Origin: an uncultured Actinomycetes bacterium
Lineage (GTDB): Bacteria > Actinomycetota > CADDZG01 > WHSQ01
Length of the DNA: 64,000 nt
Assembly (NCBI GenBank): GCA_937863385.1
Contig: CALMBW010000010.1
Span: forward strand, 1-64,000
Direction: 5' to 3'
Shown here one piece after another: positions 1-64,000 of this stretch; within the stretch, counting starts at the first letter, position 1; every line of letters begins with the position of its first letter. The notes beneath the pieces were generated by a model. The model ran no database searches, was not told the origin of the DNA, and saw nothing but the letters and a program-made list of their open reading frames with translations. The position numbers and the translations under genes were made by a program.

Positions 1-57
1 CTCGATCTCGTCCACGGGCACCCGTGGGGTTAGCTCGGTTGCTGTCGCTGTTGCCAT
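1..57 (-). CDS. 5' end of an unidentified gene, cut by the window edge
   Basis: An ATG on the minus strand at 57 opens 19 uninterrupted codons (MATATATELTPRVPVDEIE) to the left edge. A purine-rich GGATGGGGG stretch lies just upstream and could be its ribosome site. The fragment is too short to assign a family. It would be transcribed in the same direction as the ABC exporter to its right, whose last stop lies about 150 bases upstream. It could be a chance open frame. Confidence 0.35.
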   Translation of the reverse strand, partial: MATATATELTPRVPVDEIE

Positions 58-209
58 GCCCCCATCCAATCAGGGGCCTACGACAGTCTTCCCTTCTCGT
101 CCCGAAATGGACGGAAGATCCTCGTGAGATCTTTTCCGGGCGAGTTTCGACCGCCGAGTCTGCGCTCACCCGGCCCCCGCTAGATCGTGGGAGAGGGCTG
201 CGACCGCCG

Positions 210-1007
210 CTAGGCCTTGTTGTTGTAAACGCGCACCGATAGCGGAACGAAGATCACCAGGATGATGACCACCCAGATAAGGGTGTAAGCGATCGGATTC
301 TTCAACGACCAGGCCTCCGTAGTGAACATCGATGGGTCGGTGTTGCCGAACGCTTCTCTAGCCGCTTGGGCGAGAGCCGACACCGGGTTCCATTCTGCAA
401 CATGCCTCAACAGCGTCGGGAGGTTGGCGCTCGGAACGAAAGTGTTGGCGATGAAAGTCATCGGGAAGATCACCATGAACGAGGCGTTGTTGATCACCTC
501 GGGCCCCGAGACCAGCAGGCCCACATAGGCCATGACCCAAGAGATCGCGTAGGCGAAGAGCAGCAGCAACAGGAACCCGCCGATCGCCTCGATCATCGAG
601 GTGCGGATGCGCCACCCCACGATCAGACCGGTGACGGCCATCACTACGATCGAAAGCGTGTTGTAAACGACGTCGCTGCCCGTTCTTCCGATCAGGACGG
701 CCGAGCGGGCCATCGGCAGCGAACGGAACCTGTCGATGATGCCTTTCTGCATGTCTTCGGCAAGGCCGGCACCGGTGAAGGTAGCCCCGAAGATCACCGT
801 TTGAGCGAAGATGCCCGCGATCAGGAACTCTCGGTAGTTGCTGCCGGGGATGTCGATGGAGCCACCGAAGACGTAAGCGAAGAGCAGAACGAACATGATC
901 GGTGACATGGTGGTCCACAGGAGCAGCTCGGGGACGCGCTTGATCTTGATCAGGTTGCGCTTGGCTACCACCGCTCCATCGGCAAGAGCTCCAGTGAGGG
1001 TGCTCAT
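210..1007 (-). CDS. ABC-2 type exporter permease (DrrB-like)
   Basis: A 265-residue membrane protein of the ABC-2 permease family, which forms the membrane channel of two-component exporters for drugs, lipids or polysaccharides. About six hydrophobic segments are visible, beginning near residue 28 (LLLWTTMSPIMFVLLFAYVF) and ending near the C-terminus. Residues around 75-110 carry the soluble 'EDMQKGIIDRFRSLPMARSAVLIGR' type segment typical of DrrB/NodJ-like permeases. Its ATG overlaps the stop of the ATPase gene by 4 bases, so the two are translationally coupled. The substrate cannot be read from sequence. Confidence 0.88.
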   Translation of the reverse strand: MSTLTGALADGAVVAKRNLIKIKRVPELLLWTTMSPIMFVLLFAYVFGGSIDIPGSNYREFLIAGIFAQTVIFGATFTGAGLAEDMQKGIIDRFRSLPMARSAVLIGRTGSDVVYNTLSIVVMAVTGLIVGWRIRTSMIEAIGGFLLLLLFAYAISWVMAYVGLLVSGPEVINNASFMVIFPMTFIANTFVPSANLPTLLRHVAEWNPVSALAQAAREAFGNTDPSMFTTEAWSLKNPIAYTLIWVVIILVIFVPLSVRVYNNKA

Positions 1008-1996
1008 CGAACCAACTCCTCTTGCTTGTCGTCGGCCGAGGAAGCGTCCGTTTCTTCGGCCACATGCCCAGTAAGGGTCAGGAAAACGTCGTCAAGCGTG
1101 GGCCGGCGCAGCCCGATATCGAGGATCTCGACCGTTGAGGTGTCCAGGAGCCGCATCGCTTCGCGCAGGTCCTCGACGCCGCCTCGAACTGCAGCGGTCA
1201 AGGTTCGTGTCTGCTCGTCAACCTGGATCTCACCGATGCTGATCCGCGACAGAAGCTCTTTGGCCGTGATCACGTCGTCTGAGGACTTGACTACTAGAGC
1301 GATCCGCTCGCCACCGAGCTGGGTCTTCAGCTGATCGGCAGTGCCTTCGGCGATCTTTCGTCCGTGATCGATGACAACGATGTTGTCCGCCAGGAAGTCT
1401 GCTTCCTCCATGTACTGAGTGGTGAGAAGAACCGTCGCGCCGTCTCGCACGAGCTCACGGATCGCGGCCCACATCGCCAACCTGCTGCGGGGATCCAAGC
1501 CGGTGGTCGGTTCATCCAAGAAGAGAACCTCCGGCGTGGCCACGAGCGCGGCCGCCAGGTCCAACCGGCGGCGCATCCCGCCCGAGTACGTCTTCGCAGG
1601 CCTGTCGGCAGCCTCGTCGAGCTCGAATCTGAGCAACAGGTCTCGCGCTCTTTGCGCGGAGCCGTCCTTGCCCAACTTGTACAACCTTCCGACCATCTCG
1701 AGGTTCTCGTAGCCGGTCAACTGCTCGTCCACGGCTGCGTTCTGCCCCGAAAGACCGATCTTCTTGCGTACTTCCTCTGGATCGGACTGCAGGTCGATGT
1801 CTGCGACACGAGCCGATCCTTCATCTGCCGCGATCAGGGTCGTGAGGATCCTGACGGCAGTCGTTTTCCCGGCCCCGTTCGGTCCTAGGAGCCCGAGCAC
1901 CGTGCCCTTGGGAACGCTGAGATCCAAGCCCGCAAGTGCAGTCGTCTCACCGAATCTCTTGACCAGCCCCTTGGCCTCGATCCCGTGTCCGTTCAA
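1004..1996 (-). CDS. ABC exporter ATP-binding protein (DrrA-like)
   Basis: ATPase partner of the adjacent permease, about 330 residues. Visible motifs are Walker A (GPNGAGKTT), the signature YSGGMRRRL, Walker B VLFLDEPTTGLD and the H-loop-region TTQYMEEAD. The C-terminal extension with 'LDDVFLTLTGH' is typical of the DrrA daunorubicin-resistance subfamily. I chose the TTG at 1996 because AAAGGAGG sits just upstream; a GTG at 2014 would put that site inside the gene. Cytoplasmic, pairing with the downstream permease as an export pump; substrate unknown. Confidence 0.9.
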   Translation of the reverse strand: MNGHGIEAKGLVKRFGETTALAGLDLSVPKGTVLGLLGPNGAGKTTAVRILTTLIAADEGSARVADIDLQSDPEEVRKKIGLSGQNAAVDEQLTGYENLEMVGRLYKLGKDGSAQRARDLLLRFELDEAADRPAKTYSGGMRRRLDLAAALVATPEVLFLDEPTTGLDPRSRLAMWAAIRELVRDGATVLLTTQYMEEADFLADNIVVIDHGRKIAEGTADQLKTQLGGERIALVVKSSDDVITAKELLSRISIGEIQVDEQTRTLTAAVRGGVEDLREAMRLLDTSTVEILDIGLRRPTLDDVFLTLTGHVAEETDASSADDKQEELVR

Positions 1997-2123
1997 CAGC
2001 CCTCCTTTGCCCACTTCCTAAGCAACCCATCTGTGTTGAACCCGACGGTGACGATAAGCCTTCCCTGAGACTTTCTCGCGCCTGGTGGCTCCGGTTATCC
2101 GGTCTAGCGCCATCCGGCCATCC

Positions 2124-2167
2124 GGCCATCCGACCCATCCGGCATGCTCCGGATGGGTCGGATGGCC
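2124..2167. repeat. Perfect 19-bp inverted repeat in a divergent promoter region
   Basis: Arms at 2124-2142 and 2149-2167 are exact reverse complements around a 6-base loop. The left arm lies at the end of a run of near-identical 'catccggc'-type units starting at about 2111. It sits between the start of the ABC operon (minus) and the secreted protein gene (plus), so it is upstream of both genes. It may be an operator, an RNA hairpin in the leader of the plus-strand gene, or both. No T-run follows, so a simple terminator is less likely. Confidence 0.7.
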
Positions 2168-2221
2168 CTATCGAGGGTCCTGCTCTGGTGCCACCATCGG
2201 CCTGAAAGGAAGGTGAGCGAC

Positions 2222-3751
2222 ATGGACGCGACCTCTAACGTGTTCGTGCCTCGTCGCGCCAGGCGATGGGGGAGATCGGTTGCCGTCACTGCCATCATGT
2301 CGTTGGTGGCCCTGGGGCTGATGCCTGGGCAAGCGGTTGCAGGGGACATCCTTTCGGGTGGCCCCCTGACCCAAGTAGGGGTTAGCGACACCCTCAACTG
2401 CACCGTCTTCTACTCCGAAGATGAATACTCAGAGTTCTTCGGGACGACGGCTTGTGGGACGTTTCTTGCAACAGGAGGGACCCTTTTCGGACCTTCGTAC
2501 ATCCCCGCAGGGGGCAGCCTCGGTAGCTACACGAGTCATGAGTTGGTCACTCAGTCAGCCGTTCGAGGTGACGGAACCTTCGCGCACCCGTTCTCCATCA
2601 AGACCGTCGTCACGTTGCCCGGCAGTGGTTTGCGGATCGTCGAGATCGACTCTTACGTCGTTGGCCAAGAGTCCTATCGGACCGATATCACGGTGCAGAA
2701 CCAGAACACCTCCGCGGTGCAAGCTGTGTTGTATCGGGCCGGAGACTGCTACTTGCAGAACTCTGACTACGGTTTTGGGTCGAGCGATCAGTCAACGGGT
2801 GCCGTTGCTTGCGTCGCAGGCCGGTATGACGAGAGCGGGAGTTGGGTTCCTGGTGATCGGATCGAGCAATGGCTGCCGCTTTCCTCGGGCAGCAGTTTCA
2901 TCGAGGCGCACTACTCCGAGGTGTGGGCGGCCATCGCCACGCAGCAGCCCTTCCCCAACACTGGACGATTCTCGGAATCGATCGACAATGGGGCCGGTCT
3001 GTCCTGGAGTCTGAGCGTTCCGGCCGCGGGCTCGGTGACCCGATCGCATCTGACGACCTTCTCACCCCAAGGACAGCTTCCTCTTTCAATCATGAAGACG
3101 GCCGACTCTGCGGAGTCGCTCCCAGGTGAAGTGAACGGGTACACGCTTACCGTGAGCAATCCCAATCCGTCAGCCGTGAGCCTTGAGTGGATCGTGGATT
3201 CGCTCCCCGACGGCTTCCACTACGTATCCGGGAGCACCACCGGTGATGTCCAGTTCGATCCCGTGGTGGCTGGAGGGGACCTGACGTGGGGTGGTCCCCT
3301 GGATGTACCGGGGGCTGGAGAGCTAACCTTCCACTTCCAGGTAACCGTCTCGGATCAGCCTGGTGAATTCACGAATGACGCCGAAGCTTCGGCTCCTCCG
3401 TACGCCGTTGCACCAGCGGAAGATGCCGCTGAGATCTCGGTTGAGGGACCGGGTATCCGAGGCATCGATCTTGCGGCCAGTAAGACTTCGGTCGTGGCCG
3501 GCCGGAAGGTCGCCTTCTCCGGTGAGGTGTTCGGGGACGAGGCTTGTGTGGGCGGCCAAGCGGTGGAGATCCGGTTCAAGCGGACCGGGGCAACGCGCTT
3601 CAAGGCGGTCGCAACCACGATGACCGACGAGTTCGGTGATTACTTCGTGATGGTGAAGATCAGCAGATCGGGATCGTTCCGTTCGGCGGCTCCTCCGACG
3701 ACAACCTGCAAGCTTGCCGTTTCCGAAGTGTTGAAGATCAAGGCTCGGTAG
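2222..3751 (+). CDS. Secreted protein with a DUF11-like domain
   Basis: A 509-residue exported protein of unknown function. I chose the ATG at 2222 because AAGGAAGG precedes it and because it begins a clear Sec signal peptide (arginine-rich start, hydrophobic core near residues 20-36, AVA-type cleavage). A longer frame from 2144 would start inside the inverted repeat. The N-terminal two thirds is a beta-rich region without a family I recognise. Residues around 285-400 match the DUF11 pattern (motifs such as GYTLTVSNPNPSAV and LPDGFHYVSGST), followed by a C-terminal Ig-like or carboxypeptidase-regulatory-like domain. No LPxTG or membrane anchor is visible, so it is probably released or loosely wall-bound. 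Confidence 0.85.
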   Translation: MDATSNVFVPRRARRWGRSVAVTAIMSLVALGLMPGQAVAGDILSGGPLTQVGVSDTLNCTVFYSEDEYSEFFGTTACGTFLATGGTLFGPSYIPAGGSLGSYTSHELVTQSAVRGDGTFAHPFSIKTVVTLPGSGLRIVEIDSYVVGQESYRTDITVQNQNTSAVQAVLYRAGDCYLQNSDYGFGSSDQSTGAVACVAGRYDESGSWVPGDRIEQWLPLSSGSSFIEAHYSEVWAAIATQQPFPNTGRFSESIDNGAGLSWSLSVPAAGSVTRSHLTTFSPQGQLPLSIMKTADSAESLPGEVNGYTLTVSNPNPSAVSLEWIVDSLPDGFHYVSGSTTGDVQFDPVVAGGDLTWGGPLDVPGAGELTFHFQVTVSDQPGEFTNDAEASAPPYAVAPAEDAAEISVEGPGIRGIDLAASKTSVVAGRKVAFSGEVFGDEACVGGQAVEIRFKRTGATRFKAVATTMTDEFGDYFVMVKISRSGSFRSAAPPTTTCKLAVSEVLKIKAR

Positions 3752-3793
3752 CCAAGAGAGAGTGTGGCTTGAGTTGCGTGTAGGGCGGAAAAG

Positions 3794-3824
3794 AGATGGG
3801 GGCGCCGGGAAGGCGCCCCCATCT
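3794..3824. terminator. Hairpin terminator between convergent genes
   Basis: A perfect 13-bp stem (3794-3806 with 3812-3824; core GGGGGCGCC) around a 5-base loop lies between the convergent ends of the secreted protein gene and nosY. The downstream sequence is only moderately T-rich on either strand, so it probably works as a bidirectional hairpin terminator rather than a classic strong one. Confidence 0.7.
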
Positions 3825-3884
3825 CAACATCTCTCTTGTAGGTGCCCAACTAGAGCATTCCTCGGTGACTGAGTCACGGTGTCC

Positions 3885-4715
3885 CTACCGGTTGCTCTTG
3901 CGACGTGCCAGCCGCCACCAAGCGAGCCCCAAGGCTGCCACCACCCAGGCGGCTAGAGCGCTCAACATGACGAGCATCGCGCCTTGATATCCGAAACGAG
4001 TGTCGAGGTAGGCCCCGAAGGGGCCTAGTTGGATCCCGCGAGCGTCGGATGCAAGTAGAGCCAGGACGCGGACGGTCTCGACCGGATTTAGCAGGATCGC
4101 AGCCAGCAGTCCGGAAGGGCCCAGGTGGATCGACGGTCCGAGACCGGCCAGGGCGAGATCTACCCCTAGTGCCATCAAGAACCAGATCGTGATCGCCCAT
4201 CCCGAAGCCTGTCCGCGCCCACCGGCCCAGCAACTGATGGCTACGCCGATCGCGACCGAAGCGGCTGCTACGGCCAGCGTCGAAACCGCGATGGCCATGA
4301 GCGTCGAGATATCAGAAGCGCCGGCCACAGCTCCGAAAACGACGCCTGCTGCTCCCAGTCCGGCCAGGATGATCAGCCACAGAGCTCCAAGGCTCCCGAA
4401 GAAGAATCCTCCGACGATGGTTCTGACGGAGAGTGGCTGCACCAAGATCATCTTCAAGATCCCCCGCTCGCGCGCCCCCGCTATCGATGAAGCGCCCAGG
4501 AGAAGGCCGAGTAGGGGCACCAAAAGCATCGCTAATCCGATCAGTCCGGTGGAGGCCGGAGCGGCCCCCGATAGCCCCAGTTCCCGGGCGCTTTCCAGCC
4601 CCAGCAGGGAGATCGCCAGGGAACCACCGGCGAAGGCGATACCTCCTCCCAGTACCCATCTGGTCCTGATCGCACGACGGGTCTCCCACGCGGCGAGGGT
4701 GAGCATCTGCTTCAT
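3885..4715 (-). CDS. nosY: NosY-like ABC transporter permease for N2O reductase maturation
   Basis: A 276-residue membrane protein with six or more hydrophobic segments. It is the membrane partner of NosF and NosD, which supply copper or sulfur for the CuZ centre of N2O reductase. The motif region ARERGILKMILVQPLSVRTI is the coupling segment seen in NosY/ABC-2 permeases. The start at 4715 overlaps the nosF stop (ATGA) and gives an N-terminus MKQMLTLAAWETRRAIRTRW typical of this family; the upstream in-frame extension has no hydrophobic or conserved content. Identity rests on family resemblance together with the nosZ-D-F context. Confidence 0.85.
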   Translation of the reverse strand: MKQMLTLAAWETRRAIRTRWVLGGGIAFAGGSLAISLLGLESARELGLSGAAPASTGLIGLAMLLVPLLGLLLGASSIAGARERGILKMILVQPLSVRTIVGGFFFGSLGALWLIILAGLGAAGVVFGAVAGASDISTLMAIAVSTLAVAAASVAIGVAISCWAGGRGQASGWAITIWFLMALGVDLALAGLGPSIHLGPSGLLAAILLNPVETVRVLALLASDARGIQLGPFGAYLDTRFGYQGAMLVMLSALAAWVVAALGLAWWRLARRKSNR

Positions 4716-5425
4716 GGCGCCGCTCCCTGGGTCTCCGGTGTGGCCGATGTGGATGTCATGGAACGTTGGACGGTGGACGTCGTTTGGCTCTCGGTCTGAG
4801 TCTCGTTTCCGAGGATGAGGGTTCGTTGGGCTACCCCCGATAGGTCTTCCGGGCGGGGGCTGGCGATCAGCGCTGCACCCCCTTGCGAGGTTACGGCGCG
4901 CACGGCTTGCCACGTGAGGTCGATCCCGGCTGCGTCGAGGTTGGCGGTCGGTTCGTCCAACAGGAGCAACTGGGGACTTCCAAGCAGAGCCACCGCGATC
5001 GCGACCCGCTGCTGCTGGCCGCCGGAAAGAACGCTAAGTGCCGCGTCCTGATCGGGGAGGAAGCCGTCGGGAGTGCGATGGGACCATGCATCGACCCCAC
5101 GCAAGCGAGCGAAGAAGGTCAGGATCTCAGCGACGGTGGCGGGTTCGTCCAATTCGATCCCTTGGGGGAGATACCCGATATGCCGCCGGACTTCTGACCC
5201 GCCGTGGAGTTCGTGGATCCCCATCCGGGCTGAACCGCTGAAGCCACTCAGCCCCGCGAGGCACCGCAACAACGTGCTCTTGCCGCTTCCGTTCGTTCCT
5301 CCTACGCACATGATCTCACCGGGCTGCAGGGAGAAGGAGATGTCGTTCAGGACCACCGTTCTCCCGAACGACTTCGTCAGTCCGCGAACTTCCAGCAGCG
5401 GTGTCTGCAACTCACGCTCCTGCAT
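4712..5425 (-). CDS. nosF: NosF-like ATP-binding protein
   Basis: Cytoplasmic ATPase of the NosDFY maturation transporter, 237 residues. It shows Walker A GTNGSGKST (near residue 43), signature LSGGQQQRV and Walker B LLLLDEPTANLD. The length is a little short of typical NosF, with a poorly conserved Ser/Thr-rich tail that overlaps the nosY start. It overlaps nosD upstream by 14 bases, so nosD-F-Y are translationally coupled. ABC ATPases of unrelated function look alike; the neighbours decide the call. Confidence 0.87.
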   Translation of the reverse strand: MQERELQTPLLEVRGLTKSFGRTVVLNDISFSLQPGEIMCVGGTNGSGKSTLLRCLAGLSGFSGSARMGIHELHGGSEVRRHIGYLPQGIELDEPATVAEILTFFARLRGVDAWSHRTPDGFLPDQDAALSVLSGGQQQRVAIAVALLGSPQLLLLDEPTANLDAAGIDLTWQAVRAVTSQGGAALIASPRPEDLSGVAQRTLILGNETQTESQTTSTVQRSMTSTSATPETQGAAP

Positions 5426-6932
5426 GCGCTATCACCTTCCAGCGTCTCGCCTTGCGCGATCGCAGTGTCCACATCAGGCCAACCGATAGGACGAGGATCA
5501 GCATCGATCCAACGCTGGTTGCGACGCGATTGCCTTGCGCTCGGGGCCCACCGGGAAGGGGAGGGGAGAGCGGGGTCATCAGAGGCGCCCTATCTACAAC
5601 CAGTGGAGAGCGCCCCGTCCATCTCTGATGCACGGCGTCGATCAGTTTGAAAGCTGGGCTCGTTCCCAATGCCGCAAGGAAGGGGGCGCGTCTGATCCGG
5701 TTGCTGATGGTCCCGCTCTCCTCATGTGGCACATCCCCCAGGCCGTCGCCGTCCTCATCGAAGCCCCGATAGGTATCCCAGAAGTTGCCCGCGCCTTTGT
5801 CCATCCATTCGACCTTGAGTCTGTCTCCGGAACCTTGGGCGGACACCGAGACGATGTTCCCCAAGATGCTGTTACCGGCGAAAGCTGCCGCAGCGTTGGG
5901 GAAGAGTGCGATGCCGATCTGGTTCGACGCGATGGTGTTGAGCAGCAGGCGATTGTCACCGGAGGTCCCTCCGGCCGGACCCTCGACCTGGACCCCGATC
6001 CGGTTCTCGGTCATGACGTTGCGCGCCACCTCTGCCCTCGTAACGTCTCGCAAGAGGACGCCGAACCCGGTTGATGGTGAGGTGTGTCTCGAGAAGGTGT
6101 TCCGGACCATTACGAGCGGGCCTCCATACATCAAGATCGCCCCAGAAAGGTTGTTGTCGAAAAGGCTTTCGCTTGCTGCGAGGTGACGCGAATACATCGC
6201 ATGGATGCCGTACCGCGATCCCCTTACTTCGGAATCGTCGATCGTGGTATTGGCTCCGAAGGATAGATAGATCCCGTCTCGAACGCTATTCATCTTTACG
6301 CCTCGTATCAGGGTCCATCGGGAATCGTTCAGGGATATCCCGTCTCCGCGGGTCGAGGACGAGGTCGGTTCGTTGCTTTCGTCCATCGCGTGGCCCTCGT
6401 CTGCGATCTCAGCATCGGATCGGCCCACGATCTCGCTATCAAGAATCCGCGTGGATCTGGTCTTCATCGTGGAGATACCGATGTATGAGTCGTTGATCTT
6501 CACGTCCTGGATCAGGACGTCGTTACCCTGGATCGATATCCCCGCGGGGCTGCCTACCGGGCCAGCGCCGCTACCGATCACCGACAACCCCTGGACGACA
6601 ACACCTGAAGCTTTCACGGTGAGCACCGTTCCGCTTCCTCCCCCGTCCAGGACGGCACCCGGTCGTCCGGCGAGCGTGAGAGGTACATCGATCACGAAGT
6701 TGCCGCGGTAGATGCCGGCTCCCAGGATGATCGTTTCTCCTCCTGTCGCTCTCGATAGACGTTCGGTCAGCTCTGTCCCAAGTTCCGTGGCGGCCTCTGC
6801 ATGTGCGCCATCGTGATGGTCCGACGCTACGGCATCGGGTTGGTGCTCTTTAGCGGCCACTGTGGATGGAAGCGTCGACGCAAGCGCCATCGCCGCCGAT
6901 GTCAGGGCGACTGCGATCCTAGTCATCCTCAT
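5412..6932 (-). CDS. nosD: NosD-like copper-maturation protein, beta-helix
   Basis: A 506-residue exported protein with a signal peptide ending near residue 27 and a long run of parallel beta-helix repeats (periplasmic copper-binding/CASH type), with recurrent 'G..I.......I..' spacing from about residue 65 to 390. NosD acts outside the membrane with NosFY in maturing the copper-sulfur centre of N2O reductase. A hydrophobic segment near residues 470-490 followed by RSRKARR suggests a C-terminal membrane anchor, which makes sense in a Gram-positive cell without a periplasm. Two in-frame ATGs (6932 and 6926) are possible starts. It overlaps the upstream membrane-protein gene by 14 bases. Confidence 0.88.
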   Translation of the reverse strand: MRMTRIAVALTSAAMALASTLPSTVAAKEHQPDAVASDHHDGAHAEAATELGTELTERLSRATGGETIILGAGIYRGNFVIDVPLTLAGRPGAVLDGGGSGTVLTVKASGVVVQGLSVIGSGAGPVGSPAGISIQGNDVLIQDVKINDSYIGISTMKTRSTRILDSEIVGRSDAEIADEGHAMDESNEPTSSSTRGDGISLNDSRWTLIRGVKMNSVRDGIYLSFGANTTIDDSEVRGSRYGIHAMYSRHLAASESLFDNNLSGAILMYGGPLVMVRNTFSRHTSPSTGFGVLLRDVTRAEVARNVMTENRIGVQVEGPAGGTSGDNRLLLNTIASNQIGIALFPNAAAAFAGNSILGNIVSVSAQGSGDRLKVEWMDKGAGNFWDTYRGFDEDGDGLGDVPHEESGTISNRIRRAPFLAALGTSPAFKLIDAVHQRWTGRSPLVVDRAPLMTPLSPPLPGGPRAQGNRVATSVGSMLILVLSVGLMWTLRSRKARRWKVIAHAGA

Positions 6933-7557
6933 GGCCGGAATCCCTAGTGGCTCTATCGATGAGCCGGGGGCCGAAGGAAAGAGTGGCCGCCGCCATCACG
7001 AAGGCTGCTAGTCCCAGTCCTGGGTACGACCACGTCACGAAATTGAAGGTCTTGGTAGGCCCGATCACCCAGGGCGTGAACGGTGGAACACGAAGCGCTG
7101 CATCGGGATCGAGGTTGTGTCCGTATTGGAAGAGGCGGAATTGGATGTCGGCAAGGACCCCGATCGGAGTGGCCCACAAGACGATCCTGGCTGTCCTCCC
7201 GGCCAAACGCCGGCCGAAGATGACACTGACGATGATCGCAACGAAGGACGCACCGAGCACGTACTTCCAAAGACTCAGTTCCGGGAAGTCCTTGAGATCG
7301 AAAGGCGCCATCCCGATGTAGTGGTTCAGCCCGTTGATCTCAGCGAGGTCGCCCGCTACATACGTCCCATAGGCGTCGATCTTCAGGCCCTGGGGATATT
7401 GAGGTGCTCTCAGACTTGCGTGCCATAGCGGCAAAGATGCCGATGCAACCACCAGCAGAGTCGCTACGATTCCGCAGAAGGCGCGCGCTAGGACATCGAC
7501 ACGAGCGGCAGGGAAAGTCCTCTCGTGGGCCTCTGCCGCTCGTGTGATGTTGTCCAT
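6919..7557 (-). CDS. Nos-cluster integral membrane protein (NosB-like)
   Basis: A 212-residue protein with about four membrane helices (near residues 28-47, 98-116, 125-145, 180-197). The outside loop carries APQYPQGLKIDAYG followed by GDLAEINGLNHYIGMAPF. From memory this loop pattern recurs in small membrane proteins inside clade II (atypical) nos clusters, where a gene called nosB of unknown function is common; I did not verify the match. It lies between the cupredoxin lipoprotein and nosD, overlapping nosD by 14 bases, so it belongs to the N2O reductase operon. A role in copper delivery or electron transfer is inference. Confidence 0.7.
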   Translation of the reverse strand: MDNITRAAEAHERTFPAARVDVLARAFCGIVATLLVVASASLPLWHASLRAPQYPQGLKIDAYGTYVAGDLAEINGLNHYIGMAPFDLKDFPELSLWKYVLGASFVAIIVSVIFGRRLAGRTARIVLWATPIGVLADIQFRLFQYGHNLDPDAALRVPPFTPWVIGPTKTFNFVTWSYPGLGLAAFVMAAATLSFGPRLIDRATRDSGHEDD

Positions 7558-7579
7558 GAGTACTGACTCCGGTCTGGCT

Positions 7580-7996
7580 CTAGCCTTCGACCGTGAGCGT
7601 TCCCTCCATCCCGCCCTCGCGGTGTCCTGCGATGGAGCAGAAGAACGTGTAGGTCCCCGGATCCAGTTCCACCTCTCCGGTGGCCGTCTCGCTAGCCTTG
7701 GCGAAAACCTTTACGTCGGTCCCTTCAACGCTGAAGTCGTGCTCGATGGCACCTTCGTTCACCAACTCGACGGTGAAGCTGGATCCTTCGACGGAGATGT
7801 CGGTCGGCGAGAATTCGAACTCCTTAGCCACGAGACTCACTGCGCCTGAAGCGCTCCCGTTGTCGGTCTCCTCACCGTCCCCGCCGCCGCTACCGCTGCC
7901 TCCTCCGCTACCGCCGCACGCTGCCAGTCCCAGAAGGACCAGTGTCGAAAGCGCTATCACCCCTCGGCTGACGAATCTCTTGTGGGTCGGGTGCAA
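7580..7996 (-). CDS. Cupredoxin-like lipoprotein
   Basis: A 138-residue lipoprotein. The TTG at 7996 is chosen because GGAGGAG lies just before it and the resulting N-terminus has a signal peptide with lipobox LAAC near residue 25, followed by a Gly/Ser-rich linker. The mature domain has cupredoxin features: a His (IEHDFSV) and the C-terminal copper loop FCSIAGHREGGMEG, giving ligands H, C, H, M. It is probably an outward-facing, membrane-tethered blue-copper electron carrier. Position right after nosZ suggests that it feeds electrons to the CuA site of NosZ (inference). Confidence 0.87.
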   Translation of the reverse strand: MHPTHKRFVSRGVIALSTLVLLGLAACGGSGGGSGSGGGDGEETDNGSASGAVSLVAKEFEFSPTDISVEGSSFTVELVNEGAIEHDFSVEGTDVKVFAKASETATGEVELDPGTYTFFCSIAGHREGGMEGTLTVEG

Positions 7997-8123
7997 TTTC
8001 TCCTCCTTCGTAGGTGTGTTTCCGTTATCTCTTTCCGTAGGTGTTTCCGATATCTGTAGCGCGTTTGATGGACCGGAGACGGGCGGGCCGGGGATCGGGA
8101 CCCGCCCGTCTCGCGGAGCATCG

Positions 8124-10103
8124 CTAGGGTTCGACCAATAGCCAACCCTGCATCTCGAGATGGAGCGCCGAGCAGAACTCGGTGCAATAGAAGGCGAAGG
8201 ATCCACTCCGTTTCGCTTTGAACTCGATCGTCACCACTTCCCCTGGATCGAGACTTACTTGTTTGTTGTAGCCGGGGATGGCGAAGCCATGCGTGGCATC
8301 TCTCGTTGTCTCGATGTTCGTTATATGGAGGGCGATATTCTCTCCCGCTCGGGCACGGATGATGTCGGGGGTGAAGTGGCTGCGCATCGCCGTCATGTAG
8401 ACATGAAGCGTGTCGCCGATCCGTTCGACCCGTTCGTCTCCCGTCTTCGTCGCCACGTCGGAAGGTTCCATGGTGAGGGGATCGGTTCCAGGCTCGTAGA
8501 CCTCGATCCTCTTCTGGAGCTTGTCGATCGCGATCATCTGCACGTAGTGGGGTTCGCCGAAGCCGATCGGCATGTCCTTGAGGATCCGTAGTGGATCGGA
8601 GTTCAGATCGATGAGCTGGAAGTTCTGCGGGTTGAGGGTTCCCACCAGCGGGAACCGGTCTACCGACCACTTGTTGAGCGCCACCATGTAGTTCCCGTCG
8701 GGACTTACGGTGTCGCCCTCGGCGGTGACGAGGTGCCCGATGTTGTACTGGACGGGGATCGTCTCCACGAGCTTGAACGAGTCCTCTTCCGAGACTCCAC
8801 TCAGGGGCCCCAAGGTCCACTTGGCGATCGCACTATCGACGAACAGGCTCGTGTAGGCGTTGCCTTCGTCGTCGAACTGCGTGTGCAGGGGCCCCGCACC
8901 CAGCTCGACCTGTGCTTCCATGACGGCGTCGAGCTTCAGGATAGGAACACCGAATTCGTCCGTGCCGTCGAAGTTCTTTTCGGCGATCGCTTTCTTGATC
9001 CGCTCGATCGAGTAGACCGTTGCATTCGGGTCGAGCTTGCCGCCCACTGCGATGTAGTTGCCATCGGGGGAGACATCGACACCGTGAGGGTTGCGGGGTT
9101 CGGGTGCGAAGTAAAGCAACCCCTCTTCGATGGCGGTCTCGAGCGGGATCATCCTTACTCCGTTGCGCATCTCGTAACCGCCGGCCTCGACGACTTCCGC
9201 TGCTTTCTCCCAGTTGATGATGTGCAGGTAGTCGTAGTCGTTGGCGATCGCACCCTTCTCCAATGGGTTGTCCTTGTCGGTGCCGCCCACTGCCATCTCG
9301 GTGTTGTACGAGTTGATGAATGCCCATCCGTAGCTCGCCAGCTTGCCGGCATCGGCGAGGTCCTGGGTGTAAGGCGGAAGCTCGATCTGGAACGACTTGT
9401 CCAGATCGCCCTTGCCGGTCTCCTGATCGATGCTCACGAACGTCGAGACTCCTCGGAAATCCTCTTTGTAGCGTTCGAGTTCTGCGTAACCGTCTTTCGT
9501 TTGAGGCGCTGGTGTCATCGACGAAACATGTACGTACTCCGTGTTCGGCGTCGCGAACACGCCTCCATGTGAGGTTTGGATGTTGGGGATATCGAGGATC
9601 TGTTTCGTCTTGAAGTCGGCTAGATCCACCATCCCCAGGCGGCCATTCGCCCGGTCGTTGACGTAGACGAAGCGGCCGTCGTAGTCACCGTCGGTTTCGG
9701 AAAGGGCCGGGTGATGCGTATCCCCCCATGTCAGTGGCTCGTTCTTGGCGGGGTTCGAACCTTCCGACATCAGCTTGTCGCTGAAGTCTGCGCCGACGCC
9801 GTAGCCCGACCACGAGTCGGGCGAGAACACGGGGATCGTCTTCAGGAGCTGCATCGACGGTACGCCGATCACGTGTAGCTGGCCCGAGTGGCCGCCGGAC
9901 GCGAACATCAGGTACTCGTCATAGTCGCCGGGGGCGACATAGGTTGCGAGCGCCGCCTCGGCTTCATCGCCGGAGAGGCCGCGGTCTGAGGCGAGCGAAG
10001 CTAGTGAGCCTCCCGATGCTCCTGTTCCCAACCTCGCTCCGGCTACGCCAACCACGAGCCCAACCGCTAAGGTCAGTGTCAACGGAAGCCATCTGTTCTT
10101 CAT
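8124..10103 (-). CDS. nosZ: Nitrous-oxide reductase, clade II type
   Basis: Reduces N2O to N2 outside the membrane. The protein is 659 residues. Visible features are a Sec-type N-terminal hydrophobic segment without a twin-arginine motif (as in clade II enzymes), a seven-bladed propeller with histidines expected to bind CuZ (DTHHP at about 129-132, SHGG, NPHG), and a C-terminal cupredoxin domain with the CuA motif YCTEFCSALHLEM (C640, C644, H648, M651). The start at 10103 has GGAGGT upstream. All ligand regions look intact, so the enzyme should be active. The gene heads a maturation operon with a cupredoxin and nosDFY; no NosR or NosL was found in the window. Confidence 0.96.
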   Translation of the reverse strand: MKNRWLPLTLTLAVGLVVGVAGARLGTGASGGSLASLASDRGLSGDEAEAALATYVAPGDYDEYLMFASGGHSGQLHVIGVPSMQLLKTIPVFSPDSWSGYGVGADFSDKLMSEGSNPAKNEPLTWGDTHHPALSETDGDYDGRFVYVNDRANGRLGMVDLADFKTKQILDIPNIQTSHGGVFATPNTEYVHVSSMTPAPQTKDGYAELERYKEDFRGVSTFVSIDQETGKGDLDKSFQIELPPYTQDLADAGKLASYGWAFINSYNTEMAVGGTDKDNPLEKGAIANDYDYLHIINWEKAAEVVEAGGYEMRNGVRMIPLETAIEEGLLYFAPEPRNPHGVDVSPDGNYIAVGGKLDPNATVYSIERIKKAIAEKNFDGTDEFGVPILKLDAVMEAQVELGAGPLHTQFDDEGNAYTSLFVDSAIAKWTLGPLSGVSEEDSFKLVETIPVQYNIGHLVTAEGDTVSPDGNYMVALNKWSVDRFPLVGTLNPQNFQLIDLNSDPLRILKDMPIGFGEPHYVQMIAIDKLQKRIEVYEPGTDPLTMEPSDVATKTGDERVERIGDTLHVYMTAMRSHFTPDIIRARAGENIALHITNIETTRDATHGFAIPGYNKQVSLDPGEVVTIEFKAKRSGSFAFYCTEFCSALHLEMQGWLLVEP

Positions 10104-10245
10104 CGCGAACCTCCATCGATCGAGGAAGCCATGGAAGCGTTCCTTTCTGTTGAAACTGACAGAGGGGCTGGATCGGGTAGAGGGCCGTATGGACCGATCC
10201 GAAAGGGCCAATAGACCTTTTCAGTCTGTTGACTGCCAGAAGGGC

Positions 10246-10662
10246 TCAGGCGTGTCTGCCGGGCGCGGCCGACAAGGAGGCCAGGGACAGATCCCCGAAA
10301 CTCTCCGCAACCTGGGGTCGCAGCTTCCGCCACTCGTCGTGCAGGGGGCAGGGAGAGATCTCGGAGCATCCGTTGCTCCAGAAGACACAACGTTTGAAGA
10401 TGTCGTCTCCCTCGATGGCCTCGATCACCTCCTTCACCGAGATGTCTTCCGGCGGTCTTCCCAATCGATAGCCGCGCTCTTTGCCTCTGGAGGAAGAAAC
10501 GATGCCCCCCCGGGTGAGCTTCACGAATGTCTTGGCAAGGAAGGGACCCGGGAGCCTCGCACTCGAAGCGATGGCGCTTACATTGAAGTAGGTATCGGGC
10601 GGTCTTCGGGCCAGCTCGACGAGAGCAAGCAGCGCGTACTGGCTCTCGCGAGATAGCTTCAT
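10246..10662 (-). CDS. Rrf2-family regulator, probably iron-sulfur
   Basis: A 138-residue winged-helix regulator of the Rrf2 family (IscR/NsrR/RsrR relatives). The start at 10662 gives the typical MKLSRESQYALLALVELA and has GGAAGG upstream. Three cysteines (CVFWSNGCSEISPC) occupy the cluster-binding loop near residues 90-105, so a redox- or NO-sensing [Fe-S] cluster is likely. It lies 142 bases upstream of nosZ in the same direction and probably controls it. NsrR-like NO sensing would fit the context, but the sequence alone does not separate NsrR from IscR. Confidence 0.85.
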   Translation of the reverse strand: MKLSRESQYALLALVELARRPPDTYFNVSAIASSARLPGPFLAKTFVKLTRGGIVSSSRGKERGYRLGRPPEDISVKEVIEAIEGDDIFKRCVFWSNGCSEISPCPLHDEWRKLRPQVAESFGDLSLASLSAAPGRHA

Positions 10663-10786
10663 CCAAGATCCTTCCTTCGCAAGGGATCGCCTATTCCAGA
10701 AGCGTCGTATCGGATCCGCCCGCCGCCCAGGGCCGAAGGTCATATGTCTCGCGCCCCATTTGGACCCATAGCCAGGGATCGGGAGA

Positions 10787-11518
10787 CTAGAAAGCGTTGT
10801 CCAAGGCCAGCATGAGGATGAATCCGAGGATCAATCCAAGCGTGGCAGGTCGCTCGTAGCCTTTCGCATGGCTCTCGGGGATCAACTCGTCGGCGACGAC
10901 GTAAAGCATGGCCCCTGCTGCGAACGCTAAGCCCAACGGTAGAAGGGCGGTCGCGAAGGCAGCCGCGGCGAACGCTGCGAACGCTGCGAGCGGCTCGACC
11001 ACACCTGTCAGAGCGGCTATCCCGGCCGCTTTCTTCCGCTGATTCGGGATCTCGATCAGGGGGGCGGCCGCAGCGAATCCTTCTGGGATGTTCTGGATCC
11101 CTATGGCCAGAGCGATCGGGATACCTAACTCCGGGCCCCCTGCAGCGAAGGAGACGCCAACGGCCATGCCTTCTGGGATGTTGTGGATCGTGAGTGCCGA
11201 CAGCATGAGAGCAGCTCGTTTTGAGGCCGGATGCCCGTGCTCCGAGAACCGAGCATGCGCGTGTGGGATAAGAGCATCAAGACCCGCGAAGGCAAGTCCC
11301 CCCGCAGCGATGCCGCCCGTGACCTCCGCGATGCTTCCCAGCTTCAACGCCGGGACCAGCAGACTGAAGGAGCTCGCTGCCAGCATCACGCCGCTGGTGA
11401 ACCCCAGCAACGTGTCCAACACGAGATCTGAAGGCTTCTTGTAAAAGAGGAGAGAAACGCCGCCCAAGCAGGTGGCGCCTCCGGACCCGATCATCCAGAG
11501 AGCCTCGGTTAGCTTCAT
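10787..11518 (-). CDS. ZIP-family metal transporter
   Basis: A 243-residue membrane protein with eight predicted helices and the diagnostic repeated metal-site motifs HNIPEG (helix 4) and QNIPEG (helix 5), plus a His-rich cytoplasmic loop (HAHARFSEHGH). ZIP proteins import zinc, iron or other divalent metals. The gene begins 4 bases after the tryptophanase stop, so the two are probably cotranscribed. The metal cannot be assigned; supply to the metal-rich nos system is conceivable but only inferred. Confidence 0.88.
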   Translation of the reverse strand: MKLTEALWMIGSGGATCLGGVSLLFYKKPSDLVLDTLLGFTSGVMLAASSFSLLVPALKLGSIAEVTGGIAAGGLAFAGLDALIPHAHARFSEHGHPASKRAALMLSALTIHNIPEGMAVGVSFAAGGPELGIPIALAIGIQNIPEGFAAAAPLIEIPNQRKKAAGIAALTGVVEPLAAFAAFAAAAFATALLPLGLAFAAGAMLYVVADELIPESHAKGYERPATLGLILGFILMLALDNAF

Positions 11519-11522
11519 GCGT

Positions 11523-12881
11523 TCACACGAGTTCGGCGAACCGGGCCGTGAAGTGACGCAGGAACGGAGGTTCGTCGACGATCCGGAACCCCCGGATCGA
11601 TGTACGCCGGTGAAATGCTGCCGTGACGACCTCGATCACGTAGTCGATGTGGCTCTGTGTGTACACCCTTCTCGGAAGGGCCAGACGCACCAACTCCTGT
11701 TGGGCGGCTGCGCCGAACATCACGGAACCCACCTCCACCCCCCTCACGCCGCCGAGTCGGTACAGCTCCACGGCGAGAGCCTGGGCTGGGAACTGTTCGC
11801 GCGGTATGTGAGGAAGTATGGCGGCAGCGTCGAGGTACACGGCGTGCCCACCTGCGGGACGCACGGTTGGAACGCCTGCCTCCCAGCACTTCTCGGCAAG
11901 ATAGGCGGCGGTCCGCGCTCGGTATCGCAGATAGCCGGGTTCGAGGACCTCGTGGAGCCCCTGGGCGATGGCTTCTAGATCTCTTCCGGCCAGCCCTCCG
12001 TAGGTGGGGAACCCTTCTGTGAGGATCAGCAACGCCCGGCATCGCTCGGCCAACTCGTCGTCCTTAACGGCGAGGAAACCGCCGATGTTCACCAGTCCGT
12101 CCTTCTTGGCGCTCATGGTTGCGCCGTCCGCGTAGGAGAACAGTTCCTGGGCCACTTCCTTTGGGGTGCTCTCCTCATAACCATCTTCACGTTCGATCAC
12201 GAACCAGCAGTTCTCCGCGAAACGAGCTGCGTCGATGAACAACGGGACAGCGTATCGATCACATATCTCCCTAACCGCTCGGATGTTCGCCATCGATACG
12301 GGCTGTCCGCCGATCGAATTGTTCGTCACGGTTAGAAAGACCATCGGAACATTTATGTCGGGACGGGCCAGCAGATCCTCGAGTTTGCCGAGATCCATGT
12401 TGCCCTTGAAGGGCGCCGGCGTTTGTGTGTCCGAGGCTTCAGGGCATGGCAGGTCTAGAGCCACTCCTTCGTCATGCTCGATGTTGGCTCTTGTGGTGTC
12501 GAAGTGCGTATTGTTTGGGATCACGTCGCCGGCTTTGACGGTTTCGGCAAACAAGATCCGCTCCGCTGCCCGGCCCTGATGCACCGGGATCACGTGGGGG
12601 AGCCCCGTAAGGTCATGGACGGCGCTGCGGAAACGCTCGTACGAGGCGCTACCGGCGTATGACTCGTCTCCCCGCATCATGCTCGCCCATTGTTCGGCAG
12701 ACATGGCGCCCGTTCCCGAATCGGTGAGAAGGTCTATCAGCACCTCATCGCTCTGAAGGGCGAACAGGTTGTAGCCAGCGCGTTCTAGAGCCCGTTCTCG
12801 CTGCTCTTGGCTGGTGAGGTGAAGTGGTTCAACGCTCTTGATCCGGAACGGTTCGATGATGGTGCGCCACTGATCGGCCAT
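11523..12881 (-). CDS. tnaA: Tryptophanase (beta-eliminating PLP lyase)
   Basis: A 452-residue PLP enzyme of the tryptophanase/tyrosine phenol-lyase family, splitting tryptophan to indole, pyruvate and ammonia. Family landmarks are EPFRIKSVEP, DLLTDSGTGAMS, HQGRAAE, GGQPVSMAN and the PLP lysine region MSAKKDGLVNIGG. At the three places where the two enzymes differ it follows tryptophanase: Asp in FDTTR (Thr in tyrosine phenol-lyase), a hydrophobic residue in GVEVGS (Arg in the lyase), and His in LRHFTARF (Phe in the lyase). It sits between a membrane protein and a ZIP transporter inside the nos array. Confidence 0.85.
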   Translation of the reverse strand: MADQWRTIIEPFRIKSVEPLHLTSQEQRERALERAGYNLFALQSDEVLIDLLTDSGTGAMSAEQWASMMRGDESYAGSASYERFRSAVHDLTGLPHVIPVHQGRAAERILFAETVKAGDVIPNNTHFDTTRANIEHDEGVALDLPCPEASDTQTPAPFKGNMDLGKLEDLLARPDINVPMVFLTVTNNSIGGQPVSMANIRAVREICDRYAVPLFIDAARFAENCWFVIEREDGYEESTPKEVAQELFSYADGATMSAKKDGLVNIGGFLAVKDDELAERCRALLILTEGFPTYGGLAGRDLEAIAQGLHEVLEPGYLRYRARTAAYLAEKCWEAGVPTVRPAGGHAVYLDAAAILPHIPREQFPAQALAVELYRLGGVRGVEVGSVMFGAAAQQELVRLALPRRVYTQSHIDYVIEVVTAAFHRRTSIRGFRIVDEPPFLRHFTARFAELV

Positions 12882-14183
12882 TCAAGCTTCCGCCTTCGCA
12901 TCTCGATCGTGTGATGGGGACCACCACTGTTCGCTTCGAGCGCGGACGGTGGGCAGAGTTGCAAGTAATGGAAACGTCCAGGTCTTGAGCAACGCCCAGG
13001 CGCTCGCTCCCCATGCCAGGACGATGCCGGCGATGGCGCTCTTATCCATCCCGGCCCGAAGCCCGAACAATGCCGCGATCAGCCCCAGGTTGTAGAGGAC
13101 CGATTGAGATCGTCCGCCGATCTCCATGGCGGTCAATTCCCGTCTGCGCCGGTCGGGGACCGGGCCACGTTCGCTGGGAAGGAGAAACGACCATGCGCCG
13201 AGGAGAGCTTGGAAGACGAAGCCGGCAACTCCGCCCACCACGATGAAGTCCCGCATCGCAGACCGATCTTCTGCTCCCGCGAGCACGCCAAGTGCAAGTG
13301 TCGTGACGACGAGCCACGTGAGGGCAGCCACGAGATGCAACGCAGCCGTGGGCACTTTCCTACGCCGTGTGGTGGCAAGAATCTTGCTCAGATAGAAGCC
13401 GAAGATCGCGATGCCTCCGGCATAGGTGGCCATGCCTAGGGTCGCAGTCGCGTCGTGGTCGGTTGTCTTGCCCACGGTGAAGACAACCAATCCTGTGAAC
13501 ATCAGCCATGGTGTCGCTCGGACGGATGACGATCTCGGGGCTCGCACATGCATGATCGTGGGTAGCAACGTGATGGCGGTGCCAACGATGCTGAGTCCCG
13601 CCCAACCGAGCACGTTCAAGGCCATGTGCGCATCGCGATGGGCCAGATACGAAGCGGGATCCTTGAAAGCCCCGGTGCCCATTGCCAGGCCGATCGAAGC
13701 TCCGGCCAGGATGCATAGAGCGGCCAAGGAGTAGAAGGTTCCGGTGACGGCGAAGCGCCGGCCGATCGATCGGCGCCACATCCGTCTTACTTCCCAGGCA
13801 GCCCAGCTGATGGTGACGGTGATCACCGTCGCTCCTAGGGCCAGGACGGTTCGTACACCGAAGAGGCGTCCGCCGATGACTAACGCGCCGCCCAGATTCA
13901 ACAGGGCGAGTTGTTGAAGCGCCGTTTGCCGCGAGGGGCCGCGGGCCGATCCCAACGTGGCCGTGAACATGAGTTGTCCACCGACGATGGCCTGCGAGGC
14001 CGCACCGATCATCGCCAGGTGAACAGGGAGCCACCATCCCAGGCCGGCGAGCGACCGCAAAGGTACCGAGACAAGAGCAGCCATCGCCCATAGTCGTGCG
14101 GTGAGATTGTGGTCTCTCATCAAGGGCCGGCCCGAAGCCCGGTCATCTTGCACTCGTTCGATCTCGATGCGTATCGGAGGCAC
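12882..14183 (-). CDS. Polytopic membrane protein, NirK-membrane-domain-like
   Basis: Up to 433 residues with about ten to twelve hydrophobic helices and no soluble enzyme domain. The segment HMALNVLGWAGLSIVGTAI resembles the membrane domain that precedes copper nitrite reductase or multicopper oxidase domains in some Actinobacteria (recalled, not searched). Here it stands alone. The gene ends one base before tnaA begins. Starts at 14183 (GTG) or 14120 (ATG) are both possible. A link to nitrogen-oxide respiration is suggested by position only; histidines in the helices could bind heme or copper. Confidence 0.6.
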   Translation of the reverse strand: MPPIRIEIERVQDDRASGRPLMRDHNLTARLWAMAALVSVPLRSLAGLGWWLPVHLAMIGAASQAIVGGQLMFTATLGSARGPSRQTALQQLALLNLGGALVIGGRLFGVRTVLALGATVITVTISWAAWEVRRMWRRSIGRRFAVTGTFYSLAALCILAGASIGLAMGTGAFKDPASYLAHRDAHMALNVLGWAGLSIVGTAITLLPTIMHVRAPRSSSVRATPWLMFTGLVVFTVGKTTDHDATATLGMATYAGGIAIFGFYLSKILATTRRRKVPTAALHLVAALTWLVVTTLALGVLAGAEDRSAMRDFIVVGGVAGFVFQALLGAWSFLLPSERGPVPDRRRRELTAMEIGGRSQSVLYNLGLIAALFGLRAGMDKSAIAGIVLAWGASAWALLKTWTFPLLATLPTVRARSEQWWSPSHDRDAKAEA

Positions 14184-14483
14184 CTCACTTTCGACGCTCC
14201 ATTAGCGTCCGCATCCGGTGTGCGAGCCAGGGTCGATAGACCCGTCCGCGAGGGGCCATTAGGCAGGTCCACGTCCGCATGGACATGGACGAAGCCAGAC
14301 CTCGAGCCGCGTTTTCCGTCCGCCCTGCGAGCTGGCGCGTCCAGGGCCCGGTGTAGATGGTGAACGGGCCGAATGGCCCCCCCGTCGCATTGCCATCGGC
14401 CCATGGAGAGCCGTTTCCTCGTCGCGATGATGTTCGTCAGGCGCCGGATGTCGGGGGAGTCCCCGAAGCGAAGGGGGAGAGAC
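14184..14483. other. Intergenic region between divergent genes
   Basis: A 300-base stretch separating the leftward nos/tna array from the rightward sulfur genes. I see no convincing coding frame, no strong palindrome and no RNA gene; frames present here are short and lack ribosome sites. It should hold the promoters for both directions. Confidence 0.5.
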
Positions 14484-14882
14484 TTGAGTTCTGGATACGT
14501 TGTGATCGTGGGTCGGTCGCCCGAGCAGGCTCAGCCCCTGTCCGACGCGCTTGTAGGCGAGGGATGGGAAGTGGAGATCTGCGAAGGGCCGGACCGCATC
14601 CGGTGCCCGCTCTGCGCGGGAGAAGACTGTTCCCTGCGCGATTCTGCATCGGCAGTAGTCGCTTATGTCGATGTTCGAAAGGAGCCACGCCTCAGTCTTC
14701 CTCTTGTGCGCTGCGCGTCCTCATCGTTCTCTCCATCGGTTGTCATCCTGGAGGGAGAGGTAGATGAACCGCACGTTGAAGGAGGATTCGCCACAGTGGG
14801 CTCCCTTCGTCCTCCGACCGTCGTAGCGCATGTGCTGGAAGAAGTCTTCGGAGCTGCATCTCATCTGTCTCCGCCAGGCTGA
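14484..14882 (+). CDS. Small protein of unknown function, two CxxC-like pairs
   Basis: Unrecognised 132-residue protein. The TTG at 14484 follows a GGGGGAGA site and gives an N-terminus SSGYVVIVGRSPEQAQPLSDAL that looks like the first strand and helix of a flavodoxin- or receiver-like alpha/beta fold. A CPLCAGEDC segment near residue 40 could bind a metal or form a disulfide. The upstream in-frame ATG at 14373 has no ribosome site. It is followed directly by an SRPBCC-like gene and may form a small operon leading to sqr. Confidence 0.6.
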   Translation: MSSGYVVIVGRSPEQAQPLSDALVGEGWEVEICEGPDRIRCPLCAGEDCSLRDSASAVVAYVDVRKEPRLSLPLVRCASSSFSPSVVILEGEVDEPHVEGGFATVGSLRPPTVVAHVLEEVFGAASHLSPPG

Positions 14883-14886
14883 CGTC

Positions 14887-15372
14887 TTGTTCGTCCATTC
14901 TTCCGCTCAGATAGACAGACCCTTTGAAGTAGTGGAGGACCTTTTCCTCGCGTCGCCTTCAGTGTGGTTCCCTTCCGTGGTGGAGAGCGCTTACGAAGAG
15001 GGTGAGTTGGTCTTCAGGGCGAAAGTCGGGGTGGGGCGGAGCCCCATCTTCGGCAAGATGGTCAGCGTGATCGTGGGCGACCCGCTGACGCGCCCGGGCC
15101 GAACGGTTCTTCCTCTAAGGGTGGAGGCGGTGGGCGCATCTGGCTTGTTCCCTCAGCTGGACGCAGACCTCGAGATAGTAGAGCTCGGTTCGAACTCGAC
15201 CAAACTCACGCTGAAGGGAAGCTATAGACCGCCGCTTGGCGCCGCCGGAGTCCTCCTGGACCGAGCACTTCTGCACAGGGTGGCCGAGGCCGTGGTGAAG
15301 AGGCTCGTGGAGGGTGTGGGAGAGATGCTAGACGCTCCGAACATCAAGGATCCGCATAGTCCTTTGGAGTGA
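14887..15372 (+). CDS. SRPBCC (START-like) family protein
   Basis: A 161-residue protein beginning with FVHSSAQIDRPFEVVEDLFL, the usual first strand and helix of the SRPBCC/polyketide-cyclase fold, and ending with a long amphipathic helix (LHRVAEAVVKRLVEGVGEML), also typical. Such proteins bind hydrophobic ligands, and the ligand here is unknown. The TTG at 14887 is preferred because it starts exactly at the domain; an ATG at 14830 would lie deep in the preceding gene. It is 4 bases downstream of that gene. Confidence 0.6.
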   Translation: MFVHSSAQIDRPFEVVEDLFLASPSVWFPSVVESAYEEGELVFRAKVGVGRSPIFGKMVSVIVGDPLTRPGRTVLPLRVEAVGASGLFPQLDADLEIVELGSNSTKLTLKGSYRPPLGAAGVLLDRALLHRVAEAVVKRLVEGVGEMLDAPNIKDPHSPLE

Positions 15373-15565
15373 CATCACGCCGGCCTCCGAATCCAAGCAG
15401 GGAAGCTCGCGCGAGCGCGGTGGGTCCGGTCGACCGGGATCATGTGACATGTGACGAAGGTGCCGTTCGGCACCGTCGTCCCTGTAACAGTGGCTCTATC
15501 TATGGGGCCTGCCGATTGAAACCCTTGGGTAAAGACACGAGCTACTCCGAGGGAAAGGATCCCCG

Positions 15566-16831
15566 ATGGCCGGCGGTAAGAAGAGCATCGTGATACTGGG
15601 TGGTGGAACGGGTGGAACCCTGACCGCCAACAAATTGCGCAAGGCCTATCCGAGGGAACTGGTTGATATCAGTGTCGTCGACAGATCTGACGGGCACTGC
15701 TATCAGCCGGGGCTCCTTTTCGTTCCGTTCGGCAAAGGCAAGTCGAAGGACTTGGTCAGGACGCGAAGCGCGCAGTTCCGAGCGGGGATCAGCTACTTGG
15801 ACTCGGAGATCGACCGCGTGGAGGCCGCCAAGAACAGGGTGTATCTCAAAGACGGTAGGGAGCTCTCCTACGATGTCCTCGTCATCGCCACCGGTGCTCG
15901 TCTGATCCCAGAAGAGACCGAGGGACTGTTGGGGCCGGGATGGATGGAGAAAGTGTTCACCTTCTACGAGCCTGAGGGCGCCGACGCTCTAGCATCCGCG
16001 CTCAAGGCATTCGATGAAGGGACCATCGTCGTCAACATCGTGGATATGCCGATCAAGTGCCCGGTGGCACCGTTAGAGTTCGCCTTCCTTGCCGATTCGT
16101 ACTTCAAGGACCGGGGCATCCGGGAGAAGATACGTCTCGTATTCGTGACGCCTCTCGACGGTGCCTTCACGAAGCCGTACGCCTCGCAACATCTCGGGCG
16201 CATGCTCACGGAGCGTGGGATCGAGCTGGTGACGGAGTTCAACACGGCCGAGGTCGACGGGACGGCGGGCAGGCTCGTGTCCTACGACGGCCGTGAGGTT
16301 GGATTCGATCTAGGTGTTGTGATCCCGCTGCACGGAGGAGCTGAATACGTAGGGCGTTCACCGGGCCTGGGCGATGAGCTCGACTTCGTTCTCACAGACG
16401 AGCACACTTTGCAAGCCAAGGCGTTCCCGAACGTGTTCGTCATCGGCGACGCGACCAACGTCACCGCCTCCAAGGCGGGATCGGTGGCGCACTTCCAGGG
16501 CGAGGTGCTGGTCGAGAACATCCAACACTACTTGGCGGGAGAGCCGTTAGAAGAAGCGTTCGATGGTCACGCCAACTGTTTCGTCGAAAGCGGGTCAGGC
16601 AAGGCGCTGCTGATCGACTTCAACTACGAAGTCGAGCCACTGCCCGGTCGCTATCCATCCACCATTGGGTTGCCGCTCCTGAAGGAATCGCGCATCAACC
16701 ATTGGGGCAAGGTCCTCTTCGAGCGGTTCTATTGGCACGGTCTTCTACCCGGGCGTTCTGTGCCAGGCATAGGGGCTCGGATGCCGTTGTCCGGAAAGAT
16801 TGGTGTGCCGGTGAGGGAAAGGAGTGTCTGA
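15566..16831 (+). CDS. sqr: Sulfide:quinone oxidoreductase-type flavoprotein
   Basis: A 421-residue FAD protein that should oxidise sulfide to sulfane sulfur and pass electrons to the quinone pool at the membrane. It has an FAD-binding GGGTGG motif near residue 12, the GHCYQPG segment seen in SQR, the second dinucleotide region VLVIATGARL, and cysteines C165 (MPIKCPVAPLE) and C338 that match the redox pair of SQRs. A third catalytic cysteine near residue 125 is absent, pointing to a type III-like enzyme. GGAAAGG precedes the ATG. It is cotranscribed with tusE-like and dsrE-like genes, which fits sulfane-sulfur handling. Confidence 0.82.
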   Translation: MAGGKKSIVILGGGTGGTLTANKLRKAYPRELVDISVVDRSDGHCYQPGLLFVPFGKGKSKDLVRTRSAQFRAGISYLDSEIDRVEAAKNRVYLKDGRELSYDVLVIATGARLIPEETEGLLGPGWMEKVFTFYEPEGADALASALKAFDEGTIVVNIVDMPIKCPVAPLEFAFLADSYFKDRGIREKIRLVFVTPLDGAFTKPYASQHLGRMLTERGIELVTEFNTAEVDGTAGRLVSYDGREVGFDLGVVIPLHGGAEYVGRSPGLGDELDFVLTDEHTLQAKAFPNVFVIGDATNVTASKAGSVAHFQGEVLVENIQHYLAGEPLEEAFDGHANCFVESGSGKALLIDFNYEVEPLPGRYPSTIGLPLLKESRINHWGKVLFERFYWHGLLPGRSVPGIGARMPLSGKIGVPVRERSV

Positions 16832-17148
16832 TGAGCATGACCGCTGAGACGCTGGAGCAGATCGAATTCAACGAGGAAGGGTTCTTCGTTGATCCCCAAG
16901 CATGGCACGAGGGGCTTGTGCCCGAGCTCGCCAAGCGCGACGGGATCGATGAGCTTACCGAGGAGCACTGGAAGGTGATCCGCTTCATGCGTGCGGAGTA
17001 CCTGGCGAAGGGCGCGGGTCCAACCGTGCGCGTTCTCGGCAAGTCCTCGGGGGTTTCGATCAAAGAGCTATACCAGCTCTTCCCTAAGGGACCCGCGAAG
17101 CTCGCGGCCCGGATCGCGGGCATCCCCAAGCCAAGAGGTTGCATCTAA
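16831..17148 (+). CDS. TusE/DsrC-family sulfur-carrier protein
   Basis: A 105-residue DsrC/TusE-like protein (motifs EFNEEGFFVDPQAWHEG, LTEEHWKVIRFMR, and the C-terminal arm IPKPRGCI). Such proteins carry sulfur on a C-terminal cysteine. The penultimate cysteine CysA (GCI) is present, but the second cysteine, CysB, about ten residues earlier, is replaced (KLAAR where dissimilatory DsrC has a Cys). This makes it TusE-like, able to carry a persulfide but not to form the trisulfide used by DsrAB. The ATG overlaps the sqr stop by one base. Confidence 0.85.
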   Translation: MSMTAETLEQIEFNEEGFFVDPQAWHEGLVPELAKRDGIDELTEEHWKVIRFMRAEYLAKGAGPTVRVLGKSSGVSIKELYQLFPKGPAKLAARIAGIPKPRGCI

Positions 17149-17161
17149 GGAGGCGAGCGTT

Positions 17162-17626
17162 ATGGAAAGCATCGAGAAGGTTTCGATAATCATCTCCAAA
17201 GGATCGTTGGAGGGTATCTACCCGGGGCTGATCATGGCGAATGGAGCCCGCGCCGAAGGCATCGAGGCGGACCTCTTCTTCACCTTCTTTGGCTTGGATG
17301 CGATCCACGCCAAGAGGCACGAGCACATCAAGTTGGCGACCGTGGGTAACCCTGGACTGCATTTCGCGACGTGGGCCGGCGGGCTTCCCGGAGTGTCCTC
17401 GCTGATGACCCACTACATGGAGCACAAGATGGAAGCTCTGGATATCCCTTCGATCCCCGAGTTCATCGAGATGATTTCCGATACGGGGGCCGGGATATAC
17501 GCATGCCAGGCGTCGGTGGATCTCTTCGGGCTCGAGAAGAACGATCTCGTTCCGCAGGTCCAAGACATCATCACGGTAGGGGAGTTCTACGAAAGAGCGG
17601 CCGGCAGCAGCATCATCTTCACCTGA
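17162..17626 (+). CDS. DsrE-family sulfurtransferase-like protein (DsrE2 type)
   Basis: A 154-residue protein of the DsrE/DsrF-like family, start at 17162 after GGAGG. It opens with the family strand-helix KVSIIISKGSLEGIYPGLIMANGA and has a single conserved-looking cysteine at GAGIYACQASVDLFGL, the usual position of the sulfur-carrying Cys. In sulfur oxidisers such proteins pass sulfane sulfur between TusA-like carriers and oxidation complexes. It closes the sqr-tusE-dsrE operon, and a CsoR box follows 28 bases later. The exact DsrE subgroup is a guess. Confidence 0.8.
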   Translation: MESIEKVSIIISKGSLEGIYPGLIMANGARAEGIEADLFFTFFGLDAIHAKRHEHIKLATVGNPGLHFATWAGGLPGVSSLMTHYMEHKMEALDIPSIPEFIEMISDTGAGIYACQASVDLFGLEKNDLVPQVQDIITVGEFYERAAGSSIIFT

Positions 17627-17653
17627 TCGCGTGAGCGCCTCGTCTCTGCTATG

Positions 17654-17670
17654 ATACCCCCCTAGGGTAT
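17654..17670. promoter_or_regulatory. CsoR-type operator
   Basis: The 17-base near-palindrome ATACCCCCCTAGGGTAT matches the GC-core, TA-flanked operators bound by copper sensor CsoR. It lies between the dsrE-like gene and csoR, where it would give autoregulation. An identical copy lies at 26091-26107 and a related one at 23832-23846. Confidence 0.85.
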
Positions 17671-17706
17671 AAGGGTCGGTGAGAAGTGGAGACGAGGAGC
17701 AACGCA

Positions 17707-17976
17707 TTGAGGGGTTATTACGCCGGCAAGCAGGACATCCAGGCACGTCTTCGACGGATCGAGGGTCAGGTGCGCGGCATCCAACGCATGGTGGAGTCCG
17801 ATGAGTACTGCATCGACATCCTGACTCAGATAACCGCAGCTTCGAACGCTCTGAAGAAAGTGGCGGTTGGACTCCTCGATGACCACATCCGTCACTGTGT
17901 CGTCAACGACACCGAGAAGGGCAAAGACATGGTCGCCGAAGCAACGGCCGCTATAGAGCGGCTGGTTAAGTCCTAA
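17707..17976 (+). CDS. csoR: Copper-sensing repressor CsoR
   Basis: An 89-residue all-helical repressor of the CsoR/RcnR/CstR family. The TTG at 17707 has GAGGAG at good spacing; a GTG at 17686 is an alternative. The copper ligands of CsoR are all there: Cys in EYCIDIL, His in LLDDHIRHC and the Cys four residues later. The His argues against the persulfide-sensing CstR branch, which lacks it, even though sulfur genes lie upstream. Copper binding releases it from the adjacent operator and induces itself, the chaperone downstream and probably the copper ATPase at 23.9-26.1 kb. Confidence 0.9.
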   Translation: MRGYYAGKQDIQARLRRIEGQVRGIQRMVESDEYCIDILTQITAASNALKKVAVGLLDDHIRHCVVNDTEKGKDMVAEATAAIERLVKS

Positions 17977-17985
17977 GGAGGGATA

Positions 17986-18192
17986 GTGACAACTCGGTTC
18001 GTCGTTGCTGATGCAACCTGCGGACATTGCAAGTCCACGATCGAAAAGGCGGTCACCCAGGTGCAGGGGGTTACTGCCGCCGAGCTGGATCTCGAGACCA
18101 AGCTCTTGAAGGTCGAGCACGAAGCCGACACCGAGAACGACTCTCTCGCTTCGGCCATCTCTAACGCTGGCTACACCCCGCAACCGGCCTAA
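17986..18192 (+). CDS. Heavy-metal-associated (CopZ-like) copper chaperone
   Basis: A 68-residue HMA-domain protein with the metal-binding CxxC (ADATCGHCKS, residues 12-15) and the usual beta-alpha-beta-beta-alpha-beta layout. GTG start after AAGGAGGG. It lies 9 bases downstream of csoR, so it is copper-induced with it and probably hands Cu(I) to the P1B ATPase. The first residue of the usual MxCxxC motif is Ala-Thr, a common variant. Confidence 0.88.
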   Translation: MTTRFVVADATCGHCKSTIEKAVTQVQGVTAAELDLETKLLKVEHEADTENDSLASAISNAGYTPQPA

Positions 18193-18208
18193 CGCCGGCC
18201 GGACCAAG

Positions 18209-18246
18209 AACAAGAAAGGGCAGCCGCATGGCTGCCCTTTCTTGTT
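18209..18246. terminator. Strong hairpin terminator
   Basis: A perfect 17-bp stem (18209-18225 with 18230-18246; core GGGCAGCC) with a GCAT loop. The A-rich left foot and T-rich right foot let it end transcription of the csoR-chaperone unit on the plus strand and of the ferritin-like gene on the minus strand. Confidence 0.88.
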
Positions 18247-18279
18247 TCTCGTACTCGGTTGTGACTTGGCGGACCTGAC

Positions 18280-18768
18280 CTAGCTGGTGGCGTCGGGATC
18301 TTCGTTGGCGGCTAGTGTCAAGGCGCCGTCTTGGACGTCACTGAAGTGGCGCTGTTGGATGGGAAGCGCCCACTGCGACAACTCGATCAGCTCGGAACTT
18401 CCCGCCTTCTCGGCCAGGGTCTGCAGCACCTTCCAGTGTCCGACCTCGCCGGCTTCGGCCATCGTGAGAAACTCGAAACCGTCGAGCGCATCCGAGTCGT
18501 CATCGATGTAGGTCTTGAGCATGTCTGACCCCTTCGACTTGGTCTCGCGAGCCTTTTCGAGGATGGCGGTCTTCTTGCCCTCGATCGAATCGGCGATCGC
18601 GGTCCCACGCTGCTCGGTCTCGGCAGCCTCCTCGTTCATCTGCTCGAGAACGCCCTTGAACTGCTCGGCGTCCTCAAGCTTGATGACTTTCTCGGTCGCA
18701 GCTTGGGCCGCCATCGCGAGCCCGATGACTTCCCCGAGCTTCTCTTCCAAAGTGGTGAGTTCAGCCAC
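18280..18768 (-). CDS. Helical, ferritin-like protein of unknown function
   Basis: A 162-residue, strongly helical acidic protein; GTG start after AGGAGGAGG. The C-terminal part (MAEAGEVGHWKVLQTLAEKA, then ALPIQQRHFSDV) has E and H residues spaced as in the last helices of ferritin-like or hemerythrin-like four-helix bundles, suggesting a di-iron site, but a full set of ligands cannot be identified by eye. No close family is recognised. Monocistronic, convergent with the copper chaperone. Confidence 0.75.
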   Translation of the reverse strand: MAELTTLEEKLGEVIGLAMAAQAATEKVIKLEDAEQFKGVLEQMNEEAAETEQRGTAIADSIEGKKTAILEKARETKSKGSDMLKTYIDDDSDALDGFEFLTMAEAGEVGHWKVLQTLAEKAGSSELIELSQWALPIQQRHFSDVQDGALTLAANEDPDATS

Positions 18769-18945
18769 GTTGTGTCCTCCTCCTGTCCAGCCTGTTTGTC
18801 GTCACTTCGAGACATACCCGCTCGACCCCGGCTGAATCGCGCGTTTCGCCTCTTTCATGTGGCCTTAAGGTGAGCGACGTCCCTGGCCGATCGCGACCGA
18901 CTAGGAGGCCCGCGTGTCTGAGGTGGATGTGGAGGAAGTGGTCTG

Positions 18946-19437
18946 TTGCCGCGCGTAGATCGCCTTCTGGAGAACAACCGTGCTTACGCCGAGAACTTCG
19001 CCAGTGGCGACCTCCCGGCGTCACCCGCGCAGAAACTGATGGTTCTGACGTGCATGGATGCGCGCATCGACGTGTACAAGATCCTCGGGTTGCGAGAAGG
19101 GGATGCGCATATCATCCGCAACGCCGGCGGGATCGTGACCGAGGATTCCTTGCGCTCTATCTTCGTCTCCCAGAAGCTCTTGGGTACCGAGACCATCGTG
19201 CTGATCCAGCACACCGAGTGCGGCATGCTCAACCTCGACGAAGATCTCGTCAGACGGCAGGTTCGCAGCGAAGCCGGGGTCGACCTGCCGTTCGACCTGG
19301 GGGCGATAGAGGATCTCGAACAGAGCGTAAGGAGGGGGCTGGACGCCCTCACATCCAGTCCGTTCATCAACGATAAGGAAGTGCGCGGATTCATCTACGA
19401 CGTGAGGACCGGCACGCTCCTTGAGGTTGCTGACTGA
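18946..19437 (+). CDS. Beta-class carbonic anhydrase
   Basis: A 163-residue beta-carbonic anhydrase interconverting CO2 and bicarbonate, useful beside a Calvin cycle. Zinc ligands are visible as C36 with D38-R40 (LTCMDAR), H89 and C92 (QHTECGM). It is of the short class common in Actinobacteria. The TTG start at 18946 follows GGAGGAAG. The catalytic Asp/Arg dyad is intact, so activity is expected. Confidence 0.9.
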   Translation: MPRVDRLLENNRAYAENFASGDLPASPAQKLMVLTCMDARIDVYKILGLREGDAHIIRNAGGIVTEDSLRSIFVSQKLLGTETIVLIQHTECGMLNLDEDLVRRQVRSEAGVDLPFDLGAIEDLEQSVRRGLDALTSSPFINDKEVRGFIYDVRTGTLLEVAD

Positions 19438-19482
19438 ACAGGCTCGCCTACGTTGCATGCTGGGGTTTGGTGGACCTATCCG

Positions 19483-20835
19483 ATGAGTGAGGGCCGAAAC
19501 CGGTTGGTTCCGCTGCGTGATGCGCTCAAGTACTGGGCGCGGCTTGGGTTCATCAATTTCGGCGGTCCCGCGGGCCAGATCGCCATCATGCACGATGAAC
19601 TCGTCGACAAGAAGAAGTGGATCAGTAACGGGCGGTTCTTGCACGCTCTCAATTACTGCATGTTGCTACCGGGGCCTGAGGCTCAGCAGCTGGCGATCTA
19701 CATCGGATGGCTGCTCAACGGAACCGTGGGCGGGATCGCTGCCGGAGTGCTCTTCATCCTGCCCGCCTTCTTTTTGATCCTCGGGTTGTCTTGGACCTAC
19801 GCGGTGCATGGTGACGTCAACTGGGTCGCGGCGATCTTCTACGGCCTTGAACCAGCAGTGATAGCGATCGTTGCAGCAGCCGTGATCAAGGTGGGCTCAA
19901 AGGCACTGCGAAACCCGCTCTTGCTTGGCGTTGCTGTTGGTGCGTTCGTGGCGATCTTCTTCGTGAAGGTTCCTTTCCCGTTGATCGTACTCGGAGCGGC
20001 AGCGATCGGGCTAGCGGGCCACCGCTTCGCGCCGGGGATGTTCACGATGTCCCCGCACGTTTCCGACGATGACGGAGAGCCGATCCTCGGGGACAACATC
20101 GACGAGCACGCCGAGAGAGGTACCTGGCTGCGGTCGATGCGGGTTCTGCTTATCGGGCTCGTGGTGTGGTGGGGTCCATTGGTGGTGGTGATCGCGCTGC
20201 GTGGGACGGACGACACCCTGTCCAAGGAAGCGATCTTTTTCAGCCAGGCGGCGATGGTTACGTTCGGAGGTGCGTATGCGGTGCTTGCATACATCAACCA
20301 AGCAGCGGTCGAACAGTTCGGCTGGCTCGCGCCGGGCCAGATGGTCACGGGGTTGGGCTTGGCCGAGTCAACTCCCGGCCCCCTCATCATGGTGACCCAG
20401 TTCGTCGGTTTCCTCGGTGCCTACAACTTCCCTGGAGACTTGGACCCAGTTGTGGCTGGAACGCTCGGCGCGATAGTCACCGTCTGGGCGACCTTCGCGC
20501 CATGCTTCTTGTGGATCTTCTTGGGGGCGCCGTTCATCGAGCGACTGCGCGGCAACCAAGCCTTGAACGGTGCACTCTCGTCGGTCACGGCGGCAGTGGT
20601 CGGGGTGATACTCAACCTGGCAGTCACCTTCGCGATAGTCGCTCTGTTCGACTCTGTTCGCTCTGGCGAACTGCTGGGCATGACCTTCCCCATGCCTGCG
20701 CTGGATTCGGTCGACGGATTCTCTCTAGGGCTGGCGGCCACCGGCTTCGTAGCCCTGTGGAGATGGCGCGTCGGCGTCTTATGGGTGATCGGGGCGTGCG
20801 CCGCGGCCGGACTCCTCCAGCAAGCGACCGGCTGA
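19483..20835 (+). CDS. chrA: Chromate ion transporter family protein
   Basis: A 450-residue bidomain CHR-family membrane protein with about twelve helices. Both halves carry family motifs: LGFINFGGPAGQIAIMH with LLPGPEAQQLAIYIGWLL in the first half, and MVTFGGAYAVLAYI with LGLAESTPGPLIMVTQFVGF in the second. Family members export chromate; sulfate is a structural analogue, so a sulfur-oxyanion role is possible in this organism (inference). An ATG at 19453 could add ten residues. It follows the carbonic anhydrase by 45 bases. Confidence 0.9.
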   Translation: MSEGRNRLVPLRDALKYWARLGFINFGGPAGQIAIMHDELVDKKKWISNGRFLHALNYCMLLPGPEAQQLAIYIGWLLNGTVGGIAAGVLFILPAFFLILGLSWTYAVHGDVNWVAAIFYGLEPAVIAIVAAAVIKVGSKALRNPLLLGVAVGAFVAIFFVKVPFPLIVLGAAAIGLAGHRFAPGMFTMSPHVSDDDGEPILGDNIDEHAERGTWLRSMRVLLIGLVVWWGPLVVVIALRGTDDTLSKEAIFFSQAAMVTFGGAYAVLAYINQAAVEQFGWLAPGQMVTGLGLAESTPGPLIMVTQFVGFLGAYNFPGDLDPVVAGTLGAIVTVWATFAPCFLWIFLGAPFIERLRGNQALNGALSSVTAAVVGVILNLAVTFAIVALFDSVRSGELLGMTFPMPALDSVDGFSLGLAATGFVALWRWRVGVLWVIGACAAAGLLQQATG

Positions 20836-20860
20836 CCGGAAAGAGAGTGGACGGAGGACG

Positions 20861-21337
20861 CTAGGGTTTGAGCTCTACTTGGACGCCGACGTTGGGATCG
20901 GCGAGATAGTTGCCGACACCTATCCAGGCGGTGCCTGCCGGCATGAATGCGACCTCGTCGGTTCCGGTGTTCTGTGAAGCAGCCAAGATATTGCAGCCGG
21001 AGTCGAAGAAGAAGACGTCCAGGTCGTAACCGCCTGCTCCTGCGCTCGAACCTGTTGCCGTGGCAGTTGCCGCGATCTTCTGGTACTCGGCAGGGACCTC
21101 GACGATGAATGCATCCAGACCCTGTGAAGCTGGCATCGCACAGGTGTTCTTCAGTTCCTGCATGGTCACGGAGATGAGATCACCGGACGTGGAATAGAAG
21201 ACCGGGTGGGCGACCGCGATGGTGCCCTCTTCGCTGGTCCAAGGCTTGGGAGCTTTCTTGCCCTTCTTCTTTGCGACGGCAGAGCCGGCAGGGAACAGCA
21301 GGGCGAGGACGAGCAGTATCAGGATCGACCTTTTCAT
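20861..21337 (-). CDS. Secreted protein of unknown function
   Basis: A 158-residue protein with a clear signal peptide (MKRSILILLVLALLFPAGSA) and a Lys-rich start to the mature part. The rest is beta-rich with two cysteines (NTCAMPA and SGCNIL) that could form a disulfide, and resembles bacterial pre-peptidase or jelly-roll domains in its DLDVFFFDSGC strand, which is a weak hint only. Its end lies close to the convergent chrA. Confidence 0.75.
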   Translation of the reverse strand: MKRSILILLVLALLFPAGSAVAKKKGKKAPKPWTSEEGTIAVAHPVFYSTSGDLISVTMQELKNTCAMPASQGLDAFIVEVPAEYQKIAATATATGSSAGAGGYDLDVFFFDSGCNILAASQNTGTDEVAFMPAGTAWIGVGNYLADPNVGVQVELKP

Positions 21338-21393
21338 GCGGAAGGGATTCGCCTCAAGAGGTCCATCCCCTGCTTCGTTGGGCTAGCTCCCCA

Positions 21394-22455
21394 CTAGATC
21401 CATCTGGTCCAGCGGGGGCCGCCGCGGGCTCGGGCCGGGTGTCGCACCCCTCGCAGCCACTCCGTCTTAGGCGCTGCGAGGGCCCGCCGCTTGACGCGTG
21501 TGGTCTGGGCCTTGGAGCGCTGTTGCGACCCCCGCTGGTTGCGCCGGGGGCTGCGCGCATCTTTCCGCTGTTTGTTCTCGTGGTGAGCGGATCGCTTCGG
21601 GCGGCCTCGGCGGTCACGCGATCTTTCGCTAGGGCCGTTTCTTCGTTGCCGTCTCTCCGGCTTGGCCGATCGGCGGCTTGGCTTCGGATTGGTTTGCTTC
21701 GGTTCGTCGGATGAGATGACACTTGGGTCCACGAGCAAGGAAGTGAGCGAGTCGGTCGCCAATCGGTTCATGTCGACGCACCCGCGGACTCCCCTTACGC
21801 GCCCGCAATCGGTCCACTGCCAGATCGTCCATCCCTGTCCGCCCCAGCTTGCGGCAGGGACGATCGGTCTGCGCCGCGTGTAGTGGGCCAACCACAATGG
21901 ATGTGCGGCGAAGCGCGAGGTCCCGCTCATGCGGTCTCTCCAGAAGACGGGACCGGAGTAGACGATGGCGCGCACTCCGGTTTTCTGGCGAACGTGACGC
22001 AACCAGGTCGCCGTCCAACGACGGAGTTGTGGCCGATTCAGTATCCCGGCCGTCTCTAGATCGAGAACCGGTGCCAGTTCCGAAGGCTTTGGTTTCGCAA
22101 TGTTCAGGAAGTAGCGCGCCTCGAGTAGTGCATCTTCTTTGACCCGCTTCTTCTTCGCGCCGCTGGGACGAGCGAAATGGTAGGCCCCCACCTTGATGCC
22201 GGAGCGAGTGGCTCTCTTCCGATTCTCCGAGTAACGAGGATCTCGTACCCCTACGCCTTCGGTCGCCTTGATGAACGTGAAGTCCACTCCGGCTCTGGCG
22301 ACACGTGACCACCTGATCCGGCCTTGGTGATGGGAAACGTCGATACCGCGCTTGCTTCCCGCGAGAGCAGGGCTTGGAAGCGAAAGTACTGCGATCAGCA
22401 GGAGGGGTAGGAGGCTCTTTCGAGCGCGCGCTTGCGCAAAAGGTGTCGCAGCCAT
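21394..22455 (-). CDS. Secreted GH25 lysozyme
   Basis: A 353-residue exported muramidase (glycoside hydrolase family 25) that cuts peptidoglycan. After a signal peptide (about residues 1-32) the GH25 barrel begins with KRGIDVSHHQGRIRW and carries TFIKATEGVG, KVGAYHFARP and the catalytic region APVLDLETAG, followed by WTIWQWTDCG. The last 110 residues are a very basic Arg/Lys/Ser-rich tail rather than known binding repeats, perhaps for wall or nucleic-acid binding. Probably used in cell-wall turnover. Confidence 0.88.
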   Translation of the reverse strand: MAATPFAQARARKSLLPLLLIAVLSLPSPALAGSKRGIDVSHHQGRIRWSRVARAGVDFTFIKATEGVGVRDPRYSENRKRATRSGIKVGAYHFARPSGAKKKRVKEDALLEARYFLNIAKPKPSELAPVLDLETAGILNRPQLRRWTATWLRHVRQKTGVRAIVYSGPVFWRDRMSGTSRFAAHPLWLAHYTRRRPIVPAASWGGQGWTIWQWTDCGRVRGVRGCVDMNRLATDSLTSLLVDPSVISSDEPKQTNPKPSRRSAKPERRQRRNGPSERSRDRRGRPKRSAHHENKQRKDARSPRRNQRGSQQRSKAQTTRVKRRALAAPKTEWLRGVRHPARARGGPRWTRWI

Positions 22456-22626
22456 GGGCGTATGTCACCAGGCCGTTCAGCGAAAGTCTCTACGCCATGA
22501 ATGAAGGCGAGCCGATGCCTTGCCGGACAACGGAACCGGGCCCGCCATCTGGCGTCCCCGGTTGGCATTCAAGGCCAACCCTTGTATCGCTTAGCCGGAG
22601 ATCACCGCATACCTCAGTGATGTGCT

Positions 22627-23661
22627 TTAGCTCTGGGTGTCGTCTCCCGGCCACGTGTCGCTGAGCAGGTAACCCTCAGGGAATGGGTCGGTGGGATCGA
22701 GTATCACCTGTGTGATCCCGGTGATCCATGCGCTACCGCGGATGGCGGGAACGATGGCCGGACGGTCTTCAACTTTCGTTTCCGACACGATGCGGCCCTC
22801 GAAGGTTGATCCGATCACCGAAGCGTGACTCATCGTGTCACCGGTGTGCATCAGCCCACGTGCATGCAGTACCGCCAGCCGTGCAGACAGGCCGGTCCCG
22901 GTCGCCGACCGGTCCAGCCGTCCCGGCGCGACCGCAACGGCATTCTTGGTCACCTTGCCCACTCCGTTCCAGCGACCGGCGATCTGGACGATGGTGACGC
23001 CGGCTATGTCTTCGTTGTCCGGGTGGACACACCAAAGCTGTTCTCGCGCCGCAACCCGGATGCGTTCTCCGACGTCGGACAGGTCGCGAGCTTCGCTGGG
23101 CTCCAAGGAGAATCCAAGTGCCTCTGCATCAGCGATCGCGTACCACATGCCCCCATACGCGATATCTACCGTGAGGGTTCCGAGCCCATCAACCTCGAGC
23201 GGTGCATCGAGTCGATCGGCGAAGCACGCGACGTTGACGATCTCGATGCTTTCGCAACGGCCATCTTTGCATGCCGCCGTGATCTCCACGACACCACCCG
23301 GTGCTTCGAGCTTCATCGTCGTGACCGGCTCTTGCATCTCGACCATGCCGGTTTCGAGCAGGACCGTTGCAACGCACATGGTGTTGGATCCCGACATCGG
23401 CGGGTACTCGGTCGGCTCCATGATGATGTAGCCGGCCGCGCATTCGATCCTGTTGGTTGGAACGATCACGTTGCAGTGAACGGCCACACTTCCACGGGGC
23501 TCTCGCAGAAGTAGTCGGCGCAAGCTGTCATCGGCCCGTAACGACTGCATCTTTTCGAAAACGGACTCGCCTTCAGGCGGCAGCACCCCACCCACCACGA
23601 CGTTTCCGATCTCGCCGCCGGCATGACATCCCACGACTGTGAATGTGCGCCGAGCTCTCAT
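22627..23661 (-). CDS. Proline racemase family protein with altered catalytic residues
   Basis: A 344-residue protein of the proline racemase / hydroxyproline epimerase / trans-3-hydroxyproline dehydratase family (VVGCHAGGEIGNVVVGG, GSVAVHCNVIVPT, GRLDRSATGTGLSARLA). The first catalytic Cys of racemases (MCGH) is Ser here (S90, MSGSNT) and the second (SPCGTG) is Thr (T254, SATGTG). With neither cysteine it is unlikely to be a standard racemase; a dehydratase-type or new activity is possible. A large nested inverted repeat lies just upstream. Confidence 0.82.
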   Translation of the reverse strand: MRARRTFTVVGCHAGGEIGNVVVGGVLPPEGESVFEKMQSLRADDSLRRLLLREPRGSVAVHCNVIVPTNRIECAAGYIIMEPTEYPPMSGSNTMCVATVLLETGMVEMQEPVTTMKLEAPGGVVEITAACKDGRCESIEIVNVACFADRLDAPLEVDGLGTLTVDIAYGGMWYAIADAEALGFSLEPSEARDLSDVGERIRVAAREQLWCVHPDNEDIAGVTIVQIAGRWNGVGKVTKNAVAVAPGRLDRSATGTGLSARLAVLHARGLMHTGDTMSHASVIGSTFEGRIVSETKVEDRPAIVPAIRGSAWITGITQVILDPTDPFPEGYLLSDTWPGDDTQS

Positions 23662-23682
23662 CGAACGCAGGATACAAGCCTG

Positions 23683-23735
23683 CCGTTCTGTTAACGATTC
23701 CGGCCAACCGTTGGCCGATTTGGTTAACAGAACGG
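23683..23735. repeat. Nested inverted repeat (13-bp outer arms)
   Basis: Outer arms CCGTTCTGTTAAC (23683-23695) and its exact reverse complement (23723-23735) enclose an inner palindrome CGGCCAAC/TTGGCCG. It starts 22 bases upstream of the proline-racemase-family gene and begins 5 bases after the stop of the micro-ORF on the same strand. It could be an operator for the enzyme gene, or a hairpin terminator for the small copper-box transcript. Confidence 0.75.
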
Positions 23736-23739
23736 ATGT

Positions 23740-23787
23740 CTAGTGCGCCGCACCGATGGCGATGCCTACCAGCAGATTCTTGTTCAT
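23740..23787 (-). CDS. Candidate 15-residue micro-ORF downstream of a CsoR box
   Basis: ATG at 23787, preceded by GGGGAGGCAAGTG, encodes MNKNLLVGIAIGAAH and a stop. The short hydrophobic peptide could insert in the membrane or be the start of a decayed gene or a leader peptide. It lies between a CsoR-type palindrome (23832-23846) and a large inverted repeat (23683-23735), on the strand shared with the copper ATPase upstream. Too short for any homology claim. Confidence 0.4.
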   Translation of the reverse strand: MNKNLLVGIAIGAAH

Positions 23788-23831
23788 CACTTGCCTCCCC
23801 TGTAGTCCTTATCTGTGCTCATCGTGCCTGG

Positions 23832-23846
23832 TACCCCCTGGGGGTA
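23832..23846. promoter_or_regulatory. CsoR-like palindromic operator
   Basis: TACCCCCTGGGGGTA, a perfect GC-core palindrome flanked by TA, closely resembles the two other CsoR boxes in the window. It lies downstream of the copper ATPase stop and 45 bases upstream of the micro-ORF, so it would control whatever is transcribed leftward from here. Confidence 0.7.
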
Positions 23847-23926
23847 GTAGGGCCATGTAGCCCCGTGCCTTGGGGGACCTTGGGCCGCCCTGGCAGCGGT
23901 GTGGCAAAGCTGCAAGACCCAGACTC

Positions 23927-26062
23927 CTAGGCACGGCTCACCTTGCCTTGCTCGGGCAGCCCGCTTGCGCTGGGGTTTAGCACCGGCAGGTGCAACCCCT
24001 TGAGCATCAAGGCATTGACGGCCACCAGGAGGCTCGATCCGGACATCGATAGAGCCGCGATCTCCGGCCGGAGCACCAGGCCGAAGCGCGGCTCCAGCAG
24101 CCCGGCCGCGATGGGAAGCGCGATCGCGTTGTACCCCACCGCCCATCCAAGGTTCTGGCGCATCTTTCGCAGGGTGCCCCGGCCGATCTTGAGCGCGGTC
24201 GCGACGTCGTGGGGGTCAGAGCGCATCAGCACGACATCAGCGGCTTCTATGGCTACGTCCGTGCCGGCCCCGATCGCTACACCCAGGTCGGCTTGGGCGA
24301 GGGCCGGCGCGTCGTTGACACCGTCGCCCACCATCGCGACTTTCTTGCCGGCCCGTTGGAGCTCGGAGATCTTGGCAGCCTTGTCTTGGGGGAGGACATC
24401 GGCGATCACGTCGTCGATGCCTAGGTCGGCAGCGATGCGTCTCGCCGTAGCCTCATTGTCTCCCGTCAGCATCACAACTTGTACCTGTGCAGCGTGCAGC
24501 TCCCTTACGGCAGCGGCCGCAGTTTCCCTTGCTGCGTCGGCGATAGCGATGAGCCCTGCTGGTTCCCCGTCGATCGCAACCGTCACGGCGGTGTGTCCGG
24601 TGGCGGTCAATCTGTCTCGTGCCTTGGATAGAGAACCGACGTGGATGCCTTCTCTCTCAAGAAGTCTCCGGTTACCCACAACGACCTGATGCCCCTCGAC
24701 CGTGCCGGTGGCCCCGTGACCGGCAATGCTCTGGAAGGAGGTCGCTTCAGCCCGTGGCACGCCCCGATCTTCTGCGGCCCTTACGACCGCCTCGGCGAGT
24801 GGGTGTTCCGACTGGCGCTCGATCGCGGCCACCAGCCTCAGCAGTTCGTTTTCGTTGTAGTCATCGGTGACCACACCGGTGACTTCGGGTTCACCTCGGG
24901 TGAGTGTGCCGGTCTTGTCCATCACGACGACATCGATGCGAGCCGATCTTTCGAGCGCCATCGCGTTCTTGAAGAGGATGCCCCGCTTTGCCCCTAGGCC
25001 GGCTCCGACCATGATCGCGGTGGGGGTGGCCAGACCAAGAGCATCAGGGCATGTGATGACCACGACCGTGATGGCGAACAGCAAGGCCTCGGAGACGTCA
25101 CGACCGGCGAGGAGCCAGGCAAGGAAGGTGACGCTGCCGCCGATGAGCGCCACGAATACCAGCCAGAAGGCGGCTCGATCGGCAAGACGTTGTCCGGGCG
25201 CTTTGGAGTTCTGTGCTTCCTGGACCAGTTTGACGATCTGGGCCAACGCGGTTTCGGAACCAACTTTGGTGGCGCGTACCCGCATAGCCCCGCTCTTGTT
25301 GATCGTGGCACCGATAACTTCATCCCCGGGGCCCTTGGAAACGGGAAGGCTCTCACCCGTAACCATCGACTCGTCAACCTCGCTTTGACCCTCTTGGACC
25401 ACGCCGTCGGCGGCGATCTTTGATCCGGGACGCACTACAAGAAGGTCTCCCACCACAACGTCAGCCGTTGGGATCTCGACCTCGTCTCCATCGCGGAGAA
25501 CGACAGCTCTAGGGGGCGCCAGGTCGAGGAGGGCTCGTATCGCATCATTGGCGCCACCACGTGCTCGCATCTCGAACCAATGTCCGAGCAGAACGAAAGC
25601 GGCAAGCACCGTTGCGGCTTCGTAGAAGACCTCACCTCCACCCGTTAGTGTGATTCCAAGCGAGTAGAGCCAGCCCGCACCGATCGCAACCGCGACTAGG
25701 ACCATCATGTCCAGCGTGTGTGCCTTGAGCGCCTGGTATGCGCCTTCGAAGAAGAGCCAAGCCGAGTAGCCCATCACGGGGAGGCTGAGGATCAGCATCC
25801 AAACGTCGTCGCGCATCCCGAAGGGGGCGGGCGTGCTGAAGCCGATGACCTCGCGTCCGATCGGGGACCACAGCAGGATGGGGATCGAGAACAGCAACGC
25901 CACCAAGAAGCGGCTGCGCATGTCTCGGACCATGCCATCCATCGACATCGGCGCGTGGGAACCTCCGTTGCCCTTGCCTGTTCCTGCATGGACGCCCGCG
26001 TCGCCATCCATGTGGGTTCCGTGTTGCCCTTCCGGCTTGCCTCGAACGCTTTCGGCCATCAT
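23927..26062 (-). CDS. Copper-type P1B ATPase (CopB-like, CPD motif)
   Basis: A 711-residue heavy-metal-exporting P-type ATPase. It has no HMA domain but a His/Met-rich N-terminus (about residues 13-47), eight helices, TGES (235-238), the phosphorylation motif DKTGTLT and the hinge GDGVNDAP. The metal-site motif in helix 6 is C338-P-D ([12 protein letters not shown]) rather than the CPC of Cu(I) pumps or CPH of CopB. Start at 26062 follows AAGGAGCG. A CsoR box lies 29 bases upstream, arguing for copper control; the transported ion remains uncertain because of CPD. Confidence 0.88.
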
Positions 26063-26090
26063 CTCGGGTCGCTCCTTCCTACCTGGTACT

Positions 26091-26107
26091 ATACCCCCCT
26101 AGGGTAT
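26091..26107. promoter_or_regulatory. CsoR-type operator
   Basis: ATACCCCCCTAGGGTAT, identical in all 17 bases to the site upstream of the intact csoR at 17654-17670. It lies in the 78-base gap between the divergent P1B ATPase and the csoR pseudogene, so it can control both directions. Confidence 0.87.
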
Positions 26108-26140
26108 ATACGCAAGTGGTCACTCCGAAGGGGGGATTTG

Positions 26141-26410
26141 ATGCGCGGCTACTGCAGCAGGTAAACAAGAGACACTGCTTCGGCTTCGACGGAACGAAGG
26201 CCAGGCAGGGGGCATCCAGAAGATGGTGGATGAAGAAAGGTATTGCATCGATATCGTCCACAGGTGAACGCGCCGACCAGTGCTCTTAAACAGGTAGCGG
26301 TGGGTTTGCTCGATGATCACATCAGGCACTGTGTAGCGGATCAGACTGAAAGCGACAAGGACTTGATCCACGAGGCGACCGAGGCCGTCGATCGTCTCGT
26401 CAGATCGTAA
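26141..26410 (+). pseudogene. Frameshifted second csoR copy
   Basis: An ATG at 26141 after AAGGGGGGA starts MRGY and then hits a stop because of an apparent one-base insertion near 26153. In the next frame the CsoR sequence continues (RLRRNEGQ, GIQKMVDEERYCIDIV) until about 26260, where a one-base loss returns it to the original frame (SALKQVAVGLLDDHIRHCVA to the stop at 26408). The whole 89-codon length and all three copper ligands are recognisable, with many substitutions relative to the intact copy at 17.7 kb. Either a recent pseudogene or two compensating sequence errors. Confidence 0.8.
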
Positions 26411-26421
26411 GGAGGAGATAT

Positions 26422-27021
26422 ATGAAGCGGATATCAAGTGTTCCATCCGATCCGGCCGATGCAGCCACGGATCACGGACCACTCGGCCAGCATCGGGACC
26501 GGCCCACGTCGTCTCGATACGGTGCGAACCTCAAGTTGCTGGTGTTGGCGGGTGCCCTGGCCCTAGCGCTGATCACTGTTGCATGCGGAGGAAATGATGC
26601 GCCGAGCTCGTCTTCCTCCGATAACGGTCACGATTCCGGGTCGATGGACGGAGGTGTCATGGGCGAGGCGGCTGCTGAGTCCGAGGCGGATCGCACGATC
26701 GAGATCGTGATGCTAGACGAGCTCGCCTACGATCCCGCTGCCCTCGAAGTCTCCCAAGGCGATGTGGTCACTTTCGAGGTCGTCAATGACGGGAGTGCGC
26801 GACACGAGTTCGTGCTCGGCGATTCCGCCTATCAAGAGATGCACGAAGACGCCATGACGGACGATGGCAACCAAGGCATGACGGACAACGCTCTCAGCCT
26901 TGGCCCGGGGGAGAGTGGATCGCTCACCTGGCGGTTCACTGAGAGTGGGAAGGTCCTCTACGGGTGTCACGAGCCCGGTCACTACGAGGGCGGCATGGTG
27001 GGAACGATCGAAGTCGAGTAG
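26422..27021 (+). CDS. Membrane-anchored cupredoxin
   Basis: A 199-residue protein; ATG follows GGAGGAGA. An N-terminal basic stretch is followed by a hydrophobic segment ending in TVACGG near residue 54, a plausible lipobox although the region before it is unusually long. A Ser/Asp/Met-rich linker leads to a cupredoxin domain with a His (ARHEFVLG) and the copper loop YGCHEPGHYEGGMVG (C, H, M). Located 11 bases after the csoR pseudogene under the same operator, so probably part of copper resistance: an outside copper-binding or copper-oxidising partner of the ATPase. Confidence 0.87.
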   Translation: MKRISSVPSDPADAATDHGPLGQHRDRPTSSRYGANLKLLVLAGALALALITVACGGNDAPSSSSSDNGHDSGSMDGGVMGEAAAESEADRTIEIVMLDELAYDPAALEVSQGDVVTFEVVNDGSARHEFVLGDSAYQEMHEDAMTDDGNQGMTDNALSLGPGESGSLTWRFTESGKVLYGCHEPGHYEGGMVGTIEVE

Positions 27022-27042
27022 CGCTTAGGGAAGGAAGCGACT

Positions 27043-27076
27043 CCCCCTGGTCATGGCGGGGCCACGACCGGAGGGG
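27043..27076. terminator. Imperfect hairpin between convergent genes
   Basis: A GC-rich stem with a few mismatches (CCCCCTGGTC against GACCGGAGGGG, with inner TGGC/GCCA) lies between the ends of the cupredoxin gene and the methyltransferase gene. It is positioned as a shared terminator, but without a T-run. Confidence 0.4.
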
Positions 27077-27116
27077 ACGGGCGCTGGAGCCTGCAGTGTG
27101 GATGGGGGGTGCGGGG

Positions 27117-27800
27117 TCAGCCGGGCATGTCGATGGTGAGGACCCTGAAGGCACCGTGCTTCGGCGCGAGATGTGCCACCTTTTCGAGCCACGGGCCGAC
27201 GAAGTTCAAACCGGGAAACGCCCGCGGTGCAAGAAGCACCGTAGAGATCCTGACGCTACCGTGCGGCGTCGCTAGACGAAGAAGTTCGTTGTGGGACAGG
27301 AAACGGGCATCGCACCACGAACCTGAGTGAAGCCTCTGCCGGTTCACCAGCCCCCACGGACTTCGAGGGTTGAGTGTTCCGATCACGACGCGTCCTCCGG
27401 GGCGTGTCACTCTCGCCAATTGGGCCATCGCCTTGGCCGGATCGGATACGAACTCGAGGACGGTGGTGGACATCGTTACGTCGAAGGTGTCGTCGTGGAA
27501 GGGCAGCGCCTCCACCAACGCGCAGACACAGCGACCTTGAAGCCGGGTCTTGGCTACGCCCAACATGTCGAGGTTCGCGTCTATCCCGATCACGGTGACG
27601 GCGCGGCCGGCGAGCGCGGTGGAGAAGCGGCCCGTGCCGCAACCTGCGTCCAGTACGGTCAGTCCATCTTTTGGTGGGAACGCCCGCCTTATCGCCTTGG
27701 ACTCGATCGCCGACGCATAGCTGCCCCAGGGATCATCGAACCAGCGGTCGTAGGTGAGTCCCGATCGGTTCCGCTTGTTCGCGATCCGCGCTGTGGTCAT
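27117..27800 (-). CDS. Class I SAM-dependent methyltransferase
   Basis: A 227-residue methyltransferase with the UbiE/Methyltransf_11 pattern: motif I VLDAGCGTGRFSTALAG, an acidic loop after strand 2 (GIDANLDML), motif II-like FDVTMSTTVLEFV and RVTRPGGRVVIGTLN. The substrate is unknown. It begins 6 bases after the ArsR-rhodanese gene stop, so the pair is one operon; methylation of a metalloid or a thiol is conceivable from context but not supported by residues. Confidence 0.85.
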   Translation of the reverse strand: MTTARIANKRNRSGLTYDRWFDDPWGSYASAIESKAIRRAFPPKDGLTVLDAGCGTGRFSTALAGRAVTVIGIDANLDMLGVAKTRLQGRCVCALVEALPFHDDTFDVTMSTTVLEFVSDPAKAMAQLARVTRPGGRVVIGTLNPRSPWGLVNRQRLHSGSWCDARFLSHNELLRLATPHGSVRISTVLLAPRAFPGLNFVGPWLEKVAHLAPKHGAFRVLTIDMPG

Positions 27801-27806
27801 GTTGCT

Positions 27807-28487
27807 TCATGTTTCCTTTGTCCCCGTGGCTACGGGTAACCCAGCCCGCTTCCACTCGGGGAAGCCTTCCTCGAGTCGAAGCGCGGTGAAGCCGGCGTTG
27901 CGAAGTCTGGTCATAGCCTCGGGTGCCAGTACGCAGTAAGGTCCGCGACAGTAGGCGACCACGGCGACCCCCTCGGGGAACAGGTGGATGCGTTCTTCGA
28001 GTTGGGCGAGTGGAACCGAGATCGCGCCCGGGATGTGCCCGGCCGCGTACTCTTCCTGCGGACGAACGTCGATCACGATGGCGGTGCCACTCTGGATCCG
28101 CTGAAGGAGATCTTCCCGGCCGACCGGCTCGAACTCATCATGCTCATCGAAGTACTCGCGTGCGATCCGGTCTACCTCCGCGAGATGGTTGCGAGCGATG
28201 TCGCGGAGCATGAAGTAGAGGTTGGAGACGCCATCGTCGGCCAGCCGATAGAAGACGCGCGTCCCTTCCTTGCGGGTCTCCACGAGGCGGGCGAGACGTA
28301 GCTCTTTGAGTTGAGCCGAAGCGTTCTTGACCGTCATGTTCGCTGCCCGGGCGAGCCCGTCGACGCTGCGCTCGGCTTGGCAGAGGAGATCCAGCAACTC
28401 GATCCGTTTGGGACTGGCGACCGCCTTGGCGACTCGGGCGAATTGCTCGTATAGGGAGTCCTTGACCTCGCGGCTGTTGTTCACCAC
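27807..28487 (-). CDS. ArsR-type regulator fused to a rhodanese domain
   Basis: A 226-residue two-domain protein. Residues about 10-105 form an ArsR winged helix (ASPKRIELLDLLCQAERSVDGLARA, then a recognition helix in MTVKNASAQLKELRLARLV). Residues about 120-220 form a rhodanese domain with IVIDVRPQEEYAAGHIPGA and active-site loop YCRGPYC. The fusion suggests a regulator that senses sulfane sulfur through a persulfidated cysteine. It is divergent from a persulfide-dioxygenase-like gene, with palindromes between them. Tandem GTG starts. Confidence 0.9.
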   Translation of the reverse strand: MVNNSREVKDSLYEQFARVAKAVASPKRIELLDLLCQAERSVDGLARAANMTVKNASAQLKELRLARLVETRKEGTRVFYRLADDGVSNLYFMLRDIARNHLAEVDRIAREYFDEHDEFEPVGREDLLQRIQSGTAIVIDVRPQEEYAAGHIPGAISVPLAQLEERIHLFPEGVAVVAYCRGPYCVLAPEAMTRLRNAGFTALRLEEGFPEWKRAGLPVATGTKET

Positions 28488-28506
28488 GCCATCCTACCCA
28501 GGGTTC

Positions 28507-28542
28507 GCCTATATCTAGAGTTCGTTAGAATATAGGTATTCT
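28507..28542. promoter_or_regulatory. Probable ArsR operator in a divergent promoter
   Basis: An AT-rich island with overlapping inverted repeats: AGAATA-TAGG-TATTCT (28527-28542) and CCTATAT (28508-28514) facing ATATAGG (28530-28536). It sits 20 bases upstream of the ArsR-rhodanese start and 65 bases upstream of the metallo-beta-lactamase gene, the expected place for autoregulation and control of both. A direct repeat ACTCGATCG follows at 28543-28551 and 28554-28562. Confidence 0.65.
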
Positions 28543-28606
28543 ACTCGATCGTTACTCGATCGCCCGGGCGGGCCCCACTGCTGAGGGCGCGGAGAAGGAG
28601 GCGCGT

Positions 28607-29959
28607 ATGACAGAGATCATCACCTTCCCGGATGAGGGGCTGGGCAACTCCTCTTATGGAGTGGACCTCGGTGACAGACGCCTGCTGGTGCTCGACCCCG
28701 TCCGTGACCCCAGTGTTTACTTGCGCGTGGCGCAACAGCAAGGCTTCGAGATCTCCTTTTCGGTAGAGACCCATCTGCATGCCGACTTCGTTTCCGGGAG
28801 CCGGGAGCTGGCGGCTAGAGGCGCTACCGTCGTCGCATCGAGGGCCTCCGGACTCGGGTTCCCCCACCGGTCGCTGGTCGACGGCGATGAGCTGGACCTG
28901 GGCGGGCTAACGCTCAAGGCCCTCGGCACGCCCGGTCACACGCCCGAGCACCTGTCCTACTTGTTGCTCGACGGCCAACGCGAGCTCGCACTTTTCAGCG
29001 GAGGAGCGCTGCTTCCCGGGTCGGTGGCTCGGACCGATCTGATCGCGCCCGAACGGACAGAGGAGTTGGCGCGTCAGTTGTTCCGCTCGTTGGCCTCGAA
29101 GGTCTGGAGTCTTCCAGACGATCTCATCGTTTATCCCACCCATGGGACCGGTGTGACCTTCTGTGCCGCCGTTGATGGGGCATCGCGTACCACCACTACG
29201 GTCGGCGAAGAGAAGACAACCAATCCGCTTCTCAAGGATGCGGACGAGGACGAGTTCGTGAAACGGCTGCTCACCGGATATGGGAGCTATCCGAACTACT
29301 TCCTGTATCTGCGCGAAGTGAACAGAGAGGGACCGCACGTTTACGGCGAGCGCCCCCCGGCCCTCGAACCGCTCTCGGCCGATCGCGTCCGCGGACTGAT
29401 GAGGCGCGGTGCCGAGGTGGTGGACGTGCGCTCGATAGCGGACTTCGCCGAGTGTCATATACCCGGGTCGCTGTCCAACGAGCTACGCCCGGTGTTCGCC
29501 ACCTGGCTCGGTTGGTTGGTTGAGCGTGATCGAGAACTCATCTTCGTGCTCAACGACGATCAAGACAGGGCCGAGCTGGTGCGGCAGTGTCTCAAGGTCG
29601 GCTACGAGAAGATCGTGGGTGAGTTGGAAGGCGGGATGGCCGCGTGGGCTGCAGCGGGGCTCCCGATGAGCCGCACCGGTTTGGTTACGCCGGGCCAACT
29701 CTCGGACACGAATGCCAGGATCCTTGATGTACGCCAAGAGAGTGAGTTCGTGTCCAAGCATGTCAAGACGGCCCGCCACGTCGAGCTGGGTTCGCTTCCA
29801 CTTCGAGCCTCCGAGTTCTTGAACGGTGGATCGGTCGTCATGTGTGGGCACGGCGAGCGTGCGATGACCGGCGCCAGCTTGCTTGAACGGGCGGGGAGCG
29901 ACGACGTGTCGGTCCTTGTCGGGGGCCCAGAGGATGTTCCCGTAGGCCTTCTCACTTGA
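28607..29959 (+). CDS. Persulfide-dioxygenase-like MBL fold protein with two rhodanese domains
   Basis: A 450-residue protein. Residues 1-230 are a metallo-beta-lactamase fold with THLHADF (H56, H58, D60), GTPGHTPEH (H111) and PTHGTG. Two rhodanese domains follow: one near 265-355 without an active-site cysteine, one near 365-450 with loop MCGHGERAMT. Related proteins (ETHE1/PDO, CstB) oxidise persulfides to sulfite or thiosulfate. The usual iron-ligand Asp (TGD) is Gly here (FSGGALLPGS), a variant I associate with an actinobacterial subgroup, so dioxygenase activity is uncertain. Divergent from the ArsR-rhodanese regulator. Confidence 0.85.
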   Translation: MTEIITFPDEGLGNSSYGVDLGDRRLLVLDPVRDPSVYLRVAQQQGFEISFSVETHLHADFVSGSRELAARGATVVASRASGLGFPHRSLVDGDELDLGGLTLKALGTPGHTPEHLSYLLLDGQRELALFSGGALLPGSVARTDLIAPERTEELARQLFRSLASKVWSLPDDLIVYPTHGTGVTFCAAVDGASRTTTTVGEEKTTNPLLKDADEDEFVKRLLTGYGSYPNYFLYLREVNREGPHVYGERPPALEPLSADRVRGLMRRGAEVVDVRSIADFAECHIPGSLSNELRPVFATWLGWLVERDRELIFVLNDDQDRAELVRQCLKVGYEKIVGELEGGMAAWAAAGLPMSRTGLVTPGQLSDTNARILDVRQESEFVSKHVKTARHVELGSLPLRASEFLNGGSVVMCGHGERAMTGASLLERAGSDDVSVLVGGPEDVPVGLLT

Positions 29960-31227
29960 AGCGGAAGGTTTCTGGGCGTGAAGCGCCCATCTCTCTCGGG
30001 ATGAGGGCCAATCTGGCTCAGTTCTCGCTGTTGGTTGGGGTCAACGCTTTGGTAGGAGGGATGGTCGGCCAGGAACGGACGGTCCTCCCATTGCTGGCCG
30101 AGCGGGTGTTCGGACTCCGGGCATTCACTGCGGCCCTGACCTTCATCATTGCTTTCGGAGCGGTTAAAGCCGCGACGAACTTCTTTGCCGGCGCCCTATC
30201 GGACCGTTTCGGTCGCAGACCCGTACTGATCACCGGATGGATCATCGGTATTCCCGTTCCGCTCATGTTGATGTGGGCGCCCTCTTGGGGCTGGGTCATC
30301 GCTGCCAATGTGTTGCTGGGGTTGAACCAGGGCCTGACGTGGTCGACGACCGTCATCATGAAGATCGATCTGGCGGGACCTGAACGCCGTGGTCTGGCCA
30401 TGGGTCTCAACGAAGCTGCGGGTTACGGTGCGGTTGCCGTCACGGCGCTTGCAACCGGGTACATCGCACAGCGTTGGGGATTGCGACCCGAGCCGTTCTT
30501 CCTGGGTCTCGCCTACGCAGGTCTTGGTCTCGCGCTTTCGCTGTTCGTGGTGCGAGAAACACGCGGCCACGCCCATCATGAGGCCGAGGAACATGTCACG
30601 GCCGGAAAGGGCCTGCATCATGGTCTGACCGCGTCGGAAGTGTTCGTTCTCACCAGTTTCCGTGAACCGGCCTTGTCCTCGGTGAGTCAGGCCGGATTGG
30701 TCAACAACCTGAACGACGGACTTGCTTGGGGTCTGTTCCCACTGCTGTTCGCGAGTGGTGGTCTTTCTACGGCGTCCATCGGGATCCTGGCAGCGCTGTA
30801 TCCCGCCGTGTGGGGCATGGGTCAACTCGTGACGGGACCGCTGTCTGACAGACTCGGGCGCAAGTGGCTCATAGCGGGGGGGATGTGGACGCAAGCCGTG
30901 GCCATCGGTCTGATAGCGGCCTCCTCGACCTTTCCCATGTGGGCAGCGGGTGCTGTGATCCTCGGTGCGGGCACGGCCATGGTGTATCCGACTCTGTTGG
31001 CCGCGATCGCCGATGTGGCGCACCCGAACTGGCGCGCGTCATCCGTCGGCGTGTACCGGCTGTGGCGCGATGGGGGATTCGCCGTCGGCGCGATGCTCGC
31101 CGGGTTCCTCGCCGACGCTTTCAACATCGAGACTGCGATCTGGGCGGTTGCCGCTCTCACGGCCGCGTCCGGCGCTGTTGTCGCCGTGCGCATGTACGAA
31201 ACCCTCCCGGGCGAGCGAGTGACTTAG
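29956..31227 (+). CDS. Major facilitator superfamily transporter
   Basis: Up to 423 residues, twelve helices, with the MFS loop motif DRFGRRPVLITG after helix 2 and its second-half copy SDRLGRKWLIAGG. A TTG at 29956 overlaps the preceding stop (TTGA), giving translational coupling; ATG 30001 is the alternative. The His-rich loop HAHHEAEEH in the middle is unusual. Cotranscription with the persulfide-dioxygenase-like gene suggests export of sulfite or thiosulfate, or metal/sulfur stress efflux, but the substrate cannot be read. Confidence 0.85.
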   Translation: MKRKVSGREAPISLGMRANLAQFSLLVGVNALVGGMVGQERTVLPLLAERVFGLRAFTAALTFIIAFGAVKAATNFFAGALSDRFGRRPVLITGWIIGIPVPLMLMWAPSWGWVIAANVLLGLNQGLTWSTTVIMKIDLAGPERRGLAMGLNEAAGYGAVAVTALATGYIAQRWGLRPEPFFLGLAYAGLGLALSLFVVRETRGHAHHEAEEHVTAGKGLHHGLTASEVFVLTSFREPALSSVSQAGLVNNLNDGLAWGLFPLLFASGGLSTASIGILAALYPAVWGMGQLVTGPLSDRLGRKWLIAGGMWTQAVAIGLIAASSTFPMWAAGAVILGAGTAMVYPTLLAAIADVAHPNWRASSVGVYRLWRDGGFAVGAMLAGFLADAFNIETAIWAVAALTAASGAVVAVRMYETLPGERVT

Positions 31228-31273
31228 CGCCCGTCTGGGGCCGCACGACGATCGCGCGTCGCTTTGTCCTTGC

Positions 31274-32317
31274 TCAGTGGGCATGGGCGGCGACATCGTC
31301 GAGCTTCTCAGCCTCGGCCGAATAGCGCCCGCTGCGGGCCAGGCTGTTCATCTTCGCGCGATGATGGAGCGCCTGTTGGGCTTGCTCTATGGCGGTCTGA
31401 TCGGCGGCCCAGATGCGTAGCGCCGGCCCCTGAAGGGCGCGGGCATAGGAGAAGGTCAGTTGCCAAGGCGATCGCTGTTTGGTGCGATTCATCGCGTTGA
31501 GGTGGGCGGAGGCGTCCTCGTCCGTCTGGCCTCCCGACAGGAAGGCTATGCCGGGCACTTCGGCCGGAACGACTGCTCGCATACACGAGATGGTCGCCGC
31601 GGCGACTTCTTCGACAGGCGCTTGTTCCGGGCAGTCTTTTCCGGGGAGCACCATGTTCGCCTTGAGGATGATGCCGCCGAGGAAGACTCGTTGATCGTGT
31701 AGCTCGTCGAAGACCTTCTTCAATGTTTCGGTAGTCGTCATGAGGCATGTTTCGAGCGAGTGATCTCCCTCCATCATGACTTCGGGCTCGACGATCGGGA
31801 CGATGTTCGCCTCTTGACAGAGGGCCGCGTAGCGGGCGAGCGCGTGGGCGTTCGTGTGGAGGCAATAGCCGCTGGGGATACCGTCCCCGATCGCGATCAC
31901 AGCGCGCCATTTGGCAAAACGTGCCCCTATGTCGCGGTAGTGGCTCAAGCGGTCACGCAGGCCGTCCAAGCCTTCGGTCACGGTCTCGTGCGGTGCCCCC
32001 GCAAGAGGTTTCGCGCCCGTATCCACCTTGATGCCGGGAAGGATCCCCGATCCGGCGAGGAAGCTGGGGAACGGGGTTCCGTCTGCGACGGATTGGTGGA
32101 TCGTCTCGTCGTACATGATCACGCCGCTGATGAATCTGCTCAGACCGGGGGTCGAGAACAGCATCTCCCGGTAGGAGCGGCGGCTTTCTTCGGTGGAGGT
32201 AACCCCGAGGGAGTCGAATCGCTTCGTTAGCGTGGGCGAGCTTTCATCCGCGGCAAGGACCCCCTTGCCCTCACCAACAAGTTGCGCGGCAACCTCAGCG
32301 AGTACCTCACGGTTCAT
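31274..32317 (-). CDS. Class I fructose-bisphosphate aldolase
   Basis: A 347-residue Schiff-base aldolase joining glyceraldehyde-3-phosphate and dihydroxyacetone phosphate (also sedoheptulose bisphosphate in the Calvin cycle). Landmarks: KGVLAADESSPTLTKRF near residue 20, IVPIVEPEVMM, the lysine region GIILKANMVLPG, and AFLSGGQTDEDA. The start at 32317 follows GAAGGAGA. It is the last gene of the cbbLSX unit, separated from cbbX by a small ORF. This is the eukaryote-like class I type, less common in bacteria than class II. Confidence 0.93.
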   Translation of the reverse strand: MNREVLAEVAAQLVGEGKGVLAADESSPTLTKRFDSLGVTSTEESRRSYREMLFSTPGLSRFISGVIMYDETIHQSVADGTPFPSFLAGSGILPGIKVDTGAKPLAGAPHETVTEGLDGLRDRLSHYRDIGARFAKWRAVIAIGDGIPSGYCLHTNAHALARYAALCQEANIVPIVEPEVMMEGDHSLETCLMTTTETLKKVFDELHDQRVFLGGIILKANMVLPGKDCPEQAPVEEVAAATISCMRAVVPAEVPGIAFLSGGQTDEDASAHLNAMNRTKQRSPWQLTFSYARALQGPALRIWAADQTAIEQAQQALHHRAKMNSLARSGRYSAEAEKLDDVAAHAH

Positions 32318-32327
32318 GACGTCTCCT

Positions 32328-32495
32328 TCAGTCGGGGTCTTCCATGTAGCCGTCATCGAAGTGATCGAAATGATGTTGCAAGGAGTCGAGGCTGTAGGTG
32401 ACGAGTTCGTCCTCTTCCCACACGGCCCCAAGTACCTCCGCGAGGCGAAGGTCATTCAGACCTTGAGGCTCTGCTCCCGTCCATTGAAAGCCCAC
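32328..32495 (-). CDS. Small acidic ORF between cbbX and aldolase
   Basis: A GTG at 32495 opens 55 codons ending 10 bases before the aldolase start. The peptide is acidic and aromatic (GFQWTGAEPQGLNDLRL at the start, LQHHFDHFDDGYMEDPD at the end), with codon choices like its neighbours. The frame stays open to about 32555 without another start codon, and no strong ribosome site is visible. No family recognised; not CP12, whose cysteines are missing. Could be a real carbon-fixation accessory protein or a remnant. Confidence 0.45.
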   Translation of the reverse strand: MGFQWTGAEPQGLNDLRLAEVLGAVWEEDELVTYSLDSLQHHFDHFDDGYMEDPD

Positions 32496-32538
32496 GACGG
32501 TCGTCGGGTCGAGGCGGCCTAGAACAACGCGGGTTTGG

Positions 32539-33519
32539 CTAACGGCTGGTCACGCTCCTTTCCTCGTCGTCATACGCCCCGCCGCCAAAGACCCTGCTCT
32601 TCAGAACATCGTCCGCGTGGATAGTGACGAGGTCATTCTTGGTGAGGTTCCGTCCTTTAGAACTCATCTCGTAGACCCTCAGCGCCTGGCGCATCCGAAC
32701 GCGATCCAGCGCGTTGCGCACACTCCGTCCGTTCGCGAATCGGGGCTGGGACTTGCGATGGCGGAGGTAATCTTCGAATGCCTTCTCTGCGTCTTCGGTG
32801 AATACGTAGTTCCGCTCTTCGGCCATCAGATGGGCTATCTCCATCAATTCTTCGATGCTGTAATCGGGGAAGTCGATGTGGTGTCCGATCCGAGAGGAGA
32901 GTCCGGGAACGTCATTGAAGAAGCGATCCATGTGACCCTTGTAACCGGCGAGGATCACGACGATGTCTTCCCGCCGGTTCTCCATCACCTGGAGCAACAT
33001 CTCGACGGTCTCCTGACCGTAGTCTCTCTCGTTGTCCACGCGATAGATGTGGTAGGCCTCGTCGATGAAGAGCACACCACCCATCGCCCTCTTGAGCACC
33101 TCATTGGTCTTGGGCGCGGTGTGCCCCACGTACTGACCGACGAGATCGTCCCGTGTGACGCTTACGAGGTGACCTTTTCGTACGTAGCCAAGACGGTGAA
33201 GGATCTCTCCCATCCGAAGGGCAACCGTCGTCTTGCCGGTCCCGGGATTCCCGGTGAAGCACATGTGCAGGGTCGGAGGACCGGCCTCCAACGCGAACGA
33301 GCGCCGCAGGCGATCGATCACGAGCAGCGCGGCGATCTCCCTTATCCGGTTCTTCACCCCTCTTAAAGCGACCAGTTCGCGATCGAGTTTCCCCAGGACT
33401 TCTTCGAGCCTCGGGTCTTCAAGGATCTCGGAGGGATCGGTGAAGCTGTCATCGTTCTGGTGCCCCTGCAGCATGCCGGTCCCGAGAGAGGGCATCTCCG
33501 CCGGTCGTGGCTCGGCCAT
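32539..33519 (-). CDS. cbbX: RuBisCO activase CbbX (AAA+)
   Basis: A 326-residue AAA+ ATPase that remodels inhibited red-type RuBisCO by pulling the large-subunit C-terminus. Walker [16 protein letters not shown], Walker [15 protein letters not shown], the pore-loop region YVGHTAPKT and the sensor region [20 protein letters not shown] are intact. It starts 2 bases after the cbbS stop. Its presence confirms that the RuBisCO is of the red type. Confidence 0.95.
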
Positions 33520-33521
33520 AT

Positions 33522-33944
33522 CTACCCTCCGTAGCGTGAACCGTGCGGCTTGCGGGCAGCGTAGGGACGTAACGTGTAGTTGATCCGGCGATCTGCGGTC
33601 TCTAGGCGATCGAGTGAGAAGCCTGGTTCGTCATCCGGTCGGTTCACGAGGAACTGCAGGGCAGTGGTCTGGCGTCCAAGGGTCGGATCGTAGAGGCTGA
33701 CCCGGACATAGTGGTTCGGGAAGGCCTCCCGGCACCGCCTGACCTCATGGAGGGCAGCGGCCGCGTCGACTATGTCGAACATCGGCATCCCCCACATCTC
33801 CCAGTAGACGTTTCGGGGGTGTGGGTCGTCGGTGAATTCGATGGACGGCGCCCACCCCTGAGCTATGCCATAGCTGAGTTGGTTTTCGATCTCCTCGTCC
33901 GTCAGATCGGGGAGATAAGAGAACGTTCCCTGTGTGATCCGCAT
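33522..33944 (-). CDS. cbbS: RuBisCO small subunit
   Basis: A 140-residue small subunit ([19 protein letters not shown] start, [11 protein letters not shown] and the C-terminal [17 protein letters not shown]). The long C-terminal extension beyond the core is the beta-hairpin found in red-type small subunits that replaces the large betaA-betaB loop of green-type enzymes. It lies 9 bases downstream of cbbL. Confidence 0.95.
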
Positions 33945-33953
33945 GGGCTCCTC

Positions 33954-36428
<2,475 letters not shown>

Positions 36429-37037
36429 GCGCGATCGCTCACGCCCAACTTCCTAAAGATCGAACGAACGTGAGTCTTGACGGTGTCTTCCGATATCACC
36501 AGTTGCTCGGAAACCGCTTTGTTGTTTAACCCGTCGACCATCGCCGCCAAGACCTCGCTCTCCCGCTGAGTTATGCCGAACTCCGCCCCCGGCCAGAACC
36601 TTCCCGGGCGCGTCTGGGAGGCGCGCAGCGCGATCTTCCCTGTGAGGCCCGGATCGACGATCGTTTCACCATCGCGAACCTCGGTCAGGACCTTTGCGAT
36701 GTCGTCCGGGGTTGCTCGCTTCAACATGTAGCCCTTCGCTCCGGCTCGAAGCGCTTCGAAAACGTACTGTTCGTCTTCGTAAACCGTAAGGAACACGACG
36801 GCTACATCTGGGAACGTGTCTGTGATGATGCGACATGCTTCTAGTCCAGACTGACCCTGGAGCCTGACATCGAGCAGGACCGTGTCCGGCTGGTGCTTGC
36901 GGATCATCTCGATCGAGCTTTCCACGTTGTCCGCTTCGGCGACGATTTCGATGATCGAGTTCCGGAGCATGGCTTTGAGACCCTCTCGGACCATCCGATG
37001 ATCGTCGACGACAAGCACCCTTATCGGCTTCTGCCTC

Positions 37038-38258
37038 TCAGACGTCATCAGATTCCCTCACGTTGTCGATCGGAACGTGGACTTCAACGATCGTTCCTTC
37101 AGATGGACGAGATCGGACGTCGAGCCTGCCGCCGAGGAGATCGACGCGTTCGGCCATCCCGGAGAGTCCGAAGGAGGTCTGGGGGCGGGCAGAGCGATAC
37201 ACGTCTAGGTCGAAGCCTGAACCATCGTCCTGTATCTCCATGAAGATCCCGTCCGGGGACCGCCTGATCGCGACGGTTACGTTCTTTGCACAAGCGTGCT
37301 TGCGGGTGTTGTTGAGCGATTCCTGGGCGATCCGATAGAGGGCCGTCTCGAGATGACTCGGCATGCCCTCGTGGATGTCGGTGTCGATCGCGACCGACGC
37401 CTCTGCACCGAAGAGCCTGGACGCCAGCGCCTGAAGCGCGGGGACAAGGCCGAGATCGTCCAGCGTTGCCGGTCGAAGATCGTAGATCGCGGCACGCGCC
37501 TCATCGAGCGCTTCGTCTACGAGATCCTTCGCGGCGTCGAGTTCGGCACGGGCCGCCGCTGGATCTACGGGCATAGATCGCTCGCAGGCATTGAGCCGGT
37601 ACCAGATCGAGATCAGTTGCTGAGTAACGCCGTCGTGTATCTCTGTGGCCACCCGGCGCCGCTCGTCCTCTTGTGCCTGCACCGTGCGCGCCACGAAACC
37701 CTGAAGTTGTTGCTCTTTGACGGCAAGGCTTTCGAAGAGCTCTGCATGTTCGATCGCCGCCGAGACGAGTGAGCAAACGTGTTCGAGGAAAGAGATCTCG
37801 TCGCTAGTGAAGATCCTTTGTTGCTCCGTGTGGATGTTGACGACGCCGATCAGTCGTTCTGCGGGCGAGATGAGGGGCACAGAGACCAACGACGTATATC
37901 GATCACCCCCTAGCTCCGGGATGTACTTGTAGCGAGGGTCTGACCACTTGTCGCTCACGATGACGACAGATTCCCGGTGCTCGGCGACCCATCCGGCGAC
38001 GCCTTCACCGAGATGAAGCACTACTTCTCCTACGGCATCCCCGTAGGGCTCGCTTGCAGCTCTCAAGGTCAGCCTGTCCTCACCCTCTTTAAGCAGGTGA
38101 ACGAAGCATGCATCCGCACTGATGGCCTCCAATACCAGACCGATGGTCGCGTTCAGGACGTGTTCTAGGTCGGTTCCCGATGAAACGATCTCGATGATTC
38201 GCATGAGCATGCGTTTCTCGGCATCGGCGCGATCGAGCGCGGCAGCAGGCTCGGTCAT
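37038..38258 (-). CDS. GAF-domain sensor histidine kinase
   Basis: A 406-residue cytoplasmic kinase without membrane segments. A GAF domain (about residues 25-170) is followed by a HisKA_3 dimerisation domain with the phosphorylated His in VATEIHDGVTQQL, then a HATPase domain with the N-box ESLNNTRKHA and DDGSGFD / GLSGMAERV. This is the NarX/LiaS-like class that pairs with NarL-type regulators, here the overlapping downstream gene. The GAF domain could bind a small ligand, heme or an iron-sulfur cluster; no CxxC cluster motif is seen. Confidence 0.92.
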   Translation of the reverse strand: MTEPAAALDRADAEKRMLMRIIEIVSSGTDLEHVLNATIGLVLEAISADACFVHLLKEGEDRLTLRAASEPYGDAVGEVVLHLGEGVAGWVAEHRESVVIVSDKWSDPRYKYIPELGGDRYTSLVSVPLISPAERLIGVVNIHTEQQRIFTSDEISFLEHVCSLVSAAIEHAELFESLAVKEQQLQGFVARTVQAQEDERRRVATEIHDGVTQQLISIWYRLNACERSMPVDPAAARAELDAAKDLVDEALDEARAAIYDLRPATLDDLGLVPALQALASRLFGAEASVAIDTDIHEGMPSHLETALYRIAQESLNNTRKHACAKNVTVAIRRSPDGIFMEIQDDGSGFDLDVYRSARPQTSFGLSGMAERVDLLGGRLDVRSRPSEGTIVEVHVPIDNVRESDDV

Positions 38259-38357
38259 CCAGAACCACCTTGTGCCTGGTCTCGTGCAGATACACCGCGG
38301 TCTAGGGAGTTCAAGTTTCTAGTGTAGGTCGCGACATGCCGCCGGCGATACCTGGGA

Positions 38358-38789
38358 TCAGGGCGACAATCTTAGGAAAAGCTCCCCCTCTTCCTCCGCG
38401 GGGAACGACTGGGTGAGCTGTGTTACCAGGTCACGCATACTTACGATGCCCACGATCTCTCCATCCTTAAGGACCGGAAGGTGGCGGAATCCCTTGTCGA
38501 CCATCGCGCGCACGGCCTCTTCGGCCGGCACTTCTGGTTCGATCGTGATCGGATCCGACGTCATGCAGTCCGAAACGGGGGTGTTCCAAGGGACCAGTGA
38601 CCGGGCGAGGGCTCTCAGGAGATCACGCTCTGTGATGATCCCCATCAGTTCGCCTTTCTCCACGACCATGGCCGCTCCAACGTCGCGTTCGACCATGACT
38701 TGGGCGGCCTCGGCGAGACTGTGCGAAGGCAGCACGGCGAGGACATCCTTCGTCATCAAGCGTTCAACCGTATTGCTCACTTCGTTCAT
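38358..38789 (-). CDS. Twin CBS-domain protein
   Basis: A 143-residue protein made of two CBS domains (LMTKDVLAVLPSHSLAEAAQVM with GIITERDLLRAL; CMTSDPITIEPEVPAEEAV with GIVSMRDLV). CBS pairs bind adenosine nucleotides and regulate partners. The start at 38789 follows AGGTGGTGGG and lies 10 bases after the phosphoribulokinase stop. Energy-dependent control of PRK or another Calvin enzyme is suggested by this position; plant CBS proteins control thioredoxin and Calvin enzymes similarly, but that parallel is inference. Confidence 0.88.
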   Translation of the reverse strand: MNEVSNTVERLMTKDVLAVLPSHSLAEAAQVMVERDVGAAMVVEKGELMGIITERDLLRALARSLVPWNTPVSDCMTSDPITIEPEVPAEEAVRAMVDKGFRHLPVLKDGEIVGIVSMRDLVTQLTQSFPAEEEGELFLRLSP

Positions 38790-38799
38790 CCCACCACCT

Positions 38800-39801
38800 T
38801 CAGATGGTCGCCCACGCGCTGGCGAGCTGGCCGACGAGCAGTAGTTGGGCGAGCGCCAGCGATTCGGATCGACGAACCAGATCCCCATCCTGGAACAACC
38901 CGATCGCTTCACGATCCAGATGGTTGTCGTGGAGAGCAATGTTGTCCCACACGATCCGTTCAACGATGGCCGACAACTCGGGGGGGATCCCGCTCTCCAC
39001 TTCTAGGAAATCGACCGGCCGTCCATGGTCACGAGCGAGCGATAGGCGGATCGGTTGGTAGTGGTTGATCCGAGTCTTGTCGGCGATCTCCAGCAGATAG
39101 GGGTGAGGAAGCGTTGGACGCAGAACGAGCCTCACCGCCAACGATGCAGGGTCCACTTCGGTCGACGGCCCGGGGGGGTGGAACCGCACGACGACGTCCG
39201 CAGCTTCGCGCTGGGGCCTGATGAACGTGGCCGAGTCGGACTCACGACGTTCGAGGTCGGCGATGACTTGTGCCGGCTCATAGCCGCGCTTGGCACAGTC
39301 TCGAGCGATCTTCCATCGCCGTCTGAGATCTTCGGGTGGGTCGAGATATACCTTGATGTCGAAACAGTCGCGCATCCTTTTCGTGTGGTAAGCGAGCAAC
39401 CCTTCGACCACGACGATCTTCTTGGGTTCTACGAGTTCTGGAGCGATGAGCGAGCCGTTCCTATGGTCGTAGATCGGTTTGAGGATCGGCTCTCCCGCCG
39501 AAAGCAAGAGCAGGTGCTGCTCCATCGTGCCCATGTAGTTGCAGTCAGGATGAAGAGGTGTGATCGACATCCCCTTGCGTTGGTTCCTGTCGTAGCGGTG
39601 GTAGTCATCCGTGCAGATGGCCGTGACCCGGTCGGCGCCGAACACATTCACGATGCCATCTGTGAGTGTTGTCTTTCCCGCGGCGGAGTCCCCCACGATA
39701 CCCACCATGATCGGCCGAGAAGGGGTCGAAGGATAGATGGGGGGATCGTTCGAGACAGGGCTCGCGGTTGATGACATGCCGGGGCTCGCGGTTGATGACA
39801 T
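38800..39801 (-). CDS. prk: Phosphoribulokinase
   Basis: A 333-residue kinase making ribulose-1,5-bisphosphate from ribulose-5-phosphate, the committed Calvin-cycle step. It has the P-loop GDSAAGKTTLTDG, CTDDYHRYDRNQR, PIYDHRNGS and the acidic catalytic region KIVVVEGLLAYH. Its length and pattern fit the class II (cyanobacterial/plant-like) enzymes. The cysteine pair of redox-regulated plant PRKs is not visible at the P-loop. The first 16 residues are a duplication (MSSTASPG/MSSTASPV), giving two possible ATGs at 39801 and 39777; neither has a clear ribosome site. Confidence 0.92.
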   Translation of the reverse strand: MSSTASPGMSSTASPVSNDPPIYPSTPSRPIMVGIVGDSAAGKTTLTDGIVNVFGADRVTAICTDDYHRYDRNQRKGMSITPLHPDCNYMGTMEQHLLLLSAGEPILKPIYDHRNGSLIAPELVEPKKIVVVEGLLAYHTKRMRDCFDIKVYLDPPEDLRRRWKIARDCAKRGYEPAQVIADLERRESDSATFIRPQREAADVVVRFHPPGPSTEVDPASLAVRLVLRPTLPHPYLLEIADKTRINHYQPIRLSLARDHGRPVDFLEVESGIPPELSAIVERIVWDNIALHDNHLDREAIGLFQDGDLVRRSESLALAQLLLVGQLASAWATI

Positions 39802-39804
39802 GCC
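39758..39804. repeat. 24-bp tandem duplication over the prk start codon
   Basis: Two identical 23-base copies, 39758-39780 and 39782-39804, with a 24-base period. Each copy contains an ATG of the prk frame, so the duplication adds eight codons and a second start. Looks like recent slippage. Confidence 0.85.
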
Positions 39805-40084
39805 AACACACTAGTGACGGACACGATCCCGGGCATCCTCCGATGGGAGCGAAAGCAGCGGATGCTGATGCTGACCCCAGAGGATTAGGCATGTACCTCC
39901 ATCGGGTGATGCGGGGTTACGGCGGAACCCAAGCCGAAAAGTCAGACTGCTGGGGAATGGATGAGTGAACGCCGTCCGCCTAGCCTTTTCGGGGTCCAGG
40001 CAGTCAGGGATCCGGGGAACAGGGGAACAGCTGTGTCCCGGAACCGGATGTGAGCGGGGCCGCGTTCTTACAAGAGGAGCTCGC

Positions 40085-42196
40085 ATGGCCGGGCGGAGAG
40101 GAAGGGATGTGACTCGAATCTCCACAGCGAGAAGTTCCAGGCCGGATGGATCTGCCGTTCAGGTTGAGCCGGACGGGGACATCGAGCTTCTCTGCATCAA
40201 CACGATCCGTACGCTGAGCATGGATGCAGTGGAGAACGCCGCGTCTGGACATCCCGGGGCCCCGATGGGGATGGCTCCCATGGCCTACCTCTTGTGGACG
40301 GAGTTCCTGCGACACGATCCGGCCGACCCAGATTGGGTCGATCGCGACCGCTTCATCCTTTCGGCAGGGCACGCATCGATGCTGCTCTACTCGCTTCTTC
40401 ACCTAAGCGGGTACGGCCTGGAACTCGATGAGCTGAAGGCGTTCCGTCGATGGGGATCTCGCACCCCGGGGCATCCGGAGTTCGGGGTGACGCCCGGAGT
40501 GGAAGTCACGACGGGGCCCCTGGGACAGGGGTTCGCTACAGGCGTTGGGATGGCGATGGCCGAACGTCTTCTGGCAGATCGGTTCAATCGTCCGGGGCTC
40601 GAGATCGTGGATCACTGTGTTTACGGGATCGTTTCCGACGGGGATCTGATGGAGGGCATCTCATCGGAGGCTGCGTCGCTTGCCGGCCATCTCATGCTCA
40701 GCAAGATCGTCTACCTGTACGACTCCAATGGGATAACGATCGACGGTACGACAGATCTTGCCTTCACCGAGGATGTTGAGAAGCGTTTCAGGGCGTACGG
40801 CTGGCACGTGCAGGTCGTCGAGGACGGCAATGATCTCCCCGGCATTCGTCTTGCCCTCGAGGAGGCGATCGAGGATGACAGACCCTCGCTGATCACCGTC
40901 CGTACCGAGATCGGGTTCGGAGCTCCAACCAAGGGAGGCAAGCCAGAGGCTCATGGGGCGCCGCTGGGACGGGCCGAAGTTCAAGCAGCCAAGTCCGGAT
41001 TCGGTTGGCCAGACTCTCCTGACTTCCTGGTTCCAGCCGCGGTGCGCACGCACATCGAGGCTTCGGTCACGAGGAGACGGAAAGCCCGCTCCGGGTGGCT
41101 GGAGCGTTTCGCCCGCTATACAGAGGCCCACCCTCTAGACGCGGCCGAGTTCCAGCGGTCCGTTGCCGGCGACCTTCCTCCGGGTTGGGATCTCGGTCTT
41201 CCCGTTTTCGGTACCGAAGATGGTCCTCTTGCAACGCGTAAAGCTTCCGGCATCGCTCTCAACGCCATCGCTCAGAGCGTTCCGGAGCTCGTGGGGGGAT
41301 CGGCGGACCTTGCCGGCTCGAACAACAGCGCTATCGACGGTGCCCCTTACCTCGAGCCCCTTACGAGCGGCAGGAACATCCACTTCGGCGTTAGGGAACA
41401 CGCGATGGGGGCCACATTGAATGGTCTCGCCTTGCACCGCGGCCTCCGGCCCTACGGCGCGACTTTCCTTATCTTTTCCGACTACCTGCGTCCGGCACTC
41501 CGACTTGCCGCACTGATGGGAGTGCCGAGCATCTTCGTCTTCACGCACGATTCGATCGGATTAGGGGAAGACGGACCGACCCATCAGCCGGTGGAACATC
41601 TGGCCAGTCTGCGCGCGATGCCGAACCTGGTTGTGCTTCGGCCGGGAGATGCCAATGAAACCGTTCAGGCCTGGCGAGTGGCGATGACCCACCGATCTGG
41701 ACCGGTCGCCCTATGTCTTTCCCGGCAGGATCTGCCGGTCATGAGGCGAACCGCACGATCTCGAGCACCCGTGGAGCGGGGCGCTTACGTCCTTTATGAC
41801 CCTCCGGAGGGGCATCCCGAACTGATCCTGATCGGCACCGGGTCGGAGATCCACGTCTGTCTCGAAGCCGCCCGGCTCCTGGAGTCGGTGGGGATCTCTC
41901 CCCGCGTCGTGAGCATGCCGTCTTGGGAGTTGTTCGAGCGACAGCAGGAGAGCTACCGCTGCGCCGTCTTGCCACCGGAGGTTCAGGTGCGCTTAGCGGT
42001 CGAAGCCGGTTCCCCTATGGGGTGGTGTCGGTGGGTCGGTCCAGCGGGAGGCATCGTGGGGCTCGACCGATTCGGAGCATCAGCCCCTGCTGAAACCTTG
42101 TTCCAGCGATTCGGATTCAGCCCCGAGGCAGTTGCTGCTCGTGCTCTGGAGCTACTCGAGCGCGCGGAGGAACCCGATGAGAATGAGGCCACATGA
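40085..42196 (+). CDS. tkt: Transketolase
   Basis: A 703-residue thiamine-diphosphate enzyme moving two-carbon units in the Calvin and pentose-phosphate pathways. Landmarks: [13 protein letters not shown] near residue 60, [14 protein letters not shown], the ThDP-binding [19 protein letters not shown]-type segment (SDGDLMEGI), [16 protein letters not shown] and [20 protein letters not shown]. The ATG at 40085 follows AGAGGAG. The N-terminus is about 35 residues longer than the core. It overlaps gap downstream by 4 bases and is divergent from prk. Confidence 0.95.
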
Positions 42197-43266
42197 CAAC
42201 GCGGGTTGCGATCAATGGATTCGGCCGTATCGGTCGTCAGGCCTTACGCAATATCGCATCGCGGGACGGTGATATCGAGGTTGTGGTGGTGAATTCCGCC
42301 GGCGCCACACCGATGCTTTCGGCTCACCTCTTCAAGTATGACTCGGTCCTTGGACGCTATCCCGGGATCGTGGAGTCGGACGAGGACCATCTGATCGTGG
42401 ACGGGAAGCCGATCACAGTCACTTCTCAGGCCGATCCTCTGATGTGTCCGTGGCATGCTTTCGATGTTGACATCGTCATCGAGGCTACCGGTCGGTTCAC
42501 CTCGCGAGAAACGGCAGCTCATCACCTTCGCGCCGGTGCTTCGAAGGTGATCGTTACCGCTCCGATGCGCAACGATGATGCAACGATCGTCTTTGGGGTC
42601 AATGAAGACGTTTATGACCCCGACTGTCATCACGTGATCTCGGCCGCGTCGTGTACGACGAACTGTCTGGCCCCCGTGCTCTCCATACTTCACGAGAACT
42701 TTGGTGTGGCGGGTGGCCTCGTTACCACTATCCATTCATTCACCAGAGACCAGGAACTTCTGGATGGCGCCAACCCGGACTTGAGGCGGGCACGGGCCGC
42801 GACGCTGAACATGTGTCCGACCAAGACGGGAGCAGCGAAGGCGATCGACCGGGTATTGCCGGCACTGTCCGGAAAGCTCGTTGGACTTGCAGTGCGGGTC
42901 CCTCTGCCGGACGTCTCACTCGTCGACCTCAACGTGACTTTGGAGACACCGGTTTCGGTCGAGCAGGTCAATGAAGAGTTTCGTTCGCAAGCGCTGGGCC
43001 CGATGGGTGTGGTCCTCGACGCCACCGACGAACCGCTGGTCTCGAGTGATTTCCAGGGGAACGAACACTCCGCAATCGTGGATCTGCAGTCGACCAGGCG
43101 GGCAGACGGGGGGTTACTGAAGGTTCTCGCCTGGTACGACAATGAGGCCGGCTATGCGGCCCGTGTCGTCGATCTCGTCGACCTCGTTGGTGGAACGTTG
43201 AAGGGGAAGAAGGATGGGGCCGCAACCGGTCTCGGTGGGCGGGTTCAGGCGACTGTTCCCGTATGA
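42193..43266 (+). CDS. gap: Glyceraldehyde-3-phosphate dehydrogenase
   Basis: A 357-residue GAPDH: Rossmann motif [14 protein letters not shown], the catalytic Cys in [23 protein letters not shown] and the C-terminal [20 protein letters not shown] overlap with tkt. The Asp that would follow strand 2 in NAD-only enzymes is replaced (VVVNSAG), which together with the Calvin context hints at NADPH use as in GapB; this needs a test. The C-terminus has a 20-residue Gly/Lys-rich extension. Confidence 0.93.
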
Positions 43267-43410
43267 CACCGGCCTGCTAGGGGTCCCTCCGCATCCTCAT
43301 CATCGTGCAGAGGTCTTCTTCCCCGGCGACGACCCTCGGGGATCGAACAGATAGCGGCGGAAGAGATCTCGGATCGAGAGGATCCTTTCGCTCATGCCTT
43401 GCTCGGGGAT

Positions 43411-43451
43411 GTCACTACCCGGGACGAGAGCGTCTCGTCCCGGGTAGTGAC
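43411..43451. terminator. Perfect 19-bp hairpin between convergent operons
   Basis: Arms 43411-43429 and 43433-43451 pair perfectly (core ACCCGGGACGAGA) around a 3-base loop. It lies between the ends of gap and the convergent secreted-protein gene. The 198-base gap otherwise holds no gene that I can support. Confidence 0.82.
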
Positions 43452-43464
43452 GCTTACGAAGCGG

Positions 43465-44043
43465 CTACGAAGCTGGGGGCGTTCCCTGTCCGACGACTAC
43501 GAATTCCCCTTCGGTCCCAGTACAGGTGAATACGAGGCGGGCGGGAGTGACGCTCAGGCCGAAAGCTGAGATGACACTCACGACCGGGTTGTCCGCGGTG
43601 GCTCGGAAGCGCAGCAGCTCGTTAGGACCAAACACGTCCGGCATAGTCATGGAAACCGTGGCGTCGGTACCCGTCAGGTAGAGTCCCGTGATCCTGACAT
43701 CCGGACCCGGAGCGATCTCGGCCACGCGAGTAACACCCTCTTGGTCCACGTCATCGCAGTCGCCGAAACCGAGGACCCCACCGCCGCCGGCGAAGTTCCG
43801 GACACCCAACGTGCCCTCCGCACCGGGAGCAAGGTTCAGCCCCATCTGGCCGATGTCCTCTGCCTGGACGCTGTCACCATCGGAATCCTGGATCTTGGCC
43901 GTTGTCGTCCCCCCCGCCAGCTTGACCTTCCGGATAGCAGCCTCAACCGCGGGGGCGGAGAGGATGAAGACTGCGGCCGCCAGGACGAGGGCGACGACCA
44001 TGGTTTGCCGCTTCTCCTGCCGTGAAATCTCGAATAAGTCCAT
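43465..44043 (-). CDS. Secreted or membrane-anchored protein of unknown function
   Basis: A 192-residue protein starting at 44043 after GGAGGTTCG. A short cytoplasmic start (MDLFEISRQEKRQ) precedes a hydrophobic segment (about 15-35), like a signal anchor ending in AVEAA. The exported part is Gly-rich and beta-like, with cysteines in FGDCDDVDQ and FTCTGTEG. No family recognised. It lies 104 bases downstream of the LPxTG protein gene and may share its promoter. Confidence 0.75.
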   Translation of the reverse strand: MDLFEISRQEKRQTMVVALVLAAAVFILSAPAVEAAIRKVKLAGGTTTAKIQDSDGDSVQAEDIGQMGLNLAPGAEGTLGVRNFAGGGGVLGFGDCDDVDQEGVTRVAEIAPGPDVRITGLYLTGTDATVSMTMPDVFGPNELLRFRATADNPVVSVISAFGLSVTPARLVFTCTGTEGEFVVVGQGTPPAS

Positions 44044-44147
44044 CGAACCTCCTCTTTTGTTGCCCGCGCCTTTCAAACGCCGTCGGTCGACCCAGGTGGG
44101 CTTCGACCGGGAGCATCCGGAGGGTCGCTTCTGTCAGCAGTCATCGC

Positions 44148-46028
44148 TCAAGGCCGTTCTTTGTGCTTCACAGAGTTGCGACGACGCAGAACCATCTCGA
44201 GCATGAATCCCAAGCTTCCGAGACCCACGAGGATCGTGGGGAGGGGGCCACCGAATGGCGAGCCTGTGTTGGGGAGGCTTTGTCCTCCGGCGGTTGCTGG
44301 ATCGGAGCCGGCTCCGCTCGCAGTGCTGCTGTTGGTGGTGCTGCGAGCGGGGGGATCGCCCTTTTCGAAGGTTCCCTCGAGGTGCCAGGTCCCGGTGAAA
44401 TTGTTGAAGGGGCCGCCCTGGATAGTGCTCGTCCATTCGAGTACGTAGCGCCCGGTTGCCTTGTCATAGGTTCCGGTCGGGCCGGATGTGCTTCCAGGTT
44501 TCGAGCCATCGGGCTTCGGGGACCCCTGATTGAAATGCTCGTTGTTCCATGCGGTGGAGTAGGCGCTGGTGTCTCCGCTGAGGTTCCCTTGGGCATCCAC
44601 CCTGATCTCTGGTACGGGCACGGAGCGGCCGGCCTGCGGGTCGGTTGCGTTGGTGGATGAAGCGAAATCTACGCCGAACCACTTCTGTGGCTTGACGATT
44701 TGGCCGGCCGTTCCGTTTCCGTTGGAATCCCACGCCGGGCTCGGATTCGGTTGATATACCGAAGTCGAGAAACCGCCGTCGCTGCCGGGTGATACGGGAG
44801 TGGCTGTCTTGTCGCTGCAGGCTGAATCGCCGTTCTCGACGTACGGACCCGACGACGGGTTACCTCCCGGTTGCGTCATCTGGAAGTATGAACCCCCCGA
44901 GATGCCCCCACCTGACTCGCAACTCCCCGCATCTATTCGGAACAGGCCGTAGAGCGGCTCCGAAGCAGCCGCCTTCTTGAGCTTCTTGGTCTTTGTCGTC
45001 GCAACGGGATCGCGGTATCGAGACGCGGTCCCGACACCGAACATGCTCCAGGCACTCTTCGCCGCGTCGTGATCGGTGGTGATGGCAACCTTGGCGCGCG
45101 CTCGGTACTTGCCCTTCGGTAGCGCTGCGTGCCGATAGGCGAACGCCCCGGTGTCGTCGGACGTTGTCGTCTTGGTGTCGTACTTCTTCCACTTCCCAGA
45201 CCTGCGCCTCTGAGTGTCGATCGTGATGGTCTCGGGTGCGGAAACGGGCGCGACCGAGCCGTTCATTGCGACCGTCTGCCCAACGGCTATAGGTGTCCCG
45301 GGCGTCTCGAAGCTGATCTCTGCCCGGGGAAGAAAAACCCCTTCGAGGTGCCAGAGACCGGTGAACCCATCGAAGGGCCCCCCCTCGATAGTGCTCCTCC
45401 ATTCGAGCACGTAGGCGCCGGTTTCGGGGTCGAACGAGCCGGCTGGGCCGCTCGTCAAGCCGGGTGCCTCACCGTCCGGCTTGGGGGCCCCCTGGTTGAA
45501 ATGTTGAAGGTTCCACGCGGCCGAGGCAGCGGCCAGGTCGCCACTCAGACCCCCGGCCCCGTCGTGGGTGACTACCGGCACCCCGACTTCGATGCCGGTC
45601 TGAGGATCCAACCTGTTGGTGGAAAGAGCGAAGTCGACCCCGAAGAATTCGACGGGTGAAACGATCTTGGATGCGCGACCGTTGCCCGCCGAGTCAAAGG
45701 CCGGCCGGGGATCGGCTTGGAATCGAGTCGTTGAAAGTCCACCAGCAGATCCTGGTTCCATCAATGAGAACGTCTTGTCGTCACAGCTTGAGTCGCCGTT
45801 GGCCACATATGGGCCTTCATCCGGGGTTCCTCCCGGTTGGATCATCCTGAAGTAGGACCCCGTTGTTTCTCCGTTCGCACAGGCTCCCTCGTTCACGGCG
45901 AAGAGGCCGAGCAGGTTTTCCGCAGCTACCAGTGGGGTAGCTGCGCTTGATGAGATCCCATTGGTAAGCAGTCCCGCCACCAAAAAAGTGCTCCATACCA
46001 CTGCCCGCGATCTCGAGCCCGTTCTCAC
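44148..46028 (-). CDS. LPxTG cell-wall protein with two repeated modules
   Basis: A 626-residue exported protein with a signal peptide (about residues 1-30) and a complete wall-sorting signal: LPNTG at 585-589, a hydrophobic helix (599-614) and an RRRN tail. Two homologous ~197-residue modules (about 37-233 and 356-553) share SYF.M.QPGG, GPYV.NGDS.C.DK, FGVDFA.STN, EHFNQG-type and GGPF..FTG.WHLEG motifs; a beta-sandwich-like linker (about 236-333) separates them. The modules' function is unknown. GTG start overlaps the sortase stop by 4 bases, so it is probably that enzyme's dedicated substrate. Confidence 0.9.
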   Translation of the reverse strand: MRTGSRSRAVVWSTFLVAGLLTNGISSSAATPLVAAENLLGLFAVNEGACANGETTGSYFRMIQPGGTPDEGPYVANGDSSCDDKTFSLMEPGSAGGLSTTRFQADPRPAFDSAGNGRASKIVSPVEFFGVDFALSTNRLDPQTGIEVGVPVVTHDGAGGLSGDLAAASAAWNLQHFNQGAPKPDGEAPGLTSGPAGSFDPETGAYVLEWRSTIEGGPFDGFTGLWHLEGVFLPRAEISFETPGTPIAVGQTVAMNGSVAPVSAPETITIDTQRRRSGKWKKYDTKTTTSDDTGAFAYRHAALPKGKYRARAKVAITTDHDAAKSAWSMFGVGTASRYRDPVATTKTKKLKKAAASEPLYGLFRIDAGSCESGGGISGGSYFQMTQPGGNPSSGPYVENGDSACSDKTATPVSPGSDGGFSTSVYQPNPSPAWDSNGNGTAGQIVKPQKWFGVDFASSTNATDPQAGRSVPVPEIRVDAQGNLSGDTSAYSTAWNNEHFNQGSPKPDGSKPGSTSGPTGTYDKATGRYVLEWTSTIQGGPFNNFTGTWHLEGTFEKGDPPARSTTNSSTASGAGSDPATAGGQSLPNTGSPFGGPLPTILVGLGSLGFMLEMVLRRRNSVKHKERP

Positions 46029-46684
46029 CAGATGCCTCCTGTCGTGGTCGAGGAATTGATCGGGTGTGATGCGAAGAGAAGCGCCCGCACGACGATCCGA
46101 AGCGTGTCGCTTCCTTCTGGGGCGCAGGAGGTGAGGGTCAACAGTGATGTCTTCATCGGGTAGTCGCGGATAGGGGACCAGTCGGTCGGCTCAACGACCC
46201 ATGGCCGGGCGATGACCCGGTATTCGAACTTTTCGACAGGTGTCGTGAGCACGATCAGGTCGCCGGGTATCAGCTCATCGATCCTGTTGAAGGGAGCTCC
46301 ATAGGTTGTCCTATGTCCTGCGATCGAGACGTTGCCGCGCTCCCCGGGGTAGGCGGTTTCCTCGTAGTGGCCGGCGCCATTGCGCAGTGCTTCAGCAGTC
46401 GTTCCCTCGACAACGACGACATCGATACCAAGCCGTCGCACTTCGAGACGCGTTAAAGCCCTGCCGCGCCGGATGGCGCGATCTGAGTAGGGTTCGGCAG
46501 CGCCGATCAGCTGGCGGGAGAGAGCGTCTTGACGGTGGTTCGCCCAGAGATCTGTAGCCGGTGGATAGGCGGACATCCCCGTCCCGCCGAGGAACAAGAG
46601 TGTGGAACAAGCCATCAGGACTCTGCGCGCGGCAGTGGGTCGCGGGCACACTGCGGTCCGGTGACGGACCCTTGGGATGCGCAT
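46025..46684 (-). CDS. Sortase (class E/D-like)
   Basis: A 219-residue membrane-anchored transpeptidase attaching LPxTG proteins to the wall. A hydrophobic segment (about residues 22-42) precedes the sortase barrel with catalytic His (VSIAGHRTTYGAPF), Cys (LLTLTSCAPEG) and Arg (DTLRIVVRAL). The TLTSC motif with this spacing is typical of class D/E enzymes. The ATG at 46684 follows a G-rich stretch; an AT-rich motif shared with other promoters lies upstream at 46731. Coupled to the LPxTG gene. Confidence 0.9.
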   Translation of the reverse strand: MRIPRVRHRTAVCPRPTAARRVLMACSTLLFLGGTGMSAYPPATDLWANHRQDALSRQLIGAAEPYSDRAIRRGRALTRLEVRRLGIDVVVVEGTTAEALRNGAGHYEETAYPGERGNVSIAGHRTTYGAPFNRIDELIPGDLIVLTTPVEKFEYRVIARPWVVEPTDWSPIRDYPMKTSLLTLTSCAPEGSDTLRIVVRALLFASHPINSSTTTGGIW

Positions 46685-46844
46685 AGGCCCCCCCGGCCGA
46701 CTAACGAGACTGGAGCGTCTTCGAATCTGCGAATATCTATATATGGCCGAAAGGTCCCTGGCTAGTGGGATACTCCGCTCGAAGGGGTGTTTCCCACCCA
46801 TAAGGGTTGGTCCGCGGGGTTGGGAGCCCCTAACTTCGCAGCTT

Positions 46845-47504
46845 CTACTCGTCGGATTCCACGTAGAGGATCCCGCCATCGTTCAGGACCGTGTAGGTCT
46901 TGAGTGCGTCGTCTGCGGGCCCACGCAAGCGTTCTCCGGTGGTGACGTCGAATTGGCTCCCGTGTCGGGGACACGTGACAACCGGACCTTCGAGGGCTCC
47001 TCGGGATAGCTCGGCACCGGCGTGAGGACATGTGTCCGCGACCGCATAGATCTCGTAACCCACGTGGTAGAGGGCGATCGGCGATGCCAGGGCTCCATCT
47101 TCGATGCGCGCGATCAGGCCGAGCCGTCCGTCGAACTCTCTCGCCGGACCAACGCGGATCCGTTGCTTGCTGCGCTGGCCGTAGTCATCGAGGAACCGAC
47201 CCAGGTGCCGATGGACGGTTCCGGTGCTCGATATCAGATCGGCTCCGGCTGATTCCGCGGCCGCCCACAGCTCGGCATCGGGGACGCGGATCGCACCGAT
47301 GACTGGGATGTCCGGGCTGTCACGCTTCCAAGCAGCAATCGCCTCGAGCGCGCCGGGAAGTGAGATGTCGATAAGGATGGCCCTGGGGCGACCGGGCAGA
47401 TCGTTAGGCAAAGCCGCATCTTTCGAGGACAACACCACCATCTCTAGATCTCGAGCGATCTTCTCGATGCGCGCCTGAAGCACGTGGTCGTCGATCACGC
47501 ACAC
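46845..47504 (-). CDS. Receiver-like domain fused to a Rieske domain
   Basis: A 219-residue protein. Residues 1-115 look like a response-regulator receiver (VCVIDDHVLQARIEKIA, AILIDISLPGALEA, later AGADLISSTG), with the acceptor Asp in LIDIS but the usual conserved Lys apparently missing. Residues 118-219 form a Rieske domain with C-x-H (DTCPHAGAEL) and C-x2-H (VTCPRHGSQFDV), the set needed for a [2Fe-2S] cluster. The GTG start at 47504 has no good ribosome site. A fusion of signalling and redox domains is unusual; it might couple cluster state to a partner. Confidence 0.8.
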   Translation of the reverse strand: MCVIDDHVLQARIEKIARDLEMVVLSSKDAALPNDLPGRPRAILIDISLPGALEAIAAWKRDSPDIPVIGAIRVPDAELWAAAESAGADLISSTGTVHRHLGRFLDDYGQRSKQRIRVGPAREFDGRLGLIARIEDGALASPIALYHVGYEIYAVADTCPHAGAELSRGALEGPVVTCPRHGSQFDVTTGERLRGPADDALKTYTVLNDGGILYVESDE

Positions 47505-47556
47505 GAGCGGGGGTCCCGAGGGTTCCGGGTACTCCTGCCCAGTTGTGGAGTCCGTC

Positions 47557-47790
47557 CTATGCTCCTTTCAGCCGGTCGACGGCTCGGCGAACCGCCCGGT
47601 CCTTGATCGCCACGGCCTTGAGTTTCTCAACCGACTTCTGATGGAAGACTTGCACGCCCGCGATCTTCTCTTCCCCGTAGAAGACCTGACCTCTTAGTCC
47701 GCTCGGATCGTCATGTATGCGTAGCGCAAACGTGATCCCTTCAACCTCGAGCTCGGTCTCCGGGAAGATCTTGTGGTCTTCGGTTTCCAT
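47557..47790 (-). CDS. Small protein of unknown function
   Basis: A 77-residue charged protein (METEDHKIFPETELEVEGIT start, then KSVEKLKAVAIKDRAVRRAV helix) with a GAGGAGG site before its ATG. The layout is beta strands followed by one long helix. No cysteines or membrane segments, no recognised family. It lies between a zinc-ribbon-like gene and the receiver-Rieske gene in one orientation, probably one operon. Confidence 0.65.
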   Translation of the reverse strand: METEDHKIFPETELEVEGITFALRIHDDPSGLRGQVFYGEEKIAGVQVFHQKSVEKLKAVAIKDRAVRRAVDRLKGA

Positions 47791-47806
47791 CGTCTACCTC
47801 CTCAGA

Positions 47807-48184
47807 TCAGTGTTCCCAGTCTCCCGACAGCTTCAGAGTGTCCGGATCAAGTTTGGGTTCCACGGTGCGTAGCTGGTTCAGGAATTCCACACCATGTCTC
47901 GAGCACAGCTGCCAGGGCATGGGATCCCCACTCTCGTGTAGGTGCACGCTGCGGGAGTGTTCCACCTCTATACCGCAGACGCAGCAGTGTCCCATCCTGC
48001 GCGCGCCGAGCTTCTCCATCGTTCGGTCCCAGCACGGTGAGCACATCAGTCCGGAATCGTCCTTCAATAGGAAGTCACCAGGGTGGTAAAGGAAGCGAAC
48101 CGCCCCGCGCCCGGGGGTGCTGCTGGTAGGCGGTCCCGAGAGAAAGGCCCCGCAGAGGTCGCAGCGCAGATCGGCAACAGTCAT
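47807..48184 (-). CDS. Cysteine-rich zinc-ribbon-like protein
   Basis: A 125-residue protein with four CxxC-type pairs: RCDLCGAF, MCSPCWD, HCCVCGIE and a C/H pair LCSRHG, spaced as in two treble-clef or ribbon zinc sites. Function unknown. It heads a three-gene minus-strand unit with the 77-residue protein and the receiver-Rieske protein, and is divergent from the 48220 gene that leads into the sulfur cluster. Confidence 0.7.
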   Translation of the reverse strand: MTVADLRCDLCGAFLSGPPTSSTPGRGAVRFLYHPGDFLLKDDSGLMCSPCWDRTMEKLGARRMGHCCVCGIEVEHSRSVHLHESGDPMPWQLCSRHGVEFLNQLRTVEPKLDPDTLKLSGDWEH

Positions 48185-48219
48185 CGGGCTGCAACCCTGC
48201 CCACTGAGTCAGAAGCGAT

Positions 48220-48603
48220 GTGCATGTCTCGCTGTATCCTGATGGACGCAACGCGTTGAGACAAGCCGCGGATGCGAACGATGCTTGCGGGGGTGCTCTT
48301 GTGGATGTGATCGTGGCGCCGTCGGTGCGGACCGTACTCGAACGTCGAGGCGAGCAGGATGTGACCATCGACGTCACGCTTCGCTTCTGCGGAGGGCTGG
48401 TCACGAAAGACGCGGTGGCCCTGGCAGGTAGACCCCCAGAAGGGATGGGGTTCCATCTCATCCTGCACGACGGGCTTCGCCTCTTCTGGCGTCAACGTTT
48501 CGAGATCGAAGGATCCGACCCAACGGTGGATTCCCGGGTGACCCCTAAGAAGGTACGCCTGTTCACACGTGGCTCCGAGATGGTTGCCGAAGCGTCCTAT
48601 TGA
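48220..48603 (+). CDS. Protein of unknown function upstream of the sulfur cluster
   Basis: A 127-residue frame from a GTG at 48220 with no clear ribosome site. The middle (VTIDVTLRFCGGLVTKDAVALAG, then GFHLILHDGLRLFWRQRF) looks like real beta structure and the composition matches neighbours, so I treat it as coding. No family recognised. It ends 116 bases before tusA. Confidence 0.5.
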   Translation: MHVSLYPDGRNALRQAADANDACGGALVDVIVAPSVRTVLERRGEQDVTIDVTLRFCGGLVTKDAVALAGRPPEGMGFHLILHDGLRLFWRQRFEIEGSDPTVDSRVTPKKVRLFTRGSEMVAEASY

Positions 48604-48658
48604 CGCTTCTTGAGGGGGCTCCCGATTCCGGGTTGCAGGAACTCATCCAGCTACATTA

Positions 48659-48674
48659 GAATATCTGCATATAG
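48659..48674. promoter_or_regulatory. AT-rich dyad upstream of the sHdr operon
   Basis: GAATATCTGCATATAG, with ATAT-CTGC-ATAT symmetry, stands out as an AT-rich island 46 bases upstream of tusA. Its GAATAT half is shared with the ArsR operator at 28528 and with 46731-46746, so it may be an operator for an ArsR-type sulfur regulator, or a promoter element. Confidence 0.5.
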
Positions 48675-48719
48675 CTGAGGACCTGGGGGCAGGTCCTTTT
48701 GTTACAAGGGGGGTGGGTG

Positions 48720-48959
48720 GTGGCAGTCGTCGAATCAGCCGACGAAGTCTTGGACTGCACGGGGATGTCGTGTCCGCTTCCAGTCATAAAGACTGCGCAA
48801 GCGATCAACGGCATCTCGAGCGGGCAGGTTCTCGAGCTTCTCGCTACGGATCCTGGGGTCGAACCGGACATGAACGCGTGGACTCGTCGCACCGGCAACG
48901 AGCTCCTGGGGATCGAGAAGCGAGAGGACGTGTTCCACGTCTTCATCCGCAAGGCTTAA
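48720..48959 (+). CDS. tusA: TusA sulfur-carrier protein
   Basis: A 79-residue TusA-family protein with the sulfur-carrying Cys in the diagnostic CPLPVIKT motif (GMSCPLP near residues 16-22). The GTG at 48720 follows AAGGGGGG. In sulfur oxidisers TusA delivers sulfane sulfur to the sHdr complex. First gene of the run of same-strand, mostly overlapping genes that extends to the window edge. Confidence 0.93.
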   Translation: MAVVESADEVLDCTGMSCPLPVIKTAQAINGISSGQVLELLATDPGVEPDMNAWTRRTGNELLGIEKREDVFHVFIRKA

Positions 48960-48981
48960 CGGCGACGATGGGTGAGCTCCT

Positions 48982-49362
48982 TTGAGTTCGGAGGATGAGG
49001 GCAGGGTCCTCTATGTCCAAACTCACGGTTCCGATGACCCGGGTCGATCGGCAACCCCATTCTTCCTCGCGGCTTCGGCTGCTGCGATGGGATGCGAAGT
49101 GGGCATCTATTTCACGATGTATGGCCCCACTCTTCTTCGGCGTGACGTCATCGACAAGATCGGACCGAAGGGGGACCGAGGGCAGCCGCTTCGTTACTTC
49201 ATCGAACAGGCAACCGACCTGGGCGTGAAGCTGTACGTGTGCCAGCCCAGTCTTGACCTCAACGATCTGGTGATCGACGACCTTATCGATGGTGTCGAGA
49301 TGATCGGTGGAGCGGCATTCAACGACCTCGCGATGGAAGCGGACGCCGTGGTGGCGTTCTAG
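48982..49362 (+). CDS. DsrE-family sulfurtransferase (DsrE3-like)
   Basis: A 126-residue DsrE-like protein: RVLYVQTHGSDDPGRSATPFFLA start and a single likely sulfur-binding Cys in VKLYVCQPSLDL near residue 82. TTG start at 48982. tusA-dsrE3 pairs commonly precede sHdr genes, where the DsrE3 protein passes sulfur to TusA. It is distinct from the DsrE-like protein at 17.2 kb (longer, different cysteine context). Confidence 0.87.
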   Translation: MSSEDEGRVLYVQTHGSDDPGRSATPFFLAASAAAMGCEVGIYFTMYGPTLLRRDVIDKIGPKGDRGQPLRYFIEQATDLGVKLYVCQPSLDLNDLVIDDLIDGVEMIGGAAFNDLAMEADAVVAF

Positions 49363-49371
49363 AGGAGGGAT

Positions 49372-50085
49372 ATGTCACAGACCGGAGCGCTCTACAAGGC
49401 GGAAGCCGTAGCTGGGTACGCAGACGTCCCTTTAGAGGAGAAACAGCGTCTCTTCGATGAAGTCAAAGCCGACATGCGTTTCCCCGACTACATCTACGGC
49501 TGCTACGAATGCGGGATCTGCGTCGCCGTTTGTCCTTCGGCGCGGTTCTACGACTTCAGTCCTCGGCGTATCGCTCAAGCCGTAGCTCGCGAGGATGCAG
49601 AACTCGTTTACCAACAGATGCAGGAAGACATCTGGGAGTGCTCCCAGTGTTTCTCGTGCCTCCGGTGTCCGCGAGGCAACAATCCCGGCGGGATCATCAC
49701 GATCATGCGAGAGGTCTCCATCAACAATGGCCTGGCTTCAGCACGTGAGGCTCTCGAGGGTTACACACGCATCATCTACAAGATCATGTCCACCGGTACT
49801 CAGGTGTCACCCGACATGCTTCAGCCGGACGCCTTTCCCGACTGGGGTCCTGAAGTCAAGGATGTGTCGGACAAGCTCGAGTTGTGGCGCCGGGCGCTTC
49901 CGCCGGAGACCCACCATACGACCACCACGGGTTGGGAGGTCTCCGACAAGACATTGGTAGAGCTCTACTTGATCTGGCATAAAACCGGCGCTCTCAAGAT
50001 GATCGAAGAGGTTGATGAGGGGCTTCACATGATCCTCGAAGAGGTCATGGAGGAGCGACTCGAAGAGGAGGGGATCGAGGTATGA
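49372..50085 (+). CDS. sHdrC1 iron-sulfur subunit
   Basis: A 237-residue HdrC-like electron-transfer subunit of the sulfur-oxidising heterodisulfide-reductase-like complex. Two [4Fe-4S] motifs are visible: C44, C47, C50, C54 (CYECGICVAVCP) and C90, C93, C96, C99 (CSQCFSCLRCP), the second with CRG instead of the usual P after the last Cys. ATG after AGGAGGG. It overlaps hdrB1 by 4 bases. Confidence 0.92.
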   Translation: MSQTGALYKAEAVAGYADVPLEEKQRLFDEVKADMRFPDYIYGCYECGICVAVCPSARFYDFSPRRIAQAVAREDAELVYQQMQEDIWECSQCFSCLRCPRGNNPGGIITIMREVSINNGLASAREALEGYTRIIYKIMSTGTQVSPDMLQPDAFPDWGPEVKDVSDKLELWRRALPPETHHTTTTGWEVSDKTLVELYLIWHKTGALKMIEEVDEGLHMILEEVMEERLEEEGIEV

Positions 50086-51293
50086 CCATTCCCGTTGAAG
50101 CTTTACTGAAAAAGAAGGAGAACAAGAGTCGCTTCGATCGTGACGCGGAACTGGCGGCCGGAGACGCGAAGCGGCGCGATTTCCACGAAGAACTTTTCGA
50201 GCTGGAAGAAAAGGGAGAGTGGATCGTTCAGCGGGTTCCCGAACCATACGTCGAGGTTCCTACGAAGTACGGTCGTATGAAGAAGGTGCCGAAGCAGATG
50301 ATGTGGCATCACAAGTCGTGCGGGCAGTGTGGCCACATCCCCGGTTATTCAACTTCGATCTTCTGGGTGCAGCGGAAGTTGGGGGTTGACTACAACGATC
50401 CTACCGATCAGACCTCTTGTACCGCCTGGAACTACTACGCCAGCGCTACGTCGAACGCCGCCGCTCAGGCGGCAGTGGCGGGAAGGAACTTCGCGGCCGC
50501 CTATGAAACCGGCTACTTCCCCCTGATCCATTGCGGAACCTCCTACGGGCACTACAAGGAGGTGCGAGAGGAGTTACTGCTCCACGGGGAGCTGCGCAAA
50601 GAAGTGCGAGAGATCATGAAAACCCTCGGCAAGCCGTTGGTCATGCCCGAAGAGATCGTGCACTACTCGGAGTGGTTCTACGCGATGAAGGATGAGATCG
50701 CCAAGCATCAGGTACGTGACTTCTCGGATATCGCAGTGACGGTGCACCCCGCATGCCACTACTACAAGCTCGTCGAGCAGGACGCGATCTACGACCCGGA
50801 CGTCTACGGCGGCCAGAGGACGGCGATCGTCTCTGGGGTGGCTACCGCCCTCGGCGCAGAGGTGCGGGATTACTCGACTTGGTTCGACTGCTGTGGGTTC
50901 GGGTTCCGCCACATCCTCGTGCAGCGTGACTTCACTCGAAGCTTTGCGACCCAACGCAAGATAGAGAAGATGAAGGAGGAGGCGAACCCCGACGTGACCC
51001 TGACGCACGACACTGGTTGCGTCACCACTCTTGATAAGAGCCAGTTTGCGGCTCAGGCACACGACCGCAATGTCGGTGTTCCGGTTATGAGCGAGGCACA
51101 GTTCGCCGCTCTGGCGATGGGTGCCCATCCCTACAAGGTGTGCCAGCTCCACTGGCATTCTGCCGACTACAGGCCCTTGCTCGAGAAGATGGGGATCGAT
51201 TGGCGAGCGGCATGGGCGGAGTTCGAAGCTGAAGTAGAGCGACTTGAGAAGGGCGAGATCGACTTTCTGACGTGGGCAGACGTCGACGCCTGA
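50082..51293 (+). CDS. sHdrB1 subunit
   Basis: A 403-residue HdrB-like catalytic subunit. Cysteine landmarks include C80 and C83 (KSCGQCGHIPG), C113 (TSCTAWNYY), HPACHYYK, the double cysteine WFDCCGFGF and HDTGC, the pattern that builds the unusual cubane clusters of HdrB proteins. An N-terminal extension of about 75 charged residues is present, as in other sHdrB1 proteins that I recall. ATGA overlap with hdrC1. Confidence 0.92.
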   Translation: MTIPVEALLKKKENKSRFDRDAELAAGDAKRRDFHEELFELEEKGEWIVQRVPEPYVEVPTKYGRMKKVPKQMMWHHKSCGQCGHIPGYSTSIFWVQRKLGVDYNDPTDQTSCTAWNYYASATSNAAAQAAVAGRNFAAAYETGYFPLIHCGTSYGHYKEVREELLLHGELRKEVREIMKTLGKPLVMPEEIVHYSEWFYAMKDEIAKHQVRDFSDIAVTVHPACHYYKLVEQDAIYDPDVYGGQRTAIVSGVATALGAEVRDYSTWFDCCGFGFRHILVQRDFTRSFATQRKIEKMKEEANPDVTLTHDTGCVTTLDKSQFAAQAHDRNVGVPVMSEAQFAALAMGAHPYKVCQLHWHSADYRPLLEKMGIDWRAAWAEFEAEVERLEKGEIDFLTWADVDA

Positions 51294-51331
51294 GTTCCCG
51301 AAGTTAGAACCCGTACTGACAAGGAGATCGG

Positions 51332-52399
51332 ATGTCGAGCGACAGGGTAGTGGTGGTCGGAGGGGGCCCGGGAGGCATAGAGGCAGCGCGCGGCGTCGCA
51401 GGACTGGGACTTGAAGTGACGATCGTAGAGAAGCTCGAACGGCTCGGTGGCACGCCGATCTCGGAGAACTATGCCGCGCTGACGCCCAACTTCGAAGATG
51501 CCGAAGCCGCCATGGACCGGATGATCGAAGCGATGCTGGCACTGCCCGGCGTTGATGTTCGTACCAGCAGCACGGTTAGTGCGTGTGAAGGGGAGAGTGG
51601 CGATTTCAAGGTCACGATCTCCGGAGCTGCCGGTGATGAGACTATCGACGCGGGCGCCGTGATCCTCGCGACCGGGTTCCAGCACTTCGATCCGGGCCGG
51701 GAAACGCAGATGTACGGCTACTACGAGCATCCTGATGTGATCGCCCTGCAGGATCTCGAGGCGATGTTGAAGGATCACAATGTTGTTCGTCCTTCGAACG
51801 GTGAGGCACCCAAGCGGGTCTGCTTCGTGCAGTGCGTCGGCAGCCGAGACCGTCATATCGGCAATGAATATTGCTCGAAGGTTTGCTGTGGGGTTGCTTC
51901 GAAAGAAGCGATCGAGATCCGCAAACTCCTTCCCGACTGCAAGGTCTTCATCTTCTACATCGACATGCGTATGTACGGCTACTGGGAGAACCAGATCTAT
52001 TGGCCCGCGCAAGAAGAGCATCACGTCCAGTACGTCAAAGGGATCATCACCGAGGTCCTGAAGAAGGATGGGCGGCTCTTGGTGCGAGGCGAGGACACGA
52101 CTATGGGAAGGCCGATGGAGGTCCTGATGGACCTGGTGGTGCTTTCGGTGGGAATGGAACCATCTCGCGGTACTCGAGAGATGGCCGGTGTGCTCGGTAT
52201 CCAACAGAACAAGTACGGGTTCATCGAGGCGGCGAACCCTCCTCTCGACACGGTGACCACATCCCGGGAGGGGATCTACGCCTGTGGGGCGGCGCTCGGG
52301 CCGGCAGACCTCGAGGACACGATCTCGTCCGCCGGCGCGGCCGCCATGAAGGCGGTCTCTCTGTTGAGGTCCGGCAAGACCGCAGCCGCATCCAGCTAG
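51332..52399 (+). CDS. sHdrA flavoprotein subunit
   Basis: A 355-residue HdrA-like flavoprotein: FAD-binding VVVVGGGPGGIEAARGVAGLG at the N-terminus, a cluster motif FVQCVGSRDRHIGNEYCSKVCC in the middle, and the closing GIYACGAALGPADLEDTI of the flavin fold. It lacks the extra ferredoxin domains of methanogen HdrA, as expected for the sulfur-oxidation type. ATG after AAGGAGA. Central subunit linking HdrB/C pairs. Confidence 0.93.
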   Translation: MSSDRVVVVGGGPGGIEAARGVAGLGLEVTIVEKLERLGGTPISENYAALTPNFEDAEAAMDRMIEAMLALPGVDVRTSSTVSACEGESGDFKVTISGAAGDETIDAGAVILATGFQHFDPGRETQMYGYYEHPDVIALQDLEAMLKDHNVVRPSNGEAPKRVCFVQCVGSRDRHIGNEYCSKVCCGVASKEAIEIRKLLPDCKVFIFYIDMRMYGYWENQIYWPAQEEHHVQYVKGIITEVLKKDGRLLVRGEDTTMGRPMEVLMDLVVLSVGMEPSRGTREMAGVLGIQQNKYGFIEAANPPLDTVTTSREGIYACGAALGPADLEDTISSAGAAAMKAVSLLRSGKTAAASS

Positions 52400-52445
52400 T
52401 TGGTCGCTGACGACCTAACACCGACGAGGAGACGAAGGGGGGTTC

Positions 52446-53177
52446 GTGGCCGGCCAGATAGTCGACACCCCAACCGCGCAGGAGTTCATGCAAGAGATCT
52501 CCAAGCAGGTGTCCGAGGATGAGCTTGAATCGATCGCGGCGAGCCTCGAGGCCAAGGCCCAGGGTTTCCACGACCTGTTGGGCCATGGACGAGCCGCCGC
52601 CCTCGATCGGGACGGTCTGCGGAGGGTCCTTCGGAGCGTCTTTTCGAGCCGGCGAAAAGCCGACGCGATCATCGATCTGGTAGGAGAGCGGGAGTTGATC
52701 GAAGGCATCTCTTACCTTCTTGACTCGACCGATGATCTTCCCGAGCGTCTCGACCATTTCGCTGCACTGTTGATCGATTTCCCCGAGGCTGCATTCGACC
52801 TTCCCGGTGAGCTGCTTCATTTCACCTATCCGGATCGCTTCTGGCTCTGGTCTCGGTGGATGTGGGATCCCCGGATCGAGACAGGTTCCCTGAGGCTGGT
52901 TGTCGAGGAGGAGTTCGATCTCCAAGGCGACAGCCGGGGTGAGGTCTATTTCAAGGTCGGGGAAGCGATCGCCTTCGTCAACGAGACGGGGAAGGCGGCA
53001 GGGTTCACGTCGATCGGACGAGGACTTCTTGGGATCGACATCTTTCTGGCATGCGTGTACGCGGTCTATATGTACACGGTCCTGCGTCTGCGCATGACCC
53101 AGGAGTTCAACAAGATCGTGCCGCCACTCCCCGAGTTGGTGCGTCGACTGCTCGGTATCCACAAGATGGAGGTTTGA
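52446..53177 (+). CDS. sHdr-cluster conserved hypothetical (Hyp)
   Basis: A 243-residue protein at the place where sHdr clusters carry their conserved hypothetical gene, between hdrA and the second hdrC/hdrB pair. GTG start after AAGGGGGG. It is mixed helical, no cysteines, with one mildly hydrophobic segment near residue 195 (GIDIFLACVYAVYMYTVLRL) and a FDLPGELLHFTYPDRFWLWSRWMW motif. Function unknown; membership is argued from position. Confidence 0.85.
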   Translation: MAGQIVDTPTAQEFMQEISKQVSEDELESIAASLEAKAQGFHDLLGHGRAAALDRDGLRRVLRSVFSSRRKADAIIDLVGERELIEGISYLLDSTDDLPERLDHFAALLIDFPEAAFDLPGELLHFTYPDRFWLWSRWMWDPRIETGSLRLVVEEEFDLQGDSRGEVYFKVGEAIAFVNETGKAAGFTSIGRGLLGIDIFLACVYAVYMYTVLRLRMTQEFNKIVPPLPELVRRLLGIHKMEV

Positions 53178-53183
53178 GGTTCT

Positions 53184-54488
53184 ATGCCCACAGGTGGAAA
53201 GAAGAATCCGGTCGAGTCCTTCGAACACGAAACTGTGACGGTCAAGTCAACGATCTCGGGGCGTGATTGGGAGCTCCCAGGTATGTGGAACCGGATGTTC
53301 GAGCAGCGAGTGATCTTTGACTACGACACCGCCGTGATGGAAAAGATCGTGGAACTCGAAGGCGGGGAGTCTCTGGATTGGTGCTATGGATGCGGGAAAT
53401 GCATCCCGGTGTGCCCGGTCGACATAGTGGGCGAGTACGGACCTCGAAAGGTACATCGCAAGGTTCAGACCGGCGTTGACCTCTTCAACGATCCTGATCT
53501 TTGGTTGTGCACCACTTGCATGAACTGTCTGCGCGTCTGTCCGAAGGAAGTCGACATGATCCAGATCATGCCGGCGGTGCGTGAGGTAGCCGTATCTGAA
53601 GGCAACGTACCTTCAGAGCTCCAGGACGTCTTCCAGAACACTTTCCGATACGGTAACGCCCTCGGAGAAAGTCCGCGCAAGCGCCACGCATGGACGAAAG
53701 GCGCGGGTGTCGATGTAAAGGTGCTTCCTTCCGACCCCTCTCCGGTGGATGTCCTGTTCTACGTCGAGGACTACTGGTCCTATCACCCTCGTGGTCACGA
53801 TGCGGCCCAGGCGTGCGCCCGCATCTTCGCTGCACTCGGCATCGACTACGGGATCTTGGGTCCCGAAGAGAAGACGCTCGGAGACTCGCAGCGTCTTGCG
53901 GGAGAGAAGGGTTTGTTCGAGGCGTTGATGGAAGACGTCGTGGCGACGCTTGATAAGTACGAGTTCAAACGGATCGTGACCCCCGACCCGCATGGCTTCA
54001 ACGCTCTCGTCAAGGTCTATCCGACCTACGGCCATGAGTACGAAGTGCTGCACTACACGCAACTTCTGGCGCCGTTGGTGGACAAGATCGAGTGGAAGAG
54101 CGAGGCCAACTACAAGGTCACATTCCACGATCCGTGCTATCTGGGTCGCCACAACGGTGAATACGACGCCCCCCGGACGTTGTTGCAAGCGATCCCCGGC
54201 GTTGAGCTGGTCGAGATGGGACGCTGCCGGGAGAACGGATATTGCTGTGGCGGCGGTGGGGGAGCTATGTGGCTGGATTCGTTCACGGGCAACCACACGG
54301 TCGAGAGGCTGTCGGAGCGTCGCGTCAAGGAGGCGGCGGAGGCGGGGGCCGATGTCCTCGCGGTGTGCTGCCCTTATGAGGTCTCGCGCTTTGAGGACGC
54401 CGCCAAGTCGACCGGTAACGAAACCCTTCTGGTAAAGGACATCGTGGAACTCATGGACGAAGCGATGGGTAATGGATCTCAGGCGTGA
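53184..54488 (+). CDS. Fused sHdrC2-HdrB2-type iron-sulfur protein
   Basis: A 434-residue protein joining an HdrC-like domain (C67, C70, C73, C77; C109, C112, C115, C119) to an HdrB-like domain with a CCG motif (HDPCYLGRHN followed by GYCCGGGGGAMW). In many sHdr operons hdrC2 and hdrB2 are separate; here there is one continuous frame. A similar layout is found in DsrK and in the larger HdrB3-type subunit that I recall from sHdr clusters carrying etfAB, so either label is possible. No membrane segment. Confidence 0.88.
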   Translation: MPTGGKKNPVESFEHETVTVKSTISGRDWELPGMWNRMFEQRVIFDYDTAVMEKIVELEGGESLDWCYGCGKCIPVCPVDIVGEYGPRKVHRKVQTGVDLFNDPDLWLCTTCMNCLRVCPKEVDMIQIMPAVREVAVSEGNVPSELQDVFQNTFRYGNALGESPRKRHAWTKGAGVDVKVLPSDPSPVDVLFYVEDYWSYHPRGHDAAQACARIFAALGIDYGILGPEEKTLGDSQRLAGEKGLFEALMEDVVATLDKYEFKRIVTPDPHGFNALVKVYPTYGHEYEVLHYTQLLAPLVDKIEWKSEANYKVTFHDPCYLGRHNGEYDAPRTLLQAIPGVELVEMGRCRENGYCCGGGGGAMWLDSFTGNHTVERLSERRVKEAAEAGADVLAVCCPYEVSRFEDAAKSTGNETLLVKDIVELMDEAMGNGSQA

Positions 54489-55494
54489 GGATGCTCTGCG
54501 GGTGCTGGACTTCGGTTCTCAGACACCCCTGCGATCGCAGACCTTGTGGCATGCGGTCGCACACGGCGTCTCTGCGGGAGAGCCGCCGACGCTGTCCTTC
54601 GTCACGCCATCGGCCCCTTACGTGTCGATCGGATACCACCGCAGGCTCAAGGAGATCGATCTGGATTCGTGTCGTTCCCACGGGTTACCCGTCTTCCGCC
54701 GGATGGTCGGAGGAGGACCCGTCTACCTCGATCGTAACCAACTCTTCTTCCAGATCTCTCTGCCATCGGAACTCGTGCCGGCCTTCGGCCCCCGGGCGAT
54801 GCGATACCTGCTTACCCCCGCGGTCGAAGCCTTCAACGACGTTGGTGTCCCCGCGACTTTCGACGAGCGTGGCGATATCTCCGTGGGCGAAGCGAAGATC
54901 TCCGGCATCGCCGGGGGGCAGATCGAAGGATGCTCGCTTGCCGTCGGCAATCTCGTTCACGCGTTCGACTACGACGCAATGGCGATGGTTCTCGGTGTTG
55001 CCGAGGAACCCCTCTACACCGAGTTGGTCCGGATGATGCGCACATACTTCCATCCGACCCCTGTTGACCAAGATGCATTCAAGGCAGCGTTGATCGCTCG
55101 TTACGCGTCGGCCTTTGATCTCGAGCCTGGATCTGGTCTCTTGTCGGATCACGAACGCGCCCAGCTGTCGGAACTCGATGCCCGTTTCACAGACCCCGGA
55201 TGGCTCTCGGGCCCCGATCGGGCCGATCCCCCCGCCCGCCAGATAAAGATCCGATCGGGTGTTTGGGTGTTCTCCGCCCTGCACCAGGACACGAGGGTCA
55301 CGGGGTCTGTGATCGGCGAGCGGTTCGAAAGACTTCACGTCGAGGATCCACTAAGTGATGGGCAGGTTGCCGCGATAGAAGCCGCCCTAGCAGGTGAACG
55401 GATCGACGAGATGGAGGATGTTCTGGCGCCCTTTGGAGCTACCGGCGAACGTGTGGTGGCAGCCATCTCTCGTATCGATGGGAGGAATCTATGA
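54472..55494 (+). CDS. Lipoate-protein ligase family protein (first copy)
   Basis: A 340-residue LplA/BirA-fold ligase with VFRRMVGGGPVYLD (the RRxxGGG lipoyl-AMP loop) and the lysine region VGEAKISGIAGGQI. It is longer than the core LplA by a C-terminal domain of about 80 residues. It probably attaches or transfers octanoyl/lipoyl groups to LbpA, whose gene follows with a 4-base overlap. It overlaps the end of the Hdr fusion gene by 17 bases. Which step differs from the second ligase at 56.9 kb is unknown. Confidence 0.87.
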   Translation: MDLRREDALRVLDFGSQTPLRSQTLWHAVAHGVSAGEPPTLSFVTPSAPYVSIGYHRRLKEIDLDSCRSHGLPVFRRMVGGGPVYLDRNQLFFQISLPSELVPAFGPRAMRYLLTPAVEAFNDVGVPATFDERGDISVGEAKISGIAGGQIEGCSLAVGNLVHAFDYDAMAMVLGVAEEPLYTELVRMMRTYFHPTPVDQDAFKAALIARYASAFDLEPGSGLLSDHERAQLSELDARFTDPGWLSGPDRADPPARQIKIRSGVWVFSALHQDTRVTGSVIGERFERLHVEDPLSDGQVAAIEAALAGERIDEMEDVLAPFGATGERVVAAISRIDGRNL

Positions 55495-55943
55495 GTGACC
55501 GAGTTGTCGGGGGGTACACGATCGATGTGGACCTCCTCTACGACGGAGAGAGGCACGTCTGGCTTCTGATCTTGGGAGAGGGACGCGCTCGCGTCGGTAT
55601 GGACCCACTGGGCGTGGAGACGATGGGCGACGTCGTGCAGATGTATCTCCAGGAGCCGGGGGTTGCGCTCAACCGCGGTGCCGCTTTCGGAACGATCGAG
55701 GCGGCGAAGTTCGTGGGCCCGCTGACGATGCCGGTGTCCGGAACGATCTTGACCAACAATCAGGCTGTCGCTTCTGACCCGGGGCTTTTGACGAGGGATC
55801 CGTTCGGAGAGGGATGGCTCATCGAGATCGAGCCCAGCGACCCCGCCGAGTTCGATCTGCTGGTGCGAGGTGAAGAGCAGGTCGTGGAGTGGTTCGAGTC
55901 CAAGGTCCGCGACTATGGCGCCAAGGGGATGCTTGCCGAGTGA
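55491..55943 (+). CDS. lbpA: Lipoate-binding protein LbpA (GcvH-like)
   Basis: A 150-residue GcvH-like protein with the lipoylation site at about K73 (GTIEAAKFVGPLTMPVSG). In sHdr-type sulfur oxidation the LbpA lipoyl group carries the sulfur substrate or dithiol between TusA and the Hdr-like complex. It is not a glycine-cleavage protein by context: no gcvT or gcvP gene is present. A second GcvH-like gene starts at 63801. Confidence 0.93.
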   Translation: MSDRVVGGYTIDVDLLYDGERHVWLLILGEGRARVGMDPLGVETMGDVVQMYLQEPGVALNRGAAFGTIEAAKFVGPLTMPVSGTILTNNQAVASDPGLLTRDPFGEGWLIEIEPSDPAEFDLLVRGEEQVVEWFESKVRDYGAKGMLAE

Positions 55944-56947
55944 CCACTTCAGCGATATCCCCGTGGGACGTGCGCCGGGCCAACTTCCCCGACTCGATCG
56001 AGTTCTACGCGCCGGGTCTCAAACGATGGGAATCGTCCGAGTGGATCCCGTCGAACCCGCGTAATTTCCTGCCGATCTCGGTGACCGGCACGGCCTGCGC
56101 ACTGAAGTGTGACCACTGTTATTCGGACAAAGGGGCGAAGGTTCTGGATGGGATGTCGTCGATCGGACGTGATGAAGATCTCTTTGATCTTGCCTCGCGG
56201 CTGAAGGGTCAAGGCAGCACCGGCCTCCTGTTATCGGGAGGCTCTACTCACTCAGGCGGCGTTCCCTTGATCCCTCACCTCCGGCACGTCCCCCGCATCC
56301 GTTCTGAGCTTGGGATGAAGGTGATCGTGCATTCGGGGGTTGTGCATCCAGCACTGGCGGAAGCTCTTGCGGCCGCTGAGGTTGACGGAGTGATGCTCGA
56401 CATCATCGGCGCCCGCGAGACGATCGACGAGGTTTACCACCTCGATCTCTTGCCCGACGACTTCGATCGCGCGCTCGGCCTTCTAGCGGACAAGGGGCTT
56501 CGGATCATCCCGCATATCGTCTGCGGGCTTCATTATGGGAGGTTCCTCGGGGAGCATGCGGCTCTCGACATGATCGCTCGCCACCCAGTGTCGACGGCGA
56601 TCATCGTCGTTCTGGTGCCGCTTATCGGTACAGCGATGGAGAACATCGCGCCTCCTCCCGTGGACGAAGTGATCGACTTCATGGCGGAAGCTCGGATCGC
56701 CCTGCCGGATGTTCCAGTGAATCTTGGATGCGCGCGGCCGATGGGGGAAGTCAAGATCGAGCTCGATCAGGCGGCCATAGATCACGGACTGAACGGGATC
56801 GCGTATCCCTCGGAGGGAGCTATCGCGTATGCGAGAGCCAAGGGACTCGAACCCAAGCTCTACGAATACTGCTGTTCGATGACCTGGGCGGGCGACGAGG
56901 GCGAGAGTTTCTCGACCGCCGATATCGAGCGATTGGCGCCGGCGTGA
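55940..56947 (+). CDS. Radical SAM protein, LipS-type lipoate assembly
   Basis: A 335-residue radical SAM enzyme with the cluster motif CALKCDHCY near residue 53 and a C-terminal cysteine pair YEYCCSMTW that could bind an auxiliary cluster. GTG start overlaps the lbpA stop by 4 bases. Placement between lbpA and lipoate-ligase genes fits one half of the LipS1/LipS2 pair that inserts the two sulfur atoms into octanoyl-LbpA; I cannot say which half from the sequence. Confidence 0.82.
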   Translation: MTTSAISPWDVRRANFPDSIEFYAPGLKRWESSEWIPSNPRNFLPISVTGTACALKCDHCYSDKGAKVLDGMSSIGRDEDLFDLASRLKGQGSTGLLLSGGSTHSGGVPLIPHLRHVPRIRSELGMKVIVHSGVVHPALAEALAAAEVDGVMLDIIGARETIDEVYHLDLLPDDFDRALGLLADKGLRIIPHIVCGLHYGRFLGEHAALDMIARHPVSTAIIVVLVPLIGTAMENIAPPPVDEVIDFMAEARIALPDVPVNLGCARPMGEVKIELDQAAIDHGLNGIAYPSEGAIAYARAKGLEPKLYEYCCSMTWAGDEGESFSTADIERLAPA

Positions 56948-58056
56948 TAGAGCACTGGAGACTCCTGCAACACGACGGGGCTGAGGCAGCTCGCGGTCTC
57001 GCCGTGGACGAGGCCCTCATGAGCGGATACGGGCGTGGGTCCACATCGATGCCGGCCCCCTCGTTGCGCCTGTACACCTACGCCACTCACTGCGCGCTGG
57101 TGGGGCGTTACCAGAACGTCGAAGCAGAGGTCGACCTGGCGGCGTGTGAAAGAACGGGAACGCAAGTGGGCCGCCGCCCCACCGGCGGCGGCGCGATCAT
57201 CATGGGGGAGTCTCAGCTCGGAGTGGCGTTCGTGTCGCGGGCCCCTGCCGAGCGCCCGAAGGACCTCATCAAGACCTATGCCAAGGGGATCGTTCGGGGC
57301 CTGGCCGAGCTAGGGATAGAGGCGACCTTTCGAGGCAAGAATGACTTGGAGGTGGGGGGTCGCAAGATCGCCGGTCTCGGTCTGTATCTCGACGAACACG
57401 GAGCCCTGCTTTTCCACTCGAGCATCCTGGCCGATCTGGATATCGAGTTCATGCTCGAGGTCTTGCGGATCCCGGCCGCGAAATTGGGTGATAAGGCGAT
57501 CGACGCGGTTTCCGACCGGGTCACGACGGTGACCCGGGAAACGGGGGTGTCGTATTCCGCAACCGAGCTCAGATCGGTGATCGCTGTTGGATTCGAAAAG
57601 GAGTTCGGTGTTTCGCTCTTTTCGGTCGATCTAACCGACACGGAAACGAAGAGGGCGGACGTGCTCGAGCGGACTAGATACTCGGATCCGGGGTGGGTGT
57701 TCCAAAGGAGTCCATCACCCGACCGCCAAGGTACGGCCGCTTTCAAGACGCCGGAGGGGTTCGTCCGCGTCCATATCGCATTGGAGAACGGCGTGATCAA
57801 GAGCGTTCTGTTCACGGGAGATTTCAACGAGCTTCCCGAAGCTCTCGTCAGGGCCGAGTCTGCGCTGCGCTGGGTGCGACTGGATCCTGAGAGGGTTTCC
57901 GCGATCGTCGAAACCGCCTTGGGCGGCGATGAGGTCCTGCAGATCTCGTCCGAAAAGATCGTGCAAGCAGTTCTCGAGGCGGGCGAAAGGGCATCGACTC
58001 GCGACCTCGCTCATCCCGATCGACAAGGGTCCTGCTACTTCCCGGAGGTGGGCTGA
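56944..58056 (+). CDS. Lipoate-protein ligase sLpl(AB)-type (second copy)
   Basis: A 370-residue ligase with VGRRPTGGGAIIMGE, the active lysine in GRKIAGLGLY and HSSILADLD, followed from about residue 240 by an LplB-like accessory domain (GTAAFKTPEGFVRVHIALENG, SVLFTGDF). The N- plus C-domain arrangement is that of the sLpl(AB) ligases linked to sHdr. GTG start at 56944 overlaps the upstream radical SAM gene; the frame upstream of it is a shadow. It ends overlapping the next radical SAM gene by one base. Confidence 0.88.
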   Translation: MIEHWRLLQHDGAEAARGLAVDEALMSGYGRGSTSMPAPSLRLYTYATHCALVGRYQNVEAEVDLAACERTGTQVGRRPTGGGAIIMGESQLGVAFVSRAPAERPKDLIKTYAKGIVRGLAELGIEATFRGKNDLEVGGRKIAGLGLYLDEHGALLFHSSILADLDIEFMLEVLRIPAAKLGDKAIDAVSDRVTTVTRETGVSYSATELRSVIAVGFEKEFGVSLFSVDLTDTETKRADVLERTRYSDPGWVFQRSPSPDRQGTAAFKTPEGFVRVHIALENGVIKSVLFTGDFNELPEALVRAESALRWVRLDPERVSAIVETALGGDEVLQISSEKIVQAVLEAGERASTRDLAHPDRQGSCYFPEVG

Positions 58057-59174
58057 TGGCGGCTATGAAGACGCTTCCCTTGGTTGTTCCCGGCGAGGTC
58101 TATGACCCATCACACGTGAGTCCCGACTGGATCAGGATCTCCTATGCCAGTGCTATCGCCCTGAGGTTCAAGTCTGGGCGGTTCACCCGCGATTTCGAGT
58201 TCGGTGGGATCAACCTGCTCCTCAACTACAGTGAGGGCTGCAAGTCTGACTGTGCTTATTGCGGTCTGGCCCGCACCCGCCCGGGCCTCTACGAAGAGAA
58301 GTCTTTCATCAGGGTGGATTGGCCGCTCGTTGAAACGGATGAGTTCGTTCGTCGCCTGAAAACCCATGAGGCCCGATTGACGCGCCTGTGTATCTCGATG
58401 GTGACGCACGGCCACTCTTACAAGGACACGGTGGATATCACCAACCGGATCCGTGCTGCGGTGTCAACGCCTCTCTCGATCTTGGTAGCGCCTCCAACGC
58501 TCACGCGCGCGCGGATCGAACACTTCAAGACCATCGGTGTGGACATGATAGGTGTCGGGCTTGATGCTGTGACCGAAGAACTCTTCCACAAGCTCCGTAC
58601 CGACGTTCCGGCGGGAAGCCTCCATTGGGAGAAGTACTGGGAGGTCATCAACGACGCCCGCGATGTTTTCGGTCCCTGGAAGGTGAACGCTCATACATTG
58701 GTTGGACTGGGTGAGACCGACCGAGACCTCGTCGATCTCTTCTCACGCCTTTGCGAGCGGCAGATCTTCCCCTACCTCTTCAGTTTCAATCCCGAACCAG
58801 ACTCGCGGATGGGCGAGCATGCCAAAGCCAGTCTGCGGCGGTGGCGTCGGATCCAGTTGGCTAAGCACCTCATCGAGATGGATGGGTTGCGCAATGACGA
58901 TTTCGGATTCGACGCGCGCGGAGATCTTGTCGAGATCAAGGCCCCTCCGGACCTCGTGTTGCGTGCCGTGGCGTCCGGCGTTCCCTTCATGACGAACGGC
59001 TGCCCCGGGCCCAAGGGGGAGCCGGGATGTACGCGACCTTACGGCTCGTACCGACCTTCGGAGCCGTTCCGTGACTTCCCGTTCCTTCCCACGAAGGAGG
59101 ACGCGAAAGGTATCGATCTCGATCTCGCACTTGAAGGATTGATAGGGCTGGACCGACACAAGGTAGGTGACTGA
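58056..59174 (+). CDS. Radical SAM protein, LipS-type lipoate assembly (second)
   Basis: A 372-residue biotin-synthase-like radical SAM enzyme: cluster motif SEGCKSDCAYCGLARTRPG near residue 68, VGLGETDRDL in the barrel and a C-terminal NGCPGPKGEPGCTRPYGSYRP segment with cysteines likely to bind an auxiliary cluster that donates sulfur. Partner of the radical SAM protein at 55.9 kb; together they would make lipoate on LbpA. It overlaps etfB by one base. Confidence 0.86.
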   Translation: MAAMKTLPLVVPGEVYDPSHVSPDWIRISYASAIALRFKSGRFTRDFEFGGINLLLNYSEGCKSDCAYCGLARTRPGLYEEKSFIRVDWPLVETDEFVRRLKTHEARLTRLCISMVTHGHSYKDTVDITNRIRAAVSTPLSILVAPPTLTRARIEHFKTIGVDMIGVGLDAVTEELFHKLRTDVPAGSLHWEKYWEVINDARDVFGPWKVNAHTLVGLGETDRDLVDLFSRLCERQIFPYLFSFNPEPDSRMGEHAKASLRRWRRIQLAKHLIEMDGLRNDDFGFDARGDLVEIKAPPDLVLRAVASGVPFMTNGCPGPKGEPGCTRPYGSYRPSEPFRDFPFLPTKEDAKGIDLDLALEGLIGLDRHKVGD

Positions 59175-59941
59175 TGGCCGACATGATCGTGTTGCTAAGA
59201 CAGGTGCCCGACCTGGTCGAAGAGCTGGAGCTCAACGACGACTCGACCGACGTCGAGAGGGAATTCATGAAGTTCGTGCTTTCGGAATGGGATGACTACG
59301 CACTCGAGGAAGCGCTTCTCGTTAAGGAGGCATCTCAGGGGTCCGTGACCGTCGTGGCCCTCGACGATCCAGATGTCGATCAGGTCCTGTACACGGCTCT
59401 CGCCAAAGGGGCCGACAAAGCGGTCAAGCTGACCGGCTCGGAAGAGGGGTGGATCGACTCGCACCAGCGCGCTCGGACCATCGCTTCATGGATGAGGAAC
59501 CAGACCTACGATCTCGTGCTTACGGGGGTGCAGTCGGTCGAGGACATCGATGGTCAAGTGGGAATGCTGCTGGCCCAGGAGCTTCAGCACCCCCACGTGT
59601 CGGTCGTCGTTTCTGTGGAAACCAAGAACGGCTCGGCGCGCGTCACTCAGGAGTTCGGTGGTGGACGCTTCTCCGAATTGGATGTGCAGCTGCCTGCTGT
59701 GCTCGGGATCCAACAGTCTCGTCAGGCACCTCGCTACGCTCCGATCAGCCGGGTCAGGCAGGCACAACAGGCGGGCGGACTCGAGGAAGTCCCGACGGAA
59801 GTCTCCGGCGGGTCCGGCCTGACCGTCCGGCGCCTGTACGCGCCGGAGTCGACCGATCACGCCGAGATGCTTGAGGGTTCGGCCGACGAGGTCGCGGACA
59901 AGATCATCGAGCTGCTCCGCTCGCGCGGACTGATCAAGTAG
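59174..59941 (+). CDS. etfB: Electron-transfer flavoprotein beta subunit
   Basis: A 255-residue EtfB: start MADMIVLLRQVPDLVEELEL, DDYALEEALLVKE, and DLVLTGVQSVEDIDGQVG (nucleotide loop), with DVQLPAVLGIQQSRQAPRYAPI near the end. Together with EtfA it carries electrons on FAD. Its position directly after the lipoate genes suggests that it accepts electrons from the sHdr-LbpA system. Confidence 0.92.
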   Translation: MADMIVLLRQVPDLVEELELNDDSTDVEREFMKFVLSEWDDYALEEALLVKEASQGSVTVVALDDPDVDQVLYTALAKGADKAVKLTGSEEGWIDSHQRARTIASWMRNQTYDLVLTGVQSVEDIDGQVGMLLAQELQHPHVSVVVSVETKNGSARVTQEFGGGRFSELDVQLPAVLGIQQSRQAPRYAPISRVRQAQQAGGLEEVPTEVSGGSGLTVRRLYAPESTDHAEMLEGSADEVADKIIELLRSRGLIK

Positions 59942-59950
59942 GAGGGCGCT

Positions 59951-60901
59951 GTGGCAAGTGACGTTCTGGTGCTGGTCGAGCACATCGATTCCGAGTTAAC
60001 CGATACCAGCTACGAACTGGTGGGCAAGGCCAAGGACTTAGCAGGAGGGTGGAACGGCGAGGCGGTTGCCCTCGCATTGGGGTCGGTTGACACATCGGAG
60101 CTCGCGGCCGATCGCGTTCTCAAGATGGCCCATCCGTCCCTCGACAACTACACTCCCGAGGCTTGGCTCGAAGCGTTGCACGCCGTTGTGCAGGAAAGAG
60201 ATCCAAAGCTCGTCCTGATAGCGAATAGCACGGTAGGCATGGATCTCGGTGCGGGGTTGTCGGGCAGGTGGGGAAAGCCCATCGCTGCATATGCCTCTGC
60301 CATCACGGGTGAGGACCAAGATGTGGTGGTGACCTCTCAGGTCTTTGGTGGCAAGCTGCTAGCCGAGGCCGTTATCGACGGTGGGCAAGGAGTTTGTACC
60401 GTTATCGCCGGTTCTTTCCCCGGGGAAGCCGGAAAGGGCGGTGGGGCGACGGTCGAGGACCTGACCCCGCCAGCGGCGTTGGGCGAGTCTCGGACGAGTT
60501 TCGTGACGACGATCGAACCCGAAGGTGGCGATGTCGATATCACCGAGTCGCCTCTTCTCGTTTCGATCGGACGGGGGATCGAGTCCGAAGACAATATCGA
60601 GCTCGCCCAGGAGTTCGCGGATGCGATCGGCGCCGCGGTGTCGGCGTCGCGCCCGATCACGGATGCTGGGTGGTTGCCCAAGACGCGGCAGGTTGGCAAG
60701 TCTGGGATGAAGGTGAAGCCCAAGGCATACCTCACGTTCGGCATCTCGGGTGCTCCCGAACATCTCGAGGGGATGCGGGATTCAGATCTGATAGTCGCTT
60801 GCAACATCGACGAGAACGCCCCGATCTTCGATATCGCCCACTTCGGGACGACCACAGATCTCTTCGATCTCTTGCCCGCCTTGACGGAGAAGGTCAAGTA
60901 G
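59951..60901 (+). CDS. etfA: Electron-transfer flavoprotein alpha subunit
   Basis: A 316-residue EtfA with the FAD-binding C-terminal domain (LVSIGRGIESEDNIELAQEFADAIGAAVSASRPI, then KPKAYLTFGISGAPEHLEGM and NIDENAPIFDIAHFGTTTDL). GTG after AGGAGGGC. The FAD signature is complete, so a one-electron or two-electron carrier is expected. It is followed immediately by the membrane iron-sulfur protein that should take its electrons. Confidence 0.93.
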   Translation: MASDVLVLVEHIDSELTDTSYELVGKAKDLAGGWNGEAVALALGSVDTSELAADRVLKMAHPSLDNYTPEAWLEALHAVVQERDPKLVLIANSTVGMDLGAGLSGRWGKPIAAYASAITGEDQDVVVTSQVFGGKLLAEAVIDGGQGVCTVIAGSFPGEAGKGGGATVEDLTPPAALGESRTSFVTTIEPEGGDVDITESPLLVSIGRGIESEDNIELAQEFADAIGAAVSASRPITDAGWLPKTRQVGKSGMKVKPKAYLTFGISGAPEHLEGMRDSDLIVACNIDENAPIFDIAHFGTTTDLFDLLPALTEKVK

Positions 60902-63079
60902 TTGTCGGTATTTGCGGCCGGCCCCGGGCCGATCGATGAGATCCAGACCCGAGAGGTCTTTGCCAACTTTGGCTTCTTCGAATTGGCGTTGTTCTATCTG
61001 CTCACAGCAGTGGCGATCGGCTTGTTCGCTTACGGTGCCTTTCGCCGGATACGCAAGTACGCGCGGGGACGCCGAGCGGGCCGGTTGACGATGCCGTTTC
61101 GTCGCACGGTGGTGAGAACGGCCGAGATCGGAGCCAATGCAACCATTGGGCACCGATACCCAATGGTTGGGGTCGCCCATTTTCTGATCTTTTGGGGCTT
61201 CATAGTTCTGTTCATCGGAACCGTCATACTCACGATCGATCACGACATCGTCAGGATCGCTTTCGGTGAGGAGGCTTCCTTCTTCAAGGGCACCTTCTAC
61301 ATCGTGTATTCGGTGATCCTCGATACGTGGGGAGTGGCATTCCTTGCGGGATTGGCCTACATGGGGTTAAGGCGTGGGCTGTCTCGACCCCGGAATCTCG
61401 ACTACAAGCGCGCCGAAGAGCCGCCCGAGGGGTACTCCCGCGCCCAGTTCGTCCGTGGTGATTGGCTGTTCCTGGGTCTCTTGGCGTTCATCGCCGTTAC
61501 GGGTTACCTCGAGGAGGGCGCTCGGATCGTCGCCTCCGATTTTCCGGATTTCGAGATCTGGTCCCCGGTTGGATGGCTGGTCGGGCGAGGCTTCGAGGCC
61601 ATAGGGGTTGATGCCGCCGGCCCGGGGGAGACCTGGAGACACGTTCTGTGGTGGGTTCACTCGCTTGCAGCCCTGGGATTCGTCGCGTACATCCCCTTCA
61701 GCAAGGCGATGCACATGCTCACTGATTTCGGCAATCTCTTGTTCTTCGACGAGGGGTCGAGCCGCAGACTGAGTCCTCCGGTCGAGGCACCCGACCACGC
61801 TGGGTATCAGTCATTGGAAGACTTCACCTGGAAAGAGCTGCTCGATCTAGATGCTTGTACCAAGTGCGGTCGTTGTCACGTGGTGTGTCCGGCCAACGCG
61901 GCCGGTGCTCCACTGTCTCCGCGCGATCTGATCCTGGACCTTAGGCAATGGGCGGATCAAAGCACATCTACCGTGTCCATCCTGGATCGTGAGCACCGGG
62001 TGGAGCCGACCGGACCGTTGACGGTGAACGGCGATGGGACGAAGCTTGCAGGAGACGTGATCAAGCAGTCCACGCTCTGGTCATGCACAACCTGTATGGC
62101 GTGTGTGGAAGCCTGTCCAGTTGGGATCGAGCATGTCCCGACGATCATCCAACTTCGCCGCTCGCTGGTTGATGAAGGCTCGATGGAGCAGTCATTGGTT
62201 GACGCTCTATCCAACATCGCCTCACAGGGCAACTCTTTCGGGAAGTCATCGCGGATGCGGGCCAGGTGGACGAAGAGTCTCGACTTCACGATCCCCGATG
62301 CTCGCAAGGAGCCGGTCAAATACCTTTGGTTCGTGGGCGACTTCGCCTCCTTCGACGAACGTCTTCAAGAGCAATCGAGAACCCTCGCTCGTCTTCTGCA
62401 TCGTTCCGGCGTCAGTTTTGGGATCCTGTACGAGGGTGAGTGGAACGCCGGCAACGACGTTCGCCGCGTAGGCGAAGAAGGGCTCTTCGAGCTCCTCGTG
62501 GAGCACAATAGAGAGGCGTTGGAGGCGGCTCGGTTCGAAGAGATCTTCACGACCGATCCCCACTCACTCAATACTTTGAAGAACGAATACCCTGATTTCG
62601 GAGCCTCATACCCGGTGAAGCACTATACGGAACTGCTCCGCGATCTCATCAAGTCGGGCGAGATCAAGGTGCGTCCGCTCGGGCGGAAGGTTACCTATCA
62701 TGACCCCTGTTACCTGGCTCGCTACAACAACATCACAAGAGCACCTCGCCTGATCCTCGAAGCGATGGCATGTCATGTCAAGGAGATGCCGCGTAACAAG
62801 CAAGGGACGTTCTGTTGTGGTGCGGGAGGGGGCCGGATCTGGATGGACGATTCGGGTCTCGTGGAGCGCCCTTCCGAGAACAGGATCCGTGAAGCTATGG
62901 AGTTGGGAGTCGACTACTTCGTGGTGTCTTGTCCGAAGGACCTGACGATGTACTCGGATGCTGCAAAGACGACAGGGAACGAAGACAAACTGACGGTGAT
63001 CGACGTGGTCGGCTTGGTTGCTGAGGCGATGGATGCACCCGAACCTGCTATGGCTTCCGAGGCGGGAGATGTTGGCTGA
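60902..63079 (+). CDS. EMO-like ETF:quinone oxidoreductase, membrane iron-sulfur protein
   Basis: A 725-residue protein. Residues 1-285 contain about six helices with histidines (GHRYP, VAHFLIFWGF, WWVHSLA) as in NarI/DsrM-type heme b domains. Then come two [4Fe-4S] motifs, CTKCGRCHVVCP (319-329) and CTTCMACVEACP (395-405), and an HdrB-like domain with DPCYLARYNN and FCCGAGGGRIW. This matches the EMO (DUF224) proteins described as ETF:menaquinone oxidoreductases. TTG start one base after the etfA stop codon region. It would move Etf electrons into the quinone pool. Confidence 0.88.
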   Translation: MSVFAAGPGPIDEIQTREVFANFGFFELALFYLLTAVAIGLFAYGAFRRIRKYARGRRAGRLTMPFRRTVVRTAEIGANATIGHRYPMVGVAHFLIFWGFIVLFIGTVILTIDHDIVRIAFGEEASFFKGTFYIVYSVILDTWGVAFLAGLAYMGLRRGLSRPRNLDYKRAEEPPEGYSRAQFVRGDWLFLGLLAFIAVTGYLEEGARIVASDFPDFEIWSPVGWLVGRGFEAIGVDAAGPGETWRHVLWWVHSLAALGFVAYIPFSKAMHMLTDFGNLLFFDEGSSRRLSPPVEAPDHAGYQSLEDFTWKELLDLDACTKCGRCHVVCPANAAGAPLSPRDLILDLRQWADQSTSTVSILDREHRVEPTGPLTVNGDGTKLAGDVIKQSTLWSCTTCMACVEACPVGIEHVPTIIQLRRSLVDEGSMEQSLVDALSNIASQGNSFGKSSRMRARWTKSLDFTIPDARKEPVKYLWFVGDFASFDERLQEQSRTLARLLHRSGVSFGILYEGEWNAGNDVRRVGEEGLFELLVEHNREALEAARFEEIFTTDPHSLNTLKNEYPDFGASYPVKHYTELLRDLIKSGEIKVRPLGRKVTYHDPCYLARYNNITRAPRLILEAMACHVKEMPRNKQGTFCCGAGGGRIWMDDSGLVERPSENRIREAMELGVDYFVVSCPKDLTMYSDAAKTTGNEDKLTVIDVVGLVAEAMDAPEPAMASEAGDVG

Positions 63080-63509
63080 TCGCGCTGACGATCTTGCGGA
63101 TCTGCTGGCGGGGAGCCTCTCCCACCGTCTGGCTGAGCTCAAGGCGGTTTCCGAGCGCCTCGAGCGTTTCGCTTTCGAACCCGGAGAAGATGCCCCCGAG
63201 TTCCTCGATGAGGAAGCTGGTTCGGATGCCGCTTTGCGGGATCTGCTTCTCCGTGCCTTGGGCAGGGCTGTAGACCCGTTGAACTTTGCTCTGATCGAGC
63301 AACTCGCTGGTAGTGATGCGTCGGTCGGCGCTCTGGCACGCCACTCGGGCCTTCCGCGCGGCGCAGTATCTGAGCGCATCAACGATCTATTGCAGGTGGG
63401 GCTGGTGGGGCGGACCCATCGTGGAGACGAAGTCGCCCTCACCCCCTCAGGGCGCGCGATCGCCGACCTCGTTGCTTCGGTCGTAGATAAGGGGAGGGGA
63501 TCTTCTTGA
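63069..63509 (+). CDS. Winged-helix regulator of the sulfur cluster
   Basis: A 146-residue protein with a C-terminal winged helix (LNFALIEQLAGSDASVGALARHSGLPRGAVSERINDLLQVGLVGRTHRGDEVALTPSGRAIADLV) of the ArsR/MarR type and an N-terminal helical region without cysteines. It overlaps the end of the EMO-like gene by 11 bases. As the only regulator in the operon it probably controls it; the lack of cysteines means that sensing differs from the ArsR-type sHdrR repressor. Confidence 0.75.
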   Translation: MLADRADDLADLLAGSLSHRLAELKAVSERLERFAFEPGEDAPEFLDEEAGSDAALRDLLLRALGRAVDPLNFALIEQLAGSDASVGALARHSGLPRGAVSERINDLLQVGLVGRTHRGDEVALTPSGRAIADLVASVVDKGRGSS

Positions 63510-63775
63510 ACTGCCCGTGGTGCGACTTCGAGGGTACGCCTCGCGAGATGCATGCCCACCTCACTCGGGAGCACGCCGACCGCGTGGAGCTGAGCGAACG
63601 GAATGACCGTCGCTACTACAAGATCGCCTGTCCGGTCTGCGAGTCAACGTATGAGAGAGAGATCAAACCTCGGTACAGGGACCCGGAGTTCTTGAATGAG
63701 TTCCGTGAGGAGATAGCGATGGTCGGTTTTGACATGCTCATAAACCATCTGGTTGCCGAGCACGAGCTGGTCTGA
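63506..63775 (+). CDS. Small zinc-finger protein
   Basis: An 89-residue protein starting with a TTG that overlaps the regulator stop. It begins NCPWCDFEGTPREMHAHLTREH, a C-x2-C...H-x4-H zinc finger like eukaryotic C2H2 fingers, followed by CPVCESTYEREIKPR. The C-terminus has a helix ending in LINHLVAEHELV. Function unknown; its place in the operon next to the regulator suggests a regulatory or assembly role. Confidence 0.75.
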   Translation: MNCPWCDFEGTPREMHAHLTREHADRVELSERNDRRYYKIACPVCESTYEREIKPRYRDPEFLNEFREEIAMVGFDMLINHLVAEHELV

Positions 63776-63800
63776 GGATCAGGAAGAAGAGGAGGAGCGT

Positions 63801-64000
63801 GTGGCTACGGTCAACAACTGCAACATCCCTGAAGACCTTTACTACGTGATCGAGAAGCACGTATGGGCGCGCTTCGAGTCCGATGCGATAACGGTCGGGA
63901 TCACGGATGTTGCGCAGAACCTGGCGAAGACCATCATCTCGGTTACCCCGAGGAAGGTGGGCAAGGAGGTCACCCAAGGCAAGAGCCTGGCCACGGTCGA
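63801..64000 (+). CDS. Second GcvH/LbpA-like lipoyl protein, cut by the window edge
   Basis: GTG at 63801 after GAGGAGG opens MATVNNCNIPEDLYYVIEKH and HVWARFESDAITVGITDVAQ, the start of the GcvH fold, and runs into the right edge after 66 codons at KSLATVE, just before the expected lipoyl-lysine. It is the second LbpA candidate of the cluster and looks closer to canonical GcvH than the 55.5 kb copy. Confidence 0.9.
   Translation, partial: MATVNNCNIPEDLYYVIEKHVWARFESDAITVGITDVAQNLAKTIISVTPRKVGKEVTQGKSLATV

Follow-up and report, generated by a model that had tools for sequence, protein, structure and literature searches.

What does a protein do that carries a receiver-like fold and a Rieske iron-sulfur domain in one chain? 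The question is raised by an open reading frame on the minus strand of the window, by which we mean the whole stretch of 64,000 nucleotides of actinobacterial DNA analyzed here (Table 1). An earlier note, made from the sequence alone, had read the protein as a possible pseudo-receiver joined to a Rieske domain, which could sense redox state and pass it on by protein contact, and had named a gene-fusion artefact as the finding that would speak against this.

One reading frame holds a receiver fold and a Rieske domain

The frame is unbroken, with the receiver fold at the N-terminus and the Rieske [2Fe-2S] domain at the C-terminus, so that both domains of the earlier reading do reside in one protein. 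Residues 140-204 matched the Pfam Rieske model (PF00355) above its cut-off, with E = 4e-14. The ligand pattern CxH ... CxxH is intact (Cys159, His161, Cys178, and His181), and the four ligands are invariant in all 23 aligned fusion rows. Ser183, Phe185, and the post-cluster loop RxRGPxD (residues 192-198) are invariant as well. The nearest solved relatives of this half are dioxygenase ferredoxins, with CarAc first, in both PDB sequence search and Foldseek. Features of the bc1/b6f Rieske subunit were absent from the fusion sequence: the cluster loops CPHAG and CPRHG lack the extra Cys pair, there is no hydrophobic N-terminal anchor, and the NCBIfam scores were far below cut-off. At alignment position 154, five residues ahead of the first cluster ligand, 19 of the 23 homologues carry an extra, fifth Cys, and the window protein has Ala.

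The annotated GTG start falls inside strand beta1, which the AlphaFold2 domain model builds from upstream residues. Ahead of this GTG, 21 further codons are open in frame (47505-47567), and an AAAGGAG motif stands six bases before an in-frame ACG codon. Therefore, the true N-terminus may lie slightly upstream, possibly at a non-standard codon, and the uncertainty amounts to some 20 residues at most. Which start codon is used makes no difference to the domain assignment. The full-length structure prediction reached a pLDDT of 86 and a pTM of 0.54, and because of the latter value the model does not fix the relative placement of the two domains.

Table 1. Features of the fusion gene and of the neighbouring sHdr-LbpA locus in the window.
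Feature	Position	Strand	Basis or remark
Pseudo-receiver-Rieske fusion gene	46845..47504	minus	ORF, 219 aa from GTG; architecture shared by about 30 genomes
Rieske [2Fe-2S] domain, about residues 124-219	46848..47135	minus	Pfam, PDB sequence search, Foldseek, conservation
Linker signature xGRxG, residues 125-129	47118..47132	minus	Gly126, Arg127, Gly129 identical in all 23 rows
Degenerate receiver domain, about residues 1-112	47169..47504	minus	hhalign, AlphaFold2 and Foldseek, column counts; Asp46 kept, switch Lys absent
S77, 77-aa gene immediately upstream of the fusion	47557..47790	minus	Homologue adjoins the fusion in G466 and G591
Zn125, 125-aa protein with several CxxC motifs	47807..48184	minus	48% homologue adjoins TusA in G038
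P127, 127-aa gene	48220..48603	plus	Homologue between LbpA and DsrE just ahead of the fusion in G466 and G591
TusA sulfur carrier	48699..48959	plus	Pfam E = 3e-22
DsrE-type sulfurtransferase	48982..49362	plus	Pfam
sHdrC1-like, 4Fe-4S dicluster	49372..50085	plus	Pfam, gene order
sHdrB1-like, CCG domain	50082..51293	plus	Pfam; marker for co-occurrence
sHdrA-like flavoprotein	51332..52399	plus	Pfam
sHdr-associated Hyp protein	52446..53177	plus	Conserved gene order
sHdrC2B2-like fusion	53184..54488	plus	Pfam and NCBIfam
Lipoate-protein ligase	54472..55494	plus	
LbpA, GcvH-like lipoate-binding protein	55491..55943	plus	
Radical SAM protein, LipS1 position	55889..56947	plus	Named by gene order
Lipoyl ligase A/B-type protein, LipT position	56728..58056	plus	Exact name tentative
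Radical SAM protein, LipS2 position	58056..59174	plus	Named by gene order
EtfB and EtfA	59174..60901	plus	
HdrDE-type membrane iron-sulfur oxidoreductase, 725 aa	60902..63079	plus	

The receiver domain appears to have lost its phosphorylation chemistry

The N-terminal half of the fusion has no match to Pfam Response_reg. In hhalign, the 23 fusion homologues were compared with 20 receivers of the same genome, giving probabilities of 92-94% and E of about 1e-7. The AlphaFold2 model of this domain (pLDDT 79.5) has the order beta1-alpha1-beta2-beta3-alpha3-beta4-alpha4-beta5-alpha5, with alpha2 missing. The best 50 PDB matches listed by Foldseek were all receiver domains or receiver-containing proteins, and Spo0F 6ifh matched with E = 8e-7 and a TM of about 0.75. 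As modelled, the N-terminal half is a CheY-like receiver fold. KDPG aldolase, which came up below cut-off in Pfam and NCBIfam and also in PDB, was rejected, because the fold and the profile comparison gave receivers.

Across 24 rows, the phospho-acceptor position holds Asp in 10, Pro in seven, Glu in four, Ala in two, and Ile in one. The switch-Lys position holds Arg in 10 rows and otherwise Ser, Asp, Thr, Val, or Ala; Lys occurs in none. The window protein keeps the acidic Asp6 and the acceptor Asp46, the latter being the Asp within LIDIS to which the earlier note had pointed. Position 72 is Ile, and the switch Lys, already suspected to be missing, is replaced by Thr94. Judged by its residues, the domain does not appear to be a functional phospho-receiver, for which an acidic pair, an acceptor Asp, and a Thr/Ser plus Lys switch were expected. 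A conventional receiver that is phosphorylated and controls the Rieske domain would agree with the retained Asp6 and Asp46, but it is very improbable with Lys in no row and Asp at the acceptor position in only 10.

Conservation in this domain has a clear location. Trp80, Glu84, Gly87, and Gly95 are invariant or almost so. Among 18 representatives, the mean entropy was 1.57 bits for residues 76-107, which form alpha4-beta5-alpha5, and 2.34 bits elsewhere in the domain (Mann-Whitney p = 4e-5). The alpha4-beta5-alpha5 face is the output face of receivers, and the conservation of the domain appears to be concentrated on it. With a degenerate phospho-site and a conserved output face, the pseudo-receiver reading seems right, and both properties are in keeping with the idea that protein contact passes redox state on.

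The fusion recurs in about 30 other actinobacterial genomes

The search for the same domain order showed that about 30 further genomes of actinobacteria, which represent nine families or more, share the receiver-Rieske architecture. Two relatives, complete or almost so, came from the contig scan and belong to other actinobacteria (L036 and L037). In the phylum sample of 397 genomes, the fusion was found in G207, G090, and G038, the G038 copy being cut by a contig end. About 20 of the 42 genomes in the family of G090 carry it, as do 14 of 395 in the class of G090, which adds six families. The classes of G038 and G207 held no further fusions, and the order and family of the window genome held no homologue beyond the window genome itself. 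The fusion is in a single frame in the relatives; it splits only at contig ends and in one frameshifted assembly (L187), and we found no relative with the two domains as separate genes. There is practically no chance that a missed stop or an assembly error produced the fusion, since it recurs in so many genomes and families and nothing was found in favor of such an artefact.

When 85 Rieske sequences were placed in a tree, the Rieske halves of all fusion rows grouped in a single supported clade (98/98). This clade also takes in two outsiders on long branches, so a single origin of the fusion is only likely.

The fusion is a component of the sHdr-LbpA locus

In the window, the fusion gene lies 1.2 kb upstream of the series TusA-DsrE-sHdrC1B1A-Hyp-C2B2-LbpA-LipS1/T/S2-EtfBA-HdrDE, divergent from sHdr and outside its operon. 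Past the window end (L097), the operon continues with LbpA, LbpA, and DsrE, together with ArsR genes, and this continuation holds no second fusion. The genes S77, Zn125, and P127 have no database family. In sHdr loci elsewhere (L162, L179, and L180), they again stand beside TusA or the fusion, and they probably represent additional accessories of the locus that have yet to be described. An 89-aa protein with CxxC/H zinc-finger-like motifs (63506-63775) is conserved, and in almost every sHdr locus inspected it lies between HdrDE and LbpA.

Genes of the sHdr-LbpA pathway lie near the fusion in 30 of the 34 relative stretches, although in a few these are only a lipoate ligase or DsrE; the remaining four are contig ends or contigs shorter than 7 kb. 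The recurrent order is EtfB-EtfA-HdrDE-x63506-LbpA-LbpA-DsrE-fusion, with the fusion usually the last gene of the operon. In seven relatives (L095, L111, L112, L114, L115, L119, and L122), the start of the fusion overlaps the stop of DsrE as TAGTG or TAATG. The conserved TTCATNTA before the start in relatives was considered as an operator, and this was rejected because it is the end of the DsrE frame overlapping the start.

Co-occurrence gives the same picture. Among the 397 genomes of the phylum sample, a close sHdrB1 is present in three, all of which have the fusion, and the fusion is present in one of the 394 others (Fisher p = 4e-7, uncorrected for phylogeny). That one genome, G207, is 84% complete, and a lipoate ligase adjoins its fusion. 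Within the G090 family, both genes are present in 17 genomes, sHdrB1 alone in one, the fusion alone in three, and neither in 21 (p = 9e-8, uncorrected for shared ancestry). The assemblies of the four exceptions are incomplete, and contigs break within the locus. The sHdrB1-only genome, G399, is uninformative on a missing fusion, because its contig ends before the expected place, and the three fusion-only genomes have LbpA and DsrE beside the fusion. By genetic linkage and by co-occurrence with sHdr, the fusion is a component of the sHdr-LbpA locus, a context that the earlier note had missed. Since the protein is tied to this sulfur-oxidation operon, a general redox sensor is no more likely than a dedicated redox partner of the pathway.

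No other genome of the family to which the window genome belongs has the sHdr locus (48699-63079) or the fusion, which suggests lateral gain of the locus, and gain of the locus and the fusion together. Related copies of a sortase gene and of a 626-aa surface-type protein, with 51-54% identity, flank the locus on both sides (44148-46879 and L097:3316-7792).

A candidate redox partner of the sHdr-LbpA system

In open-licence full texts, we found no paper on a Rieske protein with sHdr, with a receiver domain, or with an Acidimicrobium-type heterodisulfide reductase; mention elsewhere is possible. The fusion is so far an undescribed, conserved part of the intracellular sulfur-oxidation gene set of many actinobacteria. 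A conserved [2Fe-2S] protein encoded with the sHdr complex is a concrete candidate for the route by which electrons exit this complex, particularly in the EtfBA-type actinobacterial systems.

About half of our confidence goes to the fusion being a phosphorylation-independent Rieske redox partner, dedicated to the EtfBA-type (group III) sHdr-LbpA system and docked via its pseudo-receiver. The soluble Rieske-type protein would carry a [2Fe-2S] cluster, and the receiver domain, with its phosphorylation chemistry lost, would serve as a docking module through the alpha4-beta5-alpha5 face. The Rieske centre, with the conserved arginine-rich loop beside it, would exchange electrons with a pathway partner, perhaps on the DsrE/LbpA/sHdr side or in the EtfBA-HdrDE branch. 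A receiver fold would then have been recruited for redox work after the loss of phosphorylation. Counting against this redox-partner reading, the supposed docking domain is only moderately conserved, and the fusion gene of the window stands apart from the sHdr operon.

The locus of the window has the group III arrangement with EtfBA that has been described for Actinobacteria and Firmicutes, with sHdr, several LbpA, DsrE, TusA, and EtfBA in one locus, whereas that description has no Rieske or receiver protein, so the fusion is an added component (PMC6067878). A tested case of a pseudo-receiver is FrzS, in which the output face is needed and phosphorylation is not (PMC1974792). The N-terminal domain of the fusion is predicted to be alike, a receiver fold without phosphorylation chemistry whose output face is important, but it has another partner domain and would work in another pathway. 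To our knowledge, and as far as published, the proteobacterial sHdr system works without the fusion protein, so the role of the fusion is either accessory or confined to the group III system.

The main rival sets the idea of the earlier note within the sulfur pathway, as a redox sensor that acts on the ArsR next to the fusion. Here the Rieske domain would report redox state, and the pseudo-receiver would signal by contact to a regulator, such as this ArsR repressor, or would gate DsrE/sHdr. Whether electron relay or redox sensing, the function is one that we infer, and linkage alone fits a carrier and a sensor alike. A convergent ArsR gene adjoins the fusion in most Acidimicrobiaceae-type loci, an ArsR gene comes after it in L036, and pseudo-receivers like FrzS act by their output face without phosphorylation (PMC1974792). 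Nevertheless, a sensor is possible but doubtful. The fusion has no DNA-binding or kinase domain, and its operonic place among redox enzymes, together with the start/stop overlap with the sulfurtransferase, suggests expression as a pathway component. Moreover, ArsR proteins of this pathway in Hyphomicrobium are reported to sense sulfane sulfur themselves. We regard as unlikely a redox-controlled docking switch, in which the oxidation state of the Rieske centre would alter binding of the pseudo-receiver to DsrE or sHdr and so gate sulfur delivery by the electron load of EtfBA-HdrDE. If true, it would be a receiver fold with input from an iron-sulfur cluster in place of phosphate. The neighbourhood of DsrE, LbpA, and genes for lipoylation would also suit an assembly or sulfur-handling accessory, which matures or reduces LbpA, DsrE, or iron-sulfur sites and is not an electron carrier in turnover, but this is quite unlikely with the strongest conservation at the cluster ligands and the cluster loop.

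It is hardly credible that the fusion is a Rieske ferredoxin for a ring-hydroxylating oxygenase, even though its closest PDB and NCBIfam neighbours are dioxygenase ferredoxins such as CarAc. The Rieske oxygenase alpha subunit (PF00848) is absent from 14 of 20 fusion genomes, including the window genome, which is 99.8% complete, and this excludes the role for most carriers; the locus holds no such subunit either. The dioxygenase Rieske ferredoxins CarAc (1vck), HcaC, and BphA3 have the same soluble Rieske fold, with Cys-x-His and Cys-x2-His ligands and no disulfide cysteines. Unlike them, the fusion scores below the NCBIfam cut-offs, has an N-terminal receiver and a Ser183 close after His181, and is linked to sHdr, with no partner oxygenase in most carriers. 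The NirD small subunit has a similar Rieske-like fold and matched weakly (E = 4e-10), but the fusion is below the NirD cut-off and keeps its Cys/His ligands.

The genome of the window also encodes another Rieske fusion, an FAD-dependent oxidoreductase with a C-terminal Rieske domain (L003:184-1731, on contig C9 of G000), followed by a gene for a NarL-type response regulator.
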